From positions 1 to 64,000 of the forward strand of contig JAILHF010000017.1 of NCBI GenBank assembly GCA_024696005.1: a stretch of 64,000 nt of DNA, in the 5' to 3' direction. Shown here piece by piece: positions 1-64,000 of this stretch (position 1 is the first letter of the stretch; every line of letters begins with the position of its first letter). The translations under genes were made by a program, and so were the position numbers. This DNA comes from Lachnospiraceae bacterium (GTDB taxonomy: Bacteria > Bacillota > Clostridia > Lachnospirales > Lachnospiraceae). The notes below the pieces were generated by a model. That model was not told the origin of the DNA, made no database searches, and saw only the letters and a list, made by a program, of their open reading frames with translations.

Positions 1-1
1 C

Positions 2-235
2 TGGAAGATCATTGGCAGGAAACACAGGATGACAGCGGCTTTCCCGGCAAGCCTGTGGAACGCGGGGCTGAGCACGGTAACGGTGGGACTACTGCTTAAG
101 GGCGTGCTTGATATATACGGATCCGGCAACAGTCTCATCCGTATATTCTGGGTACTTGGCGCGGCAGAACTGCTGGCTGCCCTGTTAACGCTCCTTATTG
201 CAGGGAAAAACGCTCAGCTCCCGAAAAGATTATGA
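2..235 (+). CDS. C-terminal end of a membrane protein (5' cut by window edge)
   Basis: The reading frame is open from the first bases of the window and ends in TGA at 233-235, so only about 77 C-terminal residues are visible. They hold two hydrophobic segments, one around STVTVGLLLKGVL and one around WVLGAAELLAALLTLLIAG, followed by a short basic tail ending PKRL, as expected for the last two helices of a polytopic membrane protein. An internal ATG at 29 exists but has no clear ribosome binding site, and the frame continues upstream, so I treat this as a truncated gene. I do not recognise the family. Confidence 0.55.
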   Translation, partial: WKIIGRKHRMTAAFPASLWNAGLSTVTVGLLLKGVLDIYGSGNSLIRIFWVLGAAELLAALLTLLIAGKNAQLPKRL

Positions 236-273
236 TTGATATATCCTGTCTTTGAGAGTTGTTGGAATGAAAA

Positions 274-318
274 CTGCTGGAAACCCTTGATTTTACAAGA
301 GATTCCAGCAGATTTTTG
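274..318 (+). terminator. Candidate Rho-independent terminator
   Basis: CTGCTGGAA at 274-282 pairs with TTCCAGCAG at 303-311, and the right arm is followed by ATTTTT. The 20-base loop is long. It lies just after the partial membrane protein gene and overlaps the edge of the transposase remnant, so it could also derive from that element. Confidence 0.35.
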
Positions 319-697
319 GATCATTGGGGTTCTTTTTCTGCCTTCTTGCACTTTTGCTGTCTACCATTTTCTCGGCACGTTCAAGCTGTGCTGAGCGGAT
401 GCTTTTCTGATAGAGCGCATAGGAAGGCGAATAAGTAACTATCATAAGCTGGCCTACAACGCTGCTACCATCATGGATGAGTTCCTTATAGTAGATATCA
501 TCGGTATATTTGGATGGATCATTTTTGATCTTTTCAAGATCCTTCACCGGCTTTCCATCAGAAAGACTCTCCAGTTTCTGCTGTCCATAGCAGATGCACG
601 TTCACCTTCCTTCAGATTTTTTAATGACTGTGTAACAACAAAGTATCTGTCATTAACGTTGTTAAAACGCCGGTTGGTTTCGGAGCCGAGACCGGAC
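291..697 (-). pseudogene. IS1634-family transposase remnant (frameshifted, both ends lost)
   Basis: Read on the minus strand, two frames join into one transposase segment. The first part, from about 697 down, reads GLGSETNRRFNNVNDRYF, then VVTQSLKNLKEGERASAMD. This resembles the stretch after the catalytic 'DAGL' aspartate of IS1634/IS4-like transposases. After SAMD the frame shifts by two bases (or minus one) near 586-592. It continues as QKLESLSDGKPVKDLEKIKN, then the typical VTYSPSYALYQKSIRSAQ and KNPNDP motifs, ending near 293. The N-terminus with the first catalytic Asp and the C-terminus with the catalytic Glu are both absent. It is a dead fragment. Family assignment rests on recalled motifs. 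Confidence 0.75.
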
Positions 698-708
698 GGA
701 GAGTTGAG

Positions 709-737
709 TTGACGGAGAGGTGCGGATGGACTACAAT
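709..737 (+). promoter_or_regulatory. Sigma-A-type promoter for the MBL-fold gene
   Basis: TTGACG at 709-714 and TACAAT at 732-737 are separated by exactly 17 bases, 46 bases before the ATG at 783. It lies just beyond the transposase remnant. Confidence 0.6.
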
Positions 738-782
738 AAACGGCAGTTAATTGTATGTTACGGATTGGAGAGATGAGACAGG

Positions 783-1619
783 ATGCGCATCGTTAACCTT
801 ATTGAGAACACGGAAGGATCGAAGGGCTGTGCCTTTGCGCATGGGCTTTCGTTTTATGTTGAAACACAAAGGCACAGGATCCTGATGGACCTGGGGCCTT
901 CGGAGCAGACGCTGGAAAACGCGGAGCATTTGAACATCGATCTGCGGTCTGTCGACCTGGTCGTATTGAGTCACGGGCATTACGATCATTCCGGCGGCAT
1001 CATGCCCTTTTCCGCGCTAAACGCTCAGGCAAAGATCTTCATGCAGAACACGGCCGGCGGAGAGTATTACGCGGATGACGGTGAGCAGGCGCCGGACGGG
1101 CGCTACCGTTATATCGGCATCGACAAGAATATCTGCAAGCTCCCGGAGTTGATCACCGTGGAAGGTGACCACGTGATCGATGAGGAAACGGAGCTCTTTA
1201 CCGTAAAGAACAGAACGCACCCGCTTCCGTTTACAAACAAAAGACTGCTGGTCCTCAGGAACGGCGCATACGAGCGCGACGGATTTGAACATGAGCATTT
1301 CCTGCTCGTCCGCGAAAACGGAAAGAGCGTGCTGCTTTCGGGCTGTGCGCATAACGGGATCCTCAGCATACTGGATGCATATCGGGAGAAGTACGGCAAG
1401 CTTCCGGACCTTGTCATCAGCGGTTTTCATCTGATGGTAAAACGGGAGTACCGTGAGAACGAGAAAGAGGAAGTGCGCGCGATCGCAAACGAACTGAAAA
1501 AATATCCGGTGAAGTTTTATACCTGCCATTGCACCGGAACCGAAGCCTATGAACTGATGAAGGAAGTGATGGGAGAGCAGCTTTCCTATGTGCATTCCGG
1601 AGACGAGATCCTTTTTTGA
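783..1619 (+). CDS. MBL-fold metallohydrolase (dihydropterin synthase-like group)
   Basis: A 278-residue protein of the metallo-beta-lactamase fold. The zinc-binding motif HGHYDHSGG lies at residues 64-72, preceded by DLVVLS. Later metal-ligand regions are LLSGCAHNG and VISGFHLM, with CHCTGTEAY near the C-terminus. This architecture matches archaeal/bacterial MBL proteins annotated as 7,8-dihydropterin-6-methyl-4-(beta-D-ribofuranosyl)aminobenzene-5'-phosphate synthase or as general MBL hydrolases. The methanopterin name should not be taken literally here. No signal peptide, so it is cytoplasmic. It has its own promoter and is followed after 78 bases by a methyltransferase gene in the same direction. 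The substrate is unknown. Confidence 0.85.
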   Translation: MRIVNLIENTEGSKGCAFAHGLSFYVETQRHRILMDLGPSEQTLENAEHLNIDLRSVDLVVLSHGHYDHSGGIMPFSALNAQAKIFMQNTAGGEYYADDGEQAPDGRYRYIGIDKNICKLPELITVEGDHVIDEETELFTVKNRTHPLPFTNKRLLVLRNGAYERDGFEHEHFLLVRENGKSVLLSGCAHNGILSILDAYREKYGKLPDLVISGFHLMVKREYRENEKEEVRAIANELKKYPVKFYTCHCTGTEAYELMKEVMGEQLSYVHSGDEILF

Positions 1620-1697
1620 GCATGAAATAATATCTGCCGAAAGATCATTGAGATAGGGAACAGGTTGTCATGCACAAAAAGAACAGGAGAGAGAAAC

Positions 1698-2495
1698 ATG
1701 CAGATCGGCAGTTCGAATAACGATGAAGCGGTAAAGGAGCAGTATAAAACCTCAAACGGTTTGGATACCAGGATCTCGTTTCATGAGAAGTATTCCACCA
1801 ACAAGCTCGGATACGGAAACTGGATCGTCTCGAATTATCAGCTCCGTGACGGGATGAAAGTTCTGGAACTGGGATGCGGTACCGGCAGCTTGTGGGTGGG
1901 ACACGAAGACCTGATCAGCAGGCCCGGAAAACTTGTCCTTACGGACTTTTCTGCAGGAATGCTGGAGACGGCGAAGCAGAATCTGGGAGAAAGGGATAAT
2001 GTGGAGTATCAGGTGACGGACATTCAGGACATTCCGTTTGATGACGGATCCTTTGATGCTGTGATCGCCAATTCCATGCTTTATCATGTCCCCGATCTTG
2101 ACAGGGGGATCCGGGAAGTGCGCAGAGTCCTGGGGGACGACGGAACCTTTTACTGTGCCACACTCGGAGAGAATAACTTTGTGGAAGAACTTGCAAAATG
2201 GTTCCGGCTCGGCGGCGAAAGCTTCTGCCCGAACCATAACTTCACGATGCAGAACGGCGAAGAAAAATTAAGGATCGCCTTTTCAAATGTCGAGTCACGC
2301 ATCTACAAAGATTCCCTGCACATAACTGACATTGATGATCTCGTAAACTATCTCTGCAGTCTGGCCTCTCTGAAAGCCATAAACGATATTCCTCTTGAAC
2401 GCCTCAGGGAGATCATCGCAGCCCATGCCGAAAACGGAGTGGTCGACCTGCCCAAGGAGTATGGAATATTTATCGCCCGAGGACGTAGTATCTGA
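1698..2495 (+). CDS. Class I SAM-dependent methyltransferase
   Basis: A 265-residue protein starting MQIGSSNN. The ATG at 1698 is preceded by AGGAGAGAG; an in-frame TTG at 1665 lacks a good ribosome binding site. Motif I VLELGCGTG is at about residues 55-63. The acidic loop LVLTDFSAGML follows, then a post-motif region FDAVIANSMLYHVPDLDRGI typical of the Methyltransf_11/25 group, and LREVRRVL-like spacing before FYCATLGE. The fold transfers a methyl group from S-adenosylmethionine to an unidentified small molecule or tRNA/lipid substrate. The long inter-motif C-terminal part (residues 165-265) is predicted helical. It is probably co-transcribed with the upstream MBL gene. Confidence 0.85.
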   Translation: MQIGSSNNDEAVKEQYKTSNGLDTRISFHEKYSTNKLGYGNWIVSNYQLRDGMKVLELGCGTGSLWVGHEDLISRPGKLVLTDFSAGMLETAKQNLGERDNVEYQVTDIQDIPFDDGSFDAVIANSMLYHVPDLDRGIREVRRVLGDDGTFYCATLGENNFVEELAKWFRLGGESFCPNHNFTMQNGEEKLRIAFSNVESRIYKDSLHITDIDDLVNYLCSLASLKAINDIPLERLREIIAAHAENGVVDLPKEYGIFIARGRSI

Positions 2496-2579
2496 ACGTC
2501 CCTCACCGGGCAGTAGCAGTGCAGTGAGCCTTCGGTTTTGCGGGATGCGGCAATCAGTCTGTGAAAAGCCGGAGACATA

Positions 2580-2790
2580 AGAACCGGGCACATTGCGTAG
2601 GAGCCCGTCAGCTCTTGAAGTTGCCTGATGGCACAAGGGACGAGCATCCATGGATGGAGGCTCGAGCGAGAGCCACAGCAAGGATGCTGTGTCTCGAGCG
2701 GTCCCGGGCTGTACAGATCACCCGCGCAGCTTCTTAGAGCTGCGTGGCTCCGGAGAACGTGCCCGGGACTTATGTCCTCCGGCATCTCCC
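2580..2790. repeat. Hairpin-rich intergenic region (possible structured repeat)
   Basis: The 350-base gap between the methyltransferase and patatin genes holds no convincing gene but many inverted repeats. CATCCATGGATG is at 2645-2656. GGCTC/GAGCC is at 2659-2674. CACAGC/GCTGTG is at 2674-2691. CGCAGCT/AGCTGCG is at 2725-2744. An outer perfect arm GTCCCGGGC (2701-2709) pairs with GCCCGGGAC (2761-2769). Short frames on both strands are shadows of these repeats. Similar multi-hairpin sequence lies at 18463-18592. Confidence 0.5.
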
Positions 2791-2846
2791 CCTACAATTC
2801 CGGCATTTCGTAAAACCGCCCCGCGAACGAAACAAAAACCGCCTGC

Positions 2847-2875
2847 TTGAGTGAAACCTTTTTTTATGATATGAT
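2847..2875 (+). promoter_or_regulatory. Promoter of the patatin-like gene
   Basis: TTGAGT (2847-2852), a 17-base spacer and TATGAT (2870-2875), 40 bases before the ATG at 2916. The spacing is ideal and the -35 is a near match, so upstream in-frame start codons in this region are not real starts. Confidence 0.65.
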
Positions 2876-2915
2876 GTGGTTCGTGCGCTGTTTGGCGCAG
2901 AAGGGAGGAAGACCG

Positions 2916-3776
2916 ATGGAGATGATCAAAGCAGGACTCATACTGGAGGGCGGCGGCATGCGCGGCACCTATACGGCAGGGATCCTGGATTTCTTTATGG
3001 AGAAAGGCCTGTGGTTCGAGTCGAGCTACGGCGTGAGTGCCGGAGCCTGCCATCTGTGCAGCTATATCTCCAAACAGCCGGGACGTTCCTTCCGTGTGGC
3101 GGTCAATTATCTGGATGATGAGAATTATTGCAGCATGAAGAGCCTGGTGGAGACGGGCGATCTTTTCAATGTGGACATGTGCTACCGCCGCATCCCCGAT
3201 GAGTTGGATCCTTATGATTACGAGACGGCGTCAAAATGGCCCGGCAAGGCCTATGCCGTGGTGACCAATATCGAGACCGGAAAGCCGGAGTACCTGCGCA
3301 TGAAGGACATGCGCCGTGACATCACGGCCGTGCAGGCATCGGCATCGCTGCCGCTTGTCTCCCGGAACGTGGAGATCGACGGAAAGCTTTATCTGGACGG
3401 CGGCATGGCGGATTCCATTCCCCTGCGCCGCTCCCTGAAGGACGGAAATAAAAAGAACGTGATCGTGCTCACGCGGCCGTTCGGCTATCGCAAAAAGCCC
3501 GCGTCGCTGACGAACCGCGAGATGATGTTTTTGAAGTACCCGAAGTATCCGGCCCTTCGCAGGGACATGCTGCGCCGGCATCTGGTCTATAACCGCACGC
3601 TGGACATGATCGAGCGTCTGGAGGAAGCGGGCAGGGTCTTTGTTTTCCGGCCGGAACCTCTGGTAAAGATCGAGCGCATCGAAAAAGACGTGAAGAAGCT
3701 GAAGGTTCTGTATCTGCAGGGCTATCACGATGCGGCCATGAACTATAAGCTTTTGATGGAATACTTAAACGGCTGA
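2916..3776 (+). CDS. Patatin-like phospholipase (RssA/YjjU-type)
   Basis: A 286-residue predicted acyl-hydrolase. It has the patatin signature in order: oxyanion glycine loop EGGGMRG (residues 11-17), nucleophile elbow GVSAG with Ser41, and the catalytic Asp161 in LYLDGGMAD. This Ser-Asp dyad hydrolyses lipid esters. The short single-domain form resembles YjjU and other bacterial patatins that act on membrane phospholipids. The start at 2916 is supported by AAGGGAGG at 2901 and by a promoter at 2847-2875 that rules out a longer N-terminus. No signal peptide, so it is likely cytoplasmic or membrane-peripheral. It ends exactly where the convergent GT2 gene ends. Confidence 0.88.
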   Translation: MEMIKAGLILEGGGMRGTYTAGILDFFMEKGLWFESSYGVSAGACHLCSYISKQPGRSFRVAVNYLDDENYCSMKSLVETGDLFNVDMCYRRIPDELDPYDYETASKWPGKAYAVVTNIETGKPEYLRMKDMRRDITAVQASASLPLVSRNVEIDGKLYLDGGMADSIPLRRSLKDGNKKNVIVLTRPFGYRKKPASLTNREMMFLKYPKYPALRRDMLRRHLVYNRTLDMIERLEEAGRVFVFRPEPLVKIERIEKDVKKLKVLYLQGYHDAAMNYKLLMEYLNG

Positions 3777-4841
3777 TCAGGCCTTTCCCTTTTTCCGCAG
3801 GTCCCGGTAAAACCAGAGCAGGCGGTAATAGAGATAAAAGAAAAGCTGGGAGTGCATCTGGAAGCGTATCAGTTTACGCTCCTCCGGATGCACTTTTTCG
3901 ATGTAATAGGGATTCTTCTGAAAATCCGGGAAGAGCTCCTTCATCTCGCGGGCGAGTTTTTTCGTAAAGCCGTAGCAGCCCTTCTTCAGGCCGCGCTGTC
4001 TGGGCATCGCGGAAAAAAGAGTGTTCTTGTAAAAGAGAACGATGAAGAGGAACTCGATCTCGTCGCGGTAGTCTTCGAAATAGCCGCCGTCTTTTGCTTC
4101 GGCGAGCATCAGCCGGCCGGCTGTGCAGCGGTCCTCGAGGTTTTTGAGCGACACCGTGTGCACCGTCGAGCCCGGATGCTGGTAGTAGTAATACAGAGCC
4201 TCGGGAATGTACTCAAAATGCTTCGCGCGCAGCATCCAGCTGTTGCGGACGGCATTGTCTTCGTAAAAGATGTCCTCGGGAAAGACGTCCAGGCGCTCTT
4301 TGGTCCCGGGCACGTAATCGCCGAGGATGATGGAGCGGCGATAGATCTTGACCACCAGGCTGCCGCTCTCGAGAAGCAGCAGGCGTCGGCGTTCGTGATC
4401 GAGCACCCCGCATTGTTCGGGAAGGTTTTCGGCGATCTGGCGGCCGGGACGGAAGCTGTGCTCCTCGGTCAGCGTGTAGTCGCAGCCCACCATGTCCGCG
4501 CCGCTTTCCGCGGCCTTTTGCAGAAGGCGCTCGTAATAATCCGGAACGATCCAGTCGTCGGCATCGATGAAGCCAAGCCATTCACCCTTCGCGCGGGCGA
4601 GCCCCAGGTTCTTTGCACCGCCCTGATGGCGGTTGCGGTCCGAGGCAATGGCGTGGAACTGCGGATAGCGCTCTTCATAGTCGCGCAGGATCTGCAGGGA
4701 ATCATCCGTCGAAAAGTCATCGACCGCAAGGATCTCGTAATCGGCGGGATCCAGGGTCTGCGCGACCAGGCTTTTCAGGCAGAAGTCCAGTTTGCCGTCG
4801 GCGGCCATGTTGTAAACGGGAACGATGATGCTCAGTTTCAT
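3777..4841 (-). CDS. Family 2 glycosyltransferase
   Basis: A 354-residue GT-A fold glycosyltransferase. The N-terminus reads MKLSIIVPVYNMA, with the nucleotide-binding VDDFSTDDS and a DxD-type motif in WLGFIDADDW. The middle region VGCDYTL and the C-terminal helices with RLLWFYRDLRKKGKA are typical of GT2 enzymes that work at the membrane. The start overlaps the pseG stop by ATGA, so I prefer it to the ATG nine bases upstream. It is the last gene of the pseudaminic acid operon and is a candidate for adding sugar to the pseudaminate-bearing glycan. Donor and acceptor cannot be read from sequence. Confidence 0.85.
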   Translation of the reverse strand: MKLSIIVPVYNMAADGKLDFCLKSLVAQTLDPADYEILAVDDFSTDDSLQILRDYEERYPQFHAIASDRNRHQGGAKNLGLARAKGEWLGFIDADDWIVPDYYERLLQKAAESGADMVGCDYTLTEEHSFRPGRQIAENLPEQCGVLDHERRRLLLLESGSLVVKIYRRSIILGDYVPGTKERLDVFPEDIFYEDNAVRNSWMLRAKHFEYIPEALYYYYQHPGSTVHTVSLKNLEDRCTAGRLMLAEAKDGGYFEDYRDEIEFLFIVLFYKNTLFSAMPRQRGLKKGCYGFTKKLAREMKELFPDFQKNPYYIEKVHPEERKLIRFQMHSQLFFYLYYRLLWFYRDLRKKGKA

Positions 4842-5896
4842 GCGATGCACTCCAGCAGGGCTTCCGCGATGCGGACCGCGCCCTTTCCGTCCACCAGGAT
4901 GCGTGCGCTGTTGCTCATGCGCCGGCGCAGGGCCTGGTCGTGCACGAATTCGGAGACGCGGGTCAGCAGCTTCTTTGCAGCCTGCTCTTCATTGCGCAGG
5001 TCCAGCTCGTACCAGACGGCGCCTGCTTTGTGAAGCTCCTTCGCGAAGGGGCATTGGTTATCGGCCATGGTATAGGTGACGGTGGGAACGCCCGCGGCGC
5101 ACAGCTCATAAAGCGTGGTGCCGCCCGCACTGACAGCCAGGTCGCAGCCCTGCATCAGCACGGCCATGTCGCTGACGTTTTCGTGCAGTGTGACCAGCGG
5201 ATTGTCGCGGGTGATGCGCAGGAGCTCTTCTTTGTATTCCGGCGCATACATCGCGCCCAGCACGGCCTCGCAATGCAGGTCCGATATGCTGCGGGAGACC
5301 TGGTCGTTGTAAAGCTCCAGAAGGATGTCCCGCAGGATCATGAAGGGATCCGTTCCGCCCGTGGAAACGAGCAGACGCCTTGCCGTGGGGCGAAGAGGCA
5401 GCGGCCGGAGCGCAAACTGCGGGCGCAGCGGTGCATAGGCGGGTCCCAAAAGCTTTACGGGAGCACTGTAGAGAGAACTGTCCGGAGCAGGGCCGTAGTG
5501 GATCAGCAGATCCACGGCCGGGTCAAAAGCGGCCAGATCATCGATGCAGGCCGTCTTTGTTTCCGGAGAGGTTTTTCCGAGCATGTAGTGCAGGCGGGCG
5601 TAATAGTCCGCGTCAAAGGCGTAGGAATCCATCAGAAAGAGCGCGGTGGGCGTTTCCTCGGCCAGGCGTACCATCTGGGCGATCTCTTCTTCTTCGCTGT
5701 TTAAGCAGCGGCAGGAGTAGGATGCACCGTCCGCGCCGGCAAGCTGCGCCAGAAGGGCGGCGCTTTCTCCGTCCTTTACGACAAACTCCACGGTTGCGCC
5801 CAGGCGTTTCAGTTCCCCGGCTATGCTCATGCAGCGGCGCATGTGGCCGCTGGCGATCGTTCGGTTTCCGTCGGTGCGTATACGGATCAGCTTCAT
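4838..5896 (-). CDS. pseG: UDP-2,4-diacetamido-2,4,6-trideoxy-L-altropyranose hydrolase
   Basis: A 352-residue GT-B-like hydrolase. In the pseudaminic acid pathway PseG removes UDP from UDP-2,4-diacetamido-2,4,6-trideoxy-beta-L-altropyranose to give the free sugar used by PseI. The N-terminal signature RTDGNRTIASGHMRRC matches the RxDxxxxxGxGHxxRC motif of PseG. The C-terminal nucleotide-binding half carries STGGTDP and VSAGGTTLYELCAAGVP. It overlaps pseI by 4 bases and the downstream GT2 by 4 bases, so translation is coupled. Length is near the usual 300-350. Confidence 0.9.
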   Translation of the reverse strand: MKLIRIRTDGNRTIASGHMRRCMSIAGELKRLGATVEFVVKDGESAALLAQLAGADGASYSCRCLNSEEEEIAQMVRLAEETPTALFLMDSYAFDADYYARLHYMLGKTSPETKTACIDDLAAFDPAVDLLIHYGPAPDSSLYSAPVKLLGPAYAPLRPQFALRPLPLRPTARRLLVSTGGTDPFMILRDILLELYNDQVSRSISDLHCEAVLGAMYAPEYKEELLRITRDNPLVTLHENVSDMAVLMQGCDLAVSAGGTTLYELCAAGVPTVTYTMADNQCPFAKELHKAGAVWYELDLRNEEQAAKKLLTRVSEFVHDQALRRRMSNSARILVDGKGAVRIAEALLECIA

Positions 5897-6960
5897 GCAA
5901 GATCCTCCCGCTTTAAGGGTTCGCCACGCTCCAGATCGCGCGCGGCGTGCCGGCCGAGGAGCTCCTCGTATTCAGCAGGCGGCAGTCCGTAACCGGGGCG
6001 GATGGAGCGTATGTTTTCGGGAGTGAAGGACTCGCCCTTGCGGATGTCCGCCACGACGAAGAGCGAGCGCCGGCCTTCCCTTTCCGTGACCTGTTTGTCC
6101 GTGAGCTTGTAGCTGCGCTCCCCGAGGGCCTTCTCGAGGATGCGTACGTTTTTGACCATTTCGGCGAATTCGGCGGGTTCCATTGAGAAGGAGCCGTCGG
6201 GGCCGCCGTCCGCGCGGGCGAGTGTCAGATGCTTCTCGATCATGCAGGCCCCCAGGGAAACGGCGCCCAGCGCGACCGCATGCCCGAAGGTATGATCCGA
6301 AAGTCCGCATACCACGCCGTATTCTTCGGCGAGATAGGGGATGGTATTGAGGTTCACGTCCTCGTAGGGCGTGGGATAGGCGGAGACGCATTTCAGAAGG
6401 ATCACGTTCCGGTTCCCTTCCTGCAGGCAGGCTTCGATGGCGGCGCGGATCTCCTCCTCGAGCGCGATGCCCGTGGCAAGGATCACCGGCTTTCCCTTTG
6501 AGGCGCAGAGGCGGATCAGCGGGATGTCAGTGATCTCGTACGACGCGATCTTGTAGGCGGGCATGCCCATCTCTTCCATGAATTCCACGGCCGTGGGATC
6601 GAAGGGAGAGGAGAAGCAGTCGAGACCGAGCTTCTTCGCTTCCTCACAGAGCTTCGGCTGCCAGTCCCAGGGGGTAAAGGCTTCCCGGTAAAGGCTGTGC
6701 AGGTTCATGCCGTCCCAGATGGTGCCGCGCTTCAGCCGGAAATATTCCTTTTCGCTGTCGATGGTGATGGTGTCGGCCGTATAGGTCTGCAGCTTGACGG
6801 CATCGGCACCGGCTTCCTTCGCGGCGTGCAGGATGCGCAGCGCGCGGTCATAGTCCTGCAGATGGTTGGCACTCATTTCGGCAACGATATAGACGGGCCT
6901 GCCCCTGCCGATGACATGACCGGCCAGACCGATCTCGGGATTCAGTTCATAACGGCTCAT
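5893..6960 (-). CDS. pseI: Pseudaminic acid synthase
   Basis: A 355-residue NeuB-family enzyme that condenses the PseG product with phosphoenolpyruvate to make pseudaminic acid. The TIM-barrel part has VYIVAEMSANH, DAVKLQTYTADT, FSSPFDPTAVEF and the metal-ligand region GLSDHTFGHAVALGAVSLGA with EKHLTL. A SAF (antifreeze-like) domain forms the last 60 or so residues (SLFVVADIRKGE to GEPLKREDLA). The start at 6960 follows AGGAGG seven bases upstream on the minus strand; the upstream ATG at 6981 has less support. The sialic and legionaminic acid synthases share this fold, but the pseG, pseH and pseF partners favour pseudaminic acid. Confidence 0.9.
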   Translation of the reverse strand: MSRYELNPEIGLAGHVIGRGRPVYIVAEMSANHLQDYDRALRILHAAKEAGADAVKLQTYTADTITIDSEKEYFRLKRGTIWDGMNLHSLYREAFTPWDWQPKLCEEAKKLGLDCFSSPFDPTAVEFMEEMGMPAYKIASYEITDIPLIRLCASKGKPVILATGIALEEEIRAAIEACLQEGNRNVILLKCVSAYPTPYEDVNLNTIPYLAEEYGVVCGLSDHTFGHAVALGAVSLGACMIEKHLTLARADGGPDGSFSMEPAEFAEMVKNVRILEKALGERSYKLTDKQVTEREGRRSLFVVADIRKGESFTPENIRSIRPGYGLPPAEYEELLGRHAARDLERGEPLKREDLA

Positions 6961-6977
6961 CTTTTGTCCTCCTGTTG

Positions 6978-8051
6978 TCATGTGTTTGCGGGCTTATCAT
7001 CCTGCGGTATTTTCCGGTGTATGGAAGGATCCTCGTAGCGGTCCAGGAAATCCTCGCCCAGATAGACCACTTCCTTCGCGAAGCGGATGTTGTCCACCTG
7101 CGTGATCACCGAGACCAGCTTGTCCACGGCCAGATCGGGGATGTCGTTGATGACCTCCATCGGAAAGCGGCCGCTCAGGATCGTGATGTCGGGAAAGGCG
7201 CCTGCGTAATCCACGGTATCTCTCGGATGCGGCTTCAGGATCACATGATGGTCCCGGCCGTATTCTCCGATCAGGTCGCCGAAGAGACGCTTTCTGGTCT
7301 CGTAGTCGCAGAGCGGCTCGGTCAGGATCATGACGCTCGGCTTGTCCTTGTGGGCACGCAGTTCGGCGCGCAGCGTATCCAGTTTTTCCACGAAGACCCG
7401 GGCCAGCAGCTCGTGGTCTTCGGCCGAAAGCTGTTCCCAATGTTCGGAAACGCGGTATTCCACGGCATTTTTCGGCGGCAGATAGTTTACGCTGATATCG
7501 TTAACGATGTAGTCGATGCAATAGCGGCTGTAGCCGTTCTCGATATGGATCAGCCCGAGAGAGGCCATCAGCTTTTTGAGTCCCCAGGCTCCGCGGTTCG
7601 TGAACATGGCAAGGTTTTCCAGCTTGCCGGTATTGAGCCCGTCCTCGCAGGCGTGATAGGGGATCCTGCGGTAATTCAGGTAGTAGCCGATGGGATCGGA
7701 ATCGCAGAAGAGGTAGACCTCATCGTAATCCTTCGGCCTGACGGGAAGATGGGCTTCCTGCAGCCTGGCCAGTTTCTTCGTGTAGCGGATGCGCTGCAGC
7801 AGGTTGGCAGCCTGGCTGCCCCGGTCCATCTTCAGCTCCATGAGCTCCGGCGAGCTCTCGGGGGGCTGCTCCTCGAAATAATGCACATCCCGGAAGATGC
7901 CGCTTTTTTCCGTGCGCTCCTTCATCCCGCTAAAGTTGTTGCTCATGGTGCTGAGCAGCAGCGTGGCCTGCCCGCGGGCGTCTCCGAGGAGCTCCCGCAG
8001 CAGAGCGATATAGGAATGATAGAATGTATGGCAGATATAAAGGCGCTTCAT
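6978..8051 (-). CDS. GT52/polysialyltransferase-like glycosyltransferase
   Basis: A 357-residue protein starting MKRLYICHTFYHSYIALL at an ATG that overlaps the stop of the upstream gene (ATGA), so the longer open frame upstream is not used. Motifs fit CMP-nonulosonate transferases of GT52 and related polysialyltransferase families: an acceptor-side YHACEDGLNT and, in the C-terminal half, VILKPHPRDT followed by GRFPMEVI. These families use CMP-activated nonulosonic acids, so in this operon the likely donor is CMP-pseudaminic acid (inference). A transferase role fits its place just upstream of pseI, but the exact family needs a profile search. Confidence 0.65.
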   Translation of the reverse strand: MKRLYICHTFYHSYIALLRELLGDARGQATLLLSTMSNNFSGMKERTEKSGIFRDVHYFEEQPPESSPELMELKMDRGSQAANLLQRIRYTKKLARLQEAHLPVRPKDYDEVYLFCDSDPIGYYLNYRRIPYHACEDGLNTGKLENLAMFTNRGAWGLKKLMASLGLIHIENGYSRYCIDYIVNDISVNYLPPKNAVEYRVSEHWEQLSAEDHELLARVFVEKLDTLRAELRAHKDKPSVMILTEPLCDYETRKRLFGDLIGEYGRDHHVILKPHPRDTVDYAGAFPDITILSGRFPMEVINDIPDLAVDKLVSVITQVDNIRFAKEVVYLGEDFLDRYEDPSIHRKIPQDDKPANT

Positions 8052-9820
8052 AAGCTGTAAACGTATATCGTATAGGGGCTGTCGTAACCGGAAAAGCATC
8101 CCACGAGCGTGAGCCCCTCTGCGTAGGCGTTGGAAAATTCGATGCGCGAGAAGATATAGCGGCATTCCAGCTCCCGCAGCTTCGATGTATCGGCGCAGAG
8201 CCTCGGATCCTCCAGCTTCAGCTCGCGCAGCGGGGCATAGGTGTTTTCGTCGCTGCCCGAATAGAGGCATACCCTGGCGCCCCAGTTGTCAAAGTATTCA
8301 CGCAGGGAGGGGGAGTTTTCCAGTGCGGGCGAGATCACCTCGCGCCAGGTCTCCTTGTAGCTCTGGGGGTACATGCCCAGATAGCCGTCCACGGTGGAGA
8401 TGCCGTTGTAGATCAGCACGCCGGGGTGCAGGCCGTAAGCGGCGGCCCATTCCCCCTGATAGTTCAGGTCGTTCTTGATCTGTCCGAAGAGTGCTTCGGA
8501 GTAGAATTCGCGGTAGTTCAGTCCGCTGCTTTCTTTTTTCTTTATGAACTGATAAGCATAATTGTAACAGGTGGAATAAAAGTCGTTATAAACCTGCGGG
8601 ACGAACATCACGATCAGGGCCGCGATGCAGGCGGCCGCGCAGGCGAGCTTTTTGAGCGGCTTTTTCCCAAGGTCGAAGAGGCGCATCAGCACCAGAAGCA
8701 GTTCGGCGTACCAGAGGAAGGTGTTGAAATAGGCGGTACGCGCAAACTCGAAGCCGGTCAGCTTCGGGACGATGGTCTCTACCAGGCCGCGGAAAGCCGC
8801 GTTCTGGTAAAAGCCGAAGATCAGGCAGTTGAAGATGATCCAGCCGAGGAGCAGATTGACCGGCTCCGTGAGGATCCTTTTGGCTTTCCTGTTCCGGATG
8901 TGGCCCGCGTTGATCAGGACAAGGCCGATCAGGACAATGGGCAGGATAAAGTACGTGTGGTCGTCCTGGCTGTGGAACGAAGCCATGAAGAATTCTGAGA
9001 CAGCATAACCCAGGGCTTCCGGGGCCGAGGCCTGCGCATGCACCATGGAGGAGCGTATGGTCACGGTATCGTCAAAGAGCATGGCGCCGAAGAGCCTGTA
9101 TTCCCAGGCCATGTATCCCAGGGCCAGGATGCAGGTTGCGATCAGGATGCGGAAGGGAAACTTCGTCTTCACCGGCCAGATGATGAGGATGGCTGCGACC
9201 ATGTAGGCCAGGATGAAAAAGCCGTGATAGGAAAAATAGGACAGCAGCGGATAGCAGAAGATCCCGATATAGAGAAAGAGCTGTTCCTTCGGGGTTTTTG
9301 CCCTATACAGGCGCAAAAGCAGCCAGATGATGAGAGGGACCGAGGTAAAGGCGATCCCGTATGCCGGAAAGACCGGGAGCATGCCGTAAGCCGCTGCGAC
9401 CGGGATGATGATGGCGCGGTAGCGCCTGAAGCGCTTGCCCAGCATCTCGCGGGAAAGCAGGATGAAGCTGCCGAAGCCGACAAGGATCTTTAAGAGATAG
9501 CCGGCGAAATAGGCCATGCTGGTAGGAAGCAGGTTAAAGAGCAGAGGATAGAGCTGGAACTCGGAGCCCAGCAGATCCCGGTTCACACCGTGCAGCATGG
9601 GCATGAGCGCGTTCTTTGCGTGAAAGCCGTTGTTGAGCCTCATCATCCTGAAATGCGGGACGAACAGGTCCAGATTGTCGTGGACCTGGACATAGCTCCC
9701 TTCCCGGAAGATCAGTATGATCAGTACCTGCAGCCCGAAGAGTATCCCGACGAACCACAGGGCAGGGTATGCCCTGCGTGTTTTTTTCTCTTTTGCTTCT
9801 GTTCCGCTCGATCCGTTCAT
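8048..9820 (-). CDS. Polytopic membrane protein, DUF6044-like
   Basis: A 590-residue protein with about a dozen predicted membrane helices after a basic, charged N-terminus (MNGSSGTEAKEKKTRRAYP). An extracytoplasmic segment after the first helix contains VQVHDNLDLFVPHFRMM. A large soluble C-terminal region (about residues 430-590) contains WAAAYGLHPGVLIYNGI, DGYLGMYPQSYKETWR and CRYIFSRIEFSN. This layout resembles DUF6044 proteins and, more distantly, YfhO/GT-C membrane glycosyltransferases. The D-N-L-D acidic pair in the first loop could be the GT-C-type catalytic loop (inference). It is coupled to the GT52-like gene by a 4-base overlap and sits in the pseudaminic operon, so a role in glycan assembly or export is likely. 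Confidence 0.6.
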   Translation of the reverse strand: MNGSSGTEAKEKKTRRAYPALWFVGILFGLQVLIILIFREGSYVQVHDNLDLFVPHFRMMRLNNGFHAKNALMPMLHGVNRDLLGSEFQLYPLLFNLLPTSMAYFAGYLLKILVGFGSFILLSREMLGKRFRRYRAIIIPVAAAYGMLPVFPAYGIAFTSVPLIIWLLLRLYRAKTPKEQLFLYIGIFCYPLLSYFSYHGFFILAYMVAAILIIWPVKTKFPFRILIATCILALGYMAWEYRLFGAMLFDDTVTIRSSMVHAQASAPEALGYAVSEFFMASFHSQDDHTYFILPIVLIGLVLINAGHIRNRKAKRILTEPVNLLLGWIIFNCLIFGFYQNAAFRGLVETIVPKLTGFEFARTAYFNTFLWYAELLLVLMRLFDLGKKPLKKLACAAACIAALIVMFVPQVYNDFYSTCYNYAYQFIKKKESSGLNYREFYSEALFGQIKNDLNYQGEWAAAYGLHPGVLIYNGISTVDGYLGMYPQSYKETWREVISPALENSPSLREYFDNWGARVCLYSGSDENTYAPLRELKLEDPRLCADTSKLRELECRYIFSRIEFSNAYAEGLTLVGCFSGYDSPYTIYVYSL

Positions 9821-9868
9821 GTTTGTTTACCGCCCTTAAGCCGTATGCCGGCTGCATCCCATGCTTCC

Positions 9869-10396
9869 TTATTCCGGATTGATGCGCGAGAGCAGCACCA
9901 CGTTGAGGAATTCCCCGTCACAGAAGATCGAATCCCTGAGCAGGGCTTCCCGTTCAAAACCGCAATGGAGGAAGCTGTATAGAGAGGGACCGTTGTCTTC
10001 CCGCACCCTGGCGTAGATCCGGTGGAGCCCAAGCTCCCGGAAGGCGTAATCCACCGTGAGGTTTAAGATCTCCTTCCCGATGCCCTTTCCCCTTGCGTCT
10101 TCTTCTCCGATAAAAACGCCGTATTCGGCCTTTTTATTGCCACAGTCGATATCACGTATGTAAGTGCAGCCGATGGGGCGTTCTCCGTCCTTTAAGGAGA
10201 CCAGGAACTGGACCACGTCCCCGCCGCCGATGCGCTCCTTCAGCCAGCGCTCGTGGCTCTCACGGGTGAATTCCCCGCGGTAAAAGAAATAACGGATCAC
10301 GTTCTCCTGGTTGCGCCATTTGACGATGAGATCCGTATCCTCGTGTGTGATGGGGCGCAGCACGGTGCGCTCCCCCTCAAGTCTGATCGTTTCCAT
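9869..10396 (-). CDS. pseH: GNAT acetyltransferase, probable PseH
   Basis: A 175-residue GCN5-related N-acetyltransferase of the RimJ/RimL-like type: LRPITHEDTDLIVKWRN at the N-terminus, IGEEDARGKGIGKEILN as the acetyl-CoA loop (R/QxxGxG/A form) and LHRIYARVREDNGPS with CGFEREALLRD at the end. In the pseudaminic acid pathway PseH acetylates the C4 amine of UDP-4-amino-4,6-dideoxy-N-acetyl-L-altrosamine. Its place between pseF and the pseI-pseG pair makes that role likely. The start overlaps pseF by 20 bases. Another acetyl-acceptor in the pathway cannot be excluded. Confidence 0.82.
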   Translation of the reverse strand: METIRLEGERTVLRPITHEDTDLIVKWRNQENVIRYFFYRGEFTRESHERWLKERIGGGDVVQFLVSLKDGERPIGCTYIRDIDCGNKKAEYGVFIGEEDARGKGIGKEILNLTVDYAFRELGLHRIYARVREDNGPSLYSFLHCGFEREALLRDSIFCDGEFLNVVLLSRINPE

Positions 10397-11171
10397 TATG
10401 AAGTACCCCCCGTCTGAGCAATTCCTTCTTTTCTTCCGCCGGGATGTTCACGATGCGCGGTGCCGGCAAGGAGCCGTCTTCGTTCTCCCCATGCAGCAGG
10501 GCGTATTTCATCTCAGCCAGGCGCCAGTCGTCTTCGGTGTCGATGTCCTGCACCTCGAGCTCGTCCAGCACCAGGGGAAGGATCTTTCCCTGCATGATGT
10601 TGCCGTTTTTTTTGAATGCGGCGGTCCGGAAGGTGTAAAACTGCCCCGCGTCGTGGTAATGCTTCTCCAGATCCTGGGAGCGCGTGGTCAGATGCTCCGG
10701 ATGCTTAAAGACCAGGCAGCCGTCCCGGATGACGAGAGCCCGCTGGGGCGGATAGGAAAAGGAAACCACAGGCAGCAGGGTGTCCGCGTCCGAATCCCGC
10801 AGGGCCGCGACCGCTTCCCGGAGCCTCTGTGCCGTGATGAACGGGGCCGTGGGATAGATGCAGCAGGCGATCTCGAAGTTTTGCCCGCGCTTTTCGTATT
10901 CCGCGAGCACCTCCGTCAGAACGTCGCTGGTGGTGGCATGGTCCGAGGAGGTCTCCGCGCTCCGGAAAAACGGCACCTCCGCGCCGAATTTCTTCCCGAT
11001 GGCCGCGATCTCTTCGTCATCGGTCGAGATCATGACCGTATCAAAAGAAGAGGAGCCCAGAGCTGCCTCGACCGAATAAGCCAGAATGGGTTTTCCGCAG
11101 AATTCGCGGATGTTTTTCCGCGGGATGCGTTTGCTTCCGCCCCGCGCCGTGATGATAGCCAAAGTCTTCAT
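10377..11171 (-). CDS. pseF: CMP-pseudaminic acid synthetase (cytidylyltransferase)
   Basis: A 264-residue nucleotidyltransferase that activates pseudaminic acid with CTP. The N-terminus MKTLAIITARGGSKRIPRKN is the CTP-binding loop of the CMP-nonulosonate synthetases. STDDEEIA, IYPTAPFI and HYHDAGQFYTF follow, the last being characteristic of PseF/NeuA-like enzymes. A tail of about 35 residues after LAEMKYALLHG exceeds the usual 225-235 residue length. ATG at 11171 fits the conserved start; the open frame extends to 11207 but adds an unlikely hydrophobic MLLLPFCGLIWV. No clear ribosome binding site precedes the ATG. It is the first gene of the minus-strand operon. Confidence 0.9.
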   Translation of the reverse strand: MKTLAIITARGGSKRIPRKNIREFCGKPILAYSVEAALGSSSFDTVMISTDDEEIAAIGKKFGAEVPFFRSAETSSDHATTSDVLTEVLAEYEKRGQNFEIACCIYPTAPFITAQRLREAVAALRDSDADTLLPVVSFSYPPQRALVIRDGCLVFKHPEHLTTRSQDLEKHYHDAGQFYTFRTAAFKKNGNIMQGKILPLVLDELEVQDIDTEDDWRLAEMKYALLHGENEDGSLPAPRIVNIPAEEKKELLRRGVLHNGNDQT

Positions 11172-11178
11172 AACCCAA

Positions 11179-11207
11179 ATTAAACCACAAAACGGGAGTA
11201 ACAACAA
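11179..11207 (-). promoter_or_regulatory. Candidate promoter of the pseudaminic acid operon
   Basis: On the minus strand TTGTTG (11207-11202) and TTTAAT (11184-11179) are 17 bases apart. The -10 ends only 7 bases before the pseF ATG, so a transcript from it would have almost no leader, which agrees with the missing ribosome binding site. Confidence 0.4.
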
Positions 11208-11225
11208 GTGGGAAATCGTCTAAAA

Positions 11226-11257
11226 GCATTGCACAATGCAAAACTATCTGATAAAAT
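11226..11257 (+). promoter_or_regulatory. Promoter of the peptide transporter operon with dyad overlapping -35
   Basis: TTGCAC (11229-11234), a 17-base spacer and TAAAAT (11252-11257). The palindrome GCATTG-CA-CAATGC (11226-11239) covers the -35, as an operator would. It is followed by a strong ribosome binding site GGGGAGGAGG near 11309-11318. Confidence 0.6.
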
Positions 11258-11327
11258 AATTGCCGTCTTATAGAAAAATGGCAATGACAGAGGGTTTTGG
11301 GTCATTGTCGGGGAGGAGGAACATTAT

Positions 11328-13619
11328 ATGAAGAAGAAACAGATCACGGCCATGGCTCTGACGGCAGTTCTTGCACTCAGTGCCTGCACCAAGACGCCGG
11401 ATGCGGGAACGGAACCCACACCTGCGCCTGAAGCGGATGCTACCCCCACGGAAGCACCTGCAGCGCCCGTTGAGGACGATCCGGGTTCGGATGTGCCCCT
11501 GGTAGTGGCGAGCGACGATTTTTCCGAGAAATTCAATTCCATCTTTTCGGCCAGCGTGCCGGATCAGTCTGTTGCGGACCTGGTTTCCGTATCGCTGATC
11601 ACGACCGACCGTGTCGGTGATGTCATCTATCACGGCATCGAGGGCGAGACCAAGAACTACAACGGCACCGATTACACCTACACCGGCATCTCCGACTGCG
11701 ATGTGACGGAGAATGCGGACGGTTCCGTTGTATACGACTTCAAGCTGCGTGAGGGCGTCAAGTTCTCCGATGGCGTGGAGCTTACCGCCGACGATGTCAT
11801 CTTTACCTATTATGCGATCTGCGATCCGTCCTATGACGGCGGACTTTCCCTGTATTCCCTGCCGATCAAGGGCATGAAGGAATACCGCGACGGCAGCCAG
11901 ACCCTGCTTTCCCTGATCCTTCAGGGCGGCGAGGATAATACCGACTTTACCTATTACACGGAGCAGCAGCAGAAGGACTTCTATGAGAAGGATCTGCCCG
12001 CTGCCGGCGAGCAGTTTGCACAGAGCATCATTGATTACTGCATCGCCAACGGCTATGCCGAAAATGCCAAGGACAGCATGGCTGCATGGGGCTACGAATC
12101 CGATAAGGACGATCCCACGGCTGCCGATTTCTGGGATATGCTGATGGAAGCGTATGAGGGCGACGTGCTCACCCTTTCCGATACGGAAAAGGCTGAGGCA
12201 GGCATTACCGATTTCCTGCCCGATGTTTACAAGAACGCTATCGAGACCGGTGAGAGCGCACCCAACATTGCCGGTATCGTAAAGACCGGTGATTACAGCT
12301 TCACCGTTACCCTGGATTCGCTGGATGCCACCGCGATCTATCAGATCGGCGGCTATGTCATCCCTCTGCACTATTATGGTGACGAGTCCCAGTATGATTA
12401 CGAGAACAACAAGTTCGGTTTCCCGAAGGGCGACCTTTCCGTTATCCGCGAAAAGACCACGAAGCCCCTTGGTGCAGGCCCCTATGTTTTCGACAAGCTT
12501 GAGTCCAAGATCGTTTACATGAAGGCAAACGAGAATTACTGGGACGGCGCTCCTTACATCAAGGATCTGCAGTTCCGTGTGACCCTGGATCCCGATAAGG
12601 AGCCCGGTGTGGCACAGGGTACCCTGGATATCTCCGATCCTTCCGCTTCCAAGGAGCGTCTGGAAGTTGTCAAGGGTGAGAACTCCAACGGCGAGCTTAC
12701 CGGCGACAAGATCATGACCTCTCTCGTGGACGTTCTGGGTTACGGTTATATCGGCATGAACTGCGAAAATGTGTGCGTGAACAGCGATCCCGCCAGCGAG
12801 CAGAGCAAGGACCTGCGTAAGGCCATCGCTACCGTCCTGGCAGTCTATCGTGACGTGAACATCGATTCCTACTACGGCGACGCGGCTTCCGTTATCAACT
12901 ACCCCATCTCCAACACCAGCTGGGCGGCACCGCAGCCTTCCGATCCCGACTATGCGATCGCTTTCTCCACCGATGTGGACGGCAATCCGATCTACAGCGA
13001 CGGCATGAGCGACGACGAGAAGTATAAGGCTGCCCTGAACGCGGCTCTGGGCTTCTTTGAGGCAGCAGGTTACACCGTGACAGACGGCAAGCTTACCGCA
13101 GCACCCAAGGGCGCAAAGCTTACCTACGAGATCCTGGTGGGCGGTGCAGGACAGGGTGACCATCCTTCCTTCGGTATCCTGACCCAGGCCAGCGAAGCGC
13201 TCAAGACCATCGGTTTCGAGCTCAAGATCAACGACCTTTCCGATTCGTCCATCCTCTGGAGCAGCACCGAGGGCGGCACGGCTGAGCTGTGGTGCGCAGC
13301 TTGGCAGGCAACCATCGATCCCGACATGTTCCAGGTTTACCACACCGAGGGCGGCAGCGCTTACATGTATCGCATCAACCAGCCCGAGCTGGATGAGATG
13401 ATCGTGGAAGCAAGAAGCACCACGGATCAGAAGGTACGTAAGGCAATCTACAAGGAGTGCCTGGATTACATCGTGGATTACGCAGTTGAGATCCCTGTAT
13501 ACCAGAGACAGGATTGCGTGCTCTTCTCCGCAGAGCGTGTCAACACCGACACGATCGCGAAGGACATGACCACCTTCTACGGCTGGGCTCGTGAGATCCA
13601 CAAGATGAAGATGCGCTGA
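11328..13619 (+). CDS. ABC transporter substrate-binding lipoprotein (SBP_bac_5 family)
   Basis: A 763-residue secreted lipoprotein. The signal peptide ends in lipobox LSAC with Cys20, then a Pro/Thr/Glu-rich linker to about residue 55. The mature protein is a family 5 (DppA/OppA/NikA) solute-binding protein, with FKLREGVKFSDGVELTADDVIF and, later, MKANENYWDGAPYIKDLQF. Family members are normally 520-560 residues. The extra length is partly a region near residues 185-290 with acidic and Gln/Glu-rich stretches. Codon use is strongly biased, suggesting high expression. It heads the operon with two permeases and two ATPases, so the likely cargo is a peptide. Substrate is not readable from sequence. 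Confidence 0.92.
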   Translation: MKKKQITAMALTAVLALSACTKTPDAGTEPTPAPEADATPTEAPAAPVEDDPGSDVPLVVASDDFSEKFNSIFSASVPDQSVADLVSVSLITTDRVGDVIYHGIEGETKNYNGTDYTYTGISDCDVTENADGSVVYDFKLREGVKFSDGVELTADDVIFTYYAICDPSYDGGLSLYSLPIKGMKEYRDGSQTLLSLILQGGEDNTDFTYYTEQQQKDFYEKDLPAAGEQFAQSIIDYCIANGYAENAKDSMAAWGYESDKDDPTAADFWDMLMEAYEGDVLTLSDTEKAEAGITDFLPDVYKNAIETGESAPNIAGIVKTGDYSFTVTLDSLDATAIYQIGGYVIPLHYYGDESQYDYENNKFGFPKGDLSVIREKTTKPLGAGPYVFDKLESKIVYMKANENYWDGAPYIKDLQFRVTLDPDKEPGVAQGTLDISDPSASKERLEVVKGENSNGELTGDKIMTSLVDVLGYGYIGMNCENVCVNSDPASEQSKDLRKAIATVLAVYRDVNIDSYYGDAASVINYPISNTSWAAPQPSDPDYAIAFSTDVDGNPIYSDGMSDDEKYKAALNAALGFFEAAGYTVTDGKLTAAPKGAKLTYEILVGGAGQGDHPSFGILTQASEALKTIGFELKINDLSDSSILWSSTEGGTAELWCAAWQATIDPDMFQVYHTEGGSAYMYRINQPELDEMIVEARSTTDQKVRKAIYKECLDYIVDYAVEIPVYQRQDCVLFSAERVNTDTIAKDMTTFYGWAREIHKMKMR

Positions 13620-13633
13620 TCGAAATGTTTATC

Positions 13634-13672
13634 GCACGGCTTTCCCGCACTGCGGGAAAGACCGTGCTTTTT
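13634..13672 (+). terminator. Intergenic terminator/attenuator after the binding-protein gene
   Basis: GCACGG-CTTTCCCGC pairs with GCGGGAAAG-CCGTGC across a four- to five-base loop, followed by a TTTTT run. Placed between the binding-protein gene and the permeases, it would reduce downstream expression and protect the 3' end of the abundant mRNA. Confidence 0.7.
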
Positions 13673-13722
13673 AGCAAAAAAATGCATCCTTATAAAGTTA
13701 GGAAGCAAGATTAAGGAACAAC

Positions 13723-14709
13723 ATGAAGAAATTTATCCTGAAGAGAATCCTGATATCGGTGGTACTGCTCTTTTTCGTATCACTGATCATTTATACGATC
13801 ATGCGCTGTCTGCCCACTTCCTACGTGGAGAACCAGGCACGCGCGCTGGCGACCCGTCCGGGCGCCAAGAGTTATCAGGAATGGGTGGCGCAGCTGAATG
13901 CCGCTTACGGTCTGGATGTAGGCGTGCTGCGCGGTTATTTCCGTTGGCTGGCCGGTGCGGTCCGTCTGGATTTCGGAGATTCCTGGTACTGGAACCAGCC
14001 CATCCTTGACAAGTTCAAGTCTGTTATCTGGTATTCGTTTTTCCTGGGGCTGGTATCCTTCACCCTGGAGATGCTGATCGCGATCCCTCTGGGCATTGCG
14101 GCAGCCAAAAAGCAGTATTCCATGACCGACTATACGGTCACCGTCGTCGCCCTGATCGGCATTTCCCTGCCGAGCTTCTTCTTCGCGACGATCCTGAAAT
14201 ATATCTTTTCCATTAAACTCGGATGGTTTGACTTAAGCGGTACCGTCTCGCGCATGCATCAGACGATGACGGACGCCCAGAAGTTTTTGGATATAGCCAA
14301 GCACATGATCCTTCCGGTCATCACGATCACCGTGGTGAGCATCGGCGGAATGATGCGTTATGTGCGTGCCAATATGCTGGAGGTACTCAATTCCGATTAT
14401 ATCCGCACGGCCCGCGCAAAGGGCCTTTCGGAGAAGCGCGTGATCAATCATCACGCATTCCGCAACACCCTGATCCCCATTGTGACGCTTCTGGGCGGCT
14501 CCCTTCCGGGCCTGTTTTCGGGCGCGATGATCACGGAGCAGCTGTTCCAGATCCCGGGCATCGGCTACACATCATACGTGTCCGTTATGCAGGGTGATAT
14601 TCCGTTTGTAATGTTCTACATGGTATTTCTGGCGGTCCTGACCCTTCTGGGCAACCTGATCGCTGATATTCTTTATGCCGCGGTCGATCCGCGGGTACGG
14701 GTGGGTTGA
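13723..14709 (+). CDS. Peptide ABC transporter permease, DppB/OppB type
   Basis: A 328-residue inner-membrane permease with six predicted helices, starting MKKFILKRILISVVLLFFVSL, the usual N-terminal helix of this family. The extracytoplasmic loop reads YGLDVGVLRGYFRWLAGAVRLDFGDSW, as in DppB. The cytoplasmic EAA loop that contacts the ATPases is DYIRTARAKGLSEKRVINHHAFRNTLIP. It pairs with the adjacent DppC-type permease. A ribosome binding site AAGGA lies about 10 bases before the ATG. Confidence 0.93.
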   Translation: MKKFILKRILISVVLLFFVSLIIYTIMRCLPTSYVENQARALATRPGAKSYQEWVAQLNAAYGLDVGVLRGYFRWLAGAVRLDFGDSWYWNQPILDKFKSVIWYSFFLGLVSFTLEMLIAIPLGIAAAKKQYSMTDYTVTVVALIGISLPSFFFATILKYIFSIKLGWFDLSGTVSRMHQTMTDAQKFLDIAKHMILPVITITVVSIGGMMRYVRANMLEVLNSDYIRTARAKGLSEKRVINHHAFRNTLIPIVTLLGGSLPGLFSGAMITEQLFQIPGIGYTSYVSVMQGDIPFVMFYMVFLAVLTLLGNLIADILYAAVDPRVRVG

Positions 14710-14711
14710 TC

Positions 14712-16301
14712 ATGGCGAAAGAGAAGATGGAAGAAAAAGAGATAAAACCCGAAGAGATGCAGCTCGATGATGCGGCGCGCGTAAAGGTGCTTTCCCCCGG
14801 AATGATGGTTGCGAAGCGCTTTTTCCGCAACCGTCTTGCGATCGTCGGCATGGTGATCATCATCTGCATGTTTTTGTTCTCCTTTTTGGGAGGGGCTCTG
14901 AGCCCTTACTCCGAAAGCGAGGTGTTCTATACCAGCGAGACCATGCTCAAGGACTACGCCGGTGCCACGGCCATTGACCAGTATCTGTTCGTGGTAAAGC
15001 CCGGAGAGGCCCTTCCGAAGGACATCTATTCCAAGACCATGATCGCCGCGAGCACAAACAAGTTTGAGTTCACTTCCCGTGACGGCAACAACTACCGCCT
15101 GGAGCCTTTGGGAGAAGAGGTCTATGTCCTTTACGCGAGGGTGCAGACCGGCCCCAAGCCGAAGGATGTGGAAGATGTTGAGATCGCGATCGGTTCCCTG
15201 AAGAGCTTTACGACGGCATCGGCCGACATGGAGCTTTCCTATGATTTCTGCAAAGGTGCGCTGAGTGCGCTTGCGTCCGGACAGGAGAGCTTTTCCGCGG
15301 ACGGAGCGGATTACAAGATGGAAGCGGCCGGCAACCACGGCGCGCTGATCATGGATGCGTCCGGAGCAGAGACGGCTTTTGTATCCGACATGAACATCAA
15401 CCCGGTCAATTCCGGTACCTACTTAAGCCCCGGCTTCAAGCTGCTTCTGATCGAGATGATCGAGCAGGAAAAGGACAGCATGAGCGTTACCGAGGATGAC
15501 GGTACCGAGGCGACCTATCTGCTTCAGAACAAGAACGGACAGTATCTGGTGCGCCGCAACCAGGAGACCAGGATCATCGACAGCTATGCAGCGCCTTCGC
15601 CGGAGCATGTCTTCGGAACGGACGGCAACGGCATGGATCTGATGGCCCGTCTGATGTACGGCGGACGCATCTCCCTGCTGATCGGTTTTGTCGTCATTGC
15701 GATCGAGGTGGTGATCGGCACGATCATCGGCGGCATCGCGGGCTTCTTCGGCGGGCGCATCGACAACCTGCTGATGCGTCTGGTGGACGTGATCTACTGC
15801 ATCCCGTCCCTGCCGCTTTTCCTGATCCTCGGTTCCATTATGGATTATTACCAGCTGCCCGCAAAGGTCCGTATCTACACCCTCTGCGTGGTCCTGGCCG
15901 TGATCGGCTGGGTCGGCATCGCGCGTATCGTGCGAGGCCAGATCCTTTCCCTGCGCGAGCAGGAATTCATGATCGCGACCGAAGCGCTGGGCCTGAGCAC
16001 GCACCGCAGGATCTTCAGGCATCTGGTGCCGAACGTCATCCCGCAGCTGATCGTGTTCGCCAGCATGGGTCTGGGCGATGTCATTCTGACCGAGGCCACC
16101 CTGAGCTTCCTGGGCATGGGCATCAAGTACCCGGCAGCCAGCTGGGGCAGCATCATCAATGCTGTCAACGATGTGAACGTCATGACGAATTACGTCTTTG
16201 TATGGCTCCCTGCAGGCATGTTCATCCTGCTGACGGTGCTGGCATTCAACTTTATCGGCGATGGTCTGCGCGACGCTTTCGACCCGAAGATGAAGAGGTA
16301 G
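14712..16301 (+). CDS. Peptide ABC transporter permease, DppC/OppC type, with large extracytoplasmic insert
   Basis: A 529-residue permease; the family is normally about 280-320. The N-terminal cytoplasmic part and first helix (about residues 43-60) are normal. Then about 235 residues are inserted before the conserved SPEHVFGTDGNGMDLMARL-type motif near residue 300 that normally follows helix 1 closely. The C-terminal half has five helices and the EAA loop LREQEFMIATEALGLSTHRR. The insert (for example TNKFEFTSRDGNNYRLEPLG and ADYKMEAAGNHGAL) is hydrophilic and beta-rich in look, with two related-looking halves, and faces the outside. A TTG at 14706 is a less likely start. It begins two bases after the DppB-type stop. 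Confidence 0.9.
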   Translation: MAKEKMEEKEIKPEEMQLDDAARVKVLSPGMMVAKRFFRNRLAIVGMVIIICMFLFSFLGGALSPYSESEVFYTSETMLKDYAGATAIDQYLFVVKPGEALPKDIYSKTMIAASTNKFEFTSRDGNNYRLEPLGEEVYVLYARVQTGPKPKDVEDVEIAIGSLKSFTTASADMELSYDFCKGALSALASGQESFSADGADYKMEAAGNHGALIMDASGAETAFVSDMNINPVNSGTYLSPGFKLLLIEMIEQEKDSMSVTEDDGTEATYLLQNKNGQYLVRRNQETRIIDSYAAPSPEHVFGTDGNGMDLMARLMYGGRISLLIGFVVIAIEVVIGTIIGGIAGFFGGRIDNLLMRLVDVIYCIPSLPLFLILGSIMDYYQLPAKVRIYTLCVVLAVIGWVGIARIVRGQILSLREQEFMIATEALGLSTHRRIFRHLVPNVIPQLIVFASMGLGDVILTEATLSFLGMGIKYPAASWGSIINAVNDVNVMTNYVFVWLPAGMFILLTVLAFNFIGDGLRDAFDPKMKR

Positions 16302-16308
16302 GAAACAT

Positions 16309-17442
16309 ATGGCTAAGAGTTCAAATTATATTTCGGCAAAGGAATCCCGCAGGATCAGCCGCGAAAACCGGCGGATCACGGGCGAGATCGAAAAGAAGCG
16401 CAAGCGCAAACACATTCCCGAGAGCGAGTATGTCACGCAGATGAAGGATCCGGAAAACTGCGTGGAGTTCGATGATGTAAAGACCTATTTCTTTACGGAC
16501 ATCGGTACCGTCAAATCGGTGGACGGCGTGAGCTTTTCGGTCCCGAAGGGCAAGACCGTGGGGATCGTGGGTGAGAGCGGCTGCGGCAAGTCCGTGACCT
16601 CGCTTTCGCTGATGCAGCTGGTGCAGCGTCCCCAGGGACAGACGGTGGGCGGCGAGATCCGTTTCAACACCGGCGAGAAGGTCATCAATGTAGTGAATGC
16701 GCCCGAGAGCGTGATGCGCGAGCTGCGCGGCAACAACATGGCCATGATCTTCCAGGAGCCCATGACCAGCTTGAACCCGGTCTTTCGGATCGGCGCACAG
16801 CTGGATGAGGAGATCGCCCTGCATTTTCCGAAGCTTTCGAAAGAGGAAGTGAAACAGCGCTCGATCGAGATGCTCGGCATGGTCGGCATCGCGAACAAGG
16901 AAGGCGTATACCGCATGTTCCCCCACGAGCTGTCGGGCGGCATGCGGCAGCGTGTGATGATCGCCATGGCCCTTTCCTGCGATCCCAAGCTGATCATCGC
17001 CGACGAACCGACCACGGCGCTGGATGTTACGATACAGGCACAGATCCTGGACCTGCTGCGCGAGCTGAAGGGCCGCATCGGATCCTCGATCATGCTGATC
17101 ACGCACGACCTGGGCGTGGTGGCCGAGATGGCGGACTTTGTGGTGGTCATGTATGCCGGACGCGTGGTGGAACGCGGGACCGCAAGGGACATCTTCAAGG
17201 ATCCTCGCCATCCCTACACCGTGGGCCTGATGAAGAGCAAGCCCGTTGTCGGCAAGCATGTGAAGCACCTGTACTCGATCCCGGGCAGCGTGCCTAACCC
17301 CGTGGACATGCCGGATTACTGTTATTTCCGCGACCGCTGCGAACGCTGCGGGGAGAAATGCCGCGGTGCCTATCCGGAGATGGTGAAGCTCAGCGATACG
17401 CATTATGTGTCCTGCTATCTGCCGGACGAAAAGACGGAATAA
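16309..17442 (+). CDS. Peptide ABC transporter ATP-binding protein, DppD/OppD type
   Basis: A 377-residue ATPase that drives the transporter. Walker A GESGCGKS is at residues 88-95, the Q-loop is MIFQEPMTSLNP, the signature is LSGGMRQRVMIAMAL, and Walker B LIIADEPTTALD follows. The C-terminal oligopeptide-transporter domain carries clustered cysteines (CYFRDRCERCGEKC), which in some homologues bind an Fe-S cluster. The N-terminal 45 residues are a basic, helical extension (ESRRISRENRRITGEIEKKR) not usual in the family. It lies 7 bases after the second permease. Confidence 0.93.
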   Translation: MAKSSNYISAKESRRISRENRRITGEIEKKRKRKHIPESEYVTQMKDPENCVEFDDVKTYFFTDIGTVKSVDGVSFSVPKGKTVGIVGESGCGKSVTSLSLMQLVQRPQGQTVGGEIRFNTGEKVINVVNAPESVMRELRGNNMAMIFQEPMTSLNPVFRIGAQLDEEIALHFPKLSKEEVKQRSIEMLGMVGIANKEGVYRMFPHELSGGMRQRVMIAMALSCDPKLIIADEPTTALDVTIQAQILDLLRELKGRIGSSIMLITHDLGVVAEMADFVVVMYAGRVVERGTARDIFKDPRHPYTVGLMKSKPVVGKHVKHLYSIPGSVPNPVDMPDYCYFRDRCERCGEKCRGAYPEMVKLSDTHYVSCYLPDEKTE

Positions 17443-17493
17443 GGAAGCATTGGGAGTAACTGTTCCTTCGGGAACGGATGATATGGAGACATC

Positions 17494-18462
17494 ATGGAAA
17501 ACGTGATCGAAGTAAAACATCTGAAAAAATATTTTCCGATCAAGGGAGGCTTCTTCGGCGGGGTGACCGGCGAAGTGAAAGCCGTTGACGATATCAGCTT
17601 CACGATCCCCGCGGGCACCACGATGGGCCTGGTGGGCGAGAGCGGCTGCGGCAAGTCCACGACCGGACGCACGATACTGCGCCTGATCGAAAAGACCGAC
17701 GGAGAGATCCTCTTCAAGGGAGAGGATGTATCGGCGATGGACAAGAAGAAACTGCGGGAACTGCGCACGAAGATGCAGATCATCTTCCAGGATCCCTATT
17801 CCTCGCTGTCTCCGCGTCTGCCCGTCGGCGAGATCATCGGCGAAGCCGTGCGCGAGCACAAGCTGGTAGCGCCGGATGAGTATCAGGACTATATCACGAG
17901 CGTCATGAACGACTGCGGCCTGCAGCATTACCACAAGGACCGTTATCCGCACGAGTTCTCCGGCGGACAGCGCCAGAGGATCTGCATCGCGAGGGCACTG
18001 GCCGTGAATCCCGATTTCGTGGTCTGCGACGAGCCCGTGAGTGCGCTGGACGTTTCGATCCAGGCGCAGATCATCAACCTGCTCTGGAAGCTGCAGGAGG
18101 ACAGAAACCTGACCTACCTGTTCATCTCGCATGACCTTTCGGTGGTGGAGCACATCTCCGATTCGCTTGGCGTCATGTACCTGGGCAGCATGGTGGAGAC
18201 CGGCAAGACGAACGACATTTTTGCCGAGCCCCTGCATCCGTATACGCAGGCGCTTTTCTCGGCGATCCCGATGCCGGATCCCGACGCGAAAAAGGAGCGC
18301 ATCATACTGGAAGGCGACATCCCGTCCCCGGCCAACCCGCCTTCGGGCTGCAAGTTCCATACACGCTGCAAGCACTGCATGGAATGCTGCAAGAACGTGG
18401 CGCCCGAGATGAAGGATGTGGGCGGCGGACACTGCGTGTGCTGCCATCTTTACGATAAATAA
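17494..18462 (+). CDS. Peptide ABC transporter ATP-binding protein, DppF/OppF type
   Basis: A 322-residue ATPase partnering the DppD-like protein. Walker A GESGCGKS is at residues 48-55, the Q-loop IIFQDPYSSLSPR, the signature EFSGGQRQRICIARAL, Walker B FVVCDEPVSALD and the H-loop FISHDLSVVEH. The C-terminus again has a Cys-rich stretch, CKFHTRCKHCMECC, then CVCCHLYDK. A small UUCG hairpin (GTTCC-TTCG-GGAAC, about 17462-17475) lies in the 51-base gap before it. It ends the operon, before the hairpin cluster at 18463. Confidence 0.93.
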   Translation: MENVIEVKHLKKYFPIKGGFFGGVTGEVKAVDDISFTIPAGTTMGLVGESGCGKSTTGRTILRLIEKTDGEILFKGEDVSAMDKKKLRELRTKMQIIFQDPYSSLSPRLPVGEIIGEAVREHKLVAPDEYQDYITSVMNDCGLQHYHKDRYPHEFSGGQRQRICIARALAVNPDFVVCDEPVSALDVSIQAQIINLLWKLQEDRNLTYLFISHDLSVVEHISDSLGVMYLGSMVETGKTNDIFAEPLHPYTQALFSAIPMPDPDAKKERIILEGDIPSPANPPSGCKFHTRCKHCMECCKNVAPEMKDVGGGHCVCCHLYDK

Positions 18463-18592
18463 TGCTTCGTTCAGCGGCTTATCACCCGCAGAACGAAGCA
18501 TGCTTGCCGCCATGCTGAATCGGCTTCGCCGATGGGCGGCAAGCTTGCTACTCAAGAAACTGGCCCGTAGCCACGCAGCGGAGTGCGTGGCT
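18463..18592. repeat. Hairpin cluster between transporter operon and membrane protein gene
   Basis: Three consecutive perfect inverted repeats. TGCTTCGTTC (18463-18472) pairs with GAACGAAGCA (18491-18500). GCTTGCCGCC (18502-18511) pairs with GGCGGCAAGC (18535-18544), with an inner ATCGGC-TTC-GCCGAT. AGCCACGCA (18569-18577) pairs with TGCGTGGCT (18584-18592). None has a U run, so simple terminators are unlikely. Structure and some sequence (GCGTGGCTC, CGGGAC) recall 2580-2790. Confidence 0.55.
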
Positions 18593-18612
18593 CGGGACTG
18601 AACAGTGACTAT

Positions 18613-19146
18613 ATGATCGTTAACGACCCTTACAAAAATGATTATGACCACCGCCCTTCGAAAGACAAAAAGGGACGGTTTCGCGATGAGTTTTTTTACA
18701 AAGGGGAGCTGCATAAGATAACGCTTCCGGAGGAAGAGAAGAAGAAGAAGGCGCGCACATGCCTGATCACGGGCATCCTGCAGCTGGCGGCGGCGGTGCT
18801 GCCCGGCCTGGTCGAACATCCTTCCTCACTCGTGCTTTGGGTGACATTGCCGTACGTCTGCATTTTTCTTCCCTGCTTTTATTACATCTTCGGCGCATTG
18901 GAATTCATGTCGAGCGGGATGGAGCTGAGCAGGAGGCAATATGACCACAGTCTGCAGCGCATGGGGAATTCCTCACTGGCGATCGCGGTGCTGGCAGTGA
19001 TCGCGATGCTGGCCGGCCTGATCCGGATGATCGGGCATTTTGAGCCCTCGGAACTTTTGTATCTGGTGGCATTCATACCGATCTTTCCTCTGCTTTTGAC
19101 AAGGCCCTGGAAAAAGATCGATCAGGAAAACAAGAAACAGGAATGA
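18613..19146 (+). CDS. Small four-helix membrane protein of unknown function
   Basis: A 177-residue protein starting MIVNDPYKNDYDHRP. An earlier in-frame ATG at 18583 falls within the hairpin cluster, so I prefer 18613, although no strong ribosome binding site is seen. A charged N-terminus (RPSKDKKGRFRDEFFYKGEL and EEEKKKKAR) precedes helices around residues 50-66, 72-95, 120-143 and 148-163, ending in a charged tail KKIDQENKKQE. I do not recognise a family. It ends 14 bases before malic enzyme, so it may be co-transcribed with the carbon-metabolism genes. Confidence 0.65.
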   Translation: MIVNDPYKNDYDHRPSKDKKGRFRDEFFYKGELHKITLPEEEKKKKARTCLITGILQLAAAVLPGLVEHPSSLVLWVTLPYVCIFLPCFYYIFGALEFMSSGMELSRRQYDHSLQRMGNSSLAIAVLAVIAMLAGLIRMIGHFEPSELLYLVAFIPIFPLLLTRPWKKIDQENKKQE

Positions 19147-19160
19147 ACGGAGGAAAAGAA

Positions 19161-20333
19161 ATGGATTACGGAAAGATCGCAATGGAGAAACACGCGGAGT
19201 GGAAGGGCAAGCTGGAGATCAAATGCCGCGCGGCGGTGGACAGCTCCGAAGCCCTGAGCATCGCCTATACCCCGGGTGTGGCGCAGCCCTGCCTGGAGAT
19301 ACAGAAGGACGTCAACAAGAGTTATGAGCTGACCAGAAGATGGAATACCGTGGCCGTGGTAACGGACGGCACCGCGGTCCTGGGCCTGGGTGATATCGGA
19401 CCGGAAGCAGGCATGCCCGTCATGGAAGGAAAATGCGTGCTCTTCAAGGCTTTCGGTGATGTGGACGCGATCCCCCTCTGCATCCGTTCCAAGGATGTGG
19501 ACGAGATCGTTAATACCGTGCGTCTGCTGGCGGGCTCTTTCGGCGGCGTGAACCTCGAGGACATCTCGGCGCCCCGCTGCTTCGAGATCGAGCGAAAGCT
19601 CAAGGAATGCTGCGACATTCCGATCTTCCACGATGACCAGCACGGAACGGCCGTGATCACGCTGGCCGGCCTGATGAACGCGCTCAAGGTCGTGGGCAAG
19701 AAGATCGAGGATGTAAAGATCGTGACCTCCGGCGCAGGTGCCGCGGGCATCGCGATCATAAAGCTTTTGATGGCCATGGGCCTGAAGAAGGTGATCATGA
19801 CTGACCGTCAGGGTGCGATCTATGAAGGCCGTGACGGCCTTAATCCGATCAAGGAGGAAATGGCGCGGATCACCAACCGCGACATGGAAAAGGGAACGCT
19901 TGCGGACGTGATCAAAGGCGCGGACGTGTTCATCGGCGTATCCGCTCCGGGAACGCTCACGCAGGACATGGTGCGCAGCATGGCGAAGGATCCGATCGTG
20001 TTTGCCTGCGCGAATCCCACGCCCGAGATCTTCCCCGACGAGGCGAAGGCAGCCGGCGCGGCTGTGGTGTCCACGGGACGCAGCGACTATCCCAACCAGG
20101 TGAACAACGTGCTCTGCTTCCCCGGCATCTTCCGCGGGGCGCTGGATGTGCGTGCGAGCGATATCAACGACGCGATGAAGATCGCGGCGGCAAAGGCACT
20201 GGCTTCCCTGATCCCGGATGACGAGCTTTCGGCGGAAAACATCCTTCCGAAGGCCTTTGATCCCAGGGTGAAGGATGCCGTGGCGGCGGCAGCGGCAAAG
20301 GCTGCCATCGAGAGCGGGGTAGCCCGCATTTAG
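19161..20333 (+). CDS. Malic enzyme (oxaloacetate-decarboxylating malate dehydrogenase)
   Basis: A 390-residue enzyme converting malate to pyruvate and CO2 with reduction of NAD(P). The catalytic Tyr region is IAYTPGVAQPC. DGTAVLGLGDIGPEAG and VLFKAFGDVDAIPLC carry the substrate and Lys site. The metal-binding site is IFHDDQHGTA and the dinucleotide fold is VTSGAGAAGIAI. The short form lacks the phosphotransacetylase-like tail of MaeB. The ATG at 19161 follows GGAGG at 19148, while the ATG at 19143 overlaps the previous stop and lacks a binding site. Downstream POR genes make its product a direct substrate for the next step. Confidence 0.93.
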   Translation: MDYGKIAMEKHAEWKGKLEIKCRAAVDSSEALSIAYTPGVAQPCLEIQKDVNKSYELTRRWNTVAVVTDGTAVLGLGDIGPEAGMPVMEGKCVLFKAFGDVDAIPLCIRSKDVDEIVNTVRLLAGSFGGVNLEDISAPRCFEIERKLKECCDIPIFHDDQHGTAVITLAGLMNALKVVGKKIEDVKIVTSGAGAAGIAIIKLLMAMGLKKVIMTDRQGAIYEGRDGLNPIKEEMARITNRDMEKGTLADVIKGADVFIGVSAPGTLTQDMVRSMAKDPIVFACANPTPEIFPDEAKAAGAAVVSTGRSDYPNQVNNVLCFPGIFRGALDVRASDINDAMKIAAAKALASLIPDDELSAENILPKAFDPRVKDAVAAAAAKAAIESGVARI

Positions 20334-20345
20334 GGAGGTAAAGAA

Positions 20346-20849
20346 ATGAAAGCAGCGAAATCCGGTTCTTTGATCTCACTTATCGTAATGGGCGGCGTGG
20401 GTCTGCTGCTCTTTCTCTTCCCGGGCTGGTCTCTGGAACTGGTCGTCAAGATCCTGGGGATCGGTCTTCTGATCTTCGGAGCGGTCGGCCTGATCTCGGC
20501 CGTGATGCAGAAGCGTTTCGGAGCTTCCGACATCGCGGATCTGGTGGGAAAGATCGTTGCGCTGGTGGTGGGACTGATCTGCCTCTTCCGTCCCGGAACG
20601 GTAACGGGGCTCTTCAATCTGGTCCTGGGCGTGCTGGTCATCTGGCACAGCATCTCGAACCTTCTCGGCGCGCTGGATATCCGGAAGCTGGATCAGAAGT
20701 GGCAGGCGCCTCTGCTGCTTTCGATCATCGGCATCATCGCGGGCATCCTCATCATCACGGGCGTTTTCGGAGCCCTGGTGATACGGATCGCGGGCCTGAT
20801 CCTGATCTACAATGCTGTCGTAGGCGTATGGGTGGAAGCAAAGAGGTGA
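20346..20849 (+). CDS. DUF308 (HdeD-like) membrane protein
   Basis: A 167-residue, almost entirely hydrophobic protein with six predicted helices in three pairs, each with the small-residue and glycine patterning of the DUF308 repeat (LIVMGGVGLLLFLFPGW, VVGLICLFRPGTVTGLFNLV, IIGIIAGILIITGVFG). HdeD-type proteins help with acid stress in enterobacteria, but the role in Firmicutes is not known. It lies 12 bases after malic enzyme and 4 bases before the YGPP-repeat gene, so all three are probably one transcript. Confidence 0.8.
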   Translation: MKAAKSGSLISLIVMGGVGLLLFLFPGWSLELVVKILGIGLLIFGAVGLISAVMQKRFGASDIADLVGKIVALVVGLICLFRPGTVTGLFNLVLGVLVIWHSISNLLGALDIRKLDQKWQAPLLLSIIGIIAGILIITGVFGALVIRIAGLILIYNAVVGVWVEAKR

Positions 20850-20853
20850 TGTC

Positions 20854-21306
20854 ATGAAGATTTCGCGCAGAAAAGCACTTCTTTTGGGACTGGCAGCCAC
20901 AACGCTGTTTCAGGCGGGCGGCTGTGAGAGCAACAGGGCAGAAGCTGTTTACGGCCCTCCCGAGTGGTTCAACAGCGGGAACAACATGGATGACGACGTC
21001 TACGGGCCTCCCGAGTGGACCGAGCCCGAGCCTGAGGACAACGCGCCGGATACGGTCTACGGGCCGCCCGAGTGGTTCGAGCCCGAGAACAATGTGGAGG
21101 AAGATGTCTACGGCCCGCCCGAATGGTTTGACGGGACAGATGAGGATGAGCCGGATGATCCGGACGCGGTTTCCGAAAACGAGGCTGTCTCCGAAAACGA
21201 AGCGGAGCAGAAGGATGCCGTGAATGAGACGGAAGGCCTTGAGCTCGAACAGAACATGCAGCCGGTCGTTTACGGCCCGCCCGAAGACTTCGGGAACAAT
21301 GATTAA
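20854..21306 (+). CDS. Secreted lipoprotein-like protein with five VYGPPE repeats
   Basis: A 150-residue protein. The N-terminus MKISRRKALLLGLAATTLFQ has a twin-arginine and a hydrophobic stretch, followed by AGGC with Cys24, a weak lipobox. The mature part is highly acidic and holds five copies of VYGPPE: VYGPPEWF at 32-39, VYGPPEWT at 49-56, VYGPPEWF at 68-75 and 85-92, and VYGPPEDF at 139-146. Spacing is 17-19 residues for the first four, with Asp/Glu/Asn-rich linkers, and a SENEA direct repeat lies near residues 107-116. I do not know the function. The regular aromatic-proline motif could bind a cell-wall or metal ligand, or be a substrate for modification. No radical SAM or peptidase gene is adjacent. 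Confidence 0.75.
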   Translation: MKISRRKALLLGLAATTLFQAGGCESNRAEAVYGPPEWFNSGNNMDDDVYGPPEWTEPEPEDNAPDTVYGPPEWFEPENNVEEDVYGPPEWFDGTDEDEPDDPDAVSENEAVSENEAEQKDAVNETEGLELEQNMQPVVYGPPEDFGNND

Positions 21307-21324
21307 ACGGATGGAGAAAGAGAA

Positions 21325-21900
21325 ATGAGTGATATGATCGAGATCCGCTGGCACGGACGCGGAGGCCAGGGGGCCAAGACCGCAAGCCAGCTGCTTGCGG
21401 ATGCCGCTTTCATGGCGGGAAAATTTGTACAGAGCTTTCCGGAGTACGGTCCGGAACGTTCGGGTGCGCCGATCACGGCGTACAACCGCATTTCGGACGA
21501 ACGCTGCAGCGTGCATTCCAATATCTACGATCCCGATTTTGTCGCGGTCGTGGACGAGACGCTGCTCGAGAGTGTGGATGTGTGCGCGGGCCTGAAGGAG
21601 AACGGTGCCGTCATCATCAATTCGGAGAAAAGCCCGGAAGAGCTGGTTAAGCACCTGCGCGGCTATTGCGGCAGAGTGTGCACGATCAACGCGAGGGAGA
21701 TCTCGATGCGCAACCTCGGGGCCTATTTCCCCAACACGCCGATGCTTGCGGCAGTGGTGGCGGTAAGCGGCTGCGTGGAGCGTGAACAGTTCCTTCAGGA
21801 CATGGAGAGCTCCTACCGGCATAAATTCGCGAAAAAACCCCAGGTGGTCGAGGGCAACCTCAAGTGCCTGCGGGAAGCTATGAATGAGGTAAAAGGATGA
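21325..21900 (+). CDS. porC: 2-oxoacid:ferredoxin oxidoreductase, gamma subunit
   Basis: A 191-residue subunit of pyruvate:ferredoxin oxidoreductase, MSDMIEIRWHGRGGQGAKTASQLLADAA. The GRGGQG motif is the family signature, followed by SFPEYGPERSGAPITAYNRIS. The C-terminal NLGAYFPNTPMLAAVVAV is also conserved. The complex oxidises pyruvate and CoA to acetyl-CoA, CO2 and reduced ferredoxin. It overlaps porD by 4 bases. A related branched-chain oxoacid enzyme remains possible. Confidence 0.9.
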   Translation: MSDMIEIRWHGRGGQGAKTASQLLADAAFMAGKFVQSFPEYGPERSGAPITAYNRISDERCSVHSNIYDPDFVAVVDETLLESVDVCAGLKENGAVIINSEKSPEELVKHLRGYCGRVCTINAREISMRNLGAYFPNTPMLAAVVAVSGCVEREQFLQDMESSYRHKFAKKPQVVEGNLKCLREAMNEVKG

Positions 21901-22199
21901 AAAAAGCAGCAGAGATCAATGAGCAGATCCCCTGGCAGGATCTGACAACGGGATGCGAGATCTACGAGCCGGGCACCTCGCGTCTGACAAAGACCGGTGA
22001 ATGGCGCAGCCGCACGCCGGTATGGGATAAGGAAAAGTGCAAGCAGTGCGTGCTCTGCGCACCTTTCTGCCCGGATGCTTCGATCCCCGTGGAAGACGGG
22101 AGACGCGGCGATTTTGACTACGATCATTGCAAGGGTTGCGGTATCTGCATCAATGCCTGTCCCTTCGACGCGATCCACTGGAAGGAGGACGAGGCATGA
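21897..22199 (+). CDS. porD: 2-oxoacid:ferredoxin oxidoreductase, delta (ferredoxin-like) subunit
   Basis: A 100-residue subunit with two 4Fe-4S clusters from CxxCxxCxxxCP motifs: CKQCVLCAPFCP and CKGCGICINACP. The N-terminus contains WQDLTTGCEIYEPG, as in PorD. It carries electrons from the catalytic subunits to ferredoxin. It overlaps both neighbours by 4 bases (ATGA), so the four subunits are translated together. Confidence 0.93.
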   Translation: MKKAAEINEQIPWQDLTTGCEIYEPGTSRLTKTGEWRSRTPVWDKEKCKQCVLCAPFCPDASIPVEDGRRGDFDYDHCKGCGICINACPFDAIHWKEDEA

Positions 22200-23380
22200 G
22201 CATCAGGGAAAGACTTTCCGGAAATGAGGCCATCGCGACTGCGATGCGCCAGATCGATCCGGATGTGTTCGCGATGTTTCCGATCACGCCGTCTACCGAG
22301 ATCCCGCAGTACTATGCGCAGTATGTGGCGGACGGCAGGGTACATACGGAATTCATCACGGTGGAGAGTGAGCATTCCTCCCTTTCCGCCTGCCTGGGAG
22401 CGGAAGCTGCCGGCTGCCGTGCGGTAACGGCCACGTCTTCCGCGGGGCTTTCCTACATGAACGAGGTCCTTTATGTGGCGGCTTCGGCGCGTCAGCCCAT
22501 CGTGCTGGCAGTGGCCTGCCGTGCGCTCACGGGCCCGATCAACATCAATCACGATTATTCCGATTCGATGGCGGAGAGGGATTCCGGTTTCATCCAGCTT
22601 TACGCCGAGAACAACCAGGAAGTGTATGACAACTATCTGCAGGCGCACCGCATCGCGGAGCACCCGGATGTGCGTCTTCCGCTGATGGTCTGCGAGGACG
22701 GCTTCATCACCTCCCACGCCATCGAGAACATCGAGCTGGAAGAGGATGATGCCGTAAAGAAATTTGTGGGTGAGTATCATCCCGAGCATTACCTTCTGAA
22801 CAAGAATGAGCCTCTGGCCGTGGGACCTTACGGTGTGAGCGGCTATTACATGGAAGCCCGCGTGGCGCAGGCACAGGCCATGAAGAATGCGAAGCAGGTG
22901 ATCCTGGACGTTGCAGCGGACTTCGAGAAGACCTTCGGAAGAAAGTACGGCTTCTTTGAGGAATACCGCATGGAAGACGCCGAGATCGCGATGGTGATCA
23001 TGGGAAGCAGTGCCGGCACGGCACGCGCTGCCGTGGACCAGCTGCGCAGCGAAGGCGTGAAGGCGGGCGTGATCAAGCTGCGCGTCTTCCGTCCTTTCCC
23101 CGGAGAGGAACTGGCGGCTGCACTGGCCGGCTGCAAGGCTGTGGCCGTGATGGACAAGAGCGAAGGCTTTTCCGCCTGCGGAGGTCCGCTCTTTGCCGAG
23201 ACGGCGGGTGCCTGCATCAACATGGAAAAGCGTCCCCGCATCATCGACATCGTGTTCGGCCTGGGCGGAAGAGACTTTACGGTTGCAGCGGCGCGCGGCG
23301 TTTTCGAACGCCTGAAGGGGATCGCTGCCGGCGGAGAGCTCGGTCCGGTCTATACGCACATGGGACAGAGGGAAAGATAA
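22196..23380 (+). CDS. porA: 2-oxoacid:ferredoxin oxidoreductase, alpha subunit
   Basis: A 394-residue subunit starting MSIRERLSGNEAIATAMRQ at the ATG overlapping the porD stop; a longer open frame from 22127 runs inside porD and is ignored. Conserved features are MFPITPSTEIPQYY, EHSSLSACLGAEAAGCRA, TATSSAGLSYM and IVLAVACRALTGPININHDYSD, which match PorA of pyruvate:ferredoxin oxidoreductases. The C-terminal domain (IKLRVFRPFPGEELAAAL) is the transketolase-like domain II. It is cytoplasmic. Confidence 0.93.
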   Translation: MSIRERLSGNEAIATAMRQIDPDVFAMFPITPSTEIPQYYAQYVADGRVHTEFITVESEHSSLSACLGAEAAGCRAVTATSSAGLSYMNEVLYVAASARQPIVLAVACRALTGPININHDYSDSMAERDSGFIQLYAENNQEVYDNYLQAHRIAEHPDVRLPLMVCEDGFITSHAIENIELEEDDAVKKFVGEYHPEHYLLNKNEPLAVGPYGVSGYYMEARVAQAQAMKNAKQVILDVAADFEKTFGRKYGFFEEYRMEDAEIAMVIMGSSAGTARAAVDQLRSEGVKAGVIKLRVFRPFPGEELAAALAGCKAVAVMDKSEGFSACGGPLFAETAGACINMEKRPRIIDIVFGLGGRDFTVAAARGVFERLKGIAAGGELGPVYTHMGQRER

Positions 23381-23445
23381 GAGCGCGGCGCCACCGGAAA
23401 ATGCTCCGGTATCTGCGGCATCAGTGAATAAAGAAGGGTTGAACA

Positions 23446-24381
23446 ATGGCATACAATTTAAAAACGGAAATGAATAAAGCCGAGCGCTTTCATGCAGGTC
23501 ACCGTCTGTGCGCGGGCTGCGGCGCCGGCATCGTCTGCCGTGCGATGATGCGCGCGGTCAGGGAAGGGGACCGTGCCGTGATCTGCAACGCCACGGGCTG
23601 CCTGGAGGTATCGTCCTTTCAGTATCCCTTTACGGCATGGGAAGACAGCTACATCCACACGGCTTTTGAAAACGCCTCGGCCACGGCCAGCGGTGTGGAA
23701 GCCGCGATGAAGGTGATGCAGCGCACGGGCCGTCTGGATCCGGAGGAAAAGATCAAGATCCTTGCCATCGGCGGGGACGGCGGCACCTATGACATCGGTT
23801 TCCAGTCTCTTTCAGGTGCACTGGAACGCGGTCACGATTTCACCTATTTCTGCTATGACAACAACGCATACATGAACACGGGCACGCAGCGCTCTTCCGC
23901 GACGCCGCGTTTCGCTTCTGCCACCACCACCCCTGCCGGGATCGAGAGCGTGGGCAAGAAGCAGAACCAGAAGGACCTTACGCAGATCGTTGTCATGCAC
24001 GGCTCTCCCTATGTCGCGCAGACCACGCTCTTCGGCAACATGAAGGACTTTCACGAAAAGGCGCAGCGCGCGATCTATACCGAGGGCGCTACCTTTGTGA
24101 ATGTGCTCACGCCCTGCCCGCGGGGCTGGCAGTATCCGGCGGAGGATCTGATCGCGATCTGCAGGGCCGCCATCGATACCTGCGTATGGCCGCTTTACGA
24201 GGTGGTGGACGGCGAGTACCGCCTTACCTACGAACCGAAGAAGAAGCTTCCGGTAGAGGAGTTCATGCGCAGGCAGGGCCGTTTCAAGCACTGCTTCGCG
24301 AAGGGCAACGAGTGGACCATCGAAGCCGCGCAGGAATATGTGGACAAGAAGTGGGAAGAACTGCTGAACAAGTGCAAGTGA
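23446..24381 (+). CDS. porB: 2-oxoacid:ferredoxin oxidoreductase, beta (TPP-binding) subunit
   Basis: A 311-residue catalytic subunit. It binds thiamine diphosphate and magnesium through GDGGTYDIG and DNNAYMNTG, and has the N-terminal CAGCGAGIVCRAM motif with further Cys in ATGCLEV for the proximal Fe-S cluster. The C-terminus FKHCFAKGNEWTIEAAQEYVD is typical. A 65-base gap with a weak hairpin (ACCGG..CCGGT) separates it from porA. Confidence 0.93.
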   Translation: MAYNLKTEMNKAERFHAGHRLCAGCGAGIVCRAMMRAVREGDRAVICNATGCLEVSSFQYPFTAWEDSYIHTAFENASATASGVEAAMKVMQRTGRLDPEEKIKILAIGGDGGTYDIGFQSLSGALERGHDFTYFCYDNNAYMNTGTQRSSATPRFASATTTPAGIESVGKKQNQKDLTQIVVMHGSPYVAQTTLFGNMKDFHEKAQRAIYTEGATFVNVLTPCPRGWQYPAEDLIAICRAAIDTCVWPLYEVVDGEYRLTYEPKKKLPVEEFMRRQGRFKHCFAKGNEWTIEAAQEYVDKKWEELLNKCK

Positions 24382-24406
24382 GCAGAGTGAAAAAGGGGGT
24401 TAACGC

Positions 24407-25312
24407 ATGGATCAGAAATTATTCACGAACAGCAATATCTTATCCTGGCTGCAGTATTTCTCGGCCAATACCGATATCGACCTGGAGCATGTAAAGATCC
24501 TCGATATCACACGCAAGAACAAGAACCTGATCCCGACCGTGGAAGCGCACCGCTGCGTTCTGGTCTTTACCGAGGCCGGAAACCCGGATATCTTCTACAA
24601 GATGTGGGATGTGGGACTGGGCGATTGCGAGATCATCTATAACGAAGGCTCCGAGCCCGAAGGCCCGATCAAGCGCGACAAGGTGTCGGCGATGATCGAC
24701 CGCGGCATCAACGCCAGCGCCGGCATGATCGTGCTGAACCCGAACGCGCGCAGCACCGTGAAATTCGGCATGGACAACAAGCTCTTTGCCACGGGCAGCG
24801 TGAAGTATGTGGGTAGCGAGATCCGCGCCGTGCTGCTTTCCCGCATGCAGATCGACGAGCACAAGAACCTGTGCATCATCAGCGGCGAGAGCATTGCCGT
24901 GGAAGCGGCCATGATCGCCGGCGAAGGAACGGTGATCGCGGTGGAATACAAGGAACGCGACCGCGAGACAATGGAAGAGAACGTGCACCAGTTCGGACTG
25001 CACAACGTGGACATCATCGATCACGTGGGCCCGGATACCATGGAGGGACTGCCAATCCCCGATACCACGATGCTGGTGGCCAGCGCCAGCCTGGAGCACG
25101 AGCTGGAATACCTGACCGGCATCAATCCGAACATGGATTTTGTGATCTATACCCTGGACTTCAAGGTGGCGGCGGGCATGCGTGACATCCTGGCCCGTTT
25201 CGGGATCACGGACGTGACCGTCATCCAGATCGCCGTTTCCAAGCTCAAGTCCAATAATATGTTTGAAAATCAGCCTGCCCCTTGGATCATAACGGCGAGG
25301 GCCGGCGTTTAA
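24407..25312 (+). CDS. Degenerate CobL/CbiET-like protein
   Basis: A 301-residue protein that looks like the C-terminal half of CbiE joined to a CbiT-like methyltransferase domain. Residues 45-110 (VFTEAGNPDIFYKMWDVGLG, then GSEPEGPIKRDKVSA) recall the CbiE C-terminal region. Residues 130-240 (SEIRAVLLSRMQI, VEAAMIAG, AVEYKERDRETMEENVHQFG, HNVDIIDH) follow the order of CbiT motifs. The glycine-rich SAM motif of CbiT (DxGxGxG) is replaced by IISGES, so canonical SAM binding may be lost. No other cobalamin genes are nearby, and it lies 25 bases after porB, so a corrin role is doubtful. The family match is by recognition only. Confidence 0.6.
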   Translation: MDQKLFTNSNILSWLQYFSANTDIDLEHVKILDITRKNKNLIPTVEAHRCVLVFTEAGNPDIFYKMWDVGLGDCEIIYNEGSEPEGPIKRDKVSAMIDRGINASAGMIVLNPNARSTVKFGMDNKLFATGSVKYVGSEIRAVLLSRMQIDEHKNLCIISGESIAVEAAMIAGEGTVIAVEYKERDRETMEENVHQFGLHNVDIIDHVGPDTMEGLPIPDTTMLVASASLEHELEYLTGINPNMDFVIYTLDFKVAAGMRDILARFGITDVTVIQIAVSKLKSNNMFENQPAPWIITARAGV

Positions 25313-25324
25313 TGAAGGTGTGAA

Positions 25325-25801
25325 ATGACCCAAAACGTTTACCGCGTCCCTCTGCTGATCGCCACGATCCTGGAGGGGATCTCACTTCTGGTGTTCATAA
25401 GCTGTGTGTCGGCGCAGGAACAGATCTGTGCCCTGATGATAGCTCCCGGAACCGGTGGTTTGCCGCATGTCGTTCCCGTGGTCGAGCTCGGTCTGCGGGT
25501 GGTCTATTTTGCCCTCTGTCTGATCCTGCTTCTGATCGCGAATTCCTACAAAGGGGAGTCACGCAGGGGTATTGCGGCCGTCTTTGCCGTATTGCGATGC
25601 ATCTTCATGCTGTCAGCGCCGTATCTTGCTGCCTTTTCCACGCGGCTGGTTGCCATGAAGGGTGAGAAAGAGCTTATTGTCTACAGTTCCGTCACGCAGG
25701 GCTTTAATCTTGTCGCCACACCGTTTCTGGCCGGCGCCACGGCTTTCTTCTTCATCGGGCTGGGAAGATACGGCATTGCAACGATCGGTGAAACGGAATA
25801 G
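25325..25801 (+). CDS. Four-helix membrane protein of unknown function
   Basis: A 158-residue protein with predicted helices around residues 8-30, 50-75, 85-105 and 130-152. It starts 12 bases after the CobL-like gene with AAGGTG as binding site and is followed by the operon terminator at 25834. No family is recognised. The position suggests it is the last gene of the malic enzyme/POR operon. Confidence 0.6.
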   Translation: MTQNVYRVPLLIATILEGISLLVFISCVSAQEQICALMIAPGTGGLPHVVPVVELGLRVVYFALCLILLLIANSYKGESRRGIAAVFAVLRCIFMLSAPYLAAFSTRLVAMKGEKELIVYSSVTQGFNLVATPFLAGATAFFFIGLGRYGIATIGETE

Positions 25802-25833
25802 ACCGGCTTCGGTCATGAACAGTGCATTCCCGG

Positions 25834-25862
25834 GCGGGGCTTTTCGGAAAGCCCCGCTTTTT
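25834..25862 (+). terminator. Rho-independent terminator of the POR operon
   Basis: GCGGGGCTTT pairs with AAAGCCCCGC across a TCGG tetraloop and is followed by a TTTTT run. It is a strong, textbook terminator directly after the last gene of the operon. Confidence 0.88.
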
Positions 25863-25894
25863 CATTTACAACGTCATGCGGTCAAACGAAACTA

Positions 25895-25923
25895 TGTACA
25901 AGACACTGTAAAAGTGCTATGAT
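25895..25923 (+). promoter_or_regulatory. Candidate promoter of the vWA-lipase gene
   Basis: TGTACA (25895-25900), a 17-base spacer and TATGAT (25918-25923), 45 bases before the ATG at 25969. The -35 is weak. The ribosome binding site GAAAGGAGAAAG lies in between. Confidence 0.5.
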
Positions 25924-25968
25924 TTACCTGTTGTTTCCCATAACAGACAAGAAAGGAGAAAGACACGA

Positions 25969-28900
25969 ATGAAAGCCGGAAAACGCTTTACAGCAATGCT
26001 TCTGACCTTTATCCTCCTGTTCACCAACGTCCTGCCCGCGATGGCCGGCGATGATGAGCTTCCCGAGACCGTCGTGACCGACGAAGCCGGGGACGAGGAG
26101 AGCGGAGAAGCATCGGACAACGACATCGTCCCGCCCGAAGAGGAGGGTGAGGACGCTAATCCGAACGAAGTGACCGAATTTGAAGACATCAGCGAGGAGG
26201 TCCTCGCAAAGCTCATGGCGGAAGCGAAAGCCATTGATGCAGCGACCGCACCCGACGGGAACGGCATGTCCCGCAAGGCGGATGTGGTGTTTGTCATCGA
26301 TACCACCGGCTCCATGGGCGATGAGATCGCTGCCGTCAAGGAAAACCTTTCCGCATTTGTGAACTATCTGGCGGATAAGGGACTGACCCTTCGTTTCGGC
26401 ATCGTTTCCTACCGCGACACCAAATCCGACGGGATCAACTCCACGATCATCCACCGGGACAGCCTGTCGGGTTCGCCCTGGTATACCAGCGCAGCCAGAA
26501 CCATCGAGGAACTGAGCAGTCTTACCGTCGGAGGTGGCGGGGACACGCCCGAAATGCCCATCGATGCATTGGGTTATCTTTGTGATGACAATACCTATAA
26601 CTGGAGCAGCAATGCCACCAGATGCGCGATCCTTCTGACGGATGCGGATTATCATGTGACGAACCGCTGGGGTTATCCGAGAGCCATCGCAAGCCCCACG
26701 GATTCCGACAGATACACGGCCATGACGGAACTGGCCGAGGAGCTGTTCAAGCGCAATATCGTTACCTCCGTCATCACCTCTCCCATGTACTATCCCGATT
26801 ATGAGATGCTTGTCCGCATCACGGGCGGGATCCTGGGGGATATCACCGGCGATTTCTTCATCGTATTGCAGGAAATGGCCGACACGATCCTGAATGCCGC
26901 GGCCAAGACCTCGGTAGGTGTTTACATCCTTCCGGGATACATGGGCTCGCAGCTCTATTCCAATGAGGACAACAGCCTTGTCTGGGCAGATCCCGTCAAG
27001 CTGGTCAGCGATGCCACCGCGTATCTTACCGGCAGCGATCCCGGTGCCCTGGCGCGTGATCTTGGCGGTGAAGGAGCCAGGGTGCATCCCGATGCGGAGC
27101 AGGACATCTACGGTACCCTGGACCAGTACAGGCCCCTTGTGGAATTCCTGAGTGCAAACCTGGACGAGAATACGCATACCATCCGTTTCTTCCCTTATGA
27201 CTGGCTCGGCGATCTGGACGACGCGCAGGCGCTGCTCGCCGCCGACATCAAAGCCTCCGGTTACGACAAGGTCATCCTTGTGGGCCACAGCACCGGCGGG
27301 CTGGTTGCTTCCGCCTTCATCGCGGATTCGGAACTGAACCGCGCGAAAGTGGACAAGGCCGTTCTGGTGGCTGCGCCGCTGTACGGTACCTATACCGCAG
27401 CGGAAGCGCTTACGATCGGAAAATCCACAACCTTTGACAGTATGCTGAGCGCCATCGCCTCCTCCACGGCGGCGACTGTTAACATCAGCGCGCTCCACAG
27501 CTGGGTACGCGCCGTTGTGGCGAACTCTCCCGCAAGCTACCAGCTTCTTCCCAGCGAAGAATACCTGAGAATGCTGCCCCAGATGAACAAGGGCGAAAAG
27601 AACGCCCCCATCACCTCCGCAGCCGAATATTACGCATACCTGAGCAGCGCAGCCGGTCTCAATGCCGCACTCCTGAGCGGAAGCGCAAACAGCCACAGCT
27701 ATTTCCGCAATACCGGCCTTTACGGCGATGTGGCGGGCGTGCTCAACATGGTGGATACGACCCTGATCGGTAACTCCGAAGGCAAGGCAACACCCGCCAT
27801 CGGCGTGCTGCAGACCGGACTTTTTGCCGGAGCAGCCTTCACCGAGACCGTTTACAAGGCCGAAGGTGACAGCACCGTCATGGGTGTCAGCGCCCTGCTG
27901 AAGCCTGCTTACGGCGGTGAGGCGGACAGCATCAAGCGTGTCGACCTCAGAAATTCCGCAAATGCAAAGAACCTGGATCACGGCGGACTGGTAACACAGC
28001 CCGAAGGCCTGAGTGCCATCCTTGCAGCCATCAAGGACGACGGTTCTTCCATGGCGTCTTATTCCACCGAGATCGAGTGGGCCGAGGACGAAGTGTACGC
28101 GGTGGACGCGGCTGCCGATGAAGGCATGGCCGACACCGTGAAATTCCTGGTCAACTGCAGGCAGGAACTCAACTTTACCGTGACGGACAAGAGCGGCACC
28201 GTCGTTGCGATGGCCGGTCCCACCGGTGTTGCGGGCTTCGGTCAGCTTGACCGTTTCACCTACGATGTGATCCCGGCTTCGGACGGATCGGTGGTATACC
28301 AGATCCAGGTGCCGAAGACCGGCTATGTTGTGACCATCACGGCTTCCGCTCCCGGCTCTTCCGTCAGCGCAAACCTTGCGGCTGCTACCCTGGACCGCGG
28401 CGGTTTCCGCAAGGTCACCGCGCTCTACGAGATCAAGAGTGCCATGGCCCGCATCGACATGACTGCCGGCGTGGACGACGAGAGCATCAAGACCCTGGCA
28501 GACCAGAGCGGAAGCGGCCTGACCTACCGGAATGAAAAGAAAGGCGTCTCCGACTGGACGATCAAGGAAGACAAGGTCATCTTAAACGAGATCGGCGAGA
28601 GCCATACCCTCACGCTCACAGGCGACGATGCGGATAAGATCGATCCCGCATCCCTGAACTGGACCAGCACCGACAGCAGCGTGGTATCCGTTGCGGGCGG
28701 CGTTGTGACCGCCGAAGGATACGGCGATGCCTACATCTATGCAAATACCACGGACGGAAGCGGCAAGTCCGGATCCTGCCACGTGATCGTGGGCGTTTAT
28801 CCCACAGCTGTCTACATCGAAGACTTCTCGATGATCGTCGGCAAGAGCATCCGGCCCAAGGCTGTGTTTACGCCTTCCAATACCAACATCACCGGCATGA

Positions 28901-31488
28901 GCTTCAGCTCCTCCAACCAGAGTGTTGTAAAGGTCATCAACCGCAATACCCTGAAGGCCGTCGGCGAAGGCATCGCCGAGATCACCGGCCGCACCGAAAA
29001 CAACATCGCAACGACCTTCTTTGTGACCGTTCGCAATACCGATTCGCTCTATGTGGATGAAGTCTCGATCGATCCCGGCGTAGCCGTGCTTGGTAAGGAC
29101 CAGAGTTCCACCGTTGTTGCAAGGATCGTTCCGGAAACGGCCTTTAACAAGAAAGTGACCTGGAACATCGCCGACGAGAGCGTCGCGACCTTTACCCTGA
29201 ATGCGGACAATTCCTGCACCATCGTGGGACATGCGGAAGGCGTGACCCAGCTTTCGGCCATCAGTGATGACGGCTCCTATAACGATGACGCCACCATCGT
29301 GGTCGGCAATATCCTCAATGTGGACGCTACCCGCCAGATGATCATGAAGCCCGGCGAGCAGAAGCAGCTTGTTCTCGAGAAGGACGGCGTGTACTATCCC
29401 GTCAGCAGCACAAGCTCCACCGCGGCGACTGTGGCAAAGGCCAGTGCAACCGGCATGGTCACGGCAAGCGGAAGAGGCAATGCTCTGATCACCCTTGAAG
29501 GGGCTCGTAACGGCAAAAAGGTCTCCACCGTTCTGCAGGTGCGTGTTGTTGATTCTGCAAGCGATGTGATCTCGAGCGTGCGTGTGACAAGTGACAAGGT
29601 AAAGTCCAACGTCTATTACAACGAGAGCGGTGAAGTGATGATCAGCATCGCGTTTGCGGGCGACGGGACCTCTTCCTATGATGTGAGCCTCGACAACATC
29701 GCCATGATGGTCGACAGCGCGGAATTTGCCGATGCCGCGACCGCTTCCGTATTTGCGCTGGCACCTACCGGTGACAGCAGCCTGAAGATCATTCCCCGCT
29801 GCGAGCTTACGGACAGCGCGATCAAGGCCCTGCAGAAGAGTTATTCCTCTGCGGTCAAAGTCACGATCGACGGGACTGTCTATACGACGAAGGAAAGCGT
29901 GACCGTCAATGTCGATACCACTGTTCCTTCCGTGAAAGCAGCAAACGTTACCCTGAACGCCTTCTTTAAGAACGATTCCGCTCCTCTGGAATTCACGTCG
30001 GAATGCGGCGAGATCACTTCCGTGAGCGTTTCGGAAAAGGCATCGATGCCTTCCGGTATCGTTCTGGACGGCATGTCCCTTCGCCTGGACGGCAGCACCA
30101 CCTCCTTCCCGAAGGCAGGGGTCACGGCTACCCTCAGCGCCAAGTCCGACCGGCTTCGCAAGGGCGTGGATGTCAAAGTCAATGTCAAGGTACTCAACAG
30201 CCAGCCCGCATTCCGCTTCTCCTCCTCTACCGTCAAGGTTTTCGGGGATGTCTCGAAGAACCGCGGACAGCTGGTCTATCTGCAGACAAAGAGCAAGAGC
30301 GAGAGCCTGAGCGATTATCCTCTGGCAGGGATCGGTCTGGTGGCTCCGGACGAGATGACGGATGCTGAGAAGAAGAAGCACACGATCAACGACAAGTACA
30401 CGGTTTACGGCTTCGATCCCGAAGAAGGCAGCTTTATGCTCAAGCCTCTCGGAAGCCGTGCTGCCGGCGGATCCCTGCTGCTGCAGGTCAATATGTATGA
30501 CTCTTCGGAGGTCATCCGTCTGCCGCTGAAGGTCAGCGTTGTCAGCAAGGCGAAGATCAAGACCAGCAAGTCGAGCATCAAGTTCAGTTCCAAGTTCACG
30601 AGCAGCGAGGTGGCGACTGTTGAGTTCAGTGTCAACCCCGCCGACTATGATATCTCCGGTTTCAAGGTGAAGGCCGTAACGACCAAGGGCAACCAGGAGA
30701 CCAGCGATATCTCCGTCACCCTGACCGGAAACAGGATCACCATCAGACCCAACACGACGAGCAAGAAGGGCAAGTACAGGGTGCGTCTGTACGACGGCAG
30801 CCTGGAGAAGATCATCTCCGTTACCCTCAATTCGAAGAAGGCAAAGGGCAAGCTGAAGGCATCGGGTGAGATCGATCTGGCAAAGCCGGCAACGTCCCAT
30901 GTGACGCTGGATACGAAGCTCAAGGGCTTTACGTATGACAAGAATTATCTGTCCTGCAAGATCTCTTCCGCTTACAGGAAGGTGCCCGCGAAGTACGGCT
31001 ATAGGACGGTTTCGGTCTATGATTCCCTGACGCTTACCAACCTGGGTAACGGCAAAGCGCGACTGACCCTGAATCCTTCGGGTTATGCGTTCCAAAACGG
31101 GAATGTGCAGCCCGGCAAGTACACGATCAAAGTCGGCTTCTACATTTCCGGCCGCCTGGTGACCACCGCTTCCGCAAGCTTCAAGATCAAGTGCGGCAAG
31201 TTCAGCATGAGCGCGAACACGGACGAAGTGGTCCTTACCGCAGCCAACACGAGCGTTCCCGTTCCGGTAACGGTCGAGGTCAGCGGGCCGGATGCCTCCA
31301 TGCTCAGCTGGAAATGCAGCGGCGGTGCAATGGATTTTGCCGAGGTGGAACAGCTTTCACCCGGTAAGTTCGCGATCAAGCTCGACAGTGCTTTTGCCGG
31401 ATCCGGCAAGAGCGGAAACCTCGTGATCGAGGGCTCCCTGCCCGGCGGCAGCAGCGCCAAAGTATCCGTAAACGTGGTCGCAAAGTAA
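25969..31488 (+). CDS. Secreted vWA / LCAT-like lipase / bacterial Ig-like multidomain protein
   Basis: A 1839-residue secreted protein. Residues 1-27 form a signal peptide ending PAMAG, followed by an acidic linker to about residue 95. A von Willebrand A domain spans about 100-305: MIDAS DTTGSM from Asp111, with GGGGDTPE and LLTDAD. An alpha/beta-hydrolase of the lecithin:cholesterol acyltransferase/lipase type follows (about 315-690). It has oxyanion region LPGYMGSQL, nucleophile GHSTGG (Ser441), Asp634 in GDSTV and His671 in LDHGGLV, so the catalytic triad is complete. The rest is beta-sandwich, with Big_2-type repeats (WTSTDSSVVSVAGGVVTAEG, near 890) and further Ig-like regions. No LPXTG sorting signal ends it. 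The vWA-LCAT fusion is unusual. Substrate lipid and binding partner are unknown. Confidence 0.82.
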   Translation: MKAGKRFTAMLLTFILLFTNVLPAMAGDDELPETVVTDEAGDEESGEASDNDIVPPEEEGEDANPNEVTEFEDISEEVLAKLMAEAKAIDAATAPDGNGMSRKADVVFVIDTTGSMGDEIAAVKENLSAFVNYLADKGLTLRFGIVSYRDTKSDGINSTIIHRDSLSGSPWYTSAARTIEELSSLTVGGGGDTPEMPIDALGYLCDDNTYNWSSNATRCAILLTDADYHVTNRWGYPRAIASPTDSDRYTAMTELAEELFKRNIVTSVITSPMYYPDYEMLVRITGGILGDITGDFFIVLQEMADTILNAAAKTSVGVYILPGYMGSQLYSNEDNSLVWADPVKLVSDATAYLTGSDPGALARDLGGEGARVHPDAEQDIYGTLDQYRPLVEFLSANLDENTHTIRFFPYDWLGDLDDAQALLAADIKASGYDKVILVGHSTGGLVASAFIADSELNRAKVDKAVLVAAPLYGTYTAAEALTIGKSTTFDSMLSAIASSTAATVNISALHSWVRAVVANSPASYQLLPSEEYLRMLPQMNKGEKNAPITSAAEYYAYLSSAAGLNAALLSGSANSHSYFRNTGLYGDVAGVLNMVDTTLIGNSEGKATPAIGVLQTGLFAGAAFTETVYKAEGDSTVMGVSALLKPAYGGEADSIKRVDLRNSANAKNLDHGGLVTQPEGLSAILAAIKDDGSSMASYSTEIEWAEDEVYAVDAAADEGMADTVKFLVNCRQELNFTVTDKSGTVVAMAGPTGVAGFGQLDRFTYDVIPASDGSVVYQIQVPKTGYVVTITASAPGSSVSANLAAATLDRGGFRKVTALYEIKSAMARIDMTAGVDDESIKTLADQSGSGLTYRNEKKGVSDWTIKEDKVILNEIGESHTLTLTGDDADKIDPASLNWTSTDSSVVSVAGGVVTAEGYGDAYIYANTTDGSGKSGSCHVIVGVYPTAVYIEDFSMIVGKSIRPKAVFTPSNTNITGMSFSSSNQSVVKVINRNTLKAVGEGIAEITGRTENNIATTFFVTVRNTDSLYVDEVSIDPGVAVLGKDQSSTVVARIVPETAFNKKVTWNIADESVATFTLNADNSCTIVGHAEGVTQLSAISDDGSYNDDATIVVGNILNVDATRQMIMKPGEQKQLVLEKDGVYYPVSSTSSTAATVAKASATGMVTASGRGNALITLEGARNGKKVSTVLQVRVVDSASDVISSVRVTSDKVKSNVYYNESGEVMISIAFAGDGTSSYDVSLDNIAMMVDSAEFADAATASVFALAPTGDSSLKIIPRCELTDSAIKALQKSYSSAVKVTIDGTVYTTKESVTVNVDTTVPSVKAANVTLNAFFKNDSAPLEFTSECGEITSVSVSEKASMPSGIVLDGMSLRLDGSTTSFPKAGVTATLSAKSDRLRKGVDVKVNVKVLNSQPAFRFSSSTVKVFGDVSKNRGQLVYLQTKSKSESLSDYPLAGIGLVAPDEMTDAEKKKHTINDKYTVYGFDPEEGSFMLKPLGSRAAGGSLLLQVNMYDSSEVIRLPLKVSVVSKAKIKTSKSSIKFSSKFTSSEVATVEFSVNPADYDISGFKVKAVTTKGNQETSDISVTLTGNRITIRPNTTSKKGKYRVRLYDGSLEKIISVTLNSKKAKGKLKASGEIDLAKPATSHVTLDTKLKGFTYDKNYLSCKISSAYRKVPAKYGYRTVSVYDSLTLTNLGNGKARLTLNPSGYAFQNGNVQPGKYTIKVGFYISGRLVTTASASFKIKCGKFSMSANTDEVVLTAANTSVPVPVTVEVSGPDASMLSWKCSGGAMDFAEVEQLSPGKFAIKLDSAFAGSGKSGNLVIEGSLPGGSSAKVSVNVVAK

Positions 31489-31508
31489 GCAGGCCATTCA
31501 CAGTCATT

Positions 31509-31542
31509 CAGGGCGTGTTGCATTCCGCACACGCCCTGTTTT
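31509..31542 (+). terminator. Rho-independent terminator after the vWA-lipase gene
   Basis: CAGGGCGTGT (31509-31518) pairs perfectly with ACACGCCCTG (31529-31538), followed by TTTT. Confidence 0.8.
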
Positions 31543-31564
31543 CATTCAGCTCATTATCTGATCA

Positions 31565-31599
31565 CGGGGCACTGACTGAAAAGTCGGAGCCCCGATTTT
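31565..31599 (+). terminator. Second hairpin, possible terminator or leader structure
   Basis: CGGGGC (31565-31570) and GCCCCG (31589-31594), with an inner GACT/AGTC pair, are followed by ATTTT. It lies 24 bases after the first terminator, so it may back it up. Confidence 0.5.
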
Positions 31600-31645
31600 A
31601 CATTGTTGTTCGTAATCTGCCCTATTTTTCTTCAGATCCGGTTCT

Positions 31646-31653
31646 GATATAAT
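31646..31653 (+). promoter_or_regulatory. Extended -10 promoter for the LRR surface protein
   Basis: TGATATAAT-type sequence with TATAAT at 31648-31653 and TG at the extended -10 position; no good -35 at the right distance. The start codon at 31692 has GGAGGT at 31681. Confidence 0.5.
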
Positions 31654-31691
31654 ATAAGATATTTCAATCTGGTACCCCATGGAGGTATGGT

Positions 31692-34600
31692 ATGAAGCGA
31701 AAAAATAAGATGGAAAAAGTGATCAGTCTGATCCTGTGTCTGGCCCTGCTGCTTCCGTATGTTCCGGTACGTGCGGAAGGGGAGACGGAAGGAGAGGCCG
31801 GGGAGTGGGAGAATGCATCTTCGGAGGAAGCTTACGGTCTGAAAGATCCGCGGCTGATCCGTGAAGGCTGGGATGAGATCTATGAATTCGACACCATATG
31901 GTTTGGCTCTTATGTGCAGGACGATATCACGGGCGAGCAGAAGAATTCCATTCGCTGGCGGGTGTTGGATGTGAGCGGTAACGAGGCACTCTTGGTCTCG
32001 GATTCCATCCTGGATGTGCAGCCCTTTCACGATGTGGAAGACAGGGCGGATACCATGGATGCCTGGTGGCATGATTCTACCCTGCGCTCCTGGATGAACG
32101 GATACGACGCTACGGAGAACCGGGCTGGAAAAGACTACAGCGGGGAAGGGGACAGCTTTATCACAAAGGCCTTTACGACTGCGGAACGGGAAGCTCTGAT
32201 CCCTGATACACAAAAGGGTGAGGAAGGGTATTCCAGCCTTTTGAAGGAGAGGATAAGTGAACCTGATACGCTTGATAAGGTCGGCCTGATCGGACCGGCG
32301 GAGATCAATGAGAAATCCTATTGTCTGTTCAATAGGTATGGAGGTACTGCCAGTCTGAACATGCGTCAAAAGGCCAGCAACTATGTCCTGGTACAGTCCG
32401 GTGCTCTGCCGCGTTACTGGCTTCGCATGATGTATGACCGGAACTATTATGAGGAAAGCACGATCGAATATACCGAACAACTTGGGAGAGCCTTTTACTG
32501 GACGTCGGATGAAGAGATCAAACAGAAAGCCAACAACGTCATTTATTACAAAAATGAAGCACACGGGGTTGTGGCCAGGATCAGGCTGGATCTGAGCAAA
32601 ACGGATCTCTGGTCCTTTGCGGGTACTACAACGAATGAGGGCCTGGATGATTTTTCGGATGCGGCCCCCATGCCGGTTCGCGTGGATTACAGCAGGCAGG
32701 TGCTTCCGGCTTCGGAGGGCCTGAAGCTTTCCGAAGATGGGAAGACAGCTCTTTCCTATGAGGGTGAGGATCACATCGTCGTGATACCTGAGGGGGTAGA
32801 GGAGCTGGATCCGGATTTTTACTTAAACTCCGTGGAGATCTGGTATCTGCATCTTCCTTCCACGCTGAAGACCATACCGGATCATTGCTTCGATGGCGAG
32901 ATACAGGGAAAGGGGGATAAGTATAAGAGAAAGGATTTCACTTATGTGCGTTTTAATGATCCGTCGGCCTCGCAGCTGAAGACCATCGGAGAATATGCTT
33001 TTCATGATCAATATTTGTTTGAGGTTCTGCTTCCGGAAGGGCTTGAAGAGATCAAGGCTCACGCCTTTGATGATGGCTTCTCTGATGCTAATGACAGCTC
33101 CGTAGCCTCCGTGGGAAATCATACCAATATGAACTTTCCCGACGGTCTGAAGGTGATCGGAGAGAATGCCTTTCGAAGTGCGGATATTCAGTATGTTCGC
33201 TTTGGGAGCGGGCTGGAGAGCCTGGGGAAGGGAGCTTTTCTTTATTCGGATATCGCATCCGTCGATCTGTCCCGCTGTAAAAAGCTTAAAACGATACCGG
33301 AAGACAGCTTCCGTTGCGATGAGCTCAATGCCGGGCTCCTCAATGTAGTGCTGAACGAGGGATTGGAAGAGATCGGTGCCGGAGCTTTTGCTGTGGCCGG
33401 AAATGACTCCAAGCCGATCCGGATCGTGGTGCCCGACAGTGTAAAGAGTATCGGAGACGAAGCCTTTGCGGGCGGCAGCATCGAGAAGCTGATCCTGCCC
33501 GAAACCGTGGACTATTTCGGAGAGCATGTGATCAGTCTGGCAGGGGATCTGCATTATCTGCGGCTTCCGAAGAATCTGACGAAGATCGACGGTATTCTTC
33601 GAAAACTTAAGTATGAGGACAGCATCCCCAGAATCCTGGTCTGTGAGGGAGATGTAAGCGAGGTGATCTGGGGAGGAGCTGCCGAAAACACGTATATCCC
33701 GCAATATATCATTTACGGAAAGTCCGGTACGGCACTGGAGGAAACGGCAAGGGAAAACAACCTGACCTTTTATGACTGCACAAAGAACCCTCCTCCCGAT
33801 GACTATGAGATAAGCATCACGGAGCGGGATCTGAATGTGGTGGCGGACGGAGATGCTCTGTGCTCCTATGAGGAAAATACCCTGAAGCTTTTGGGAAAGG
33901 GGACATACAGGATCTCCATGAAAGAAGGAGTAAGCTCCACTACAGACTGCATCGTGGTCGGCAACGACTGTACGATCGAGCTTGATAATGTAGACATCCG
34001 GACGGACTCGAAGAAGGACTACGGCAATCCCGACTGGCCCTATGGCGGTTTCGCAGGCATATGGATCCCGACCAATTCCGGCGCGAAGGTGACGATCCGC
34101 TTCAAGGGGACGAATACCGTCAAGGGCTCGGGCTCGCTGATCGGCATCATGAAGTATTCGAGAAGCTCTGCCGGGCAGCTTACGCTGGTGGCAGACAGCG
34201 GTACGGATGCCGATGTGCTGAGCTGCAACGGCATCGGCTACGATGATCTGAGCGGAAACCGTCCGCAGGATGAATACGGCAACCGCTATTATCATTCGCA
34301 CAATATCACGATCGAGAGCGGTACGGTAAAGAGCAGCTTCGGAAACTGCGGGTGCAGCAATTTCCAGATCAACGGCGGCGTGCTGGAAACGGATTCCCTC
34401 GGGAACCTGAAGGTAAATGGCGGAACGGTAAGGGTAAAAAATGGCGTGGATCATTTCAGCACCGTCAGGATCAACGACGGTGATGTGTCCCTCACTACGA
34501 TCGAGAGCGAATCCAAGATCCAGATGTATGGCGGACGGCTGAATATCAAAGACTACAAACGCATGGACGGGGAGCTGGAGTATCATGGCGGCTATGTTTT

Positions 34601-35855
34601 CTCCGGAGACGAGCAGATCTACCCGAGCCCCACTCCGACGGAAGGGGAAAAGAAACCGGTCGCCTCGATCAGCCTGAATAAGTCGGAACTGAAGCTGAAA
34701 GCGGGAGAGAGTGGGAAACTGACGGCAACGATCCTTCCGGAGGATGCAGAAGACAAGAGCGTGGAATGGAGCAGCGATAATACGCCGGTTGCTACCGTAG
34801 ATGCAAGCGGTAATGTTACGGCGGTGGCCGAAGGTAGCGCAAAGATCATGGTAACGGCAAAAGACGGCAGCGGTGTGAGTGCATCCTGTACGGTCACGGT
34901 CGAAAAAGCCGGCGAGGATGAGCCTGCTCCGTCTCCGTCTCCGGCAGAACCCATCCCCGGCAGCGGCGAGGCCAGGGATCCCCAGCCGGTGATCGAGGAG
35001 GGCGAAACACTTTATCTCGTGAAGGGACAAAGCTTTACACTGGCAAAGGGCTGGAGCAGCAGGGACAGGATCCTCAGCGTGAGCAAAACGGGTGTGGCCA
35101 AGGCAAAGAATACCGGAATGGCCACGCTGGTCTACGGAGATAACGAAAAGACGATCCATGTGAGCATCACCGCTCCCACGATCACTTCCAGGATTTCTTC
35201 GCTGCCCGTGGGTACGAGTCAGGAAATTGCGCTGAACTGCGACAGCCACCTTCCGGTGCTCTGGTATAGCGCCGCGCCGAACATCGCGACAGTGGATCAG
35301 GGGGGACATGTGACGGGGCTTTCGAAGGGAACGGCCAAGGTCACGGCGATGATCAACGGAAAAGCCTATATCTGCTCGGTGAAGGTTACGGAAGAGAAAT
35401 CCCTTCCGGAACGGGATCTGTACCTGAACGTGAAGAAAGCCAAGAATGTAAAGATCAAGGGGCTTAAGAAAACGGTCTGGACCATCTCCGGAAACGAAGC
35501 GGAAGGCAAGGAGATCGTGAAAGTAAGCGGCAGCAAGCTCAAGGGGCTGAAGGCCGGTGATGTGAAGCTGGTCTGCGAGGGCTATGTGCTGAATGTCCAT
35601 GTGGAGGACCCGGTCCTGGAGGGGAGCGCGAAGCCCTGCAAGATGACGATCAACATGAAGGCCGGGGAGGTCTCGGAGAAGCCGGTGAAACTACTGGGCG
35701 TGAAACAGACTGTGATCTTTAAGAGCAACAAGCCTTTGGTGGCCTATATCGACGACAGCGGCCTGATCCATGCCCGCAGCAAGGGCAAAGCGAAGATCAC
35801 GGCGAAGATCAACGGCAAGAGCCTGACGATCATTGTAACGGTGAAGCAAGGATGA
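31692..35855 (+). CDS. Secreted DUF6273/leucine-rich/Big_2 surface protein
   Basis: A 1387-residue secreted protein. The signal peptide (residues 1-28, SLILCLALLLPYVPVRAEG) is followed by a DUF6273-like region (about 45-330: IWFGSYVQ, then IRWRVLDV and LRSWMNGYDA). BspA-type leucine-rich repeats cover about 345-690 (LKTIGEYAFHD, GLEEIKAHAFDDG, GLKVIGENAFRS, SVKSIGDEAFAGG). A beta-helix-like region with ISMKEGVS and IELDNVDI, then TLVADSGTDAD, covers about 700-975. Big_2 Ig-like domains (SISLNKSELKLKAGES) follow, then a Pro/Ser linker SPSPAEPIPGSGE and more Ig-like domains to the end. No sorting signal. Such proteins bind host or plant polymers or cells; the ligand is not known. Confidence 0.82.
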   Translation: MKRKNKMEKVISLILCLALLLPYVPVRAEGETEGEAGEWENASSEEAYGLKDPRLIREGWDEIYEFDTIWFGSYVQDDITGEQKNSIRWRVLDVSGNEALLVSDSILDVQPFHDVEDRADTMDAWWHDSTLRSWMNGYDATENRAGKDYSGEGDSFITKAFTTAEREALIPDTQKGEEGYSSLLKERISEPDTLDKVGLIGPAEINEKSYCLFNRYGGTASLNMRQKASNYVLVQSGALPRYWLRMMYDRNYYEESTIEYTEQLGRAFYWTSDEEIKQKANNVIYYKNEAHGVVARIRLDLSKTDLWSFAGTTTNEGLDDFSDAAPMPVRVDYSRQVLPASEGLKLSEDGKTALSYEGEDHIVVIPEGVEELDPDFYLNSVEIWYLHLPSTLKTIPDHCFDGEIQGKGDKYKRKDFTYVRFNDPSASQLKTIGEYAFHDQYLFEVLLPEGLEEIKAHAFDDGFSDANDSSVASVGNHTNMNFPDGLKVIGENAFRSADIQYVRFGSGLESLGKGAFLYSDIASVDLSRCKKLKTIPEDSFRCDELNAGLLNVVLNEGLEEIGAGAFAVAGNDSKPIRIVVPDSVKSIGDEAFAGGSIEKLILPETVDYFGEHVISLAGDLHYLRLPKNLTKIDGILRKLKYEDSIPRILVCEGDVSEVIWGGAAENTYIPQYIIYGKSGTALEETARENNLTFYDCTKNPPPDDYEISITERDLNVVADGDALCSYEENTLKLLGKGTYRISMKEGVSSTTDCIVVGNDCTIELDNVDIRTDSKKDYGNPDWPYGGFAGIWIPTNSGAKVTIRFKGTNTVKGSGSLIGIMKYSRSSAGQLTLVADSGTDADVLSCNGIGYDDLSGNRPQDEYGNRYYHSHNITIESGTVKSSFGNCGCSNFQINGGVLETDSLGNLKVNGGTVRVKNGVDHFSTVRINDGDVSLTTIESESKIQMYGGRLNIKDYKRMDGELEYHGGYVFSGDEQIYPSPTPTEGEKKPVASISLNKSELKLKAGESGKLTATILPEDAEDKSVEWSSDNTPVATVDASGNVTAVAEGSAKIMVTAKDGSGVSASCTVTVEKAGEDEPAPSPSPAEPIPGSGEARDPQPVIEEGETLYLVKGQSFTLAKGWSSRDRILSVSKTGVAKAKNTGMATLVYGDNEKTIHVSITAPTITSRISSLPVGTSQEIALNCDSHLPVLWYSAAPNIATVDQGGHVTGLSKGTAKVTAMINGKAYICSVKVTEEKSLPERDLYLNVKKAKNVKIKGLKKTVWTISGNEAEGKEIVKVSGSKLKGLKAGDVKLVCEGYVLNVHVEDPVLEGSAKPCKMTINMKAGEVSEKPVKLLGVKQTVIFKSNKPLVAYIDDSGLIHARSKGKAKITAKINGKSLTIIVTVKQG

Positions 35856-35877
35856 TGTTACCGTTTCCGAAAAAAGA

Positions 35878-35906
35878 TTGACAAGACGTAGGAGCGGTGT
35901 TAAAAT
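35878..35906 (+). promoter_or_regulatory. Promoter of the tryptophan operon
   Basis: TTGACA (35878-35883), a spacer of exactly 17 bases and TAAAAT (35901-35906). It lies directly upstream of the T-box leader. Confidence 0.8.
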
Positions 35907-35924
35907 CCAAACAACTTAAGAAAC

Positions 35925-36195
35925 CTGTGATGCGGAAGTAAAGGCGGGGATGCCTCCACAGAGAGTCCGGGATGCTGGGATCCGGATGGGAAACAAGCCG
36001 TCATAATGGGCCGCGGAGGGTGCAGGGAAATGCGCTTGGCGCAGAGTATTCTGCAACGTGTGGGCATACGTCAGTTGCCGGGGATATGCTGGTATCCTTA
36101 AAAGGGCACGGCTTTACCGTGAATCAAGGTGGCACCGCGGATAAGAACTTATTCGTCCTTGACAGAAAAACATCATTTCTGTCAGGGACTTTTTA
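35925..36195 (+). promoter_or_regulatory. Tryptophan T-box leader with terminator
   Basis: The conserved T-box sequence AAGGTGGCACCGCGG is at 36126-36140. Stem I starts near 35930 with the S-turn AGTA at 35937-35940. GCGG pairs with CCGC, and the opposite strand of that loop carries TAATGGG with a UGG specifier at 36007-36009, a tryptophan codon followed by a purine. The terminator GTCCTTGACAGAAA / TTTCTGTCAGGGAC with a T run ends near 36194; uncharged tRNA-Trp would favour the antiterminator. This fits the tryptophan biosynthesis genes that follow. Specifier assignment is from manual folding. Confidence 0.88.
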
Positions 36196-36243
36196 TTTTC
36201 CGGTTACCGGGCAGGAGCAGCAGAGTTTAAGGAGGAAGAAAAG

Positions 36244-37263
36244 ATGATCAGGGAAGCGATCGTAAAGATTGTGAACAAGGAAGATCTGACGTACGATGAG
36301 GCTTACGCCGTGATGAACGAGATCATGAACGGCGAAACGACCCCCACGCAGAACGCGGCATTTCTGTCGGCGCTTTCTACAAAGAGCGCGAGAGCAGAGA
36401 CCACGAACGAGATCGCGGGCTGTGCGGCTGCGATGCGCGAGCATGCCACTCCCGTGGAGACCGGAATGGATGTGTTCGAGATCGTCGGGACCGGAGGGGA
36501 TAATGCGGGAAGCTTCAACATCTCCACCACCTCGGCACTGGTGGCTGCGGCAGGCGGGATGAAGGTGGCGAAGCACGGGAACCGCGCGGCTTCTTCCCTT
36601 TGCGGAACCGCCGACTGTCTGGAAGCGCTGGGCGTGAACATCGACCAGAGCCCGGAACGCTGCGTGGAATTGCTGAAGGAGGCCGGAATGTGCTTCTTCT
36701 TTGCGCAGAAATACCATACCTCCATGAAATACGTGGGTGCGATCCGCAAGGAGCTGGGCTTCAGGACCGTGTTCAACATCCTCGGTCCCCTGACCAATCC
36801 CGGACGTCCGTCCATGCAGCTTCTGGGCGTATATGACGAGTATCTGGTAGCGCCGCTCACACAGGTGCTGATCAGCCTGGGTGTGAAGCGCGGCATGGTC
36901 GTGTACGGGCAGGACAAGCTGGACGAGATCTCCATGAGTGCACCCACCACCGTGAGCGAGATCAAGGACGGCTGGTACCGGCAGACCGTGATCACGCCGG
37001 AGGATTTCGGCCTGGCACGCTGCACGAAGGACGATCTGAAGGGCGGCACGCCGCAGGAGAACGCGGCCATCACCCGCGGCATCCTCGCAGGCGAAAAGGG
37101 ACCGAAGCGCGATGCCGTGCTCATGAACGCGGGTGCCTCCCTCTATATCGGGGGCAAGGCGGAGACCATGGCAGAAGGCGTGAAGCTGGCGGAAAAGATC
37201 ATCGACAGCGGAGAAGCGGCAAAGACGCTTGAGAAGCTGATCGAAGTGAGCAACAGGGCATGA
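36244..37263 (+). CDS. trpD: Anthranilate phosphoribosyltransferase
   Basis: A 339-residue enzyme joining anthranilate and PRPP in tryptophan synthesis. The N-terminal helical domain starts [20 protein letters not shown]. The PRPP-binding site is [17 protein letters not shown] and the conserved KHGNRAASS follows, then [14 protein letters not shown]. There is no TrpG amidotransferase fusion. The ribosome binding site AAGGAGGAAG is just upstream. It overlaps trpC by 4 bases and is the first gene under the T-box. Confidence 0.95.
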
Positions 37264-38060
37264 GTGAAAAACAGATGACGATACTGGATCAACTGGCGGA
37301 CCACGCGCGGGAGCGCGTGGAGGCCGCAAAAGAAAAGAGAAGCCTTTCCGAGCTGCGCCGCCTCGCCGAAGAGCTGCCGAAGGGCGCATTCACCTTTGAG
37401 GATGCGCTGAAGAAGGAGGGCATCTCCTTCATCTGCGAGTGCAAAAAGGCCTCCCCCTCCAAGGGGCTGATCGCGGAGGATTTTCCCTATCTGCGGATCG
37501 CGAAGGAGTACGAAGAGGCCGGGGCGGATGCGGTCTCGGTGCTGACGGAGCCGAAGTGGTTTCTGGGAAGCGACGAGTACCTGAGAGAGATCGCGGCGGC
37601 GGTATCGCTGCCCTGCATCCGCAAGGATTTCACGGTGGATGCGTACATGATCTTCGAAGCAAAGCTCCTGGGTGCGAAGGCAGTGCTTCTGATCTGCTCC
37701 ATCCTGGAAAAGGCGCAGATCGAGGAGTATATCGCCATCGCAGACAGCCTGGGACTGTCGGCGCTGGTGGAGGCCCATGACGGGGATGAGGTGCTCACGG
37801 CCCTGGACGCCGGCGGGCGCATCGTGGGCGTGAACAACCGCAACCTGAAGGATTTTTCGGTGGATACCGGAAACAGCCGCAGGCTGCGTGAGATGATACC
37901 CGCGGACCGCATCTTTGTTTCGGAAAGCGGCATACAGAGCCCGGCGGATGTGGAGGCCCTGCGGGAAGCCGGGGTGGATGCAGTGCTGGTCGGCGAGGCC
38001 CTGATGCGCGCGGCGGACAAGAAGGCAAGGCTGGCCGAGCTGAGAGGGGCCCGGCGGTAA
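37260..38060 (+). CDS. trpC: Indole-3-glycerol phosphate synthase
   Basis: A 266-residue TIM-barrel enzyme that closes the indole ring. The catalytic region [15 protein letters not shown] holds the conserved Lys, and [32 protein letters not shown] and [10 protein letters not shown] complete the family motifs. It is stand-alone, not fused to TrpF. A 165-base gap to trpB holds no recognisable trpF. Confidence 0.95.
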
Positions 38061-38225
38061 AATCCTGCGGGCTGCGGCGGGAGTGCGGCATCGGGGATGG
38101 AATTGCGCGGCAACCCGAATGCACCGGCACAGTACGACGGCAAGCGTGCAGCGTTCAGCCGGCAGGCCGCTGAACGGGAACGGACAGATACACAGGCAGC
38201 GGGACTGCCGGATAAGGAGAGGAAC

Positions 38226-39416
38226 ATGACAAATGAGAAAGGAAGATTCGGCGTTCACGGCGGGCAGTACATACCCGAGACACTGATGAATGCCGTGATC
38301 GAGCTGGAAGAGGCTTACGAGCGATACAAAAAGGATCCGGAGTTCAACAGGGAGCTGGAGACCCTGTTCAATGAATATGCGGGCCGTCCCTCAAGGCTCT
38401 ATTATGCCGAAAAGATGACGAAGGACCTGGGCGGTGCAAAGATCTACCTGAAGAGGGAGGATCTGAACCATACCGGTTCCCACAAGATCAATAACGTGCT
38501 GGGGCAGGCGCTGCTGGCCCAAAAGATGGGAAAGACGCGCCTGATCGCCGAGACCGGCGCCGGTCAGCACGGTGTGGCCACGGCCACGGCAGCTGCCCTG
38601 CTGGGCATGGAATGCGTGGTCTTCATGGGCGAAGAGGACACGAAGCGCCAGGCACTTAATGTGTACCGCATGCGCCTGCTGGGCTCGGAGGTGATCCCGG
38701 TAAAGAGCGGCACGGCCACACTGAAGGATGCCGTGAGCGAGGCGATGCGGGAATGGACAACGCGCATCAGCGACACGCACTACTGCCTGGGTTCTGTGAT
38801 GGGGCCGCACCCCTTCCCGACCATCGTGCGTGATTTCCAGTCGGTGATCTCGAAGGAGAGCCGCGCGCAGATCCTGGAAAAGGAAGGCCGCCTGCCGGAT
38901 GCGGTGCTGGCCTGCGTGGGCGGCGGTTCCAACGCGATCGGGAGCTTTTATCATTTCATAGGAGATAAAGACGTGAAGCTGATCGGCTGTGAGGCTGCCG
39001 GCCGCGGAATCGACGGCTTCGAGACCGCAGCGACCATCAATACGGGCCGGCTGGGCATCTTCCATGGGATGAAGAGCTATTTCTGCCAGGATGAATACGG
39101 CCAGATCGCACCGGTCTATTCCATCAGCGCAGGGCTGGATTATCCGGGGATCGGGCCCGAGCACGCATGGCTCCATGACACGGGGCGTGCGCAGTATGTG
39201 CCGGTGACGGATGAAGAGGCGGTAAACGCTTTTGAGTACCTTTCCCGTACCGAGGGCATCATACCGGCCATCGAGTCGGCCCATGCCGTGGCGCATGCCA
39301 TGGAGCTGGCGCCGAAAATGGGGAAGGACAGCATCATTCTGATCACCATCAGCGGACGCGGCGACAAGGACTGTGCGGCCATCGCCCGCTACAGAGGGGA
39401 GGATATCAATGAGTAG
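38226..39416 (+). CDS. trpB: Tryptophan synthase beta chain
   Basis: A 396-residue PLP enzyme joining indole and serine. The ATG at 38226 follows AAGGAGAGGAAC; an earlier ATG at 38097 would add 43 residues with no resemblance to TrpB. Motifs: [16 protein letters not shown] at the start, the PLP lysine in [10 protein letters not shown] (Lys87), [13 protein letters not shown] and the phosphate loop [13 protein letters not shown]. The C-terminal ISGRGDKD is also conserved. It overlaps trpA by 8 bases. Confidence 0.95.
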
Positions 39417-40209
39417 GATCGCAGAGGCATTTAAGAACGGGAAAGCCTTCATCCCTTTTATCACCTGCGGGGACCCCGACCTGGAGACCACAAAGGCGGC
39501 CGTGAAGGCAATGGTTGAAAACGGAGCGGATCTGATCGAGCTGGGCATCCCCTTTTCGGACCCCACAGCCGAGGGCCCGGTGATCCAGGGTGCCAACGTG
39601 CGCGCGCTTTCGGGCGGCGTGACCACCGACAAGGTTTTTGCGATGGTCCGTGAGCTGCGGGAGGAGCTCAGCGTTCCGATGGTCTTCATGACCTACGCGA
39701 ACGTGGTCTATTCCTACGGCGTGAAGAGCGGCAGCGACAGCGGGGCCGAAGCCTTTATCCGTACCTGTTCCGAGATCGGCATCGACGGTCTGGTGCTTCC
39801 GGATGTGCCGTTTGAGGAAAGGGAGGAGTTCCTTCCGGTCTGCCGGAAATACGGCGTGGACCTGATCAGCTTCATCGCGCCCACCTCCGAAAACCGCATC
39901 GCCATGATCGCGAAGGAGGCCGAGGGCTTTATCTATATCGTATCCAGCCTGGGTGTGACCGGCGAGCGCAGCGAGTTTAACACGGACCTGGCTTCGATCG
40001 TGAAGCTGATCCGGGAGAACAGCGACACGCCCTGCGCCATCGGTTTCGGCATCTCCACGCCGGAGCAGGCCGCAAAGATGAGTGCCATATCGGACGGCGC
40101 CATCATCGGCAGCGCCATCATCCGCCTGCTGGAGCGTTACGGAAAAGACGCTCCGGAAAAGATCGGGGAGTATGTGAAGTCCATAACCACGGCGATCCGC
40201 GAGTTATAG
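39409..40209 (+). CDS. trpA: Tryptophan synthase alpha chain
   Basis: A 266-residue TIM-barrel subunit that cleaves indole-3-glycerol phosphate. The catalytic Glu44 is in [11 protein letters not shown] and the catalytic Asp is in [22 protein letters not shown] at the start and [14 protein letters not shown] and [12 protein letters not shown] are conserved. The start at 39409 has GGGGAGG seven to ten bases upstream and lies inside the end of trpB. Last gene of the operon; no obvious terminator follows before the suf promoter. Confidence 0.95.
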
Positions 40210-40247
40210 GTTTGATATAACAAAATCTGGTTAGACAAAACTTACTC

Positions 40248-40276
40248 TTGCCCTCTCACCGAACTTGTGTTACACT
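40248..40276 (+). promoter_or_regulatory. Promoter of sufCBD
   Basis: TTGCCC (40248-40253), a 17-base spacer and TACACT (40271-40276). A small leader hairpin CCCGC-AAAAGA-GCGGG follows before the sufC start. Confidence 0.6.
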
Positions 40277-40324
40277 CTTCCTGTTTGGAAACCCGCAAAA
40301 GAGCGGGAAAACGGGAGGAAAGTC

Positions 40325-41074
40325 ATGTCTGAACATATTTTGGAAATAAAAGGTCTCAGTGCGGGGATCGGGGAGGAGCAGATCCTTAACAACGTGGATC
40401 TCTCGATCCGGCCGGGCGAGACACATGTACTGATGGGCCCCAACGGGGCGGGCAAGTCCACACTGGGAAATGTGATCATGGGCAGCCCGGTATATCAGGT
40501 AAACGGGGGAACGATCCTCTTCGACGGTGAGGACATCACGGGTGAAAGCGTGGACAGCCGTGCGAAACGGGGGATCTTTCTTTCGTTTCAGAACCCCCTG
40601 GAGGTTCCCGGACTGTCGCTGGAAGCATTTCTGCGCAGCGCGATCCGCGAGCGCAGCGGCAAACCGGTCAAGGTGTTTGCCTTCAAGAAAAAGATCGAAG
40701 AGACCTGCCGGCTTCTGGACATGGATCCCGCCTATGTGGAGCGCGATCTGAACGTCGGTTTTTCCGGCGGTGAGAAGAAAAAGGCCGAGATCTTCCAGCT
40801 TCTGATCCTCGAGCCGAAGCTCGCGATCCTCGACGAGACCGATTCCGGTCTGGACGTGGATGCGGTCCGCGTTGTCTCGAAGGGCATCGACATCTTCAAA
40901 AAGAACGGCGGAAGCCTTCTGATCATCACCCATTCCACCCGTATTCTGGATAACCTGAGCGTGGATCAGACGCACATCCTGGTGGACGGCCACATCGTAA
41001 AGAGCGGCGACGCCTCCCTTGTGGACCGGATCAACAGCGGCGGCTATTCCGAATACACGAAAGCAGAGGGCTGA
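40325..41074 (+). CDS. sufC: Fe-S cluster assembly ATPase SufC
   Basis: A 249-residue ABC-type ATPase of the SUF Fe-S cluster scaffold SufBCD. Walker A GPNGAGKST is at residues 38-46, the signature is VGFSGGEKKKAEIFQ and Walker B LAILDETDSGLD, as in all SufC proteins. The ATG at 40325 follows GGGAGGAAAG; the frame open from 40265 covers the promoter -10, so the longer start is wrong. It lies 3 bases before sufB. Confidence 0.95.
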   Translation: MSEHILEIKGLSAGIGEEQILNNVDLSIRPGETHVLMGPNGAGKSTLGNVIMGSPVYQVNGGTILFDGEDITGESVDSRAKRGIFLSFQNPLEVPGLSLEAFLRSAIRERSGKPVKVFAFKKKIEETCRLLDMDPAYVERDLNVGFSGGEKKKAEIFQLLILEPKLAILDETDSGLDVDAVRVVSKGIDIFKKNGGSLLIITHSTRILDNLSVDQTHILVDGHIVKSGDASLVDRINSGGYSEYTKAEG

Positions 41075-41077
41075 CAG

Positions 41078-42523
41078 ATGGAGAAGAGAAAAGATTCGCC
41101 CATCGACCTCGCGGAGGACGGCAGGGGAGAACTGCTGGCCGACGTGGAGCGGGGGCTCTATGATTTCAGGGAAGAAGAGAAGGACGAGGATTTCTTCCGG
41201 GTGGACGAGGGACTGACCGAGGATATCGTCCGTCAGATCTCGAAGGAAAAGAACGACCCGGAATGGATGCTTGAGCTGCGTCTTGCGTCCCTGAAGATCT
41301 ACCGTGAGCTTGAGGTGCCCGACTGGGGGCCGCCCATCGACGGCCTGGACATGGACCGCATCGTGACCTATGTCAGGCCCAAAGGAAAGATGTCGGCCAG
41401 CTGGGACGAAGTGCCCGAGGATATCCGGAACGCTTTTGAAAAGCTCGGCATCCCGCAGGCGGAGCGTGAAGCCCTGGCCGGCGTGGGAGCCCAGTACGAT
41501 TCCGAACTGGTCTATCACAACCTGCGCAAGGACGTGGAGGCCCAGGGCGTGGTCTACACCGACCTGGAGAGCGCCCTTCACGGCGAATACGCCGAGATGA
41601 TACGCAGCCATTTCATGAAGCTGGTGCCGCCCACGGACCACAAGTTCGCAGCACTGCACGGAGCGGTCTGGAGCGGCGGTTCCTTCGTCTATGCGCCTCC
41701 GGGAGCAAAGGTGGAGATCCCGCTGCAGTCCTATTTCCGTCTGAACGCTCCGGGCGCGGGACAGTTCGAGCATACGCTGATCATCATCGACGAGGGCGCG
41801 GACGTGCACTTCATCGAAGGCTGCTCGGCACCGAAATACAACATCGCCAATCTGCATGCGGGCTGCGTGGAGCTGTTTGTGGGAAAGAATGCGCATCTGC
41901 GTTATTCCACGATCGAGAACTGGTCCAAGAACATGTACAACCTCAATACCAAGCGGGCCATCTGCGAGGAGGGAGGCACGATCGAGTGGATCTCGGGCTC
42001 CTTCGGTTCGCATGTTTCCTATCTGTATCCCACTTCGGTACTGAAGGGCGATCATTCCCACGGCGAATTCACCGGTGTGACCTTTGCGGGACAGGGACAG
42101 AACCTGGATACCGGCGCCAAGATGATCCATATCGGAAAGAATACTTCTTCCTTTATCGATACGAAGTCGATCTGCAAGAGCGGCGGCATCTCGACTTACC
42201 GCAGCTCGGTGGAGATACGGCATTCCGCGGAAGGGGCCAAGGCGAGTGTCAACTGCGGTTCGCTGATGCTGGATTCCGAGTCCAGATCGGATACGGTGCC
42301 GGCCATGGACATCCGCACCGACAAGGCGGATGTGGGGCACGAAGCCAAGATCGGACGCATCAGTGACGACGCGGTCTTTTACATGATGAGCCGCGGGGTG
42401 AGCGAGGCCGAGGCAAGAGCCATGATCGTCAGCGGCTTTGCCAATCCCGTCAGCAAGGAGCTGCCGCTGGAGTACGCGGCCGAGATGAACAATCTGATCA
42501 AACTGGAGATGGAGACAGGCTGA
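41078..42523 (+). CDS. sufB: Fe-S cluster assembly scaffold SufB
   Basis: A 481-residue scaffold subunit that builds Fe-S clusters with SufC and SufD. It has KNDPEWMLELRLASLKIY in the N-terminal part, then the beta-helix core with NIANLHAGCVELFVGKNAHL, IEWISGSFGSH, and KSICKSGGISTYRSSVEIRH. The conserved C-terminal DAVFYMMSRGVSEAEARAMI is present. The N-terminus carries about 40 extra acidic residues. It overlaps sufD by one base. Confidence 0.95.
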   Translation: MEKRKDSPIDLAEDGRGELLADVERGLYDFREEEKDEDFFRVDEGLTEDIVRQISKEKNDPEWMLELRLASLKIYRELEVPDWGPPIDGLDMDRIVTYVRPKGKMSASWDEVPEDIRNAFEKLGIPQAEREALAGVGAQYDSELVYHNLRKDVEAQGVVYTDLESALHGEYAEMIRSHFMKLVPPTDHKFAALHGAVWSGGSFVYAPPGAKVEIPLQSYFRLNAPGAGQFEHTLIIIDEGADVHFIEGCSAPKYNIANLHAGCVELFVGKNAHLRYSTIENWSKNMYNLNTKRAICEEGGTIEWISGSFGSHVSYLYPTSVLKGDHSHGEFTGVTFAGQGQNLDTGAKMIHIGKNTSSFIDTKSICKSGGISTYRSSVEIRHSAEGAKASVNCGSLMLDSESRSDTVPAMDIRTDKADVGHEAKIGRISDDAVFYMMSRGVSEAEARAMIVSGFANPVSKELPLEYAAEMNNLIKLEMETG

Positions 42524-43707
42524 TGGAGAGAGAATACAAGGTCAATCCCCTGCCGGTGCTTACCTGGAACCGGCTGGATCTGAATGTGGCAAAAATGAAA
42601 ACGGACGCGGCCTTTTCCGCGGAGGACTTCTGCAGGGAAGTCACGCTTCCGGAAGGCATGAGCGTGAGAACCCTTCCGGATGCGGCGGCGCTGGAGGAAT
42701 GGGTAGCCGCCCACGGCGGAAAACCCGCGCAGGAAGAAGTGATCGCCTGCAAATACCCGATGGTGGCGGGACAGAGCTTCCCTACCGGTATGGGAGAGGA
42801 GGCCGACCGGCTCTTTGATGAGGCGGATGCGCCCGTAAAGCTTTATGAACTGAAGGAAGGCTGCCGGCCGGAAGCTCCGGTGCGGCTGGATTATCTCTAC
42901 CCGGATGCTGCGGCGTCGGCCGGACGCATCCTGATCCACCTGGGAAAGTACAGCGAGCTTACGCTGATCCAGTATTTCAAGGCGGAAAAAGAGGCGGCGA
43001 ACATCGTTGCGGGCACTTCCACCTGCGTTTATCTGGAGGAAGGCGCGAAGCTGCATCTGGTCAAGCTGCAGATGCTTCCGAAGCAGTCGGTCTTTCTCGA
43101 CGACAGCGGCGCACGGCTGGAGAGGGACGCGCAGCTGGAAGTGACCCAGCTGGAGCTTGGTGCCGGCACGGTATATCTGGGGGCGCTGTATGACCACTGG
43201 GGCGACCGCAGCAGCTTAAACAGCCGTCTGGGCTATATCTGCGCAAAGGACGGCTTTATCGACCACAACCACGTGGATACCTACCGCGGCAAAAAGAACG
43301 AGGGCGTGATGCGCTTTCACGGCGTGCTCCTGGAGAATGCCCACAAGGTGTCGCGTGAGACACTGGATTTCCGGCGCGGCTGCACGGGCTCCGAAGGAGA
43401 TGAGGAAGAAAACATGCTGGTTTTGGGGGAGGACGCCATCGACCGCGCCAATCCCATGATCCTCGGGGAAGAGGAGGACATGAACGGGCGCCATGCCGTG
43501 ACCATCGGCAAGCTTTCCCCGGATATGCTCTTTTATATGCAGAGCCGCGGGATCAACGCACTTACGGCACAGCAGCTCATGGTACGTGCCAGTGTGAACC
43601 GCGTATCGCAGCACATCCCGGACAGGGAACTGCAGGAGGCTGCGGACCGCTATGTGGACAGGATCTTCTGCGAACGCGAGGACTGCGACGCGCCCTGCGC
43701 GGATTAG
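42523..43707 (+). CDS. sufD: Fe-S cluster assembly protein SufD
   Basis: A 394-residue SufD-type partner of SufB. The N-terminal half is divergent, as usual for SufD; the C-terminal beta-helix contains DGFIDHNHVDTYRGKKNEGV, GVLLENAHKVSRETLDFRRG and GEDAIDRANPMILGEEEDM, and ends with MLFYMQSRGINALTAQQLMV, the family end signature. It is followed by a terminator, so the sufCBD transcript ends here, while sufS and sufU lie 15 kb away. Confidence 0.9.
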   Translation: MEREYKVNPLPVLTWNRLDLNVAKMKTDAAFSAEDFCREVTLPEGMSVRTLPDAAALEEWVAAHGGKPAQEEVIACKYPMVAGQSFPTGMGEEADRLFDEADAPVKLYELKEGCRPEAPVRLDYLYPDAAASAGRILIHLGKYSELTLIQYFKAEKEAANIVAGTSTCVYLEEGAKLHLVKLQMLPKQSVFLDDSGARLERDAQLEVTQLELGAGTVYLGALYDHWGDRSSLNSRLGYICAKDGFIDHNHVDTYRGKKNEGVMRFHGVLLENAHKVSRETLDFRRGCTGSEGDEEENMLVLGEDAIDRANPMILGEEEDMNGRHAVTIGKLSPDMLFYMQSRGINALTAQQLMVRASVNRVSQHIPDRELQEAADRYVDRIFCEREDCDAPCAD

Positions 43708-43798
43708 TTCCTGATCGGGCGGACGCTTCGGCAGCCGTATTCCCGGCCGCGTGATCATTTGCGTGTCTTCGGGTCCGCGGGTTAAATTGATGCACGTC

Positions 43799-43827
43799 TT
43801 GTAAGAAAGCCGGAAAAATGGTATGAT
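43799..43827 (+). promoter_or_regulatory. Promoter of the 2214-residue surface protein (inside terminator)
   Basis: TTGTAA (43799-43804), a 17-base spacer and TATGAT (43822-43827). The -10 lies in the loop and right arm of the terminator at 43807-43842. Confidence 0.55.
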
Positions 43828-43842
43828 TTTTTCGGCTTTTTT
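43807..43842 (+). terminator. Rho-independent terminator of sufCBD
   Basis: AAGCCGGAAAAAT pairs with ATTTTTTCGGCTT, followed by TTTTATTTT. It lies 99 bases after sufD and overlaps the next promoter. Confidence 0.75.
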
Positions 43843-43875
43843 ATTTTGCAGCTACCAAACATAAAGGAGGCGGAG

Positions 43876-46800
43876 ATGAAAAAAAGGATGAGGCGTTTCT
43901 TGAGCAGCATGATGGCTTTCCTCATGGTCCTGGTGAGCCTTCCGGTGCCCGGACTCAAGGTGCATGCGACGGAAAACTACGGTGTCTGGATCGGAGATAC
44001 CGAGTTTACCTCGGATGATCTTGTCATAGAGGGCGAGAGCGGAACGGCTGCCTTTGACAGTGTGACCGGGACGGTCACCTTCAATGATTTTGAGGGAGTC
44101 AAAGGAAAAAAGGATGACTGTCTGATCTATACGAACCGGGACATCACCTTGAGCGGCAAGGCTGTGATCAGCGGTGATGATACGGCGCAATACGGCATTT
44201 ATGCGTATGCCTGCGACATCACGTTCTCCGAGGATGCGGACATAAGCGTGGACATGAACGAATACGGCGTCTATGGCATGGGGACAGACGCGGGCATATA
44301 CGTACGGGGAAAGCTGGATGTCACGGCCGGAAAAGGAGCCACGAACAGATCCGGCATGGAGGCGGACAAGATCTATGTGCAGGACGGCAGCGTGAGCGTA
44401 AACATGGCCGGCAGCTGGGCTTCCGGTATCAAAGTGGGAAAAGAGATGCTCATGAACAGCGGTTCGCTGACCGTAAAGGCCAACATGGATGATTCCTGCG
44501 GCATAGGGATCCACCAGGGCGCAGAGCTGACCATCTGCGGCGGTGAGACGCTCGTCTGCGCCGACGGCAAGAACGGCATCGCCATCGGCGGCAAAAGCTC
44601 CGAACAGGGCGACATCTACATGACCGGCGGAAAGACAAACCTTTCCGCAAGCGGAGAGGGAGGATACGGCATCCGTCTGTTTACGACGGGCCGTTTCACC
44701 ATGACCGGCGGTGAGATCATGGTCAGCTCCTACGAGAACGCCATCCACAGCGATCAGGAGCTGGTCGTCTCCGACAAGGCCATTTTCAAGGCACCCTACG
44801 AAGGCGGCGTGAGCGGTGATAAAAAGAACATTGTAGACAAATTTGGCAATGTGGTGACGCAGGCGCACATCGTGATCCCTCAGGGTTATGAGGTGTGGCT
44901 GGGCGGCACCGAGATCAACAGCGAGAACTGCACGGACATCCCCGGGCTCACCGGCGGCGGACATGCCAGCTTTGATCCTGCCACCTATACCCTTCGCTTT
45001 GACGGCGATGTGACGGGTGTTGAGAGTTTATACGATTCTATTTACGGAAAGACCATACTGTATTCCAGTTTCCCGCTTACCATTGAAGGAGATGCGGCGC
45101 TTGCGGATGAGCATGCCGTTTACGGCATCTGCGCGGGCGGAACGGATGCGAGTCTGGTCATCAACGGAAACATCAGCGCCCAGGCAGCGAAATGCGCGGT
45201 CTATTCGGAAGGTGAGCTGACGATTAACGGTACCCTGAACGCATCGAACACCGATGACAGCGCAGATTATACGGTGAGAGCCCAGAAGCTGTTTGTGAAG
45301 GGCGGCAACCTGACGATCAACGGAAAAATAGCGCACGATAATGTCCTGGAAGTATCCATGGAGATCTCGATGATGAGCGGCAGCATCAGCGTGAACAACA
45401 CGGTGCCGGCTTCGTCGATCCCGGATGGCAAGAACATCAACTGCTTCGGGACGGTCAACATCTTTGGCGGCACGCTGTGGTCCGACAGCAGCTACGGTTA
45501 CGCGCTTCATGTCGGAGATACCCTCCTGCTGGATGGCGGACAGGTGGATCTGATCGGAAGCAGGCCGGACGGGATTACCCTTTTCATCGCGCACACAGCC
45601 GAGATCACCGGCGGCAGACTGAACGTCACGTCGGAAAAGGGAGGCGGCATCTCCTGCGCGGACATGTACATTGCCCAGGCCGTTGTGAATGTAGTCTCGA
45701 AAAAGGCCGGCATCAGCTGCACGGGCACTTTCTCCATGGATTCCGGCATTCTGGAATCCAGATCGGAAGAAGCCGAGGCGCTCGTGGCAGCAACGGCGAT
45801 CACCCTGAAGCCCGGTCAGGCCGAGATCACCATTCCCGCGAACGGCAAGGCTGTCGGAGATACCATTCTGGAGTCGGATAACACGACCCGCGCGAAGTGG
45901 GTACGGATCGAAGGGGAAGTCAGCTATCCCGTTTGGGTCGGAAGCAAGCAGGTAAACATGGACAACAAAGATGCCATTCCCGTGGAGGGCGGCGGAAGCG
46001 CCTCCTATGATGACGTCACCAAGACGCTCACGTTCAGCGGGAATGTAAGCGGTGTCAGCGGACTTTACGATCTGGCAGGCACCAAGGTCGCGATCTACAC
46101 TCTGGATCCGATCGGTCTGGTCATCAGCGGCAACGCGGCGCTGAAGAACGCGGATGCGGACATGGGCATTTTTGCAGACGGCGGTACGCTGACGATAAAG
46201 GACGATGTCGAGATTTCTTCAAAGAATGAGGCACTCGTGAATGCGAGCGGCGGTATCCTGATCGAAGGAGAGGTCACGGCAGCGAACAACAGCGTGAATC
46301 AAACGGTCAAATGCGCAGGTGACCTGACGCTGAACGGCAAAGGCCTGCATGCGAAAAACAGCGGGACGGGTCAGGCCATCTTTACGAACGGCCGGCTGAT
46401 CCTCAAGGCAGGCGTGCTGGAAGCGGAAAGCAAGGATAAAGCGATCCAGGCGGAAGGAACGATCGATCATTCCGCAGGCTATGAGCCGGTCATTCCCGAC
46501 AATGGGCGGTATTCGGACGATGAAAAGAGCGTGGATGAATATGTCCCCGGAGAGGGTTATGTGCCTGCGAAGAAGGTACGTCTCGAGAAGCTTGATAAAT
46601 ACGATCTGTATGTGGGCGGCCAGCTTGTCACCAGTCTGAACAAGGATAACGTTCCCGGCCTCAAGAGCGGAAGCGCTTCCTACAACGCGGCAACGCATAC
46701 CCTGACATTCAAGGGTGCGGTGATCGAGGATCAGCTCGATGAATACAAGGCAGCGATCTATTCGGGCGAGTCTCTGATCATCGAAGGTGATGTGTCGATC

Positions 46801-49800
46801 GATACTTCCGAGAAAGAAGGCAGTTATGCGCTCCGCACGGAAGGCGAACTGACCGTGAACGGAACGGTCACGGCGAAGGCTGATTTTTACGGCGTTTACG
46901 CGGGTGACGCGGATCTCAATGTGAACGGCAAGCTGGTGGCAAAGGGCGACAAGGCGGCTGTCACCGCGAAAAAGCTCGTGGTCGACGGCGGAAGCCTGAG
47001 CGCGAACGTATCGAATGCCTACACGAAGTCCGATGCCATTCTGACGAGCGGCGATGTGGAACTGAAGAGCGGAAGCATCACGGCTCTCAGCAGTGCGGAA
47101 AAAGAAGCCGGCGGCATCAATGCCGGCGGAAAGGTCACCATTACCGGCGGCAGCATGCTGATCCAAAAGACGGAAAAGGGCGGAACCGCTCTTTATAGCT
47201 TTGACGGCATCTACGTGGAAGGCGGAAGCCTTGATATCATCTGTGCCGGTGTAAAGCATTATACCTCCTTCGGGATAAAGGATTCCTTCCTCTGCGTCAA
47301 TGGCGGCAGTGTCAACATCACGGTGAAAGGAATGGCCTGCACGGCTATTTCGAGCAACGGGATCAACCTCGATGTGCACGGAGGAAGCCTTACCGTTTCC
47401 AGCGAGCTCACGCAGGCGATCAAGTGCTCAAAGTTTGTCATGGATGCGGGAAGCGTGAATGTCAGTGCCGGCCTGAAGGGCATTGTCTGTGCATTGTACA
47501 TGCAGAGCGGCGGCGAGGTGAGTGTGGACGCCGGTAAAACGGCCGTGGAATGCACAGACTTCGATATCTCGGCCGGTTCCTTTGCGGCCGATGCGAAGGA
47601 TGGGACGGCTGCCATCGTGGCTACGGGCATGGCGACCAAAGCAGCCGAAGTCGAGATCGTAAAACCTGCAGGCGGGGAGATCAAAAAAGTAGGAACGGCT
47701 CCCGATCCCGAGTATTACACGGTCGTGGGCAGCGGTGATGCAGTGGCCTCCTCGGTCCTGCTGTATGCCCCGGCAAAGTATAATGTATGGGTCGGCAGCA
47801 CGCAGGTGACGGATCTTAACAAGAGCGGGATCGAAGTTGAGGGCGGAAGCGTCAGCTATGATCCGGCCGGCAAGACCCTGCGCTTCAACGGCAGCGTGAG
47901 CGGCGTGAAGGAAATGGATGCGTCGTTCCACCAGATCTTTGCATCGGATCAGGATCTTACGGTATGCGGAACGGCTTCTCTTCTTAATGAAGATGCGCTT
48001 TCCGGAATAGAGGTATACAACGGAAATCTTACCATTCTCGGAAACATTGATGCGTTCGGCAAGGAAGGCGCCATCATGAGCACGGGAACCGTAACCGTGA
48101 GCGGCAATGTGAGCGCACGCGGCGGAAACGCGACCGTGGGTGCCCTGGATGCATCCGATTCGCTCATTCTGGAGAGCGGTACCCTGACGGTAAGTGCCGC
48201 GAACGCGACGACCTGCGCAGCGATCGTAACCAACAATCTGAAAGTGAACGGCGGAAAGCTCGTCGTGGAAGCAGAGGGCACCAGGGCCGTCAGCGACGCG
48301 CTGATCACCGTGAAGGGCGGAAGCGTAAAGATCAGCGGCAAAGACGCGCTCGATACGTCAACTCTTACCGTTGAGGGCGGCAACATCGATGTGCGCGCCA
48401 CGGATAAAGCGATCAATCTGAGCGGTGCCTTTTCCATGAAGGGCGGCACCCTGCGTGCGGCAACGGAAAGCGGCAGCGCGCTTGTGGCAAACGGCGGCAT
48501 CACGATCGAGGATACACACGAGATCACGGATCCCGTCGAAGGCAAGATCAGCGCGGACGGCAAGTCGATCGTCACCAAGGATGATGCAACGACGAAGGTC
48601 GTAAAGATCGAGAAGAAGGGTGTCAAATATACCGTAAGCTTTAACATGTGCGAACACGGTACGGCGATCGAGCCGCAGACCGTTCCCGAGGGAGAGACGG
48701 TTGCGGAACCCACCGAACCTTCGGCAGCGGGCTTTACCTTCCGCGGCTGGTATACTTCGGCGGATTACGCACAGCTCTATGATTTCAATACACCGGTCAC
48801 CTCCGATCTGATGCTTTACGCAAAGTGGACGGAGAATGCGGCTTCCGAGCTGATCAGCATCTCCATTAACAAAGCACCGTCGAAGACCGTTTACAGAGTG
48901 GGCGAGAGCTTTGATCCGACGGGAATGACGGTGAGCGCGAACTATTCGGACAGCAAGGATAACAGACTGGTCACGGATTACGACTGGAGTCCTTCCGGTG
49001 CGCTTTCACTCAGCGATACGGTGATCATCATCAGCTATTCCGAGGGCGGCATCACGAAGACCGCTTCGCAGAACATAGTCGTGAAGGACAGCTCTGCTCC
49101 GATCCCCGATGATGAGCAGGATCTGTGGAACCTTTTTGAGGATGCGGAATACAGCTTCGAGATCAGCGCACTGAGCGCAGGCGGCGACACGGTCAACACG
49201 AACGTTAAATCCGCGAAGTTCTATGATGCGGTGCTGAACGGAAACACCATCAGTGTGAAGCTCAAGAACGGTGTGGACCGCAAGAAAGCAGCCAAGCCCG
49301 CAAATACCGTGCTTGAATTCCGGCTTCCGAACGGAAGTGCGGTCACTTATGTGATGCCGGTACAGTATGTGAAGCCCGTGTTCAAGCTGAGCATCAGCAA
49401 CGTCACGATCCGGAAGGGCGCAGACAGCGAAGTGACAACAAAGCTTCTGTACAAGACCGCAGGCGGCAACTTTGAGCCTTATGACCTGACCTATGCGACC
49501 GTGAAGGTCGGCGGACAGGAAGCGATCGGGGATGCCGACGGAGAGATCAGCATCACGACCAACATGGCGATGAGCGGTATCTCCGTGAAAGAGGAAGACT
49601 GGGAAAGCGCGGTCGACCTGAAGTTCAACGTAAAGGCAGTGGACAAGGATGTGCTGAGCGTAGATCTGAAGGGCGCGAAGAACGTGGTCCTCAATACCCA
49701 GGATCCGGATGCGACCTATTCCTTCAAGGTCACGCTCAACGGCAAGGATGTGACGGCTGCGGACGGCGTGAAGGTCAGTTGCAAGAAGGCAGAGGGCCTT

Positions 49801-50520
49801 GCGGTACTGGATACGGACGGCTGGCTTCAGATCGGTCTTCCTGCAGCAGGCGCAAAGAAGGGCACGTACACCATCAAGCTGGAATACGGAAAAGCCAAAG
49901 CCAGCGTGAAGGTCAAGGTGAGCGACAAGAGCCTCGACAGTGCCATCGGCTTCAAGATCCAGAGCAGATACGACGTGGTCACCCATCAGAAGATGGTGGT
50001 GGTGCCCGTCTACAAGGAGGCCGGAATGGAGATCAAGGATGTGAGCAGCTCTACGTCCTTCATTGAAGCCGAGCTCAACGATGCGGGCAACATCGTGATC
50101 GACTACACCGGGACCGCATTGAACGCGAAACAGCTGAAGATCGGTGACATCGCGCTCACGCTGGAACTGGACGGCGTGGCCGATCCCGTGACCGTGACGC
50201 TGCGCAATGTAAAGGCAAAGAAGAGCGCACCCAAGGTGAAGGCCGGCGTGGTCAACCTCAGCCGTTCGGCTACGGGAGAGATCAAGGGAAGCGTGAACAT
50301 CATCAGCACCTATAAAGACGCTTCGGGGCATTTCCACAACATCGCGCCCAAGGAAGTGACGATCCTGGACCAGAAGAAGGCGGTAGCCGAGAAGAACGCC
50401 CTCGACATGACCGAGATCGACATCAAGAGCATGGATGCCAAGAGCGGAAGCGTGAAAGTGAAGCTTACCTATCCGGGTGATGTGAGCAAGACCGTGACGA
50501 TCAAGGTCAAGAATCCCTGA
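43876..50520 (+). CDS. Giant secreted repeat protein with five VW-G modules, InlB repeat and Ig-like domains
   Basis: A 2214-residue secreted protein. The start at 43876 follows AAAGGAGGCGG; residues 1-31 are a signal peptide ending VHATE. Five related modules start at about residues 35, 338, 684, 909 and 1302 with a W/Y-V-G sentence (YGVWIGDTEF, YEVWLGGTEI, YPVWVGSKQV, YDLYVGGQLV, YNVWVGSTQV). Each continues with a GGGSASYDPATKTLTFNG-like motif and then a long series of short beta-strand turns rich in SG, GG and NG. These look like right-handed beta-helix. An InlB/Listeria-Bacteroides repeat (YTVSFNMCEHG to LMLYAKWTE, about 1585-1645) and a Big_3-like domain (SISINKAPSKTVYRVGESF) follow, then Ig-like domains to the end. 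No LPXTG signal. It is probably an adhesin or a glycan binder (inference). Confidence 0.82.
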   Translation: MKKRMRRFLSSMMAFLMVLVSLPVPGLKVHATENYGVWIGDTEFTSDDLVIEGESGTAAFDSVTGTVTFNDFEGVKGKKDDCLIYTNRDITLSGKAVISGDDTAQYGIYAYACDITFSEDADISVDMNEYGVYGMGTDAGIYVRGKLDVTAGKGATNRSGMEADKIYVQDGSVSVNMAGSWASGIKVGKEMLMNSGSLTVKANMDDSCGIGIHQGAELTICGGETLVCADGKNGIAIGGKSSEQGDIYMTGGKTNLSASGEGGYGIRLFTTGRFTMTGGEIMVSSYENAIHSDQELVVSDKAIFKAPYEGGVSGDKKNIVDKFGNVVTQAHIVIPQGYEVWLGGTEINSENCTDIPGLTGGGHASFDPATYTLRFDGDVTGVESLYDSIYGKTILYSSFPLTIEGDAALADEHAVYGICAGGTDASLVINGNISAQAAKCAVYSEGELTINGTLNASNTDDSADYTVRAQKLFVKGGNLTINGKIAHDNVLEVSMEISMMSGSISVNNTVPASSIPDGKNINCFGTVNIFGGTLWSDSSYGYALHVGDTLLLDGGQVDLIGSRPDGITLFIAHTAEITGGRLNVTSEKGGGISCADMYIAQAVVNVVSKKAGISCTGTFSMDSGILESRSEEAEALVAATAITLKPGQAEITIPANGKAVGDTILESDNTTRAKWVRIEGEVSYPVWVGSKQVNMDNKDAIPVEGGGSASYDDVTKTLTFSGNVSGVSGLYDLAGTKVAIYTLDPIGLVISGNAALKNADADMGIFADGGTLTIKDDVEISSKNEALVNASGGILIEGEVTAANNSVNQTVKCAGDLTLNGKGLHAKNSGTGQAIFTNGRLILKAGVLEAESKDKAIQAEGTIDHSAGYEPVIPDNGRYSDDEKSVDEYVPGEGYVPAKKVRLEKLDKYDLYVGGQLVTSLNKDNVPGLKSGSASYNAATHTLTFKGAVIEDQLDEYKAAIYSGESLIIEGDVSIDTSEKEGSYALRTEGELTVNGTVTAKADFYGVYAGDADLNVNGKLVAKGDKAAVTAKKLVVDGGSLSANVSNAYTKSDAILTSGDVELKSGSITALSSAEKEAGGINAGGKVTITGGSMLIQKTEKGGTALYSFDGIYVEGGSLDIICAGVKHYTSFGIKDSFLCVNGGSVNITVKGMACTAISSNGINLDVHGGSLTVSSELTQAIKCSKFVMDAGSVNVSAGLKGIVCALYMQSGGEVSVDAGKTAVECTDFDISAGSFAADAKDGTAAIVATGMATKAAEVEIVKPAGGEIKKVGTAPDPEYYTVVGSGDAVASSVLLYAPAKYNVWVGSTQVTDLNKSGIEVEGGSVSYDPAGKTLRFNGSVSGVKEMDASFHQIFASDQDLTVCGTASLLNEDALSGIEVYNGNLTILGNIDAFGKEGAIMSTGTVTVSGNVSARGGNATVGALDASDSLILESGTLTVSAANATTCAAIVTNNLKVNGGKLVVEAEGTRAVSDALITVKGGSVKISGKDALDTSTLTVEGGNIDVRATDKAINLSGAFSMKGGTLRAATESGSALVANGGITIEDTHEITDPVEGKISADGKSIVTKDDATTKVVKIEKKGVKYTVSFNMCEHGTAIEPQTVPEGETVAEPTEPSAAGFTFRGWYTSADYAQLYDFNTPVTSDLMLYAKWTENAASELISISINKAPSKTVYRVGESFDPTGMTVSANYSDSKDNRLVTDYDWSPSGALSLSDTVIIISYSEGGITKTASQNIVVKDSSAPIPDDEQDLWNLFEDAEYSFEISALSAGGDTVNTNVKSAKFYDAVLNGNTISVKLKNGVDRKKAAKPANTVLEFRLPNGSAVTYVMPVQYVKPVFKLSISNVTIRKGADSEVTTKLLYKTAGGNFEPYDLTYATVKVGGQEAIGDADGEISITTNMAMSGISVKEEDWESAVDLKFNVKAVDKDVLSVDLKGAKNVVLNTQDPDATYSFKVTLNGKDVTAADGVKVSCKKAEGLAVLDTDGWLQIGLPAAGAKKGTYTIKLEYGKAKASVKVKVSDKSLDSAIGFKIQSRYDVVTHQKMVVVPVYKEAGMEIKDVSSSTSFIEAELNDAGNIVIDYTGTALNAKQLKIGDIALTLELDGVADPVTVTLRNVKAKKSAPKVKAGVVNLSRSATGEIKGSVNIISTYKDASGHFHNIAPKEVTILDQKKAVAEKNALDMTEIDIKSMDAKSGSVKVKLTYPGDVSKTVTIKVKNP

Positions 50521-50555
50521 TGTGCGGAGGCGGTAAAGATCAGAAGGATCATTAA

Positions 50556-50587
50556 GGAAGGGGGCTGCCTGCGGGCGGCCCTCTTTT
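50556..50587 (+). terminator. Terminator after the giant repeat protein
   Basis: GGGGGCTGCC pairs imperfectly with GGGCGGCCCTC over a three-base loop and is followed by TTTT. Confidence 0.6.
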
Positions 50588-50623
50588 CTGCTTTGTGTGT
50601 GACGATGGGAATATAAATATCAG

Positions 50624-50652
50624 TGAATTCCATGAACGTTTTGTGGTATAAT
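50624..50652 (+). promoter_or_regulatory. Candidate promoter of the DUF4097 gene
   Basis: A perfect TATAAT (50647-50652) with a weak TGAATT 17 bases upstream. The leader then holds TGCATTG-TTGCG-CAATGCA (50705-50723), a palindrome with the same arms as that in the peptide transporter promoter. Confidence 0.5.
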
Positions 50653-50749
50653 CCAAGGGCGTTCAGTTTCCCGGTATCGTTATCAAAGGGAAATGAAATG
50701 GGTTTGCATTGTTGCGCAATGCATAGAAACCGGATAGGAGGTATTTTGC

Positions 50750-51643
50750 ATGCCGGGTTTATTTGAAGAAAAGTATGTCAAAAGAGAATACGAATGCACG
50801 GGAAGCGTTGAGCAGGTCGAGATCGTGTCCGCATCGGATGCGATTTACGTTACGTCAGGAGATGTGACGCGTGTTACACTGTCGTACTGGGAGTGCCCCG
50901 GAACGCATGAATATGATCTGCGGGAAGCTGACGGAAAACTGGTTCTCGCATTCAGGGACGGCGGAAATATCCTGGACGGGATGCATCACATATTCAGGCA
51001 GACCCCGATCGAAATGATCCTGCCGGCGTCCTTTGCGGGATCATTGGATCTGGGCTGTGCCAGCGGGGAAACGGAGCTGAACGTGGTAAATGCCGATAAG
51101 CTGAAGATCGGCAGCGCATCGGGGAGGGTACGTGTGGCGGACGTAAGCTGCCGCGGTGAAGTGAACATCGGCACGTCTTCCGGAGCCGTTGAACTGCAAA
51201 ATGTCACGGGAGCGGATTTCGTTGTATCGGGGAAATCCGGAGCCGTCCGCATGGATGGGATCAGAGCTCTGGGCAGGATAGAAAGCGGCCTCGTTTCGGG
51301 TTCCGTCAGCATGACAAATGTAAGCGCAGCGGGGGATGTGAGCGTCGATAGCCGTTCCGGCGGGATAAAGCTGGAAAGCGTAAGTACAGAAGCTTCGTTG
51401 AATGCTTCAACCGTATCCGGCAGCATTCATTGCGCGTCCCTCCGGACAGGCGGCGACATCGGCTTATCCTCGACCAGCGGTTCCGTAAAGGGAACGATCA
51501 TCGGCAGGGAAGGAGATTATGCAGTATCGGCCGGTACAGTGACGGGAAGTAATAATCTGAACAATTCGGAAGGCGGAAGCCGGAGCTTGTCTGTGAATAC
51601 CGTAAGCGGATCGATCGACATCCGATTTGTTGCCGGGGAATGA
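50750..51643 (+). CDS. DUF4097-type beta-strand repeat protein
   Basis: A 297-residue protein made of repeated beta-strands with SG and SGSV turns (SASGRVRVADVS, TSSGAVELQNVTG, KSGAVRMDGI, VSGSVSMTNVSA, RSGGIKLESVS). This is the DUF4097/adhesin-like pattern, probably a right-handed beta-helix. No signal peptide or membrane segment is seen at the start (MPGLFEEKYVKREYECTG), so it is likely cytoplasmic or exported by another route. It has its own promoter and AGGAGG site. DUF4097 proteins are often found with envelope-stress genes, but no such partner is adjacent here. Confidence 0.8.
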   Translation: MPGLFEEKYVKREYECTGSVEQVEIVSASDAIYVTSGDVTRVTLSYWECPGTHEYDLREADGKLVLAFRDGGNILDGMHHIFRQTPIEMILPASFAGSLDLGCASGETELNVVNADKLKIGSASGRVRVADVSCRGEVNIGTSSGAVELQNVTGADFVVSGKSGAVRMDGIRALGRIESGLVSGSVSMTNVSAAGDVSVDSRSGGIKLESVSTEASLNASTVSGSIHCASLRTGGDIGLSSTSGSVKGTIIGREGDYAVSAGTVTGSNNLNNSEGGSRSLSVNTVSGSIDIRFVAGE

Positions 51644-51658
51644 TCAGGGAGAAGACAC

Positions 51659-52207
51659 ATGCAGGTACAAAATCCAAACGGCAAATACCGCAGACAGCTT
51701 GCGGGCACATGGGTAAGTGAAGACGGAGCGTGCAAAGCCGTCTTTGCGGATTCGGTGAAGATCACGGTCACGTACGGAGAGGCCATGCTGGATGGCTACT
51801 GTGACGTGAACCCCACCGGCATTGCCATGGCGCCCGTGACTTCAGGCTTCATGGGCATGGCGATGATGAATGCGGGAATGGGGCAGGCGGCGGACGGCTT
51901 CATTTATCAGCATGACTTAAGCGAAGATTTTCAATTATCTCTCGCTGAAAAAGCCCTGAAAAAAGAGGATCAGGCGATATACAACATCGATTTTGCCTGG
52001 CATGACATTTATGACAGGCTCCACTTCGATCTGAGCGTTCTTTCCACGGGCGAAAAGCTCAGTCTGACGCTATGCCGCGAAGGAACTGTCCCCGTTCCCC
52101 TGAAGGAAGGGGAGGTCCGCTGCGAATGCGGTCATGTTTTCTCGGGCAAATTTTGTCCCGAATGCGGCAGACCCCGTCCCGCAGGCGGGCCGGAGACCGG
52201 AGCATAA
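51659..52207 (+). CDS. Unknown protein with a C-terminal zinc ribbon
   Basis: A 182-residue protein. Residues 10-100 are beta-rich (LAGTWVSEDGACKAVFADSV, then MLDGYCDVNP). The C-terminus contains CECGHVFSGKFCPECGRPRP, a rubredoxin-type zinc ribbon with paired CxC and CxxC. No signal peptide. It follows DUF4097 by 15 bases and is probably co-transcribed. The family is not recognised. Confidence 0.65.
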   Translation: MQVQNPNGKYRRQLAGTWVSEDGACKAVFADSVKITVTYGEAMLDGYCDVNPTGIAMAPVTSGFMGMAMMNAGMGQAADGFIYQHDLSEDFQLSLAEKALKKEDQAIYNIDFAWHDIYDRLHFDLSVLSTGEKLSLTLCREGTVPVPLKEGEVRCECGHVFSGKFCPECGRPRPAGGPETGA

Positions 52208-52237
52208 GGGAAAACGCGGCCGGAGGAGGTGGGATGC

Positions 52238-52981
52238 ATGGCCATGATCATCAGATTGAATAAAAACGCTTCGGAAGAAGAACGGATAGCCCTTCCGCAT
52301 TATGAAATGGAGTGCCTTGTTACATTGTTCCTGTATGGCAGAGAGCTGCTGGAGATGACAGGGTCCCAGCTGGCTTTGTGTGATCATATTCTGGAAAAAA
52401 GCAACATGGTCATCTTAAGCGATGACGATGTATTCCTGGATATTGATGAGCTGCCTTTTCGGAAATCTTCCTTTTCGGAAGACAGGCAGTTTTTGCGGAA
52501 GCTCACGGAGTTGGCAAAAGATCCGGAAGCACCCGGAAAGAACTACATGCATCCGGATACGGAAGTGGTGTATCCGGCGCTTGACCGGCTTGCCGGCCTG
52601 ATCGAACGCTGCAGGGAACCGGAAGGCGAAGAGGCTTCGCCGGAAGAGGACAACGGGCTTCTCTTCAAGCTGGGCAAGGGCTGGAGAGCCTGTCATGACG
52701 TCAAACGGGATCTTTATACGGCGGAGCGCAGCTGGCGCGGCTTTTATCAGCTTTGTGAGATCGATAAGGAAACCTATGACAGGCTGGGGACCCCTGCGAT
52801 GGAAGAGGGGAGTGAAGGCAGGTGCATAGGCGAGGGGCGGGCGTTGTTCGAAGCGGATGATGATTACTATACCATGCCGTATTGTGAGGTTCATGACGAA
52901 AATTACCATCTGCTCGCGCCCTGGTCAAAAGCAAAGAAACGATACGAGAATACATACGGAACAAAAGGAGCAAAGACATGA
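52238..52981 (+). CDS. Unknown cytoplasmic protein
   Basis: A 247-residue protein starting MAMIIRLNKNASEEERIALP. ATG at 52238 is 8 bases after GGAGGAGG; a GTG at 52229 overlaps that site. It is acidic and mainly helical, with EMECLVTLFLYGRELLEMTG and a C-terminal region CHDVKRDLYTAERSWRGFYQ. No membrane segment, signal or recognised domain. It overlaps the next gene by 4 bases, so its product may work with the lipoprotein. Confidence 0.6.
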   Translation: MAMIIRLNKNASEEERIALPHYEMECLVTLFLYGRELLEMTGSQLALCDHILEKSNMVILSDDDVFLDIDELPFRKSSFSEDRQFLRKLTELAKDPEAPGKNYMHPDTEVVYPALDRLAGLIERCREPEGEEASPEEDNGLLFKLGKGWRACHDVKRDLYTAERSWRGFYQLCEIDKETYDRLGTPAMEEGSEGRCIGEGRALFEADDDYYTMPYCEVHDENYHLLAPWSKAKKRYENTYGTKGAKT

Positions 52982-54291
52982 AGAAGAAGATAGCGCTGAT
53001 GCTGGCGGCATCGGCATGCTGCATGCAGCTTGCGGCCTGCACTTCATCGGGGGCGCAGGGAACGGACGGAAACGCGGGCGGCACGCAGCAGGAGACGCAG
53101 GAACAGCAGGGGGAACAGGCGGAGGATGAGGGCAGCACCCCGGCCGGAAATGCATCTGCGGGAGAAGGCGGGGCCGACGCGGGGGAAGGCGGAGCGGATG
53201 CGGCCGGAAGCGGCAACGCCGGCGGGGAGACAAAGCCGGATCCGGCCGAAGCGGAAGGCACGAAGCTGACGGCTGCGCAGTGCAGGGAAAAGATCGAAGA
53301 GCTTGCCGCAACGGAGGAGGTAGAACCGGAGGATGCGCTGCTCCTGGCCGAGATGGCATCCTTCGTCACCTATGCGCGCCTTCTGGACGAACAGGATGTC
53401 CTGTTTGCGGAGATGGATGACAACGACAGGGAGAGACTGCGCGGCGTGATCCTTTCCTGCATTACCTGGACGGAATCGCTTGTCGGAAGGGTCGTTGGTG
53501 TAAAATACGATGTGGATGCGGGGATCCCGGCGGAGGATGCGCTGAAACTGTTCGGAGAGGTGTACGGGGAAACGGAGCTGGTTCCAGGGGCACATGAGCG
53601 TTTCGAGAACGGATGTCTGATCCATCCCTTCGGAGACGGGGAACCGGTCGACATGATAGAGCGGCTCCGCGTTTACGGGGACGGATCGTATTATCTGCTT
53701 ACCGGCCCGATGCTGTATGAGAGCAACGGGGAAGGCGAGTGTTTCCTGGGCTATGCCGACATCCTGTTTGAAAAAAAGGAGGACAGCCTGCTGGGCGCGA
53801 CGCTTCTGTACGGCAGATGCCGGGATGAAAAGATAGAGATCGCGGCGGTAGAGACTTCCTCGGAGCTTGCACCGGCTTCCGGGAAGACCTATTCGGGGAA
53901 AAACCTCACGGACGGGGATCTTTCCACGGTATGGGCGGAAGGCGCAAAGGGGACCGGAGTCGGGGAGAGCGTCACGCTGCGCCTGGCCGGGACGCAGCTG
54001 GTCAGCGGTCTGCAGATCGTCAACGGTTACACCGCCGATTACGGGCTGTTTCACGATAACGGCCTGCTGAAGGAAGTGCGGGTGGACTTCGGGAACGGTA
54101 ATGTCGTGGTAGGACAGTTCGACGGTTATGCCGGGGAGAATTTCAGCTCCGAAGATCTTGCGGGCGGCAACCGTTTCATTTTCAGGCCCGATGTGCCGGT
54201 GATGACCGACACCATAGTCGTCACGATCACAGAGGCCGAGGCCGGAGCAAAATACGAGGATACCTGCGTGAGCGAGATGCTGGTGTATTGA
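52978..54291 (+). CDS. Lipoprotein with NADase-type glycan-binding domain
   Basis: A 437-residue lipoprotein with lipobox LAAC and Cys21. A linker rich in Gly, Ala, Glu and Gln follows (about residues 22-95) and then a helical region with AQCREKIEELAATEEVEPED. The C-terminal part (about 285-437) has the discoidin-like NADase-type glycan-binding signature SSELAPASGKTYSGKNLTDG, DLSTVWAEGAKGTGVGESVT and LVSGLQIVNGYT. Such domains bind glycans at the cell surface. It is coupled to the preceding unknown gene by a 4-base overlap. Confidence 0.82.
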   Translation: MKKKIALMLAASACCMQLAACTSSGAQGTDGNAGGTQQETQEQQGEQAEDEGSTPAGNASAGEGGADAGEGGADAAGSGNAGGETKPDPAEAEGTKLTAAQCREKIEELAATEEVEPEDALLLAEMASFVTYARLLDEQDVLFAEMDDNDRERLRGVILSCITWTESLVGRVVGVKYDVDAGIPAEDALKLFGEVYGETELVPGAHERFENGCLIHPFGDGEPVDMIERLRVYGDGSYYLLTGPMLYESNGEGECFLGYADILFEKKEDSLLGATLLYGRCRDEKIEIAAVETSSELAPASGKTYSGKNLTDGDLSTVWAEGAKGTGVGESVTLRLAGTQLVSGLQIVNGYTADYGLFHDNGLLKEVRVDFGNGNVVVGQFDGYAGENFSSEDLAGGNRFIFRPDVPVMTDTIVVTITEAEAGAKYEDTCVSEMLVY

Positions 54292-54325
54292 ATATGGTTT
54301 ACATAACTACATCTTGTATTGCTTC

Positions 54326-54354
54326 TTGCAAGGTCCTACATTATCTGCTAAAAT
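54326..54354 (+). promoter_or_regulatory. Promoter of the transglutaminase-like gene
   Basis: TTGCAA (54326-54331), a 17-base spacer and TAAAAT (54349-54354), 35 bases before the ATG at 54390. Confidence 0.65.
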
Positions 54355-54389
54355 GTGCGGGAATGATATGAATTTGTGGGAGATCTGTC

Positions 54390-55058
54390 ATGAAAAAAAG
54401 GATCGTGATGTTTCTTCTTGCGGCAACACTCAGTTTGACTGCGCTTCCGTCTTCGTTTCCGGTACAGGCCGCCCCTGCCAGCAGTGACGACAACAGTCCG
54501 GATGACGAAGGCTATTCCGCAACGGCCAATCCGAGAAAAAAGCCGGCCCCGCAGGCTGCGCCGAAGGCAGCCCCTCCGGTGGAGCCCCAGAGCTATATCC
54601 CTGACGTTCTGCATCCGACGGATCGTGAGAGCTATCCGGTCGCGGCCGGTGTGCTGGATGCGGTGGGCTGGGATCTGGCCGCGGCTTATAACTGGTCCGT
54701 GGGAACCTTGAAGTACTACGGCCACGGAAAGCCCGACATGCCGGAGGACGGTTCGCCCGGCAGCAGATGGTTTGCGGATTTCGGTTTTCAGAACCTGAAG
54801 GGAAACTGTTTTGTTTTCGCGGCCACTTTTTACGAGATGACTAGGCTGCTCGGTTATCCCGGCAGGCAGATGTACGGCATGGTCCCGGCCCGGGTGGGCG
54901 GACTGACCCCGCATTCCTGGGTGGAGCTGGACATCAACGGCGAGACCTGGGTCTTTGATCCGGAGTTTCATCACGCCACGGGAAAGAACGGCTTCATGAT
55001 AAAGTACGGGACTCCCGGAACCTGGCAATATTGCAATTACGCTCCGATGAGCGAATAA
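54390..55058 (+). CDS. Secreted transglutaminase-like cysteine protein
   Basis: A 222-residue secreted protein. The signal peptide (residues 1-28, VMFLLAATLSLTALPSSFPVQA) is followed by a Pro/Ala-rich linker. The transglutaminase-like core carries the triad Cys140 (GNCFVFAATFYEM), His175 (TPHSWVELD) and Asp190 (TWVFDPEF), as in the Transglut_core family. Such domains crosslink or cleave peptide-like bonds, often in wall polymers. It begins a new operon with a good promoter, and the following gene starts 13 bases later. Confidence 0.82.
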   Translation: MKKRIVMFLLAATLSLTALPSSFPVQAAPASSDDNSPDDEGYSATANPRKKPAPQAAPKAAPPVEPQSYIPDVLHPTDRESYPVAAGVLDAVGWDLAAAYNWSVGTLKYYGHGKPDMPEDGSPGSRWFADFGFQNLKGNCFVFAATFYEMTRLLGYPGRQMYGMVPARVGGLTPHSWVELDINGETWVFDPEFHHATGKNGFMIKYGTPGTWQYCNYAPMSE

Positions 55059-55071
55059 GGAGTTTAGGATA

Positions 55072-55416
55072 ATGAACAAGAAGGTAATCATAGCAATCTG
55101 CACCGCGATGACGCTGTTCGTAGTGGTGGCGATCATCCTGGTGGTCAAAACGGTTTTCGGAGCGGGTGAGCAGCAGGGCGCGGCAAAGCAGCCCGAGCCT
55201 CCCGTTGCAGCGAGCAGCACGGCGGACACGAGCACGGAAGGGGCCGAGGTAAAAGAGGCCGGAGACGTGCCTGTGGCAACGGCAACACCTACTCCCGCAG
55301 CTGCGGTGGATACCACGGCGGCCACACCCACGGAAGCTCCTACCGCCACACCCACGCCGGCGGAGGAAAACAGTGAGGACCAGGGCTGCATAGGAGATGA
55401 CGGGCTTGTCTGGTAA
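55072..55416 (+). CDS. Small membrane-anchored Thr/Pro-rich protein
   Basis: A 114-residue protein with one N-terminal helix (IIAICTAMTLFVVVAIILVVKTV) and a 75-residue low-complexity tail of ATPTPAAAVD, TTAATPTEAPTATPTP and acidic residues, ending CIGDDGLVW. It is probably an extracytoplasmic tether or accessory protein of the transglutaminase gene before it. No family is recognised. Confidence 0.6.
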   Translation: MNKKVIIAICTAMTLFVVVAIILVVKTVFGAGEQQGAAKQPEPPVAASSTADTSTEGAEVKEAGDVPVATATPTPAAAVDTTAATPTEAPTATPTPAEENSEDQGCIGDDGLVW

Positions 55417-56449
55417 GGAAACGACGTGGAGTGCGGGCGCATCCCGCCTTCGTATCCTGGCCAGCCTGGCGATCGTGGCACTCCACACGATGAACGTATC
55501 GGAGATCCTGTACCGGGATCGCATCAGCGAAAAAGCGGACTGGCTTTCGCTCCTCATCGTATATCTGCTGATGTGGGCGGTGCCGGTCTTTGTAATGGTA
55601 AGCGGGGCGCTGCTTCTGGACCCGGAGCGCGAGATCGGCATACCGAAGATCTTCGGGCGCTATGTGCTGCGGGTGTTTTTGGCGCTGCTGCTTTTTGTGT
55701 TACTCTACAGGACCTTTGACGGTCTGATGGATCCCGAAAAGGATGCGGGCCCTGCGGCGATCTTTTCGGACGGCTTCAGGCTTCTGTTTACGGGCGGAAG
55801 CTGGTCGCACCTTTGGTATCTGTATCTGCTGATCGGGCTCTATCTGCTGCTCCCGGCCTACCGTGCGGTGGCAAAGCACTGCGAAAAGCCTGTCTTTGTT
55901 TATCTCATGGCTGTGGGCTTTGTATTCCTTTCACTGCTGACGCTGACCGGGATCTGGGACGTCACGAGCGCGTTCCATATTCAGATCCCCGCAGTTTATA
56001 CTCTGTATTTTTTCCTGGGATACGGCATTGCTTCGGAAAAGTTCAAGCTGGGCCGCGGGGCGGGCTTTTTGCTGTTCCTGGCGGGCGTGCTGCTGACGGT
56101 CTTTTTGTCGGCGGCGCAGTTTGCGACAAAGAACAAGGGGATGACGGAGATCCTGTCGTCCTATTCGTCTCCTGCAGTGGTGCTGCAGTCCGCGGGGCTT
56201 TTTGCGCTGCTGTGGCCTTCCAAGGCAAAGGAGAAGGAAGGGAAGTTTTTGCGCTCGCTGGATGCGACGACCTTCGGGATCTATCTGGTGCATCTGATCC
56301 TGCTGCGTCTGGTGCTGCGTTACGCGGGCTTTGATCCCTATGCCGCGGGAGCATGGAGCTTTGCCGTGCTGATCGTGCTCTGCTTTGCGGCGTCAGCGCT
56401 GATCACGGCGATCCTGCGGCTGATCCCGGGCATGAAGAGGATATTATGA
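55397..56449 (+). CDS. Acyltransferase family 3 membrane protein
   Basis: A 350-residue membrane protein with about ten helices of the Acyl_transf_3 family, which O-acetylates surface polysaccharides or peptidoglycan. The N-terminal RLRILASLAIVALHTMN carries the conserved His in helix 1, and PVFVMVSGALLL, HLWYLYLLIGLYLLLP and TFGIYLVHLILLRLVL are typical. The ATG at 55397 lies right against TAGGAG; a TTG at 55406 has better spacing, so the true start is uncertain. It overlaps the upstream gene by about 20 bases and the next by 4. Confidence 0.85.
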   Translation: MTGLSGKETTWSAGASRLRILASLAIVALHTMNVSEILYRDRISEKADWLSLLIVYLLMWAVPVFVMVSGALLLDPEREIGIPKIFGRYVLRVFLALLLFVLLYRTFDGLMDPEKDAGPAAIFSDGFRLLFTGGSWSHLWYLYLLIGLYLLLPAYRAVAKHCEKPVFVYLMAVGFVFLSLLTLTGIWDVTSAFHIQIPAVYTLYFFLGYGIASEKFKLGRGAGFLLFLAGVLLTVFLSAAQFATKNKGMTEILSSYSSPAVVLQSAGLFALLWPSKAKEKEGKFLRSLDATTFGIYLVHLILLRLVLRYAGFDPYAAGAWSFAVLIVLCFAASALITAILRLIPGMKRIL

Positions 56450-58806
56450 GCGAAGAAGAGAAGACGGAAAAAAAGGATAAAGCGGAGCGGCCTGAAAGAA
56501 CGCGGCAGACGGAGCGTGCAGGCCGGACGGACAGAATGGAGCCGGCGGAAAGGCCCCGTAGCGAAGAGCAGGCAGAACAGCCGGAAAAGCCGAAAAAGAA
56601 GGAGCTCAAGCGCTGGCAGAAGATCCGGCGCGCGCGCATCATCGCCCTGTGCATCACGATGGCGCTTTTGCTGGCGCTGGTGGTATTGCTGTTCTTCCTC
56701 GGCATGAGCGGCTATCTGGGCGGCGTGATACCCGCGCAGCCCGTCGACACCGAGATCTGCTTAAAGCGCGAGGAACCCGGCTGGCAGATGAGCTGGACAC
56801 CCGGAGAGAACGCTTCGGCCTATCTGGTGGAGGTCTATCCGGGCGAAAACGTATCGGGAACGCCGGTGTTCGGCAGGGTCTGCACGGAAGCGGAGTGCAT
56901 TCTGCCGGCGGATCTTCCGGAAAACGCGCGGATCACGCTGCGGATCACACCGAAGAAATACTATGATCTGTTTGACTGGCGCCTGCGGGAAGTGGACGGC
57001 GAGAGCTTCAGCCTCTCCAGCTGCCTGCGGGAAGCGGACCGTTATGTGCCGGAATGGCGCGTGGACGCCGAGAGGCGCACGCTGACGGTGGGCTGCAGCG
57101 GCGGCAGCAGTGACATCTACCATCTGTACATGGTGCGCAGCGGCGACTTCCTCGAGGAAGTCTCGGAGATGCATTACACCAGCATACACAACAAGGACCG
57201 GGGCTACGGCGAGATGGTCGTGAGCTTCGGGGATGACCGTGATTTCCCGCTGCCCGCGGACGGGGAGCAGTATACCTTCCTGCTTCGGGCAGAGCGCGTG
57301 GAGGAGCATCTTCGCATCTGGGAAGAACTGAACGATCTGATGTCGGTGCGGCGCACGGACCTTTTGAGCAACCGTCTGGTCGTGGATCAGGTGGCACTCG
57401 GGGACAACCGCTACCGCCTGAGCTGGAGCGAGGCGGCCGGAAAAGGTTATCGCGTGCAGCGCCTGGATGACGAGACCGGCATCTGGGAGACGATCGCGGA
57501 ATACGAAACTTCGGACGAGCGCATCTACGAGACCGAGCACCTGCTCTCGGGACGGGAGTACCGTTACCGCGTGATGAGCATCAACGACGGCAGCACCGTG
57601 GGCGCGCAGTCGGAGCTTTCGGTCAGCAGCGGCTGGAGTGCCGTGTTTGCGACGGTCTGGGCTTCGAAGGAGATCCCGCTCTACAGTGCGGCCGACGGAG
57701 GAAGCGAGATCGGCAGGGTCGGCGCCGGCACGGCGCTCTGCGTCACGGCCGAGCAGGGAGACCGTTTCCGGGTCTACCGTCCCGACGGGGATGCTTTTGT
57801 GGACAGCAGGGACTGCCTGATCAACCTGACGGATTACCTCGGCGAGCTTTGCGATTACGATATCACGAACAGCTATTTCTCGATCTACATGGCGCATGAT
57901 TACGAGCTGCGCGGTATCACGGGCACCATTTGTCCGGGATATGAGAATGTATTGCAGGCGGACGGGACCTTCCTGGTGCCGCTGCTCTATCCGGTCGCGA
58001 AGCGCCTGGCTCTTGCGGCGGACCGCACCCATGCGGACGGCTACCGTCTGAAGATCTACGACAGCTTCCGGCCTTATGTGACGACCAAGTTCATCTTCGA
58101 GAATACCGAAGCCCAGCTGGACACACAGGCACCTGCGGAGCCGATGCAGCGCATGCTGCCGGAAGAGTATCTGAGCCTCAGGGAGCAGGGGCTGACCGCA
58201 GGACTGACGGGAACGGCGCTCACGGCACTGCTTGCATCGCCCACGCCCGAACCGATCCTGATCCCCGATGCGGAGGGCAATCCGCACTACTATAACCTGG
58301 ACGGTACCGAGTACTTCCCGCCCGATCCGCTGGAGGAGGAGCCGCTCTCGCCCTTTACTTACCGTCAGCTGATGACGACCGACAGCTTCGGCCTGAATTA
58401 TTTCCTTGCGAAGGGCTATTCGAGACACAATTACGGCGTGGCGGTGGATCTGACGCTGGAGCGCCGGGACACGGGCGAAGAACTGCAGATGCAGACCGCG
58501 ATGCACGACCTGAGCTATCATTCGTCGCAGAGCTCCAATAACGGCGAAGCCAAGCTGCTGCAGGACTACATGTACGGTGTGGGCTTTGCGGGCCTGGTCA
58601 GCGAGTGGTGGCATTTCCAGGATGATGAGGTGATGGAGGCGCAGAAGCCTTCCGTGGTCGTGAACGGGCTTTCCTCGGAAGGCTGGAAGGTGGATGACCA
58701 CGGAGTGCGCTACTGCCGGCCGGACGGAAGCTTTGTCCGGGACGGGATCCTGTCGATCGACGGCGCGGACCGTCATTTCGGCGCGGACGGCTATCTGGTG
58801 GAATAA
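56446..58806 (+). CDS. VanX-like M15 peptidase with FN3/SH3-like domains
   Basis: A 786-residue protein with a charged cytoplasmic N-terminus (Glu/Lys/Arg-rich to about residue 60), one membrane helix (about 65-92) and a long extracytoplasmic part. It has fibronectin-III-like domains (WQMSWTPGENASAYLVEVYP; YRLSWSEAAGKGYRVQRLDD), an SH3-like stretch with WASKEIPLYSAADGGSEIG, and an M15/VanX-type D-Ala-D-Ala dipeptidase domain. Zinc and catalytic residues are His661 and Asp668 in SRHNYGVAVDLTLE, and Glu720 with His723 in SEWWHF. The C-terminus has a wall-binding-like repeat DGILSIDGADRHFGADGYL. It would trim peptidoglycan stem peptides at the surface. It overlaps the acyltransferase gene by 4 bases and lies 10 bases before sufS. 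Confidence 0.85.
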   Translation: MSEEEKTEKKDKAERPERTRQTERAGRTDRMEPAERPRSEEQAEQPEKPKKKELKRWQKIRRARIIALCITMALLLALVVLLFFLGMSGYLGGVIPAQPVDTEICLKREEPGWQMSWTPGENASAYLVEVYPGENVSGTPVFGRVCTEAECILPADLPENARITLRITPKKYYDLFDWRLREVDGESFSLSSCLREADRYVPEWRVDAERRTLTVGCSGGSSDIYHLYMVRSGDFLEEVSEMHYTSIHNKDRGYGEMVVSFGDDRDFPLPADGEQYTFLLRAERVEEHLRIWEELNDLMSVRRTDLLSNRLVVDQVALGDNRYRLSWSEAAGKGYRVQRLDDETGIWETIAEYETSDERIYETEHLLSGREYRYRVMSINDGSTVGAQSELSVSSGWSAVFATVWASKEIPLYSAADGGSEIGRVGAGTALCVTAEQGDRFRVYRPDGDAFVDSRDCLINLTDYLGELCDYDITNSYFSIYMAHDYELRGITGTICPGYENVLQADGTFLVPLLYPVAKRLALAADRTHADGYRLKIYDSFRPYVTTKFIFENTEAQLDTQAPAEPMQRMLPEEYLSLREQGLTAGLTGTALTALLASPTPEPILIPDAEGNPHYYNLDGTEYFPPDPLEEEPLSPFTYRQLMTTDSFGLNYFLAKGYSRHNYGVAVDLTLERRDTGEELQMQTAMHDLSYHSSQSSNNGEAKLLQDYMYGVGFAGLVSEWWHFQDDEVMEAQKPSVVVNGLSSEGWKVDDHGVRYCRPDGSFVRDGILSIDGADRHFGADGYLVE

Positions 58807-58816
58807 GGAGAAAAAT

Positions 58817-60052
58817 ATGGATGTGATGAAGATCCGGGAGGATTTCCCGATCCTGCGGGACGGAAAAGTGATCTATTTTGACAACGCGGCCACGGCGCAG
58901 CGTCCCGTGCAGGTGCTGGATGCGATCGAAAACTTTTACAGGACGACCAACGCCAACCCGCTCCGCGGGCTTTACGCCTGGAGCGTGGGAGCAACGGAGG
59001 CTTACGAGGCGGCGAGACACCGCGTGGCGCGCTTTCTGAACGCTGCGGAGGATGCCGAGATCATCTTTGTACGAAACACCACCGAGGCGATCAATCTGGT
59101 GGCCTACAGCTATGCGCTTTCGGAGCTTTCGGCCGGGGACGAGATCGTTCTGAGCGTGATGGAGCATCATTCCAATTTGCTGCCCTGGCAGATGGTCGCG
59201 CAGGCAAAGGGAGCCGTGCTCCGTTTCCTGGAGCCCGGACCGGACGGGCATGTTACGGAGGAGATGCTGACGGAAGCCATCGGAGAGAAGACGCGCATTG
59301 TGGCACTGACGCAGGTTTCGAACGTGCTCGGCGTGGCAACGCCCCTGAAGCGGGCGGCAGAGCTCATTCACGAACGGGGCGGCGTCCTTCTTGCCGACGG
59401 GGCGCAGGGCCTGCCGCATGTCAGGACGGATGTGCGCGAGCTGGGCGTCGACTTTTACGCGTTTTCCGGACACAAGCTGCCGGGACCGATGGGGATCGGC
59501 GCGCTTTACGCCAGAAGGGAGCTGCTTGAGAAAATGCCTCCTTTTCTGCGCGGCGGAGAGATGATAGAATATGTGAAGAGGGACAGTGCGACCTATGCCG
59601 AGCTGCCCCATAAATTCGAAGCCGGCACGGTCAACGCGGCCGACGCCGTGGGTCTGGCTGCGGCCATCGATTATGTGGATGCGCTGGGCTACGAGGCGAT
59701 GGGCACGCAGGAAGACCGGCTGGTCGGCATCCTGATGGAAGGGATGCGGAAGATCCCTCATGTGCATCTGTACGGACCGGAGGATCCGGCGGAGCATCAC
59801 GGGATCGTGACCTTCAATATCGACGGCTGCCACCCGCACGACATCTCCTCGGTGCTGGACGAAGAGGGCATCGCGATCCGGGCGGGGCATCACTGCGCGC
59901 AGCCGCTGATGGAACATCTGCAGGAAAAATGCGGCATGGAATTCCGCGCGACGGCGCGTGCGAGCGTCGCGTTCTACAATACCGAAGAGGAGGCCGTGCG
60001 CTTCACGGAGGCGCTGGCAAAAGTCAGGAGGTGGCTTGGCTTTGGAGATTAA
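58817..60052 (+). CDS. sufS: Cysteine desulfurase SufS
   Basis: A 411-residue class V aminotransferase that supplies sulfur for Fe-S clusters. The ATG at 58817 follows AAGGAGAAAAAT; an earlier in-frame ATG at 58694 lies inside the VanX-like gene. Motifs: IYFDNAATAQRPVQVLDAI at the start, VMEHHSNLLPW, PLP-lysine in FSGHKLPGPMGIGALYA, and the catalytic Cys region RAGHHCAQPLM. It overlaps sufU by 17 bases (TTG start). Confidence 0.95.
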   Translation: MDVMKIREDFPILRDGKVIYFDNAATAQRPVQVLDAIENFYRTTNANPLRGLYAWSVGATEAYEAARHRVARFLNAAEDAEIIFVRNTTEAINLVAYSYALSELSAGDEIVLSVMEHHSNLLPWQMVAQAKGAVLRFLEPGPDGHVTEEMLTEAIGEKTRIVALTQVSNVLGVATPLKRAAELIHERGGVLLADGAQGLPHVRTDVRELGVDFYAFSGHKLPGPMGIGALYARRELLEKMPPFLRGGEMIEYVKRDSATYAELPHKFEAGTVNAADAVGLAAAIDYVDALGYEAMGTQEDRLVGILMEGMRKIPHVHLYGPEDPAEHHGIVTFNIDGCHPHDISSVLDEEGIAIRAGHHCAQPLMEHLQEKCGMEFRATARASVAFYNTEEEAVRFTEALAKVRRWLGFGD

Positions 60053-60497
60053 GGATCTGTATCGTGAGATCGTCAATGAACATAATCTGCATCCTGCGCA
60101 CCGTGGGGACATGGAAGCGCCCACGCTGGTACTGCAGGGGGTGAACCCCAGCTGTGGGGATGACATTTCGCTGCAGCTGAAGCTGGATGAGAACGACATC
60201 GTGACGGACGGGCTTTTCAACGGGACCGGCTGCGCGGTGAGCCAGGCTTCGGCAGACATGATGCTGGATCTGATCATCGGAAAGAGCCGCAGCGAAGCGC
60301 TTGAACTGGCGGAAGGCTTCATGGGCATGGTGCGCAGTACCGCCACGCCGGAGCAGATCGAAGCCCTGGATGAATCGGCCGCCCTGGAGAGCATTTCCCA
60401 CATGCCGGCCAGGGTAAAATGTGCCACGCTCGGCTGGAAGACCATGCAGAAGATGCTGAACGGAGAAGCCGGACAGGTCAGCACGGAAGGAGAATGA
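60036..60497 (+). CDS. sufU: Fe-S cluster assembly protein SufU
   Basis: A 153-residue SufU that accepts sulfur from SufS. Cys residues are in VNPSCGDDI, GTGCAVSQAS and RVKCATLGW, the three-cysteine zinc site of Gram-positive SufU. No ATG is available; I chose TTG at 60036, 4 bases after AGGAGG, and TTG at 60042 is equally possible. It lies 1 base before relQ. Confidence 0.9.
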   Translation: MALEIKDLYREIVNEHNLHPAHRGDMEAPTLVLQGVNPSCGDDISLQLKLDENDIVTDGLFNGTGCAVSQASADMMLDLIIGKSRSEALELAEGFMGMVRSTATPEQIEALDESAALESISHMPARVKCATLGWKTMQKMLNGEAGQVSTEGE

Positions 60498-60498
60498 G

Positions 60499-61161
60499 AT
60501 GGAATATCGTCCCGACGCTAACGGGGAGGAAGTGGACCGCTGGAAAGAGGTGACTCTGGTCTATAACTCCGCGCTCAAAGAGGTGGGTACCAAGCTGGAG
60601 ATCCTCAACGATGAGTTTCAGCATGTACACCAGTACAACCCCATCGAACATATCAAATCCAGATTAAAGAGCCCCGAGAGCATCGTGCAGAAGCTCAGGA
60701 GCAAGGGCTATGAATCCACGATCGAGAACATGGTGGAATATGTGAACGACATCGCAGGCGTCCGCGTGATCTGTTCCTTTACCTCGGACATCTACCGCAT
60801 TGCCGAGATGATCACGGAGCAGAACGACCTGACGGTGCTGTCGGTCAAGGATTATTTCCAGAATCCCAAGGAAAGCGGCTACAAGTCCTACCATCTGCTG
60901 GTGACGGTGCCGGTCTTTCTGTCCAACCGTGTGGTGGATGTCAAGGTCGAGATCCAGATCCGTACCGTCGCGATGGATTTCTGGGCGAGCCTTGAGCACA
61001 AGATCCGCTACAAATACGCCGGAAATGCCCCCGAGCACATCCGGAAGGCGCTCGTGCGATGCGCTTCGATGGTCTCGAACCTCGACGATGAGATGCTGGC
61101 GCTGAACCGCGAGATCCAGAGGCTGGAAGAAGAGGAAAAGCGGGACAAAAACAAAGACTGA
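60499..61161 (+). CDS. relQ: Small alarmone synthetase, RelQ/YjbM type
   Basis: A 220-residue (p)ppGpp synthetase without hydrolase or regulatory domains. The RelA/SpoT synthetase motifs are RLKSPESIVQKLRSKG, VNDIAGVRVICSF, GYKSYHLLVTVPVF and EIQIRTVAMDFWASLEHKIRYK. The C-terminal helical part (LNREIQRLEEEEKRDKN) serves tetramer contacts in RelQ. One base separates it from sufU, so Fe-S supply and alarmone synthesis are likely co-expressed. Followed by a terminator-like hairpin at 61212. Confidence 0.9.
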   Translation: MEYRPDANGEEVDRWKEVTLVYNSALKEVGTKLEILNDEFQHVHQYNPIEHIKSRLKSPESIVQKLRSKGYESTIENMVEYVNDIAGVRVICSFTSDIYRIAEMITEQNDLTVLSVKDYFQNPKESGYKSYHLLVTVPVFLSNRVVDVKVEIQIRTVAMDFWASLEHKIRYKYAGNAPEHIRKALVRCASMVSNLDDEMLALNREIQRLEEEEKRDKNKD

Positions 61162-61211
61162 TTTTCAGATTCCCCGTATCGAGAATAAAGCCGGTAAACC
61201 CGGGAACGAAA

Positions 61212-61252
61212 AAACCCTGTTATGCTCTGAGGAGTGAGCGGAAACAGGGTTT
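61212..61252. terminator. Terminator-like hairpin after relQ
   Basis: AAACCCTGTT (61212-61221) pairs with AACAGGGTTT (61243-61252). The plus-strand U run is poor; the minus strand has a T run, so it may act for either direction. Confidence 0.45.
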
Positions 61253-61306
61253 CTCCGTGTATTGTAAAACTAGAAAGGAGGTGTGCCCGTCGCCGGGCAC
61301 CAAACT

Positions 61307-61336
61307 ATGAAAAAAGCATTTGTGACTCTGTATTAG
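61307..61336 (+). CDS. Possible 9-residue leader peptide (MKKAFVTLY)
   Basis: ATG at 61307, TAG at 61334-61336. GGAGG at 61277-61281 is 25 bases upstream, but the intervening GTGCCCG-TCGC-CGGGCAC hairpin (61283-61300) would bring it within 7 bases. The rest of the 365-base gap to the next ATG holds no other gene. Confidence 0.3.
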   Translation: MKKAFVTLY

Positions 61337-61418
61337 ATATTAGTGCCGAATTATGAATAGACTATGAACGGACCATAAATTTCGTGTTAAAAAAGCGGGC
61401 ATTTATGAAGATTAAAGC

Positions 61419-61447
61419 TTGTAAAAAGCACTGTTATTTGGTACTAT
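61419..61447 (+). promoter_or_regulatory. Candidate promoter of the coiled-coil gene
   Basis: TTGTAA (61419-61424), a 17-base spacer and TACTAT (61442-61447), 80 bases before the ATG at 61527. Confidence 0.5.
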
Positions 61448-61526
61448 GAATGATGTATGCAGGTTGCTGTTCAGCCATTGAACGAAACGCAGCCGGACTA
61501 CCTGATCACAGGTGCGGGAGGTTACC

Positions 61527-64000
61527 ATGGACAATTTTATGGATAAACTGGCAGAGAAATATAATGCACAGGACATGATCCGTGCAAACGCTCAGGCGGA
61601 GAGCGCGCAGATGCAGAACCTGCAGGAGCAGGTGGAGGCTTATGAAGCGGTCCTGCAGGAGATGCGAAAGCTCAACTACAGGAATTCCGAACTGACGGAA
61701 AAGATGTATGCCCTGGTCGATGAGAGCATCGAAAGGGTACACACTCTCCAGATCGAAGCCCAGGGTGGTGCCAACACGGAACTTGTGTCCCGTGAGATGA
61801 CGGATGCCGTCAGCCGCGCGGTGAGCGAGGCAGTCAGCAACATGGACGAGACCATGGTCCGCTCCCTGCAGGAAGCGATGCAGAACGCACTGCAGCAGCC
61901 GACTGAGGAGATCCGGCAGTCCACACAGGATGTGCGGGAATCCGTGGTAGCGGTACAGAGCTCCACCGAGGGCCTGACCGGAAAACTGGATGAGATCGGA
62001 AGCGCAGCCGGCAGCATTTCGGAAAAGCTGGATGTGCTGCAGGGCTCGACGGAAATGGTATCCGAGAGCATCGATGCGGTGCGGAATTCGACGGATGGCG
62101 TTCGTGACAGCCTGAGCGCGATACAGAGCGACATCAGTGATCTGCGTGATGAGAACGGCGTGCTGCGTGACCGCATTTTCGCGATCCAGCAGAGCGAAAC
62201 GAATACAGAGGAGAGCCTGGCGTCCATCTCTGCGGCGATCGCCGGTTTATCGGCTGCGGCACCGGCCGCGGAAGTGCCGTCGAGAAGCCTGGACGATCTG
62301 ATGGGGTCGAACGACGAGCTTGTCGGGAAGCTGGATGGGCTTCAGAGCGCAAGCGACGGGATAGAGAACAAGCTGGACGGGCTGAAGAGCCTGACCGAAG
62401 AGACAGCTGCGAAGCTGGATGAGACGGCAGCAAAGCTGGAGGGCCTGAAGGGCTCGCCGGACGGTCTGGAAGAAAAGCTGGATAGCATCCGGGGCGCAGC
62501 TGACGGAGTCGGAAGCAAACTGGACAGCCTGAAGAACTCGGGTGAGAATGTGGAGCTCGGTCTGGAAGAGCTGAAGAGCCTGACCGAAGAGACAGCTGCG
62601 AAGCTGGATGAGACGGCAGCAAAGCTGGATGGCCTGAAGGGCTCGCCGGAAGGCCTGGAAGACAAGCTGGACGGCATCAAGGCCGCATCCGACGGAATAG
62701 AGAGCAAGTTGGACGGGCTTCAGAGCGCGTCCGACGGGATCGACGGCAAGCTGGACGGGCTGAAGAGCTCGGCCGATGAGGCAGCCGACAAACTGAATGA
62801 CATCAGCGCCACGGCGGAACGTCTGCGCACCGGAATGGAGGCGCTGCAGGCTCTGCTTGCGCTGCAGAATGAGCTGAACAGCCTGCGCGAGGAGAACGGC
62901 GATCTGCGTGACCGCCTGTTCTCGATCCAGCAGAACGGAACGAATACCGAAGAGAGCCTCGCAGCCATTTCTACGGCGATCGAAGGCCTGAAGGAAAAGA
63001 ATGCGGACGAGGAAGCGGAAGACAGGAAGGCGTACGACGAGCAGATCTCGAAGCTGATCGAAGAGCTGAAGACGCAGTCCCAGATCGATGAGCTCACCCA
63101 GGAGACGCTCTCCGCGCTGGCCCAGTCCAACGCGCAGACGCAGGATTCCCTGACGGAGCTCAAGTCCGTGATCGCGGGTCTCCGCGACAGCAACGAAAAG
63201 AAAGAGGGCGAGAACGCAAACGAGATTCAGACCCTGCTCAAGACGCTGCAGGATGCCGGCAAACAGAACGGCGAGATGCTCAAGGGCCTGCAGCAGGCCG
63301 ACGCAAAGAACAAAGAGGAGCTTGCCGGGATCCGCGGAGCACATGCGGAGACCAAGACCGCCATTGCGGCGCTGCAGGATGAGAACCAGGAACAGCGCAA
63401 AGCCATGGAGGAGATCTTCGATACCCTTGTGGCGACCAGGAACACCCTTGGCGAGATCCGTGCAGCCGAAGCGGAGAGAGGCCGCGGCGAAGGCGAGGAA
63501 GAGCTCCGTCAGACCCTGGCCGACCTGACCTCGTCGAACAACGAGCTCAAGTCCAGCTTCCGCACACTCAAGGCAGCCACGGATGAGAACAAGAATACGC
63601 TGAAGTCCGAGATCAACAGCAGCATTTACGGACTCAAGCAGGACAATAAAGAGATCGTCGAATTCATGCAGCGCATGAACGCCAACCTGATGAAACAGGG
63701 CGAAGAGGCGGAGCGCGCGGCAGCGAGAGAGACGGAAGCACAGGCCAAGAACGAGGAATCCAAACAGATTCTGGAAGAACGTTTCAAAGAGGTGGAAGAC
63801 TTCATGCACAAAGAGAGCGTGAAGGTCTACCGGAACGTCCAGGCCGTGATCAACGAGAAGAATGACAAGCAGAAAGAGGGCGTTGAGAACGCAAGTCTTT
63901 CCGTGGAGAAGAGAGTCGGAAAGGTGAAGGCGCTGGTTGTGATCAACATGGTATTTACCCTGATCAACCTGACGACCATCATCCTTTATATCTTCGGCTT
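61527..64000 (+). CDS. Very long coiled-coil protein with C-terminal membrane segment (3' cut by window edge)
   Basis: ATG at 61527 with GGGAGG at 61516-61521; open for 824 codons to the edge. Almost all of it is predicted coiled coil, with KLDGLKS and heptad-like runs. Two segments are duplicated: an 81-base stretch at 62381-62461 and 62570-62650, and a longer pair around residues 205-240 and 452-487 (both with LRDRxFxIQQ and NTEESLA). The visible end has a hydrophobic helix LVVINMVFTLINLTTIILYIFG, so the protein is probably anchored by a C-terminal membrane segment, with the coil in the cytoplasm or outside. No enzymatic motif is seen. Function unknown; scaffold or mechanical roles are possible. 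Confidence 0.75.
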   Translation, partial: MDNFMDKLAEKYNAQDMIRANAQAESAQMQNLQEQVEAYEAVLQEMRKLNYRNSELTEKMYALVDESIERVHTLQIEAQGGANTELVSREMTDAVSRAVSEAVSNMDETMVRSLQEAMQNALQQPTEEIRQSTQDVRESVVAVQSSTEGLTGKLDEIGSAAGSISEKLDVLQGSTEMVSESIDAVRNSTDGVRDSLSAIQSDISDLRDENGVLRDRIFAIQQSETNTEESLASISAAIAGLSAAAPAAEVPSRSLDDLMGSNDELVGKLDGLQSASDGIENKLDGLKSLTEETAAKLDETAAKLEGLKGSPDGLEEKLDSIRGAADGVGSKLDSLKNSGENVELGLEELKSLTEETAAKLDETAAKLDGLKGSPEGLEDKLDGIKAASDGIESKLDGLQSASDGIDGKLDGLKSSADEAADKLNDISATAERLRTGMEALQALLALQNELNSLREENGDLRDRLFSIQQNGTNTEESLAAISTAIEGLKEKNADEEAEDRKAYDEQISKLIEELKTQSQIDELTQETLSALAQSNAQTQDSLTELKSVIAGLRDSNEKKEGENANEIQTLLKTLQDAGKQNGEMLKGLQQADAKNKEELAGIRGAHAETKTAIAALQDENQEQRKAMEEIFDTLVATRNTLGEIRAAEAERGRGEGEEELRQTLADLTSSNNELKSSFRTLKAATDENKNTLKSEINSSIYGLKQDNKEIVEFMQRMNANLMKQGEEAERAAARETEAQAKNEESKQILEERFKEVEDFMHKESVKVYRNVQAVINEKNDKQKEGVENASLSVEKRVGKVKALVVINMVFTLINLTTIILYIFG
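62381..62650 (+). repeat. Direct duplication inside the coiled-coil gene
   Basis: 81 bases at 62381-62461 and 62570-62650, offset by 189 bases (63 codons), are identical except for one base (GAGGGC versus GATGGC). The in-frame unit encodes LKSLTEETAAKLDETAAKL and flanking residues. The near-identity points to recent duplication or gene conversion. Confidence 0.85.

Follow-up and report, generated by a model that had tools for sequence, protein, structure and literature searches.

The joining of a von Willebrand A (vWA) domain to an LCAT-like alpha/beta hydrolase in one protein is a real, rare and recurring pairing; each of its parts is known, and the combination is new. We describe it in an open reading frame within a 64,000-nucleotide stretch of a Lachnospiraceae contig (the window, meaning that whole stretch). 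We favor the reading that the protein is a secreted enzyme, which acts on lipid esters and is guided by a binding module, and put the probability of this reading at about 0.6.

Results

The gene at 25969-31488 (+) is a single open frame of 1839 amino acids that starts with ATG, and an AAAGGAG stretch sits 5' of it. The features of the locus are as follows:

25832-25859: terminator-like hairpin (region scan, 10 such sites versus a shuffle mean of 10.3; weak)
25895-25923 (+): promoter-like site, its second hexamer preceded by TG (region scan, 9 such sites versus a shuffle mean of 6.0; weak)
25969-26046 (+): signal-peptide-like N terminus, aa 1-26 (read from the translation)
26047-26280 (+): acidic linker, aa 27-104 (read from the translation)
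26281-26904 (+): vWA domain, aa about 105-312 (Pfam VWA_4, PDB profile matches and MIDAS table; end estimated from the alignment)
26905-28083 (+): LCAT-like alpha/beta hydrolase, aa about 313-705 (Pfam LCAT, 20-row alignment and PDB profile matches)
28084-28503 (+): conserved post-hydrolase segment, aa about 706-845 (alignable in the compared relatives; best Pfam match E 0.14)
28504-29586 (+): Big_2 Ig-like region, aa about 846-1206 (Pfam)
29587-31488 (+): C-terminal region including the stop codon (no family recognised by Pfam in pieces; no LPxTG motif and no SLH match)
Opposite strand: further open reading frames of 685 and 837 aa (open reading frame list)

The original prediction had named a vWA domain followed by a lipase, and Pfam profiles placed both above their curated cut-offs. 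VWA_4 (PF25106) matched aa 106-202 with 36.0 bits against a cut-off of 27 (E 6.7e-9), while LCAT (PF02450) matched aa 338-496 with 32.3 bits against 21 (E 8.1e-8). Abhydrolase_6 also passed (29.6 bits versus 26.3), and NCBIfam gave nothing near its cut-offs in the 1839-aa protein. Big_2 reached 46.8 bits against 22.8 (E 2.8e-12) over three stretches of the full protein; when searched by pieces, aa 945-1030 and 1026-1116 scored above the cut-off and aa 840-950 and 1112-1206 below it. Because the pieces spanning aa 1205-1839 gave no Pfam match close to a family's cut-off, we limit the Ig-like label to aa about 846-1206. The predicted Ig-like domains therefore stand for this region, firmly for aa 945-1116, but not for the rest of the C terminus. 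The Pfam scan of pieces assigned no family to the post-hydrolase segment (aa about 706-845), and neither an LPxT[GA] sortase motif nor an SLH anchor was found in the window protein by motif search and Pfam.

MIDAS-type residues bind metal. The window vWA has the whole pattern, with D-x-[ST]-x-S (D111/T113/S115), a loop-2 ligand in the GGGDTPE loop at 189-195 and the TD aspartate at T224-D225; Asp111 lies within DTTGSM exactly where it had been predicted. The candidates in the loop are D192 and T193, the latter being Leu in L051. We tabulated the MIDAS in six fused vWA copies (the window, G071, G043, G507, G599, and G692) and found it incomplete in two: the G043 copy carries DxTxA and TN, and the G507 copy lacks the GGGD loop, while the other four keep the features. 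A four-row vWA profile searched against PDB chains matched integrin beta, complement factor B and other vWA chains with E values from 9.4e-7 to 0.1, together with HisF chains, which are an evident chance match. In the vWA tree, 2 of 21 inner branches were starred, which is compatible with a single origin or with several origins of the fusion.

The hydrolase motifs likewise fell at the positions given in the original prediction: S441 in GHSTGG, D634 in GDSTV, H671 in LDHGG, and an oxyanion-type LPGYMGSQL from aa 321. The Pfam LCAT match spans positions 20-186 of the 392 in the profile and covers only the serine half. The Asp/His half missing from this single-sequence match was supplied, in sequence rather than structure, by conservation within the family and by profile matches. 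We aligned 20 hydrolases, leaving out L052, which is 98% like L051, and the columns of S441, D634, and H671 were invariant in all of them; we therefore rejected the idea that the triad had merely been picked by eye. The HSxGG serine and the GDxx[VIF] aspartate, with one or more histidines 20-70 residues beyond the latter, were present in 21/21 hydrolases checked. These 21 were the frames covering the domain, with relatives drawn from genomes and public contigs; the incomplete G599 and G692, the short-frame order hits L046-L049 and weaker class hits were left out.

When the 20-row profile was searched against PDB chains, group XV phospholipase A2 matched with E 5.1e-19 over a stretch running from before the serine past the histidine, with all three triad residues in register. 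The LCAT chain matched with E 5.2e-16, its Asp and His lying in a second stretch whose match is weak when taken alone. An "uncharacterized" chain, 4r1d_A, matched with E 5.8e-20 over the serine half together with the oxyanion loop; we take 4r1d to be a phospholipase effector of type VI secretion. Over the Asp/His part, 3lp5, a putative cell surface hydrolase, matched with E 4.1e-8. A PDB search with the single sequence returned only weak lipase hits, the best being 7x2p at E 0.012. When the post-hydrolase segments of two hydrolase branches were compared by hhalign, the probability was 13.7 and E was 0.002.

We also modeled the hydrolase with its following segment, and the vWA with the hydrolase, by AlphaFold2 using alignments of 5 and 9 rows, the latter with some rows plainly misaligned or covering one domain only. 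Mean pLDDT values were 42 and 48, respectively, and hence of low confidence. With the low-confidence vWA-hydrolase model as a query, Foldseek listed vWA-bearing chains among its matches, with TM-scores near 0.2 when normalised to the query, and no hydrolase chains among the best 50 rows.

Complete vWA-hydrolase pairs were found in four further genomes, G043, G071, and G237 from other families of the same order and G507 from another order. The shared domain order that had been proposed as a check on the prediction thus exists, and we rejected a one-off fusion or assembly join on these grounds. The triad is invariant in all five complete fusions, the other four being 34-43% identical to the window core, and the linker between vWA and hydrolase is about ten residues in each of the five, as judged by eye from alignments. 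Two genomes hold a vWA with an incomplete hydrolase. The G599 frame stops shortly after the serine motif, at a contig end; In G692, a one-contig genome, the vWA protein retains Big_2 but has lost the hydrolase core, and a second protein has a very similar vWA and SLH domains with no hydrolase match.

Among 34 genomes of the same genus (completeness 67-100%), none matched over the hydrolase and six matched the vWA part only. The PF02450 model matched 4/60 relatives, including the window's own genome; it matched none of the 34 further genomes from the genus. For a wider view, we built a pair profile from the window, G071, G237, G043, and G507 and scored up to three candidates per genome. In the order sample, 106/392 genomes matched somewhere and four over both domains, all of them profile rows; in the class sample, 52/391 matched and two did so over both domains in full (the window's own genome and G507, both again profile rows), with G599 reaching position 340 of 576 and G692 position 288. 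The two samples overlap, so their counts are not additive, and neither yielded a further complete fusion beyond the profile rows. The presence in several families and absence from the genus sample suggest transfer or repeated loss.

Recent arrival as foreign DNA found no support, as the GC content of the frame and its domains and the GC at codon positions resemble those of the neighbors by eye. The same holds for a plasmid or phage gene: at E 1e-5, plasmids gave no hydrolase match and phages no match to the vWA-hydrolase pair. A scan of viral contigs using the hydrolase sequence found no match, and profile scans gave distant relatives. Three viral-collection contigs (L096, L097, and L100) encode LCAT-like hydrolases with the triad motifs and no preceding vWA.

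The partners of related hydrolases and vWA domains vary. In the midpoint-rooted hydrolase tree, the window, G071, G043, and G507 form one clade with L054 and L055 (100/100), unresolved inside. The L054 and L055 hydrolases, which are close to the fused ones, come without a vWA; L054 has no Pfam match N-terminal of its hydrolase, and L055 aligns with it. Among more distant relatives, L059 (from G345) has a lectin-like domain before its LCAT-like hydrolase (Lectin_L-type 75.6 bits, just below the 78.3 cut-off, with two other legume-lectin models passing theirs), and L057 has DUF6273 in that place. C-terminal partners change as well: L051 carries Big_2, L082 carries SLH domains with no Big_2 match, and in both L082 and L057 the SLH domains lie near the C terminus. 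The vWA also occurs without a lipase match, in L085, where VWA_4 is found with Big_2, cadherin-like, and SLH domains. In G242, locus L056 has two adjacent LCAT-like hydrolases at 4363-6798 and 6922-8991 (+).

A second vWA-lipase pairing was found in G639 and G534, whose proteins combine VWA_4 with a class-3 lipase (Lipase_3), SLH domains, and TSP3 repeats according to Pfam (L087, 2225-6700, minus strand; L088, 1147-5838, plus strand). A serine-motif pattern searched in 20 other vWA proteins gave a candidate in these two only. Lipase_3 itself matched 60/291 class genomes; domain architecture was examined in these two genomes.

Comparison of eight loci revealed no neighbor gene in common with the window, apart from two transporter-side window frames, 16294-17439 and 17482-18459, for which L082 and L054 had weakly matching frames. 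Related small proteins adjoin the fusion gene in L051, L052, L083, and L084, on its upstream side in some loci and on its downstream side in others, and the two scanned had no Pfam match above cut-off. In the window, the next gene (31692-35855, plus strand) encodes a 1387-aa protein with DUF6273, BspA-type leucine-rich repeats, and Big_2; its DUF6273 recurs as the N-terminal module of L057. On the same strand lie a lipoprotein-like protein of 150 aa (20854-21306), in which the motif YGPPEWF recurs and for which Pfam gave no match at E 0.01, a protein of 2224 aa that combines a Cthe_2159 carbohydrate-binding domain, a Listeria-Bacteroides repeat, and Big_3 (43846-50520), and a TwoAYGGAY RNA (2593-2758; 100.5 bits versus a gathering score of 43).

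Discussion

The best reading of these data is a secreted enzyme, be it a phospholipase, a lipase, or an acyltransferase, whose placement depends on an exchangeable module. The N-terminal signal would export the protein. Once outside the cell, the LCAT-like domain would act on a phospholipid or another lipid ester through Ser441, Asp634, and His671, either cleaving off an acyl chain or transferring it. The vWA may bind a partner on a surface, either a protein or a polymer, normally through a metal at the MIDAS, and such binding would bring the enzyme to its substrate. Big_2 and the further C-terminal domains might serve as a stalk or as extra binding units. Surface placement by the vWA is plausible from sequence, and we favor targeting because different N-terminal modules precede related hydrolases and because a second vWA-lipase pairing exists. 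Several findings count against the overall reading, namely, the hydrolases that occur without a vWA, the loss of the hydrolase core in G692, the lack of an anchor motif, the near absence of shared neighbor genes, structure models too poor in quality to bring the triad into view, and the match of the LCAT model to only two of the five fusion cores (at E 0.01). A strictly metal-dependent role of the vWA has the two damaged MIDAS copies against it.

The short linker, together with the loss of MIDAS ligands in two of six copies while the triad stays, would also fit a vWA that packs on the hydrolase as a structural or regulatory partner and controls its lid or stability instead of targeting it. We consider this unlikely, as the close hydrolases L054 and L055 manage without a vWA, and a lectin-like domain or DUF6273 replaces it in more distant relatives. 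The protein could alternatively be a surface adhesin or scaffold, in which the hydrolase is incidental and free to decay. G692 points in this direction with both of its vWA proteins, as does the G599 frame, though the latter ends where its contig ends; the invariance of the triad in all five complete fusions, at 34-43% identity to the window core, speaks against such decay, and we consider this reading very improbable.

The nature of the substrate has to be weighed as well. At E 0.01, general alpha/beta-hydrolase models matched all five fusion cores, PGAP1 and Ser_hydrolase four each, and the whole L051 and L082 proteins had no LCAT match. Palmitoyl-protein thioesterase weakly matched the window protein and L054, and the Asp/His part resembles 3lp5, as described above. 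These matches would suit a non-lipid ester, for example, an acylated protein or an acylated cell-wall sugar. However, LCAT and Abhydrolase_6 are the only hydrolase families above their cut-offs in the window protein, and, among the PDB chains listed, group XV phospholipase A2 alone has a best stretch that reaches from the serine to the histidine; a non-lipid substrate thus appears quite improbable, and we retain a lipid ester as the preferred target of the module-guided enzyme.

The hydrolase shares with LCAT and group XV lysosomal phospholipase A2 (PF02450) the HSxG serine, the GD[GSD]TV aspartate, the histidine, and a PGYxG[SN]QL-type loop. It differs from them by sitting in an 1839-aa multidomain protein, and the other bacterial rows of the 20-row alignment are 17-38% identical to the window domain. 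The vWA resembles VWA_4 MIDAS domains in its profile score and its MIDAS-type residues, and weakly matches integrin beta and complement factor B, but is joined to a lipase-type domain. The G639 and G534 proteins similarly unite a related vWA with a lipase; however, their lipase belongs to another Pfam family and is separated from the vWA by over 200 residues, SLH domains are present, and their vWA domains branch apart from that of the window with modest support. In L059, a binding-type domain also stands ahead of an LCAT-like enzyme, although it is lectin-like, and the hydrolase falls in another branch of the tree.

In the open-licence PMC literature, with broader matches judged by title, we found nothing on vWA with LCAT, vWA with Lipase_3, or a von Willebrand and lipase domain in Clostridia, in agreement with the earlier description of the combination as little described. 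The terms vWFA domain and lipase occur in PMC9605555. In the passages considered, PMC3942780 mentions that a bacterial type VI secretion cluster contains a PF02450 gene, and PMC6686919 is among the literature on LCAT terms.

As a doubtful extension, we suggest that Clostridia may have repeatedly joined exchangeable modules (vWA, lectin-like, and others) to two lipase families, giving surface-directed extracellular lipases, and that some members of the LCAT branch might be secreted acyltransferases acting on host or dietary lipids. Binding modules fused to enzymes are well known in bacterial carbohydrate degradation and much less so for lipids. If this extension is true, modular lipases would be for lipids what enzymes with binding modules are for carbohydrates. 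Should LCAT-like enzymes be directed to particular surfaces by vWA or lectin-like units, this would offer a route to the lipids that these bacteria alter extracellularly. Natural comparisons, between proteins that have or lack a vWA and between intact and damaged MIDAS copies, make the function of the vWA directly testable.
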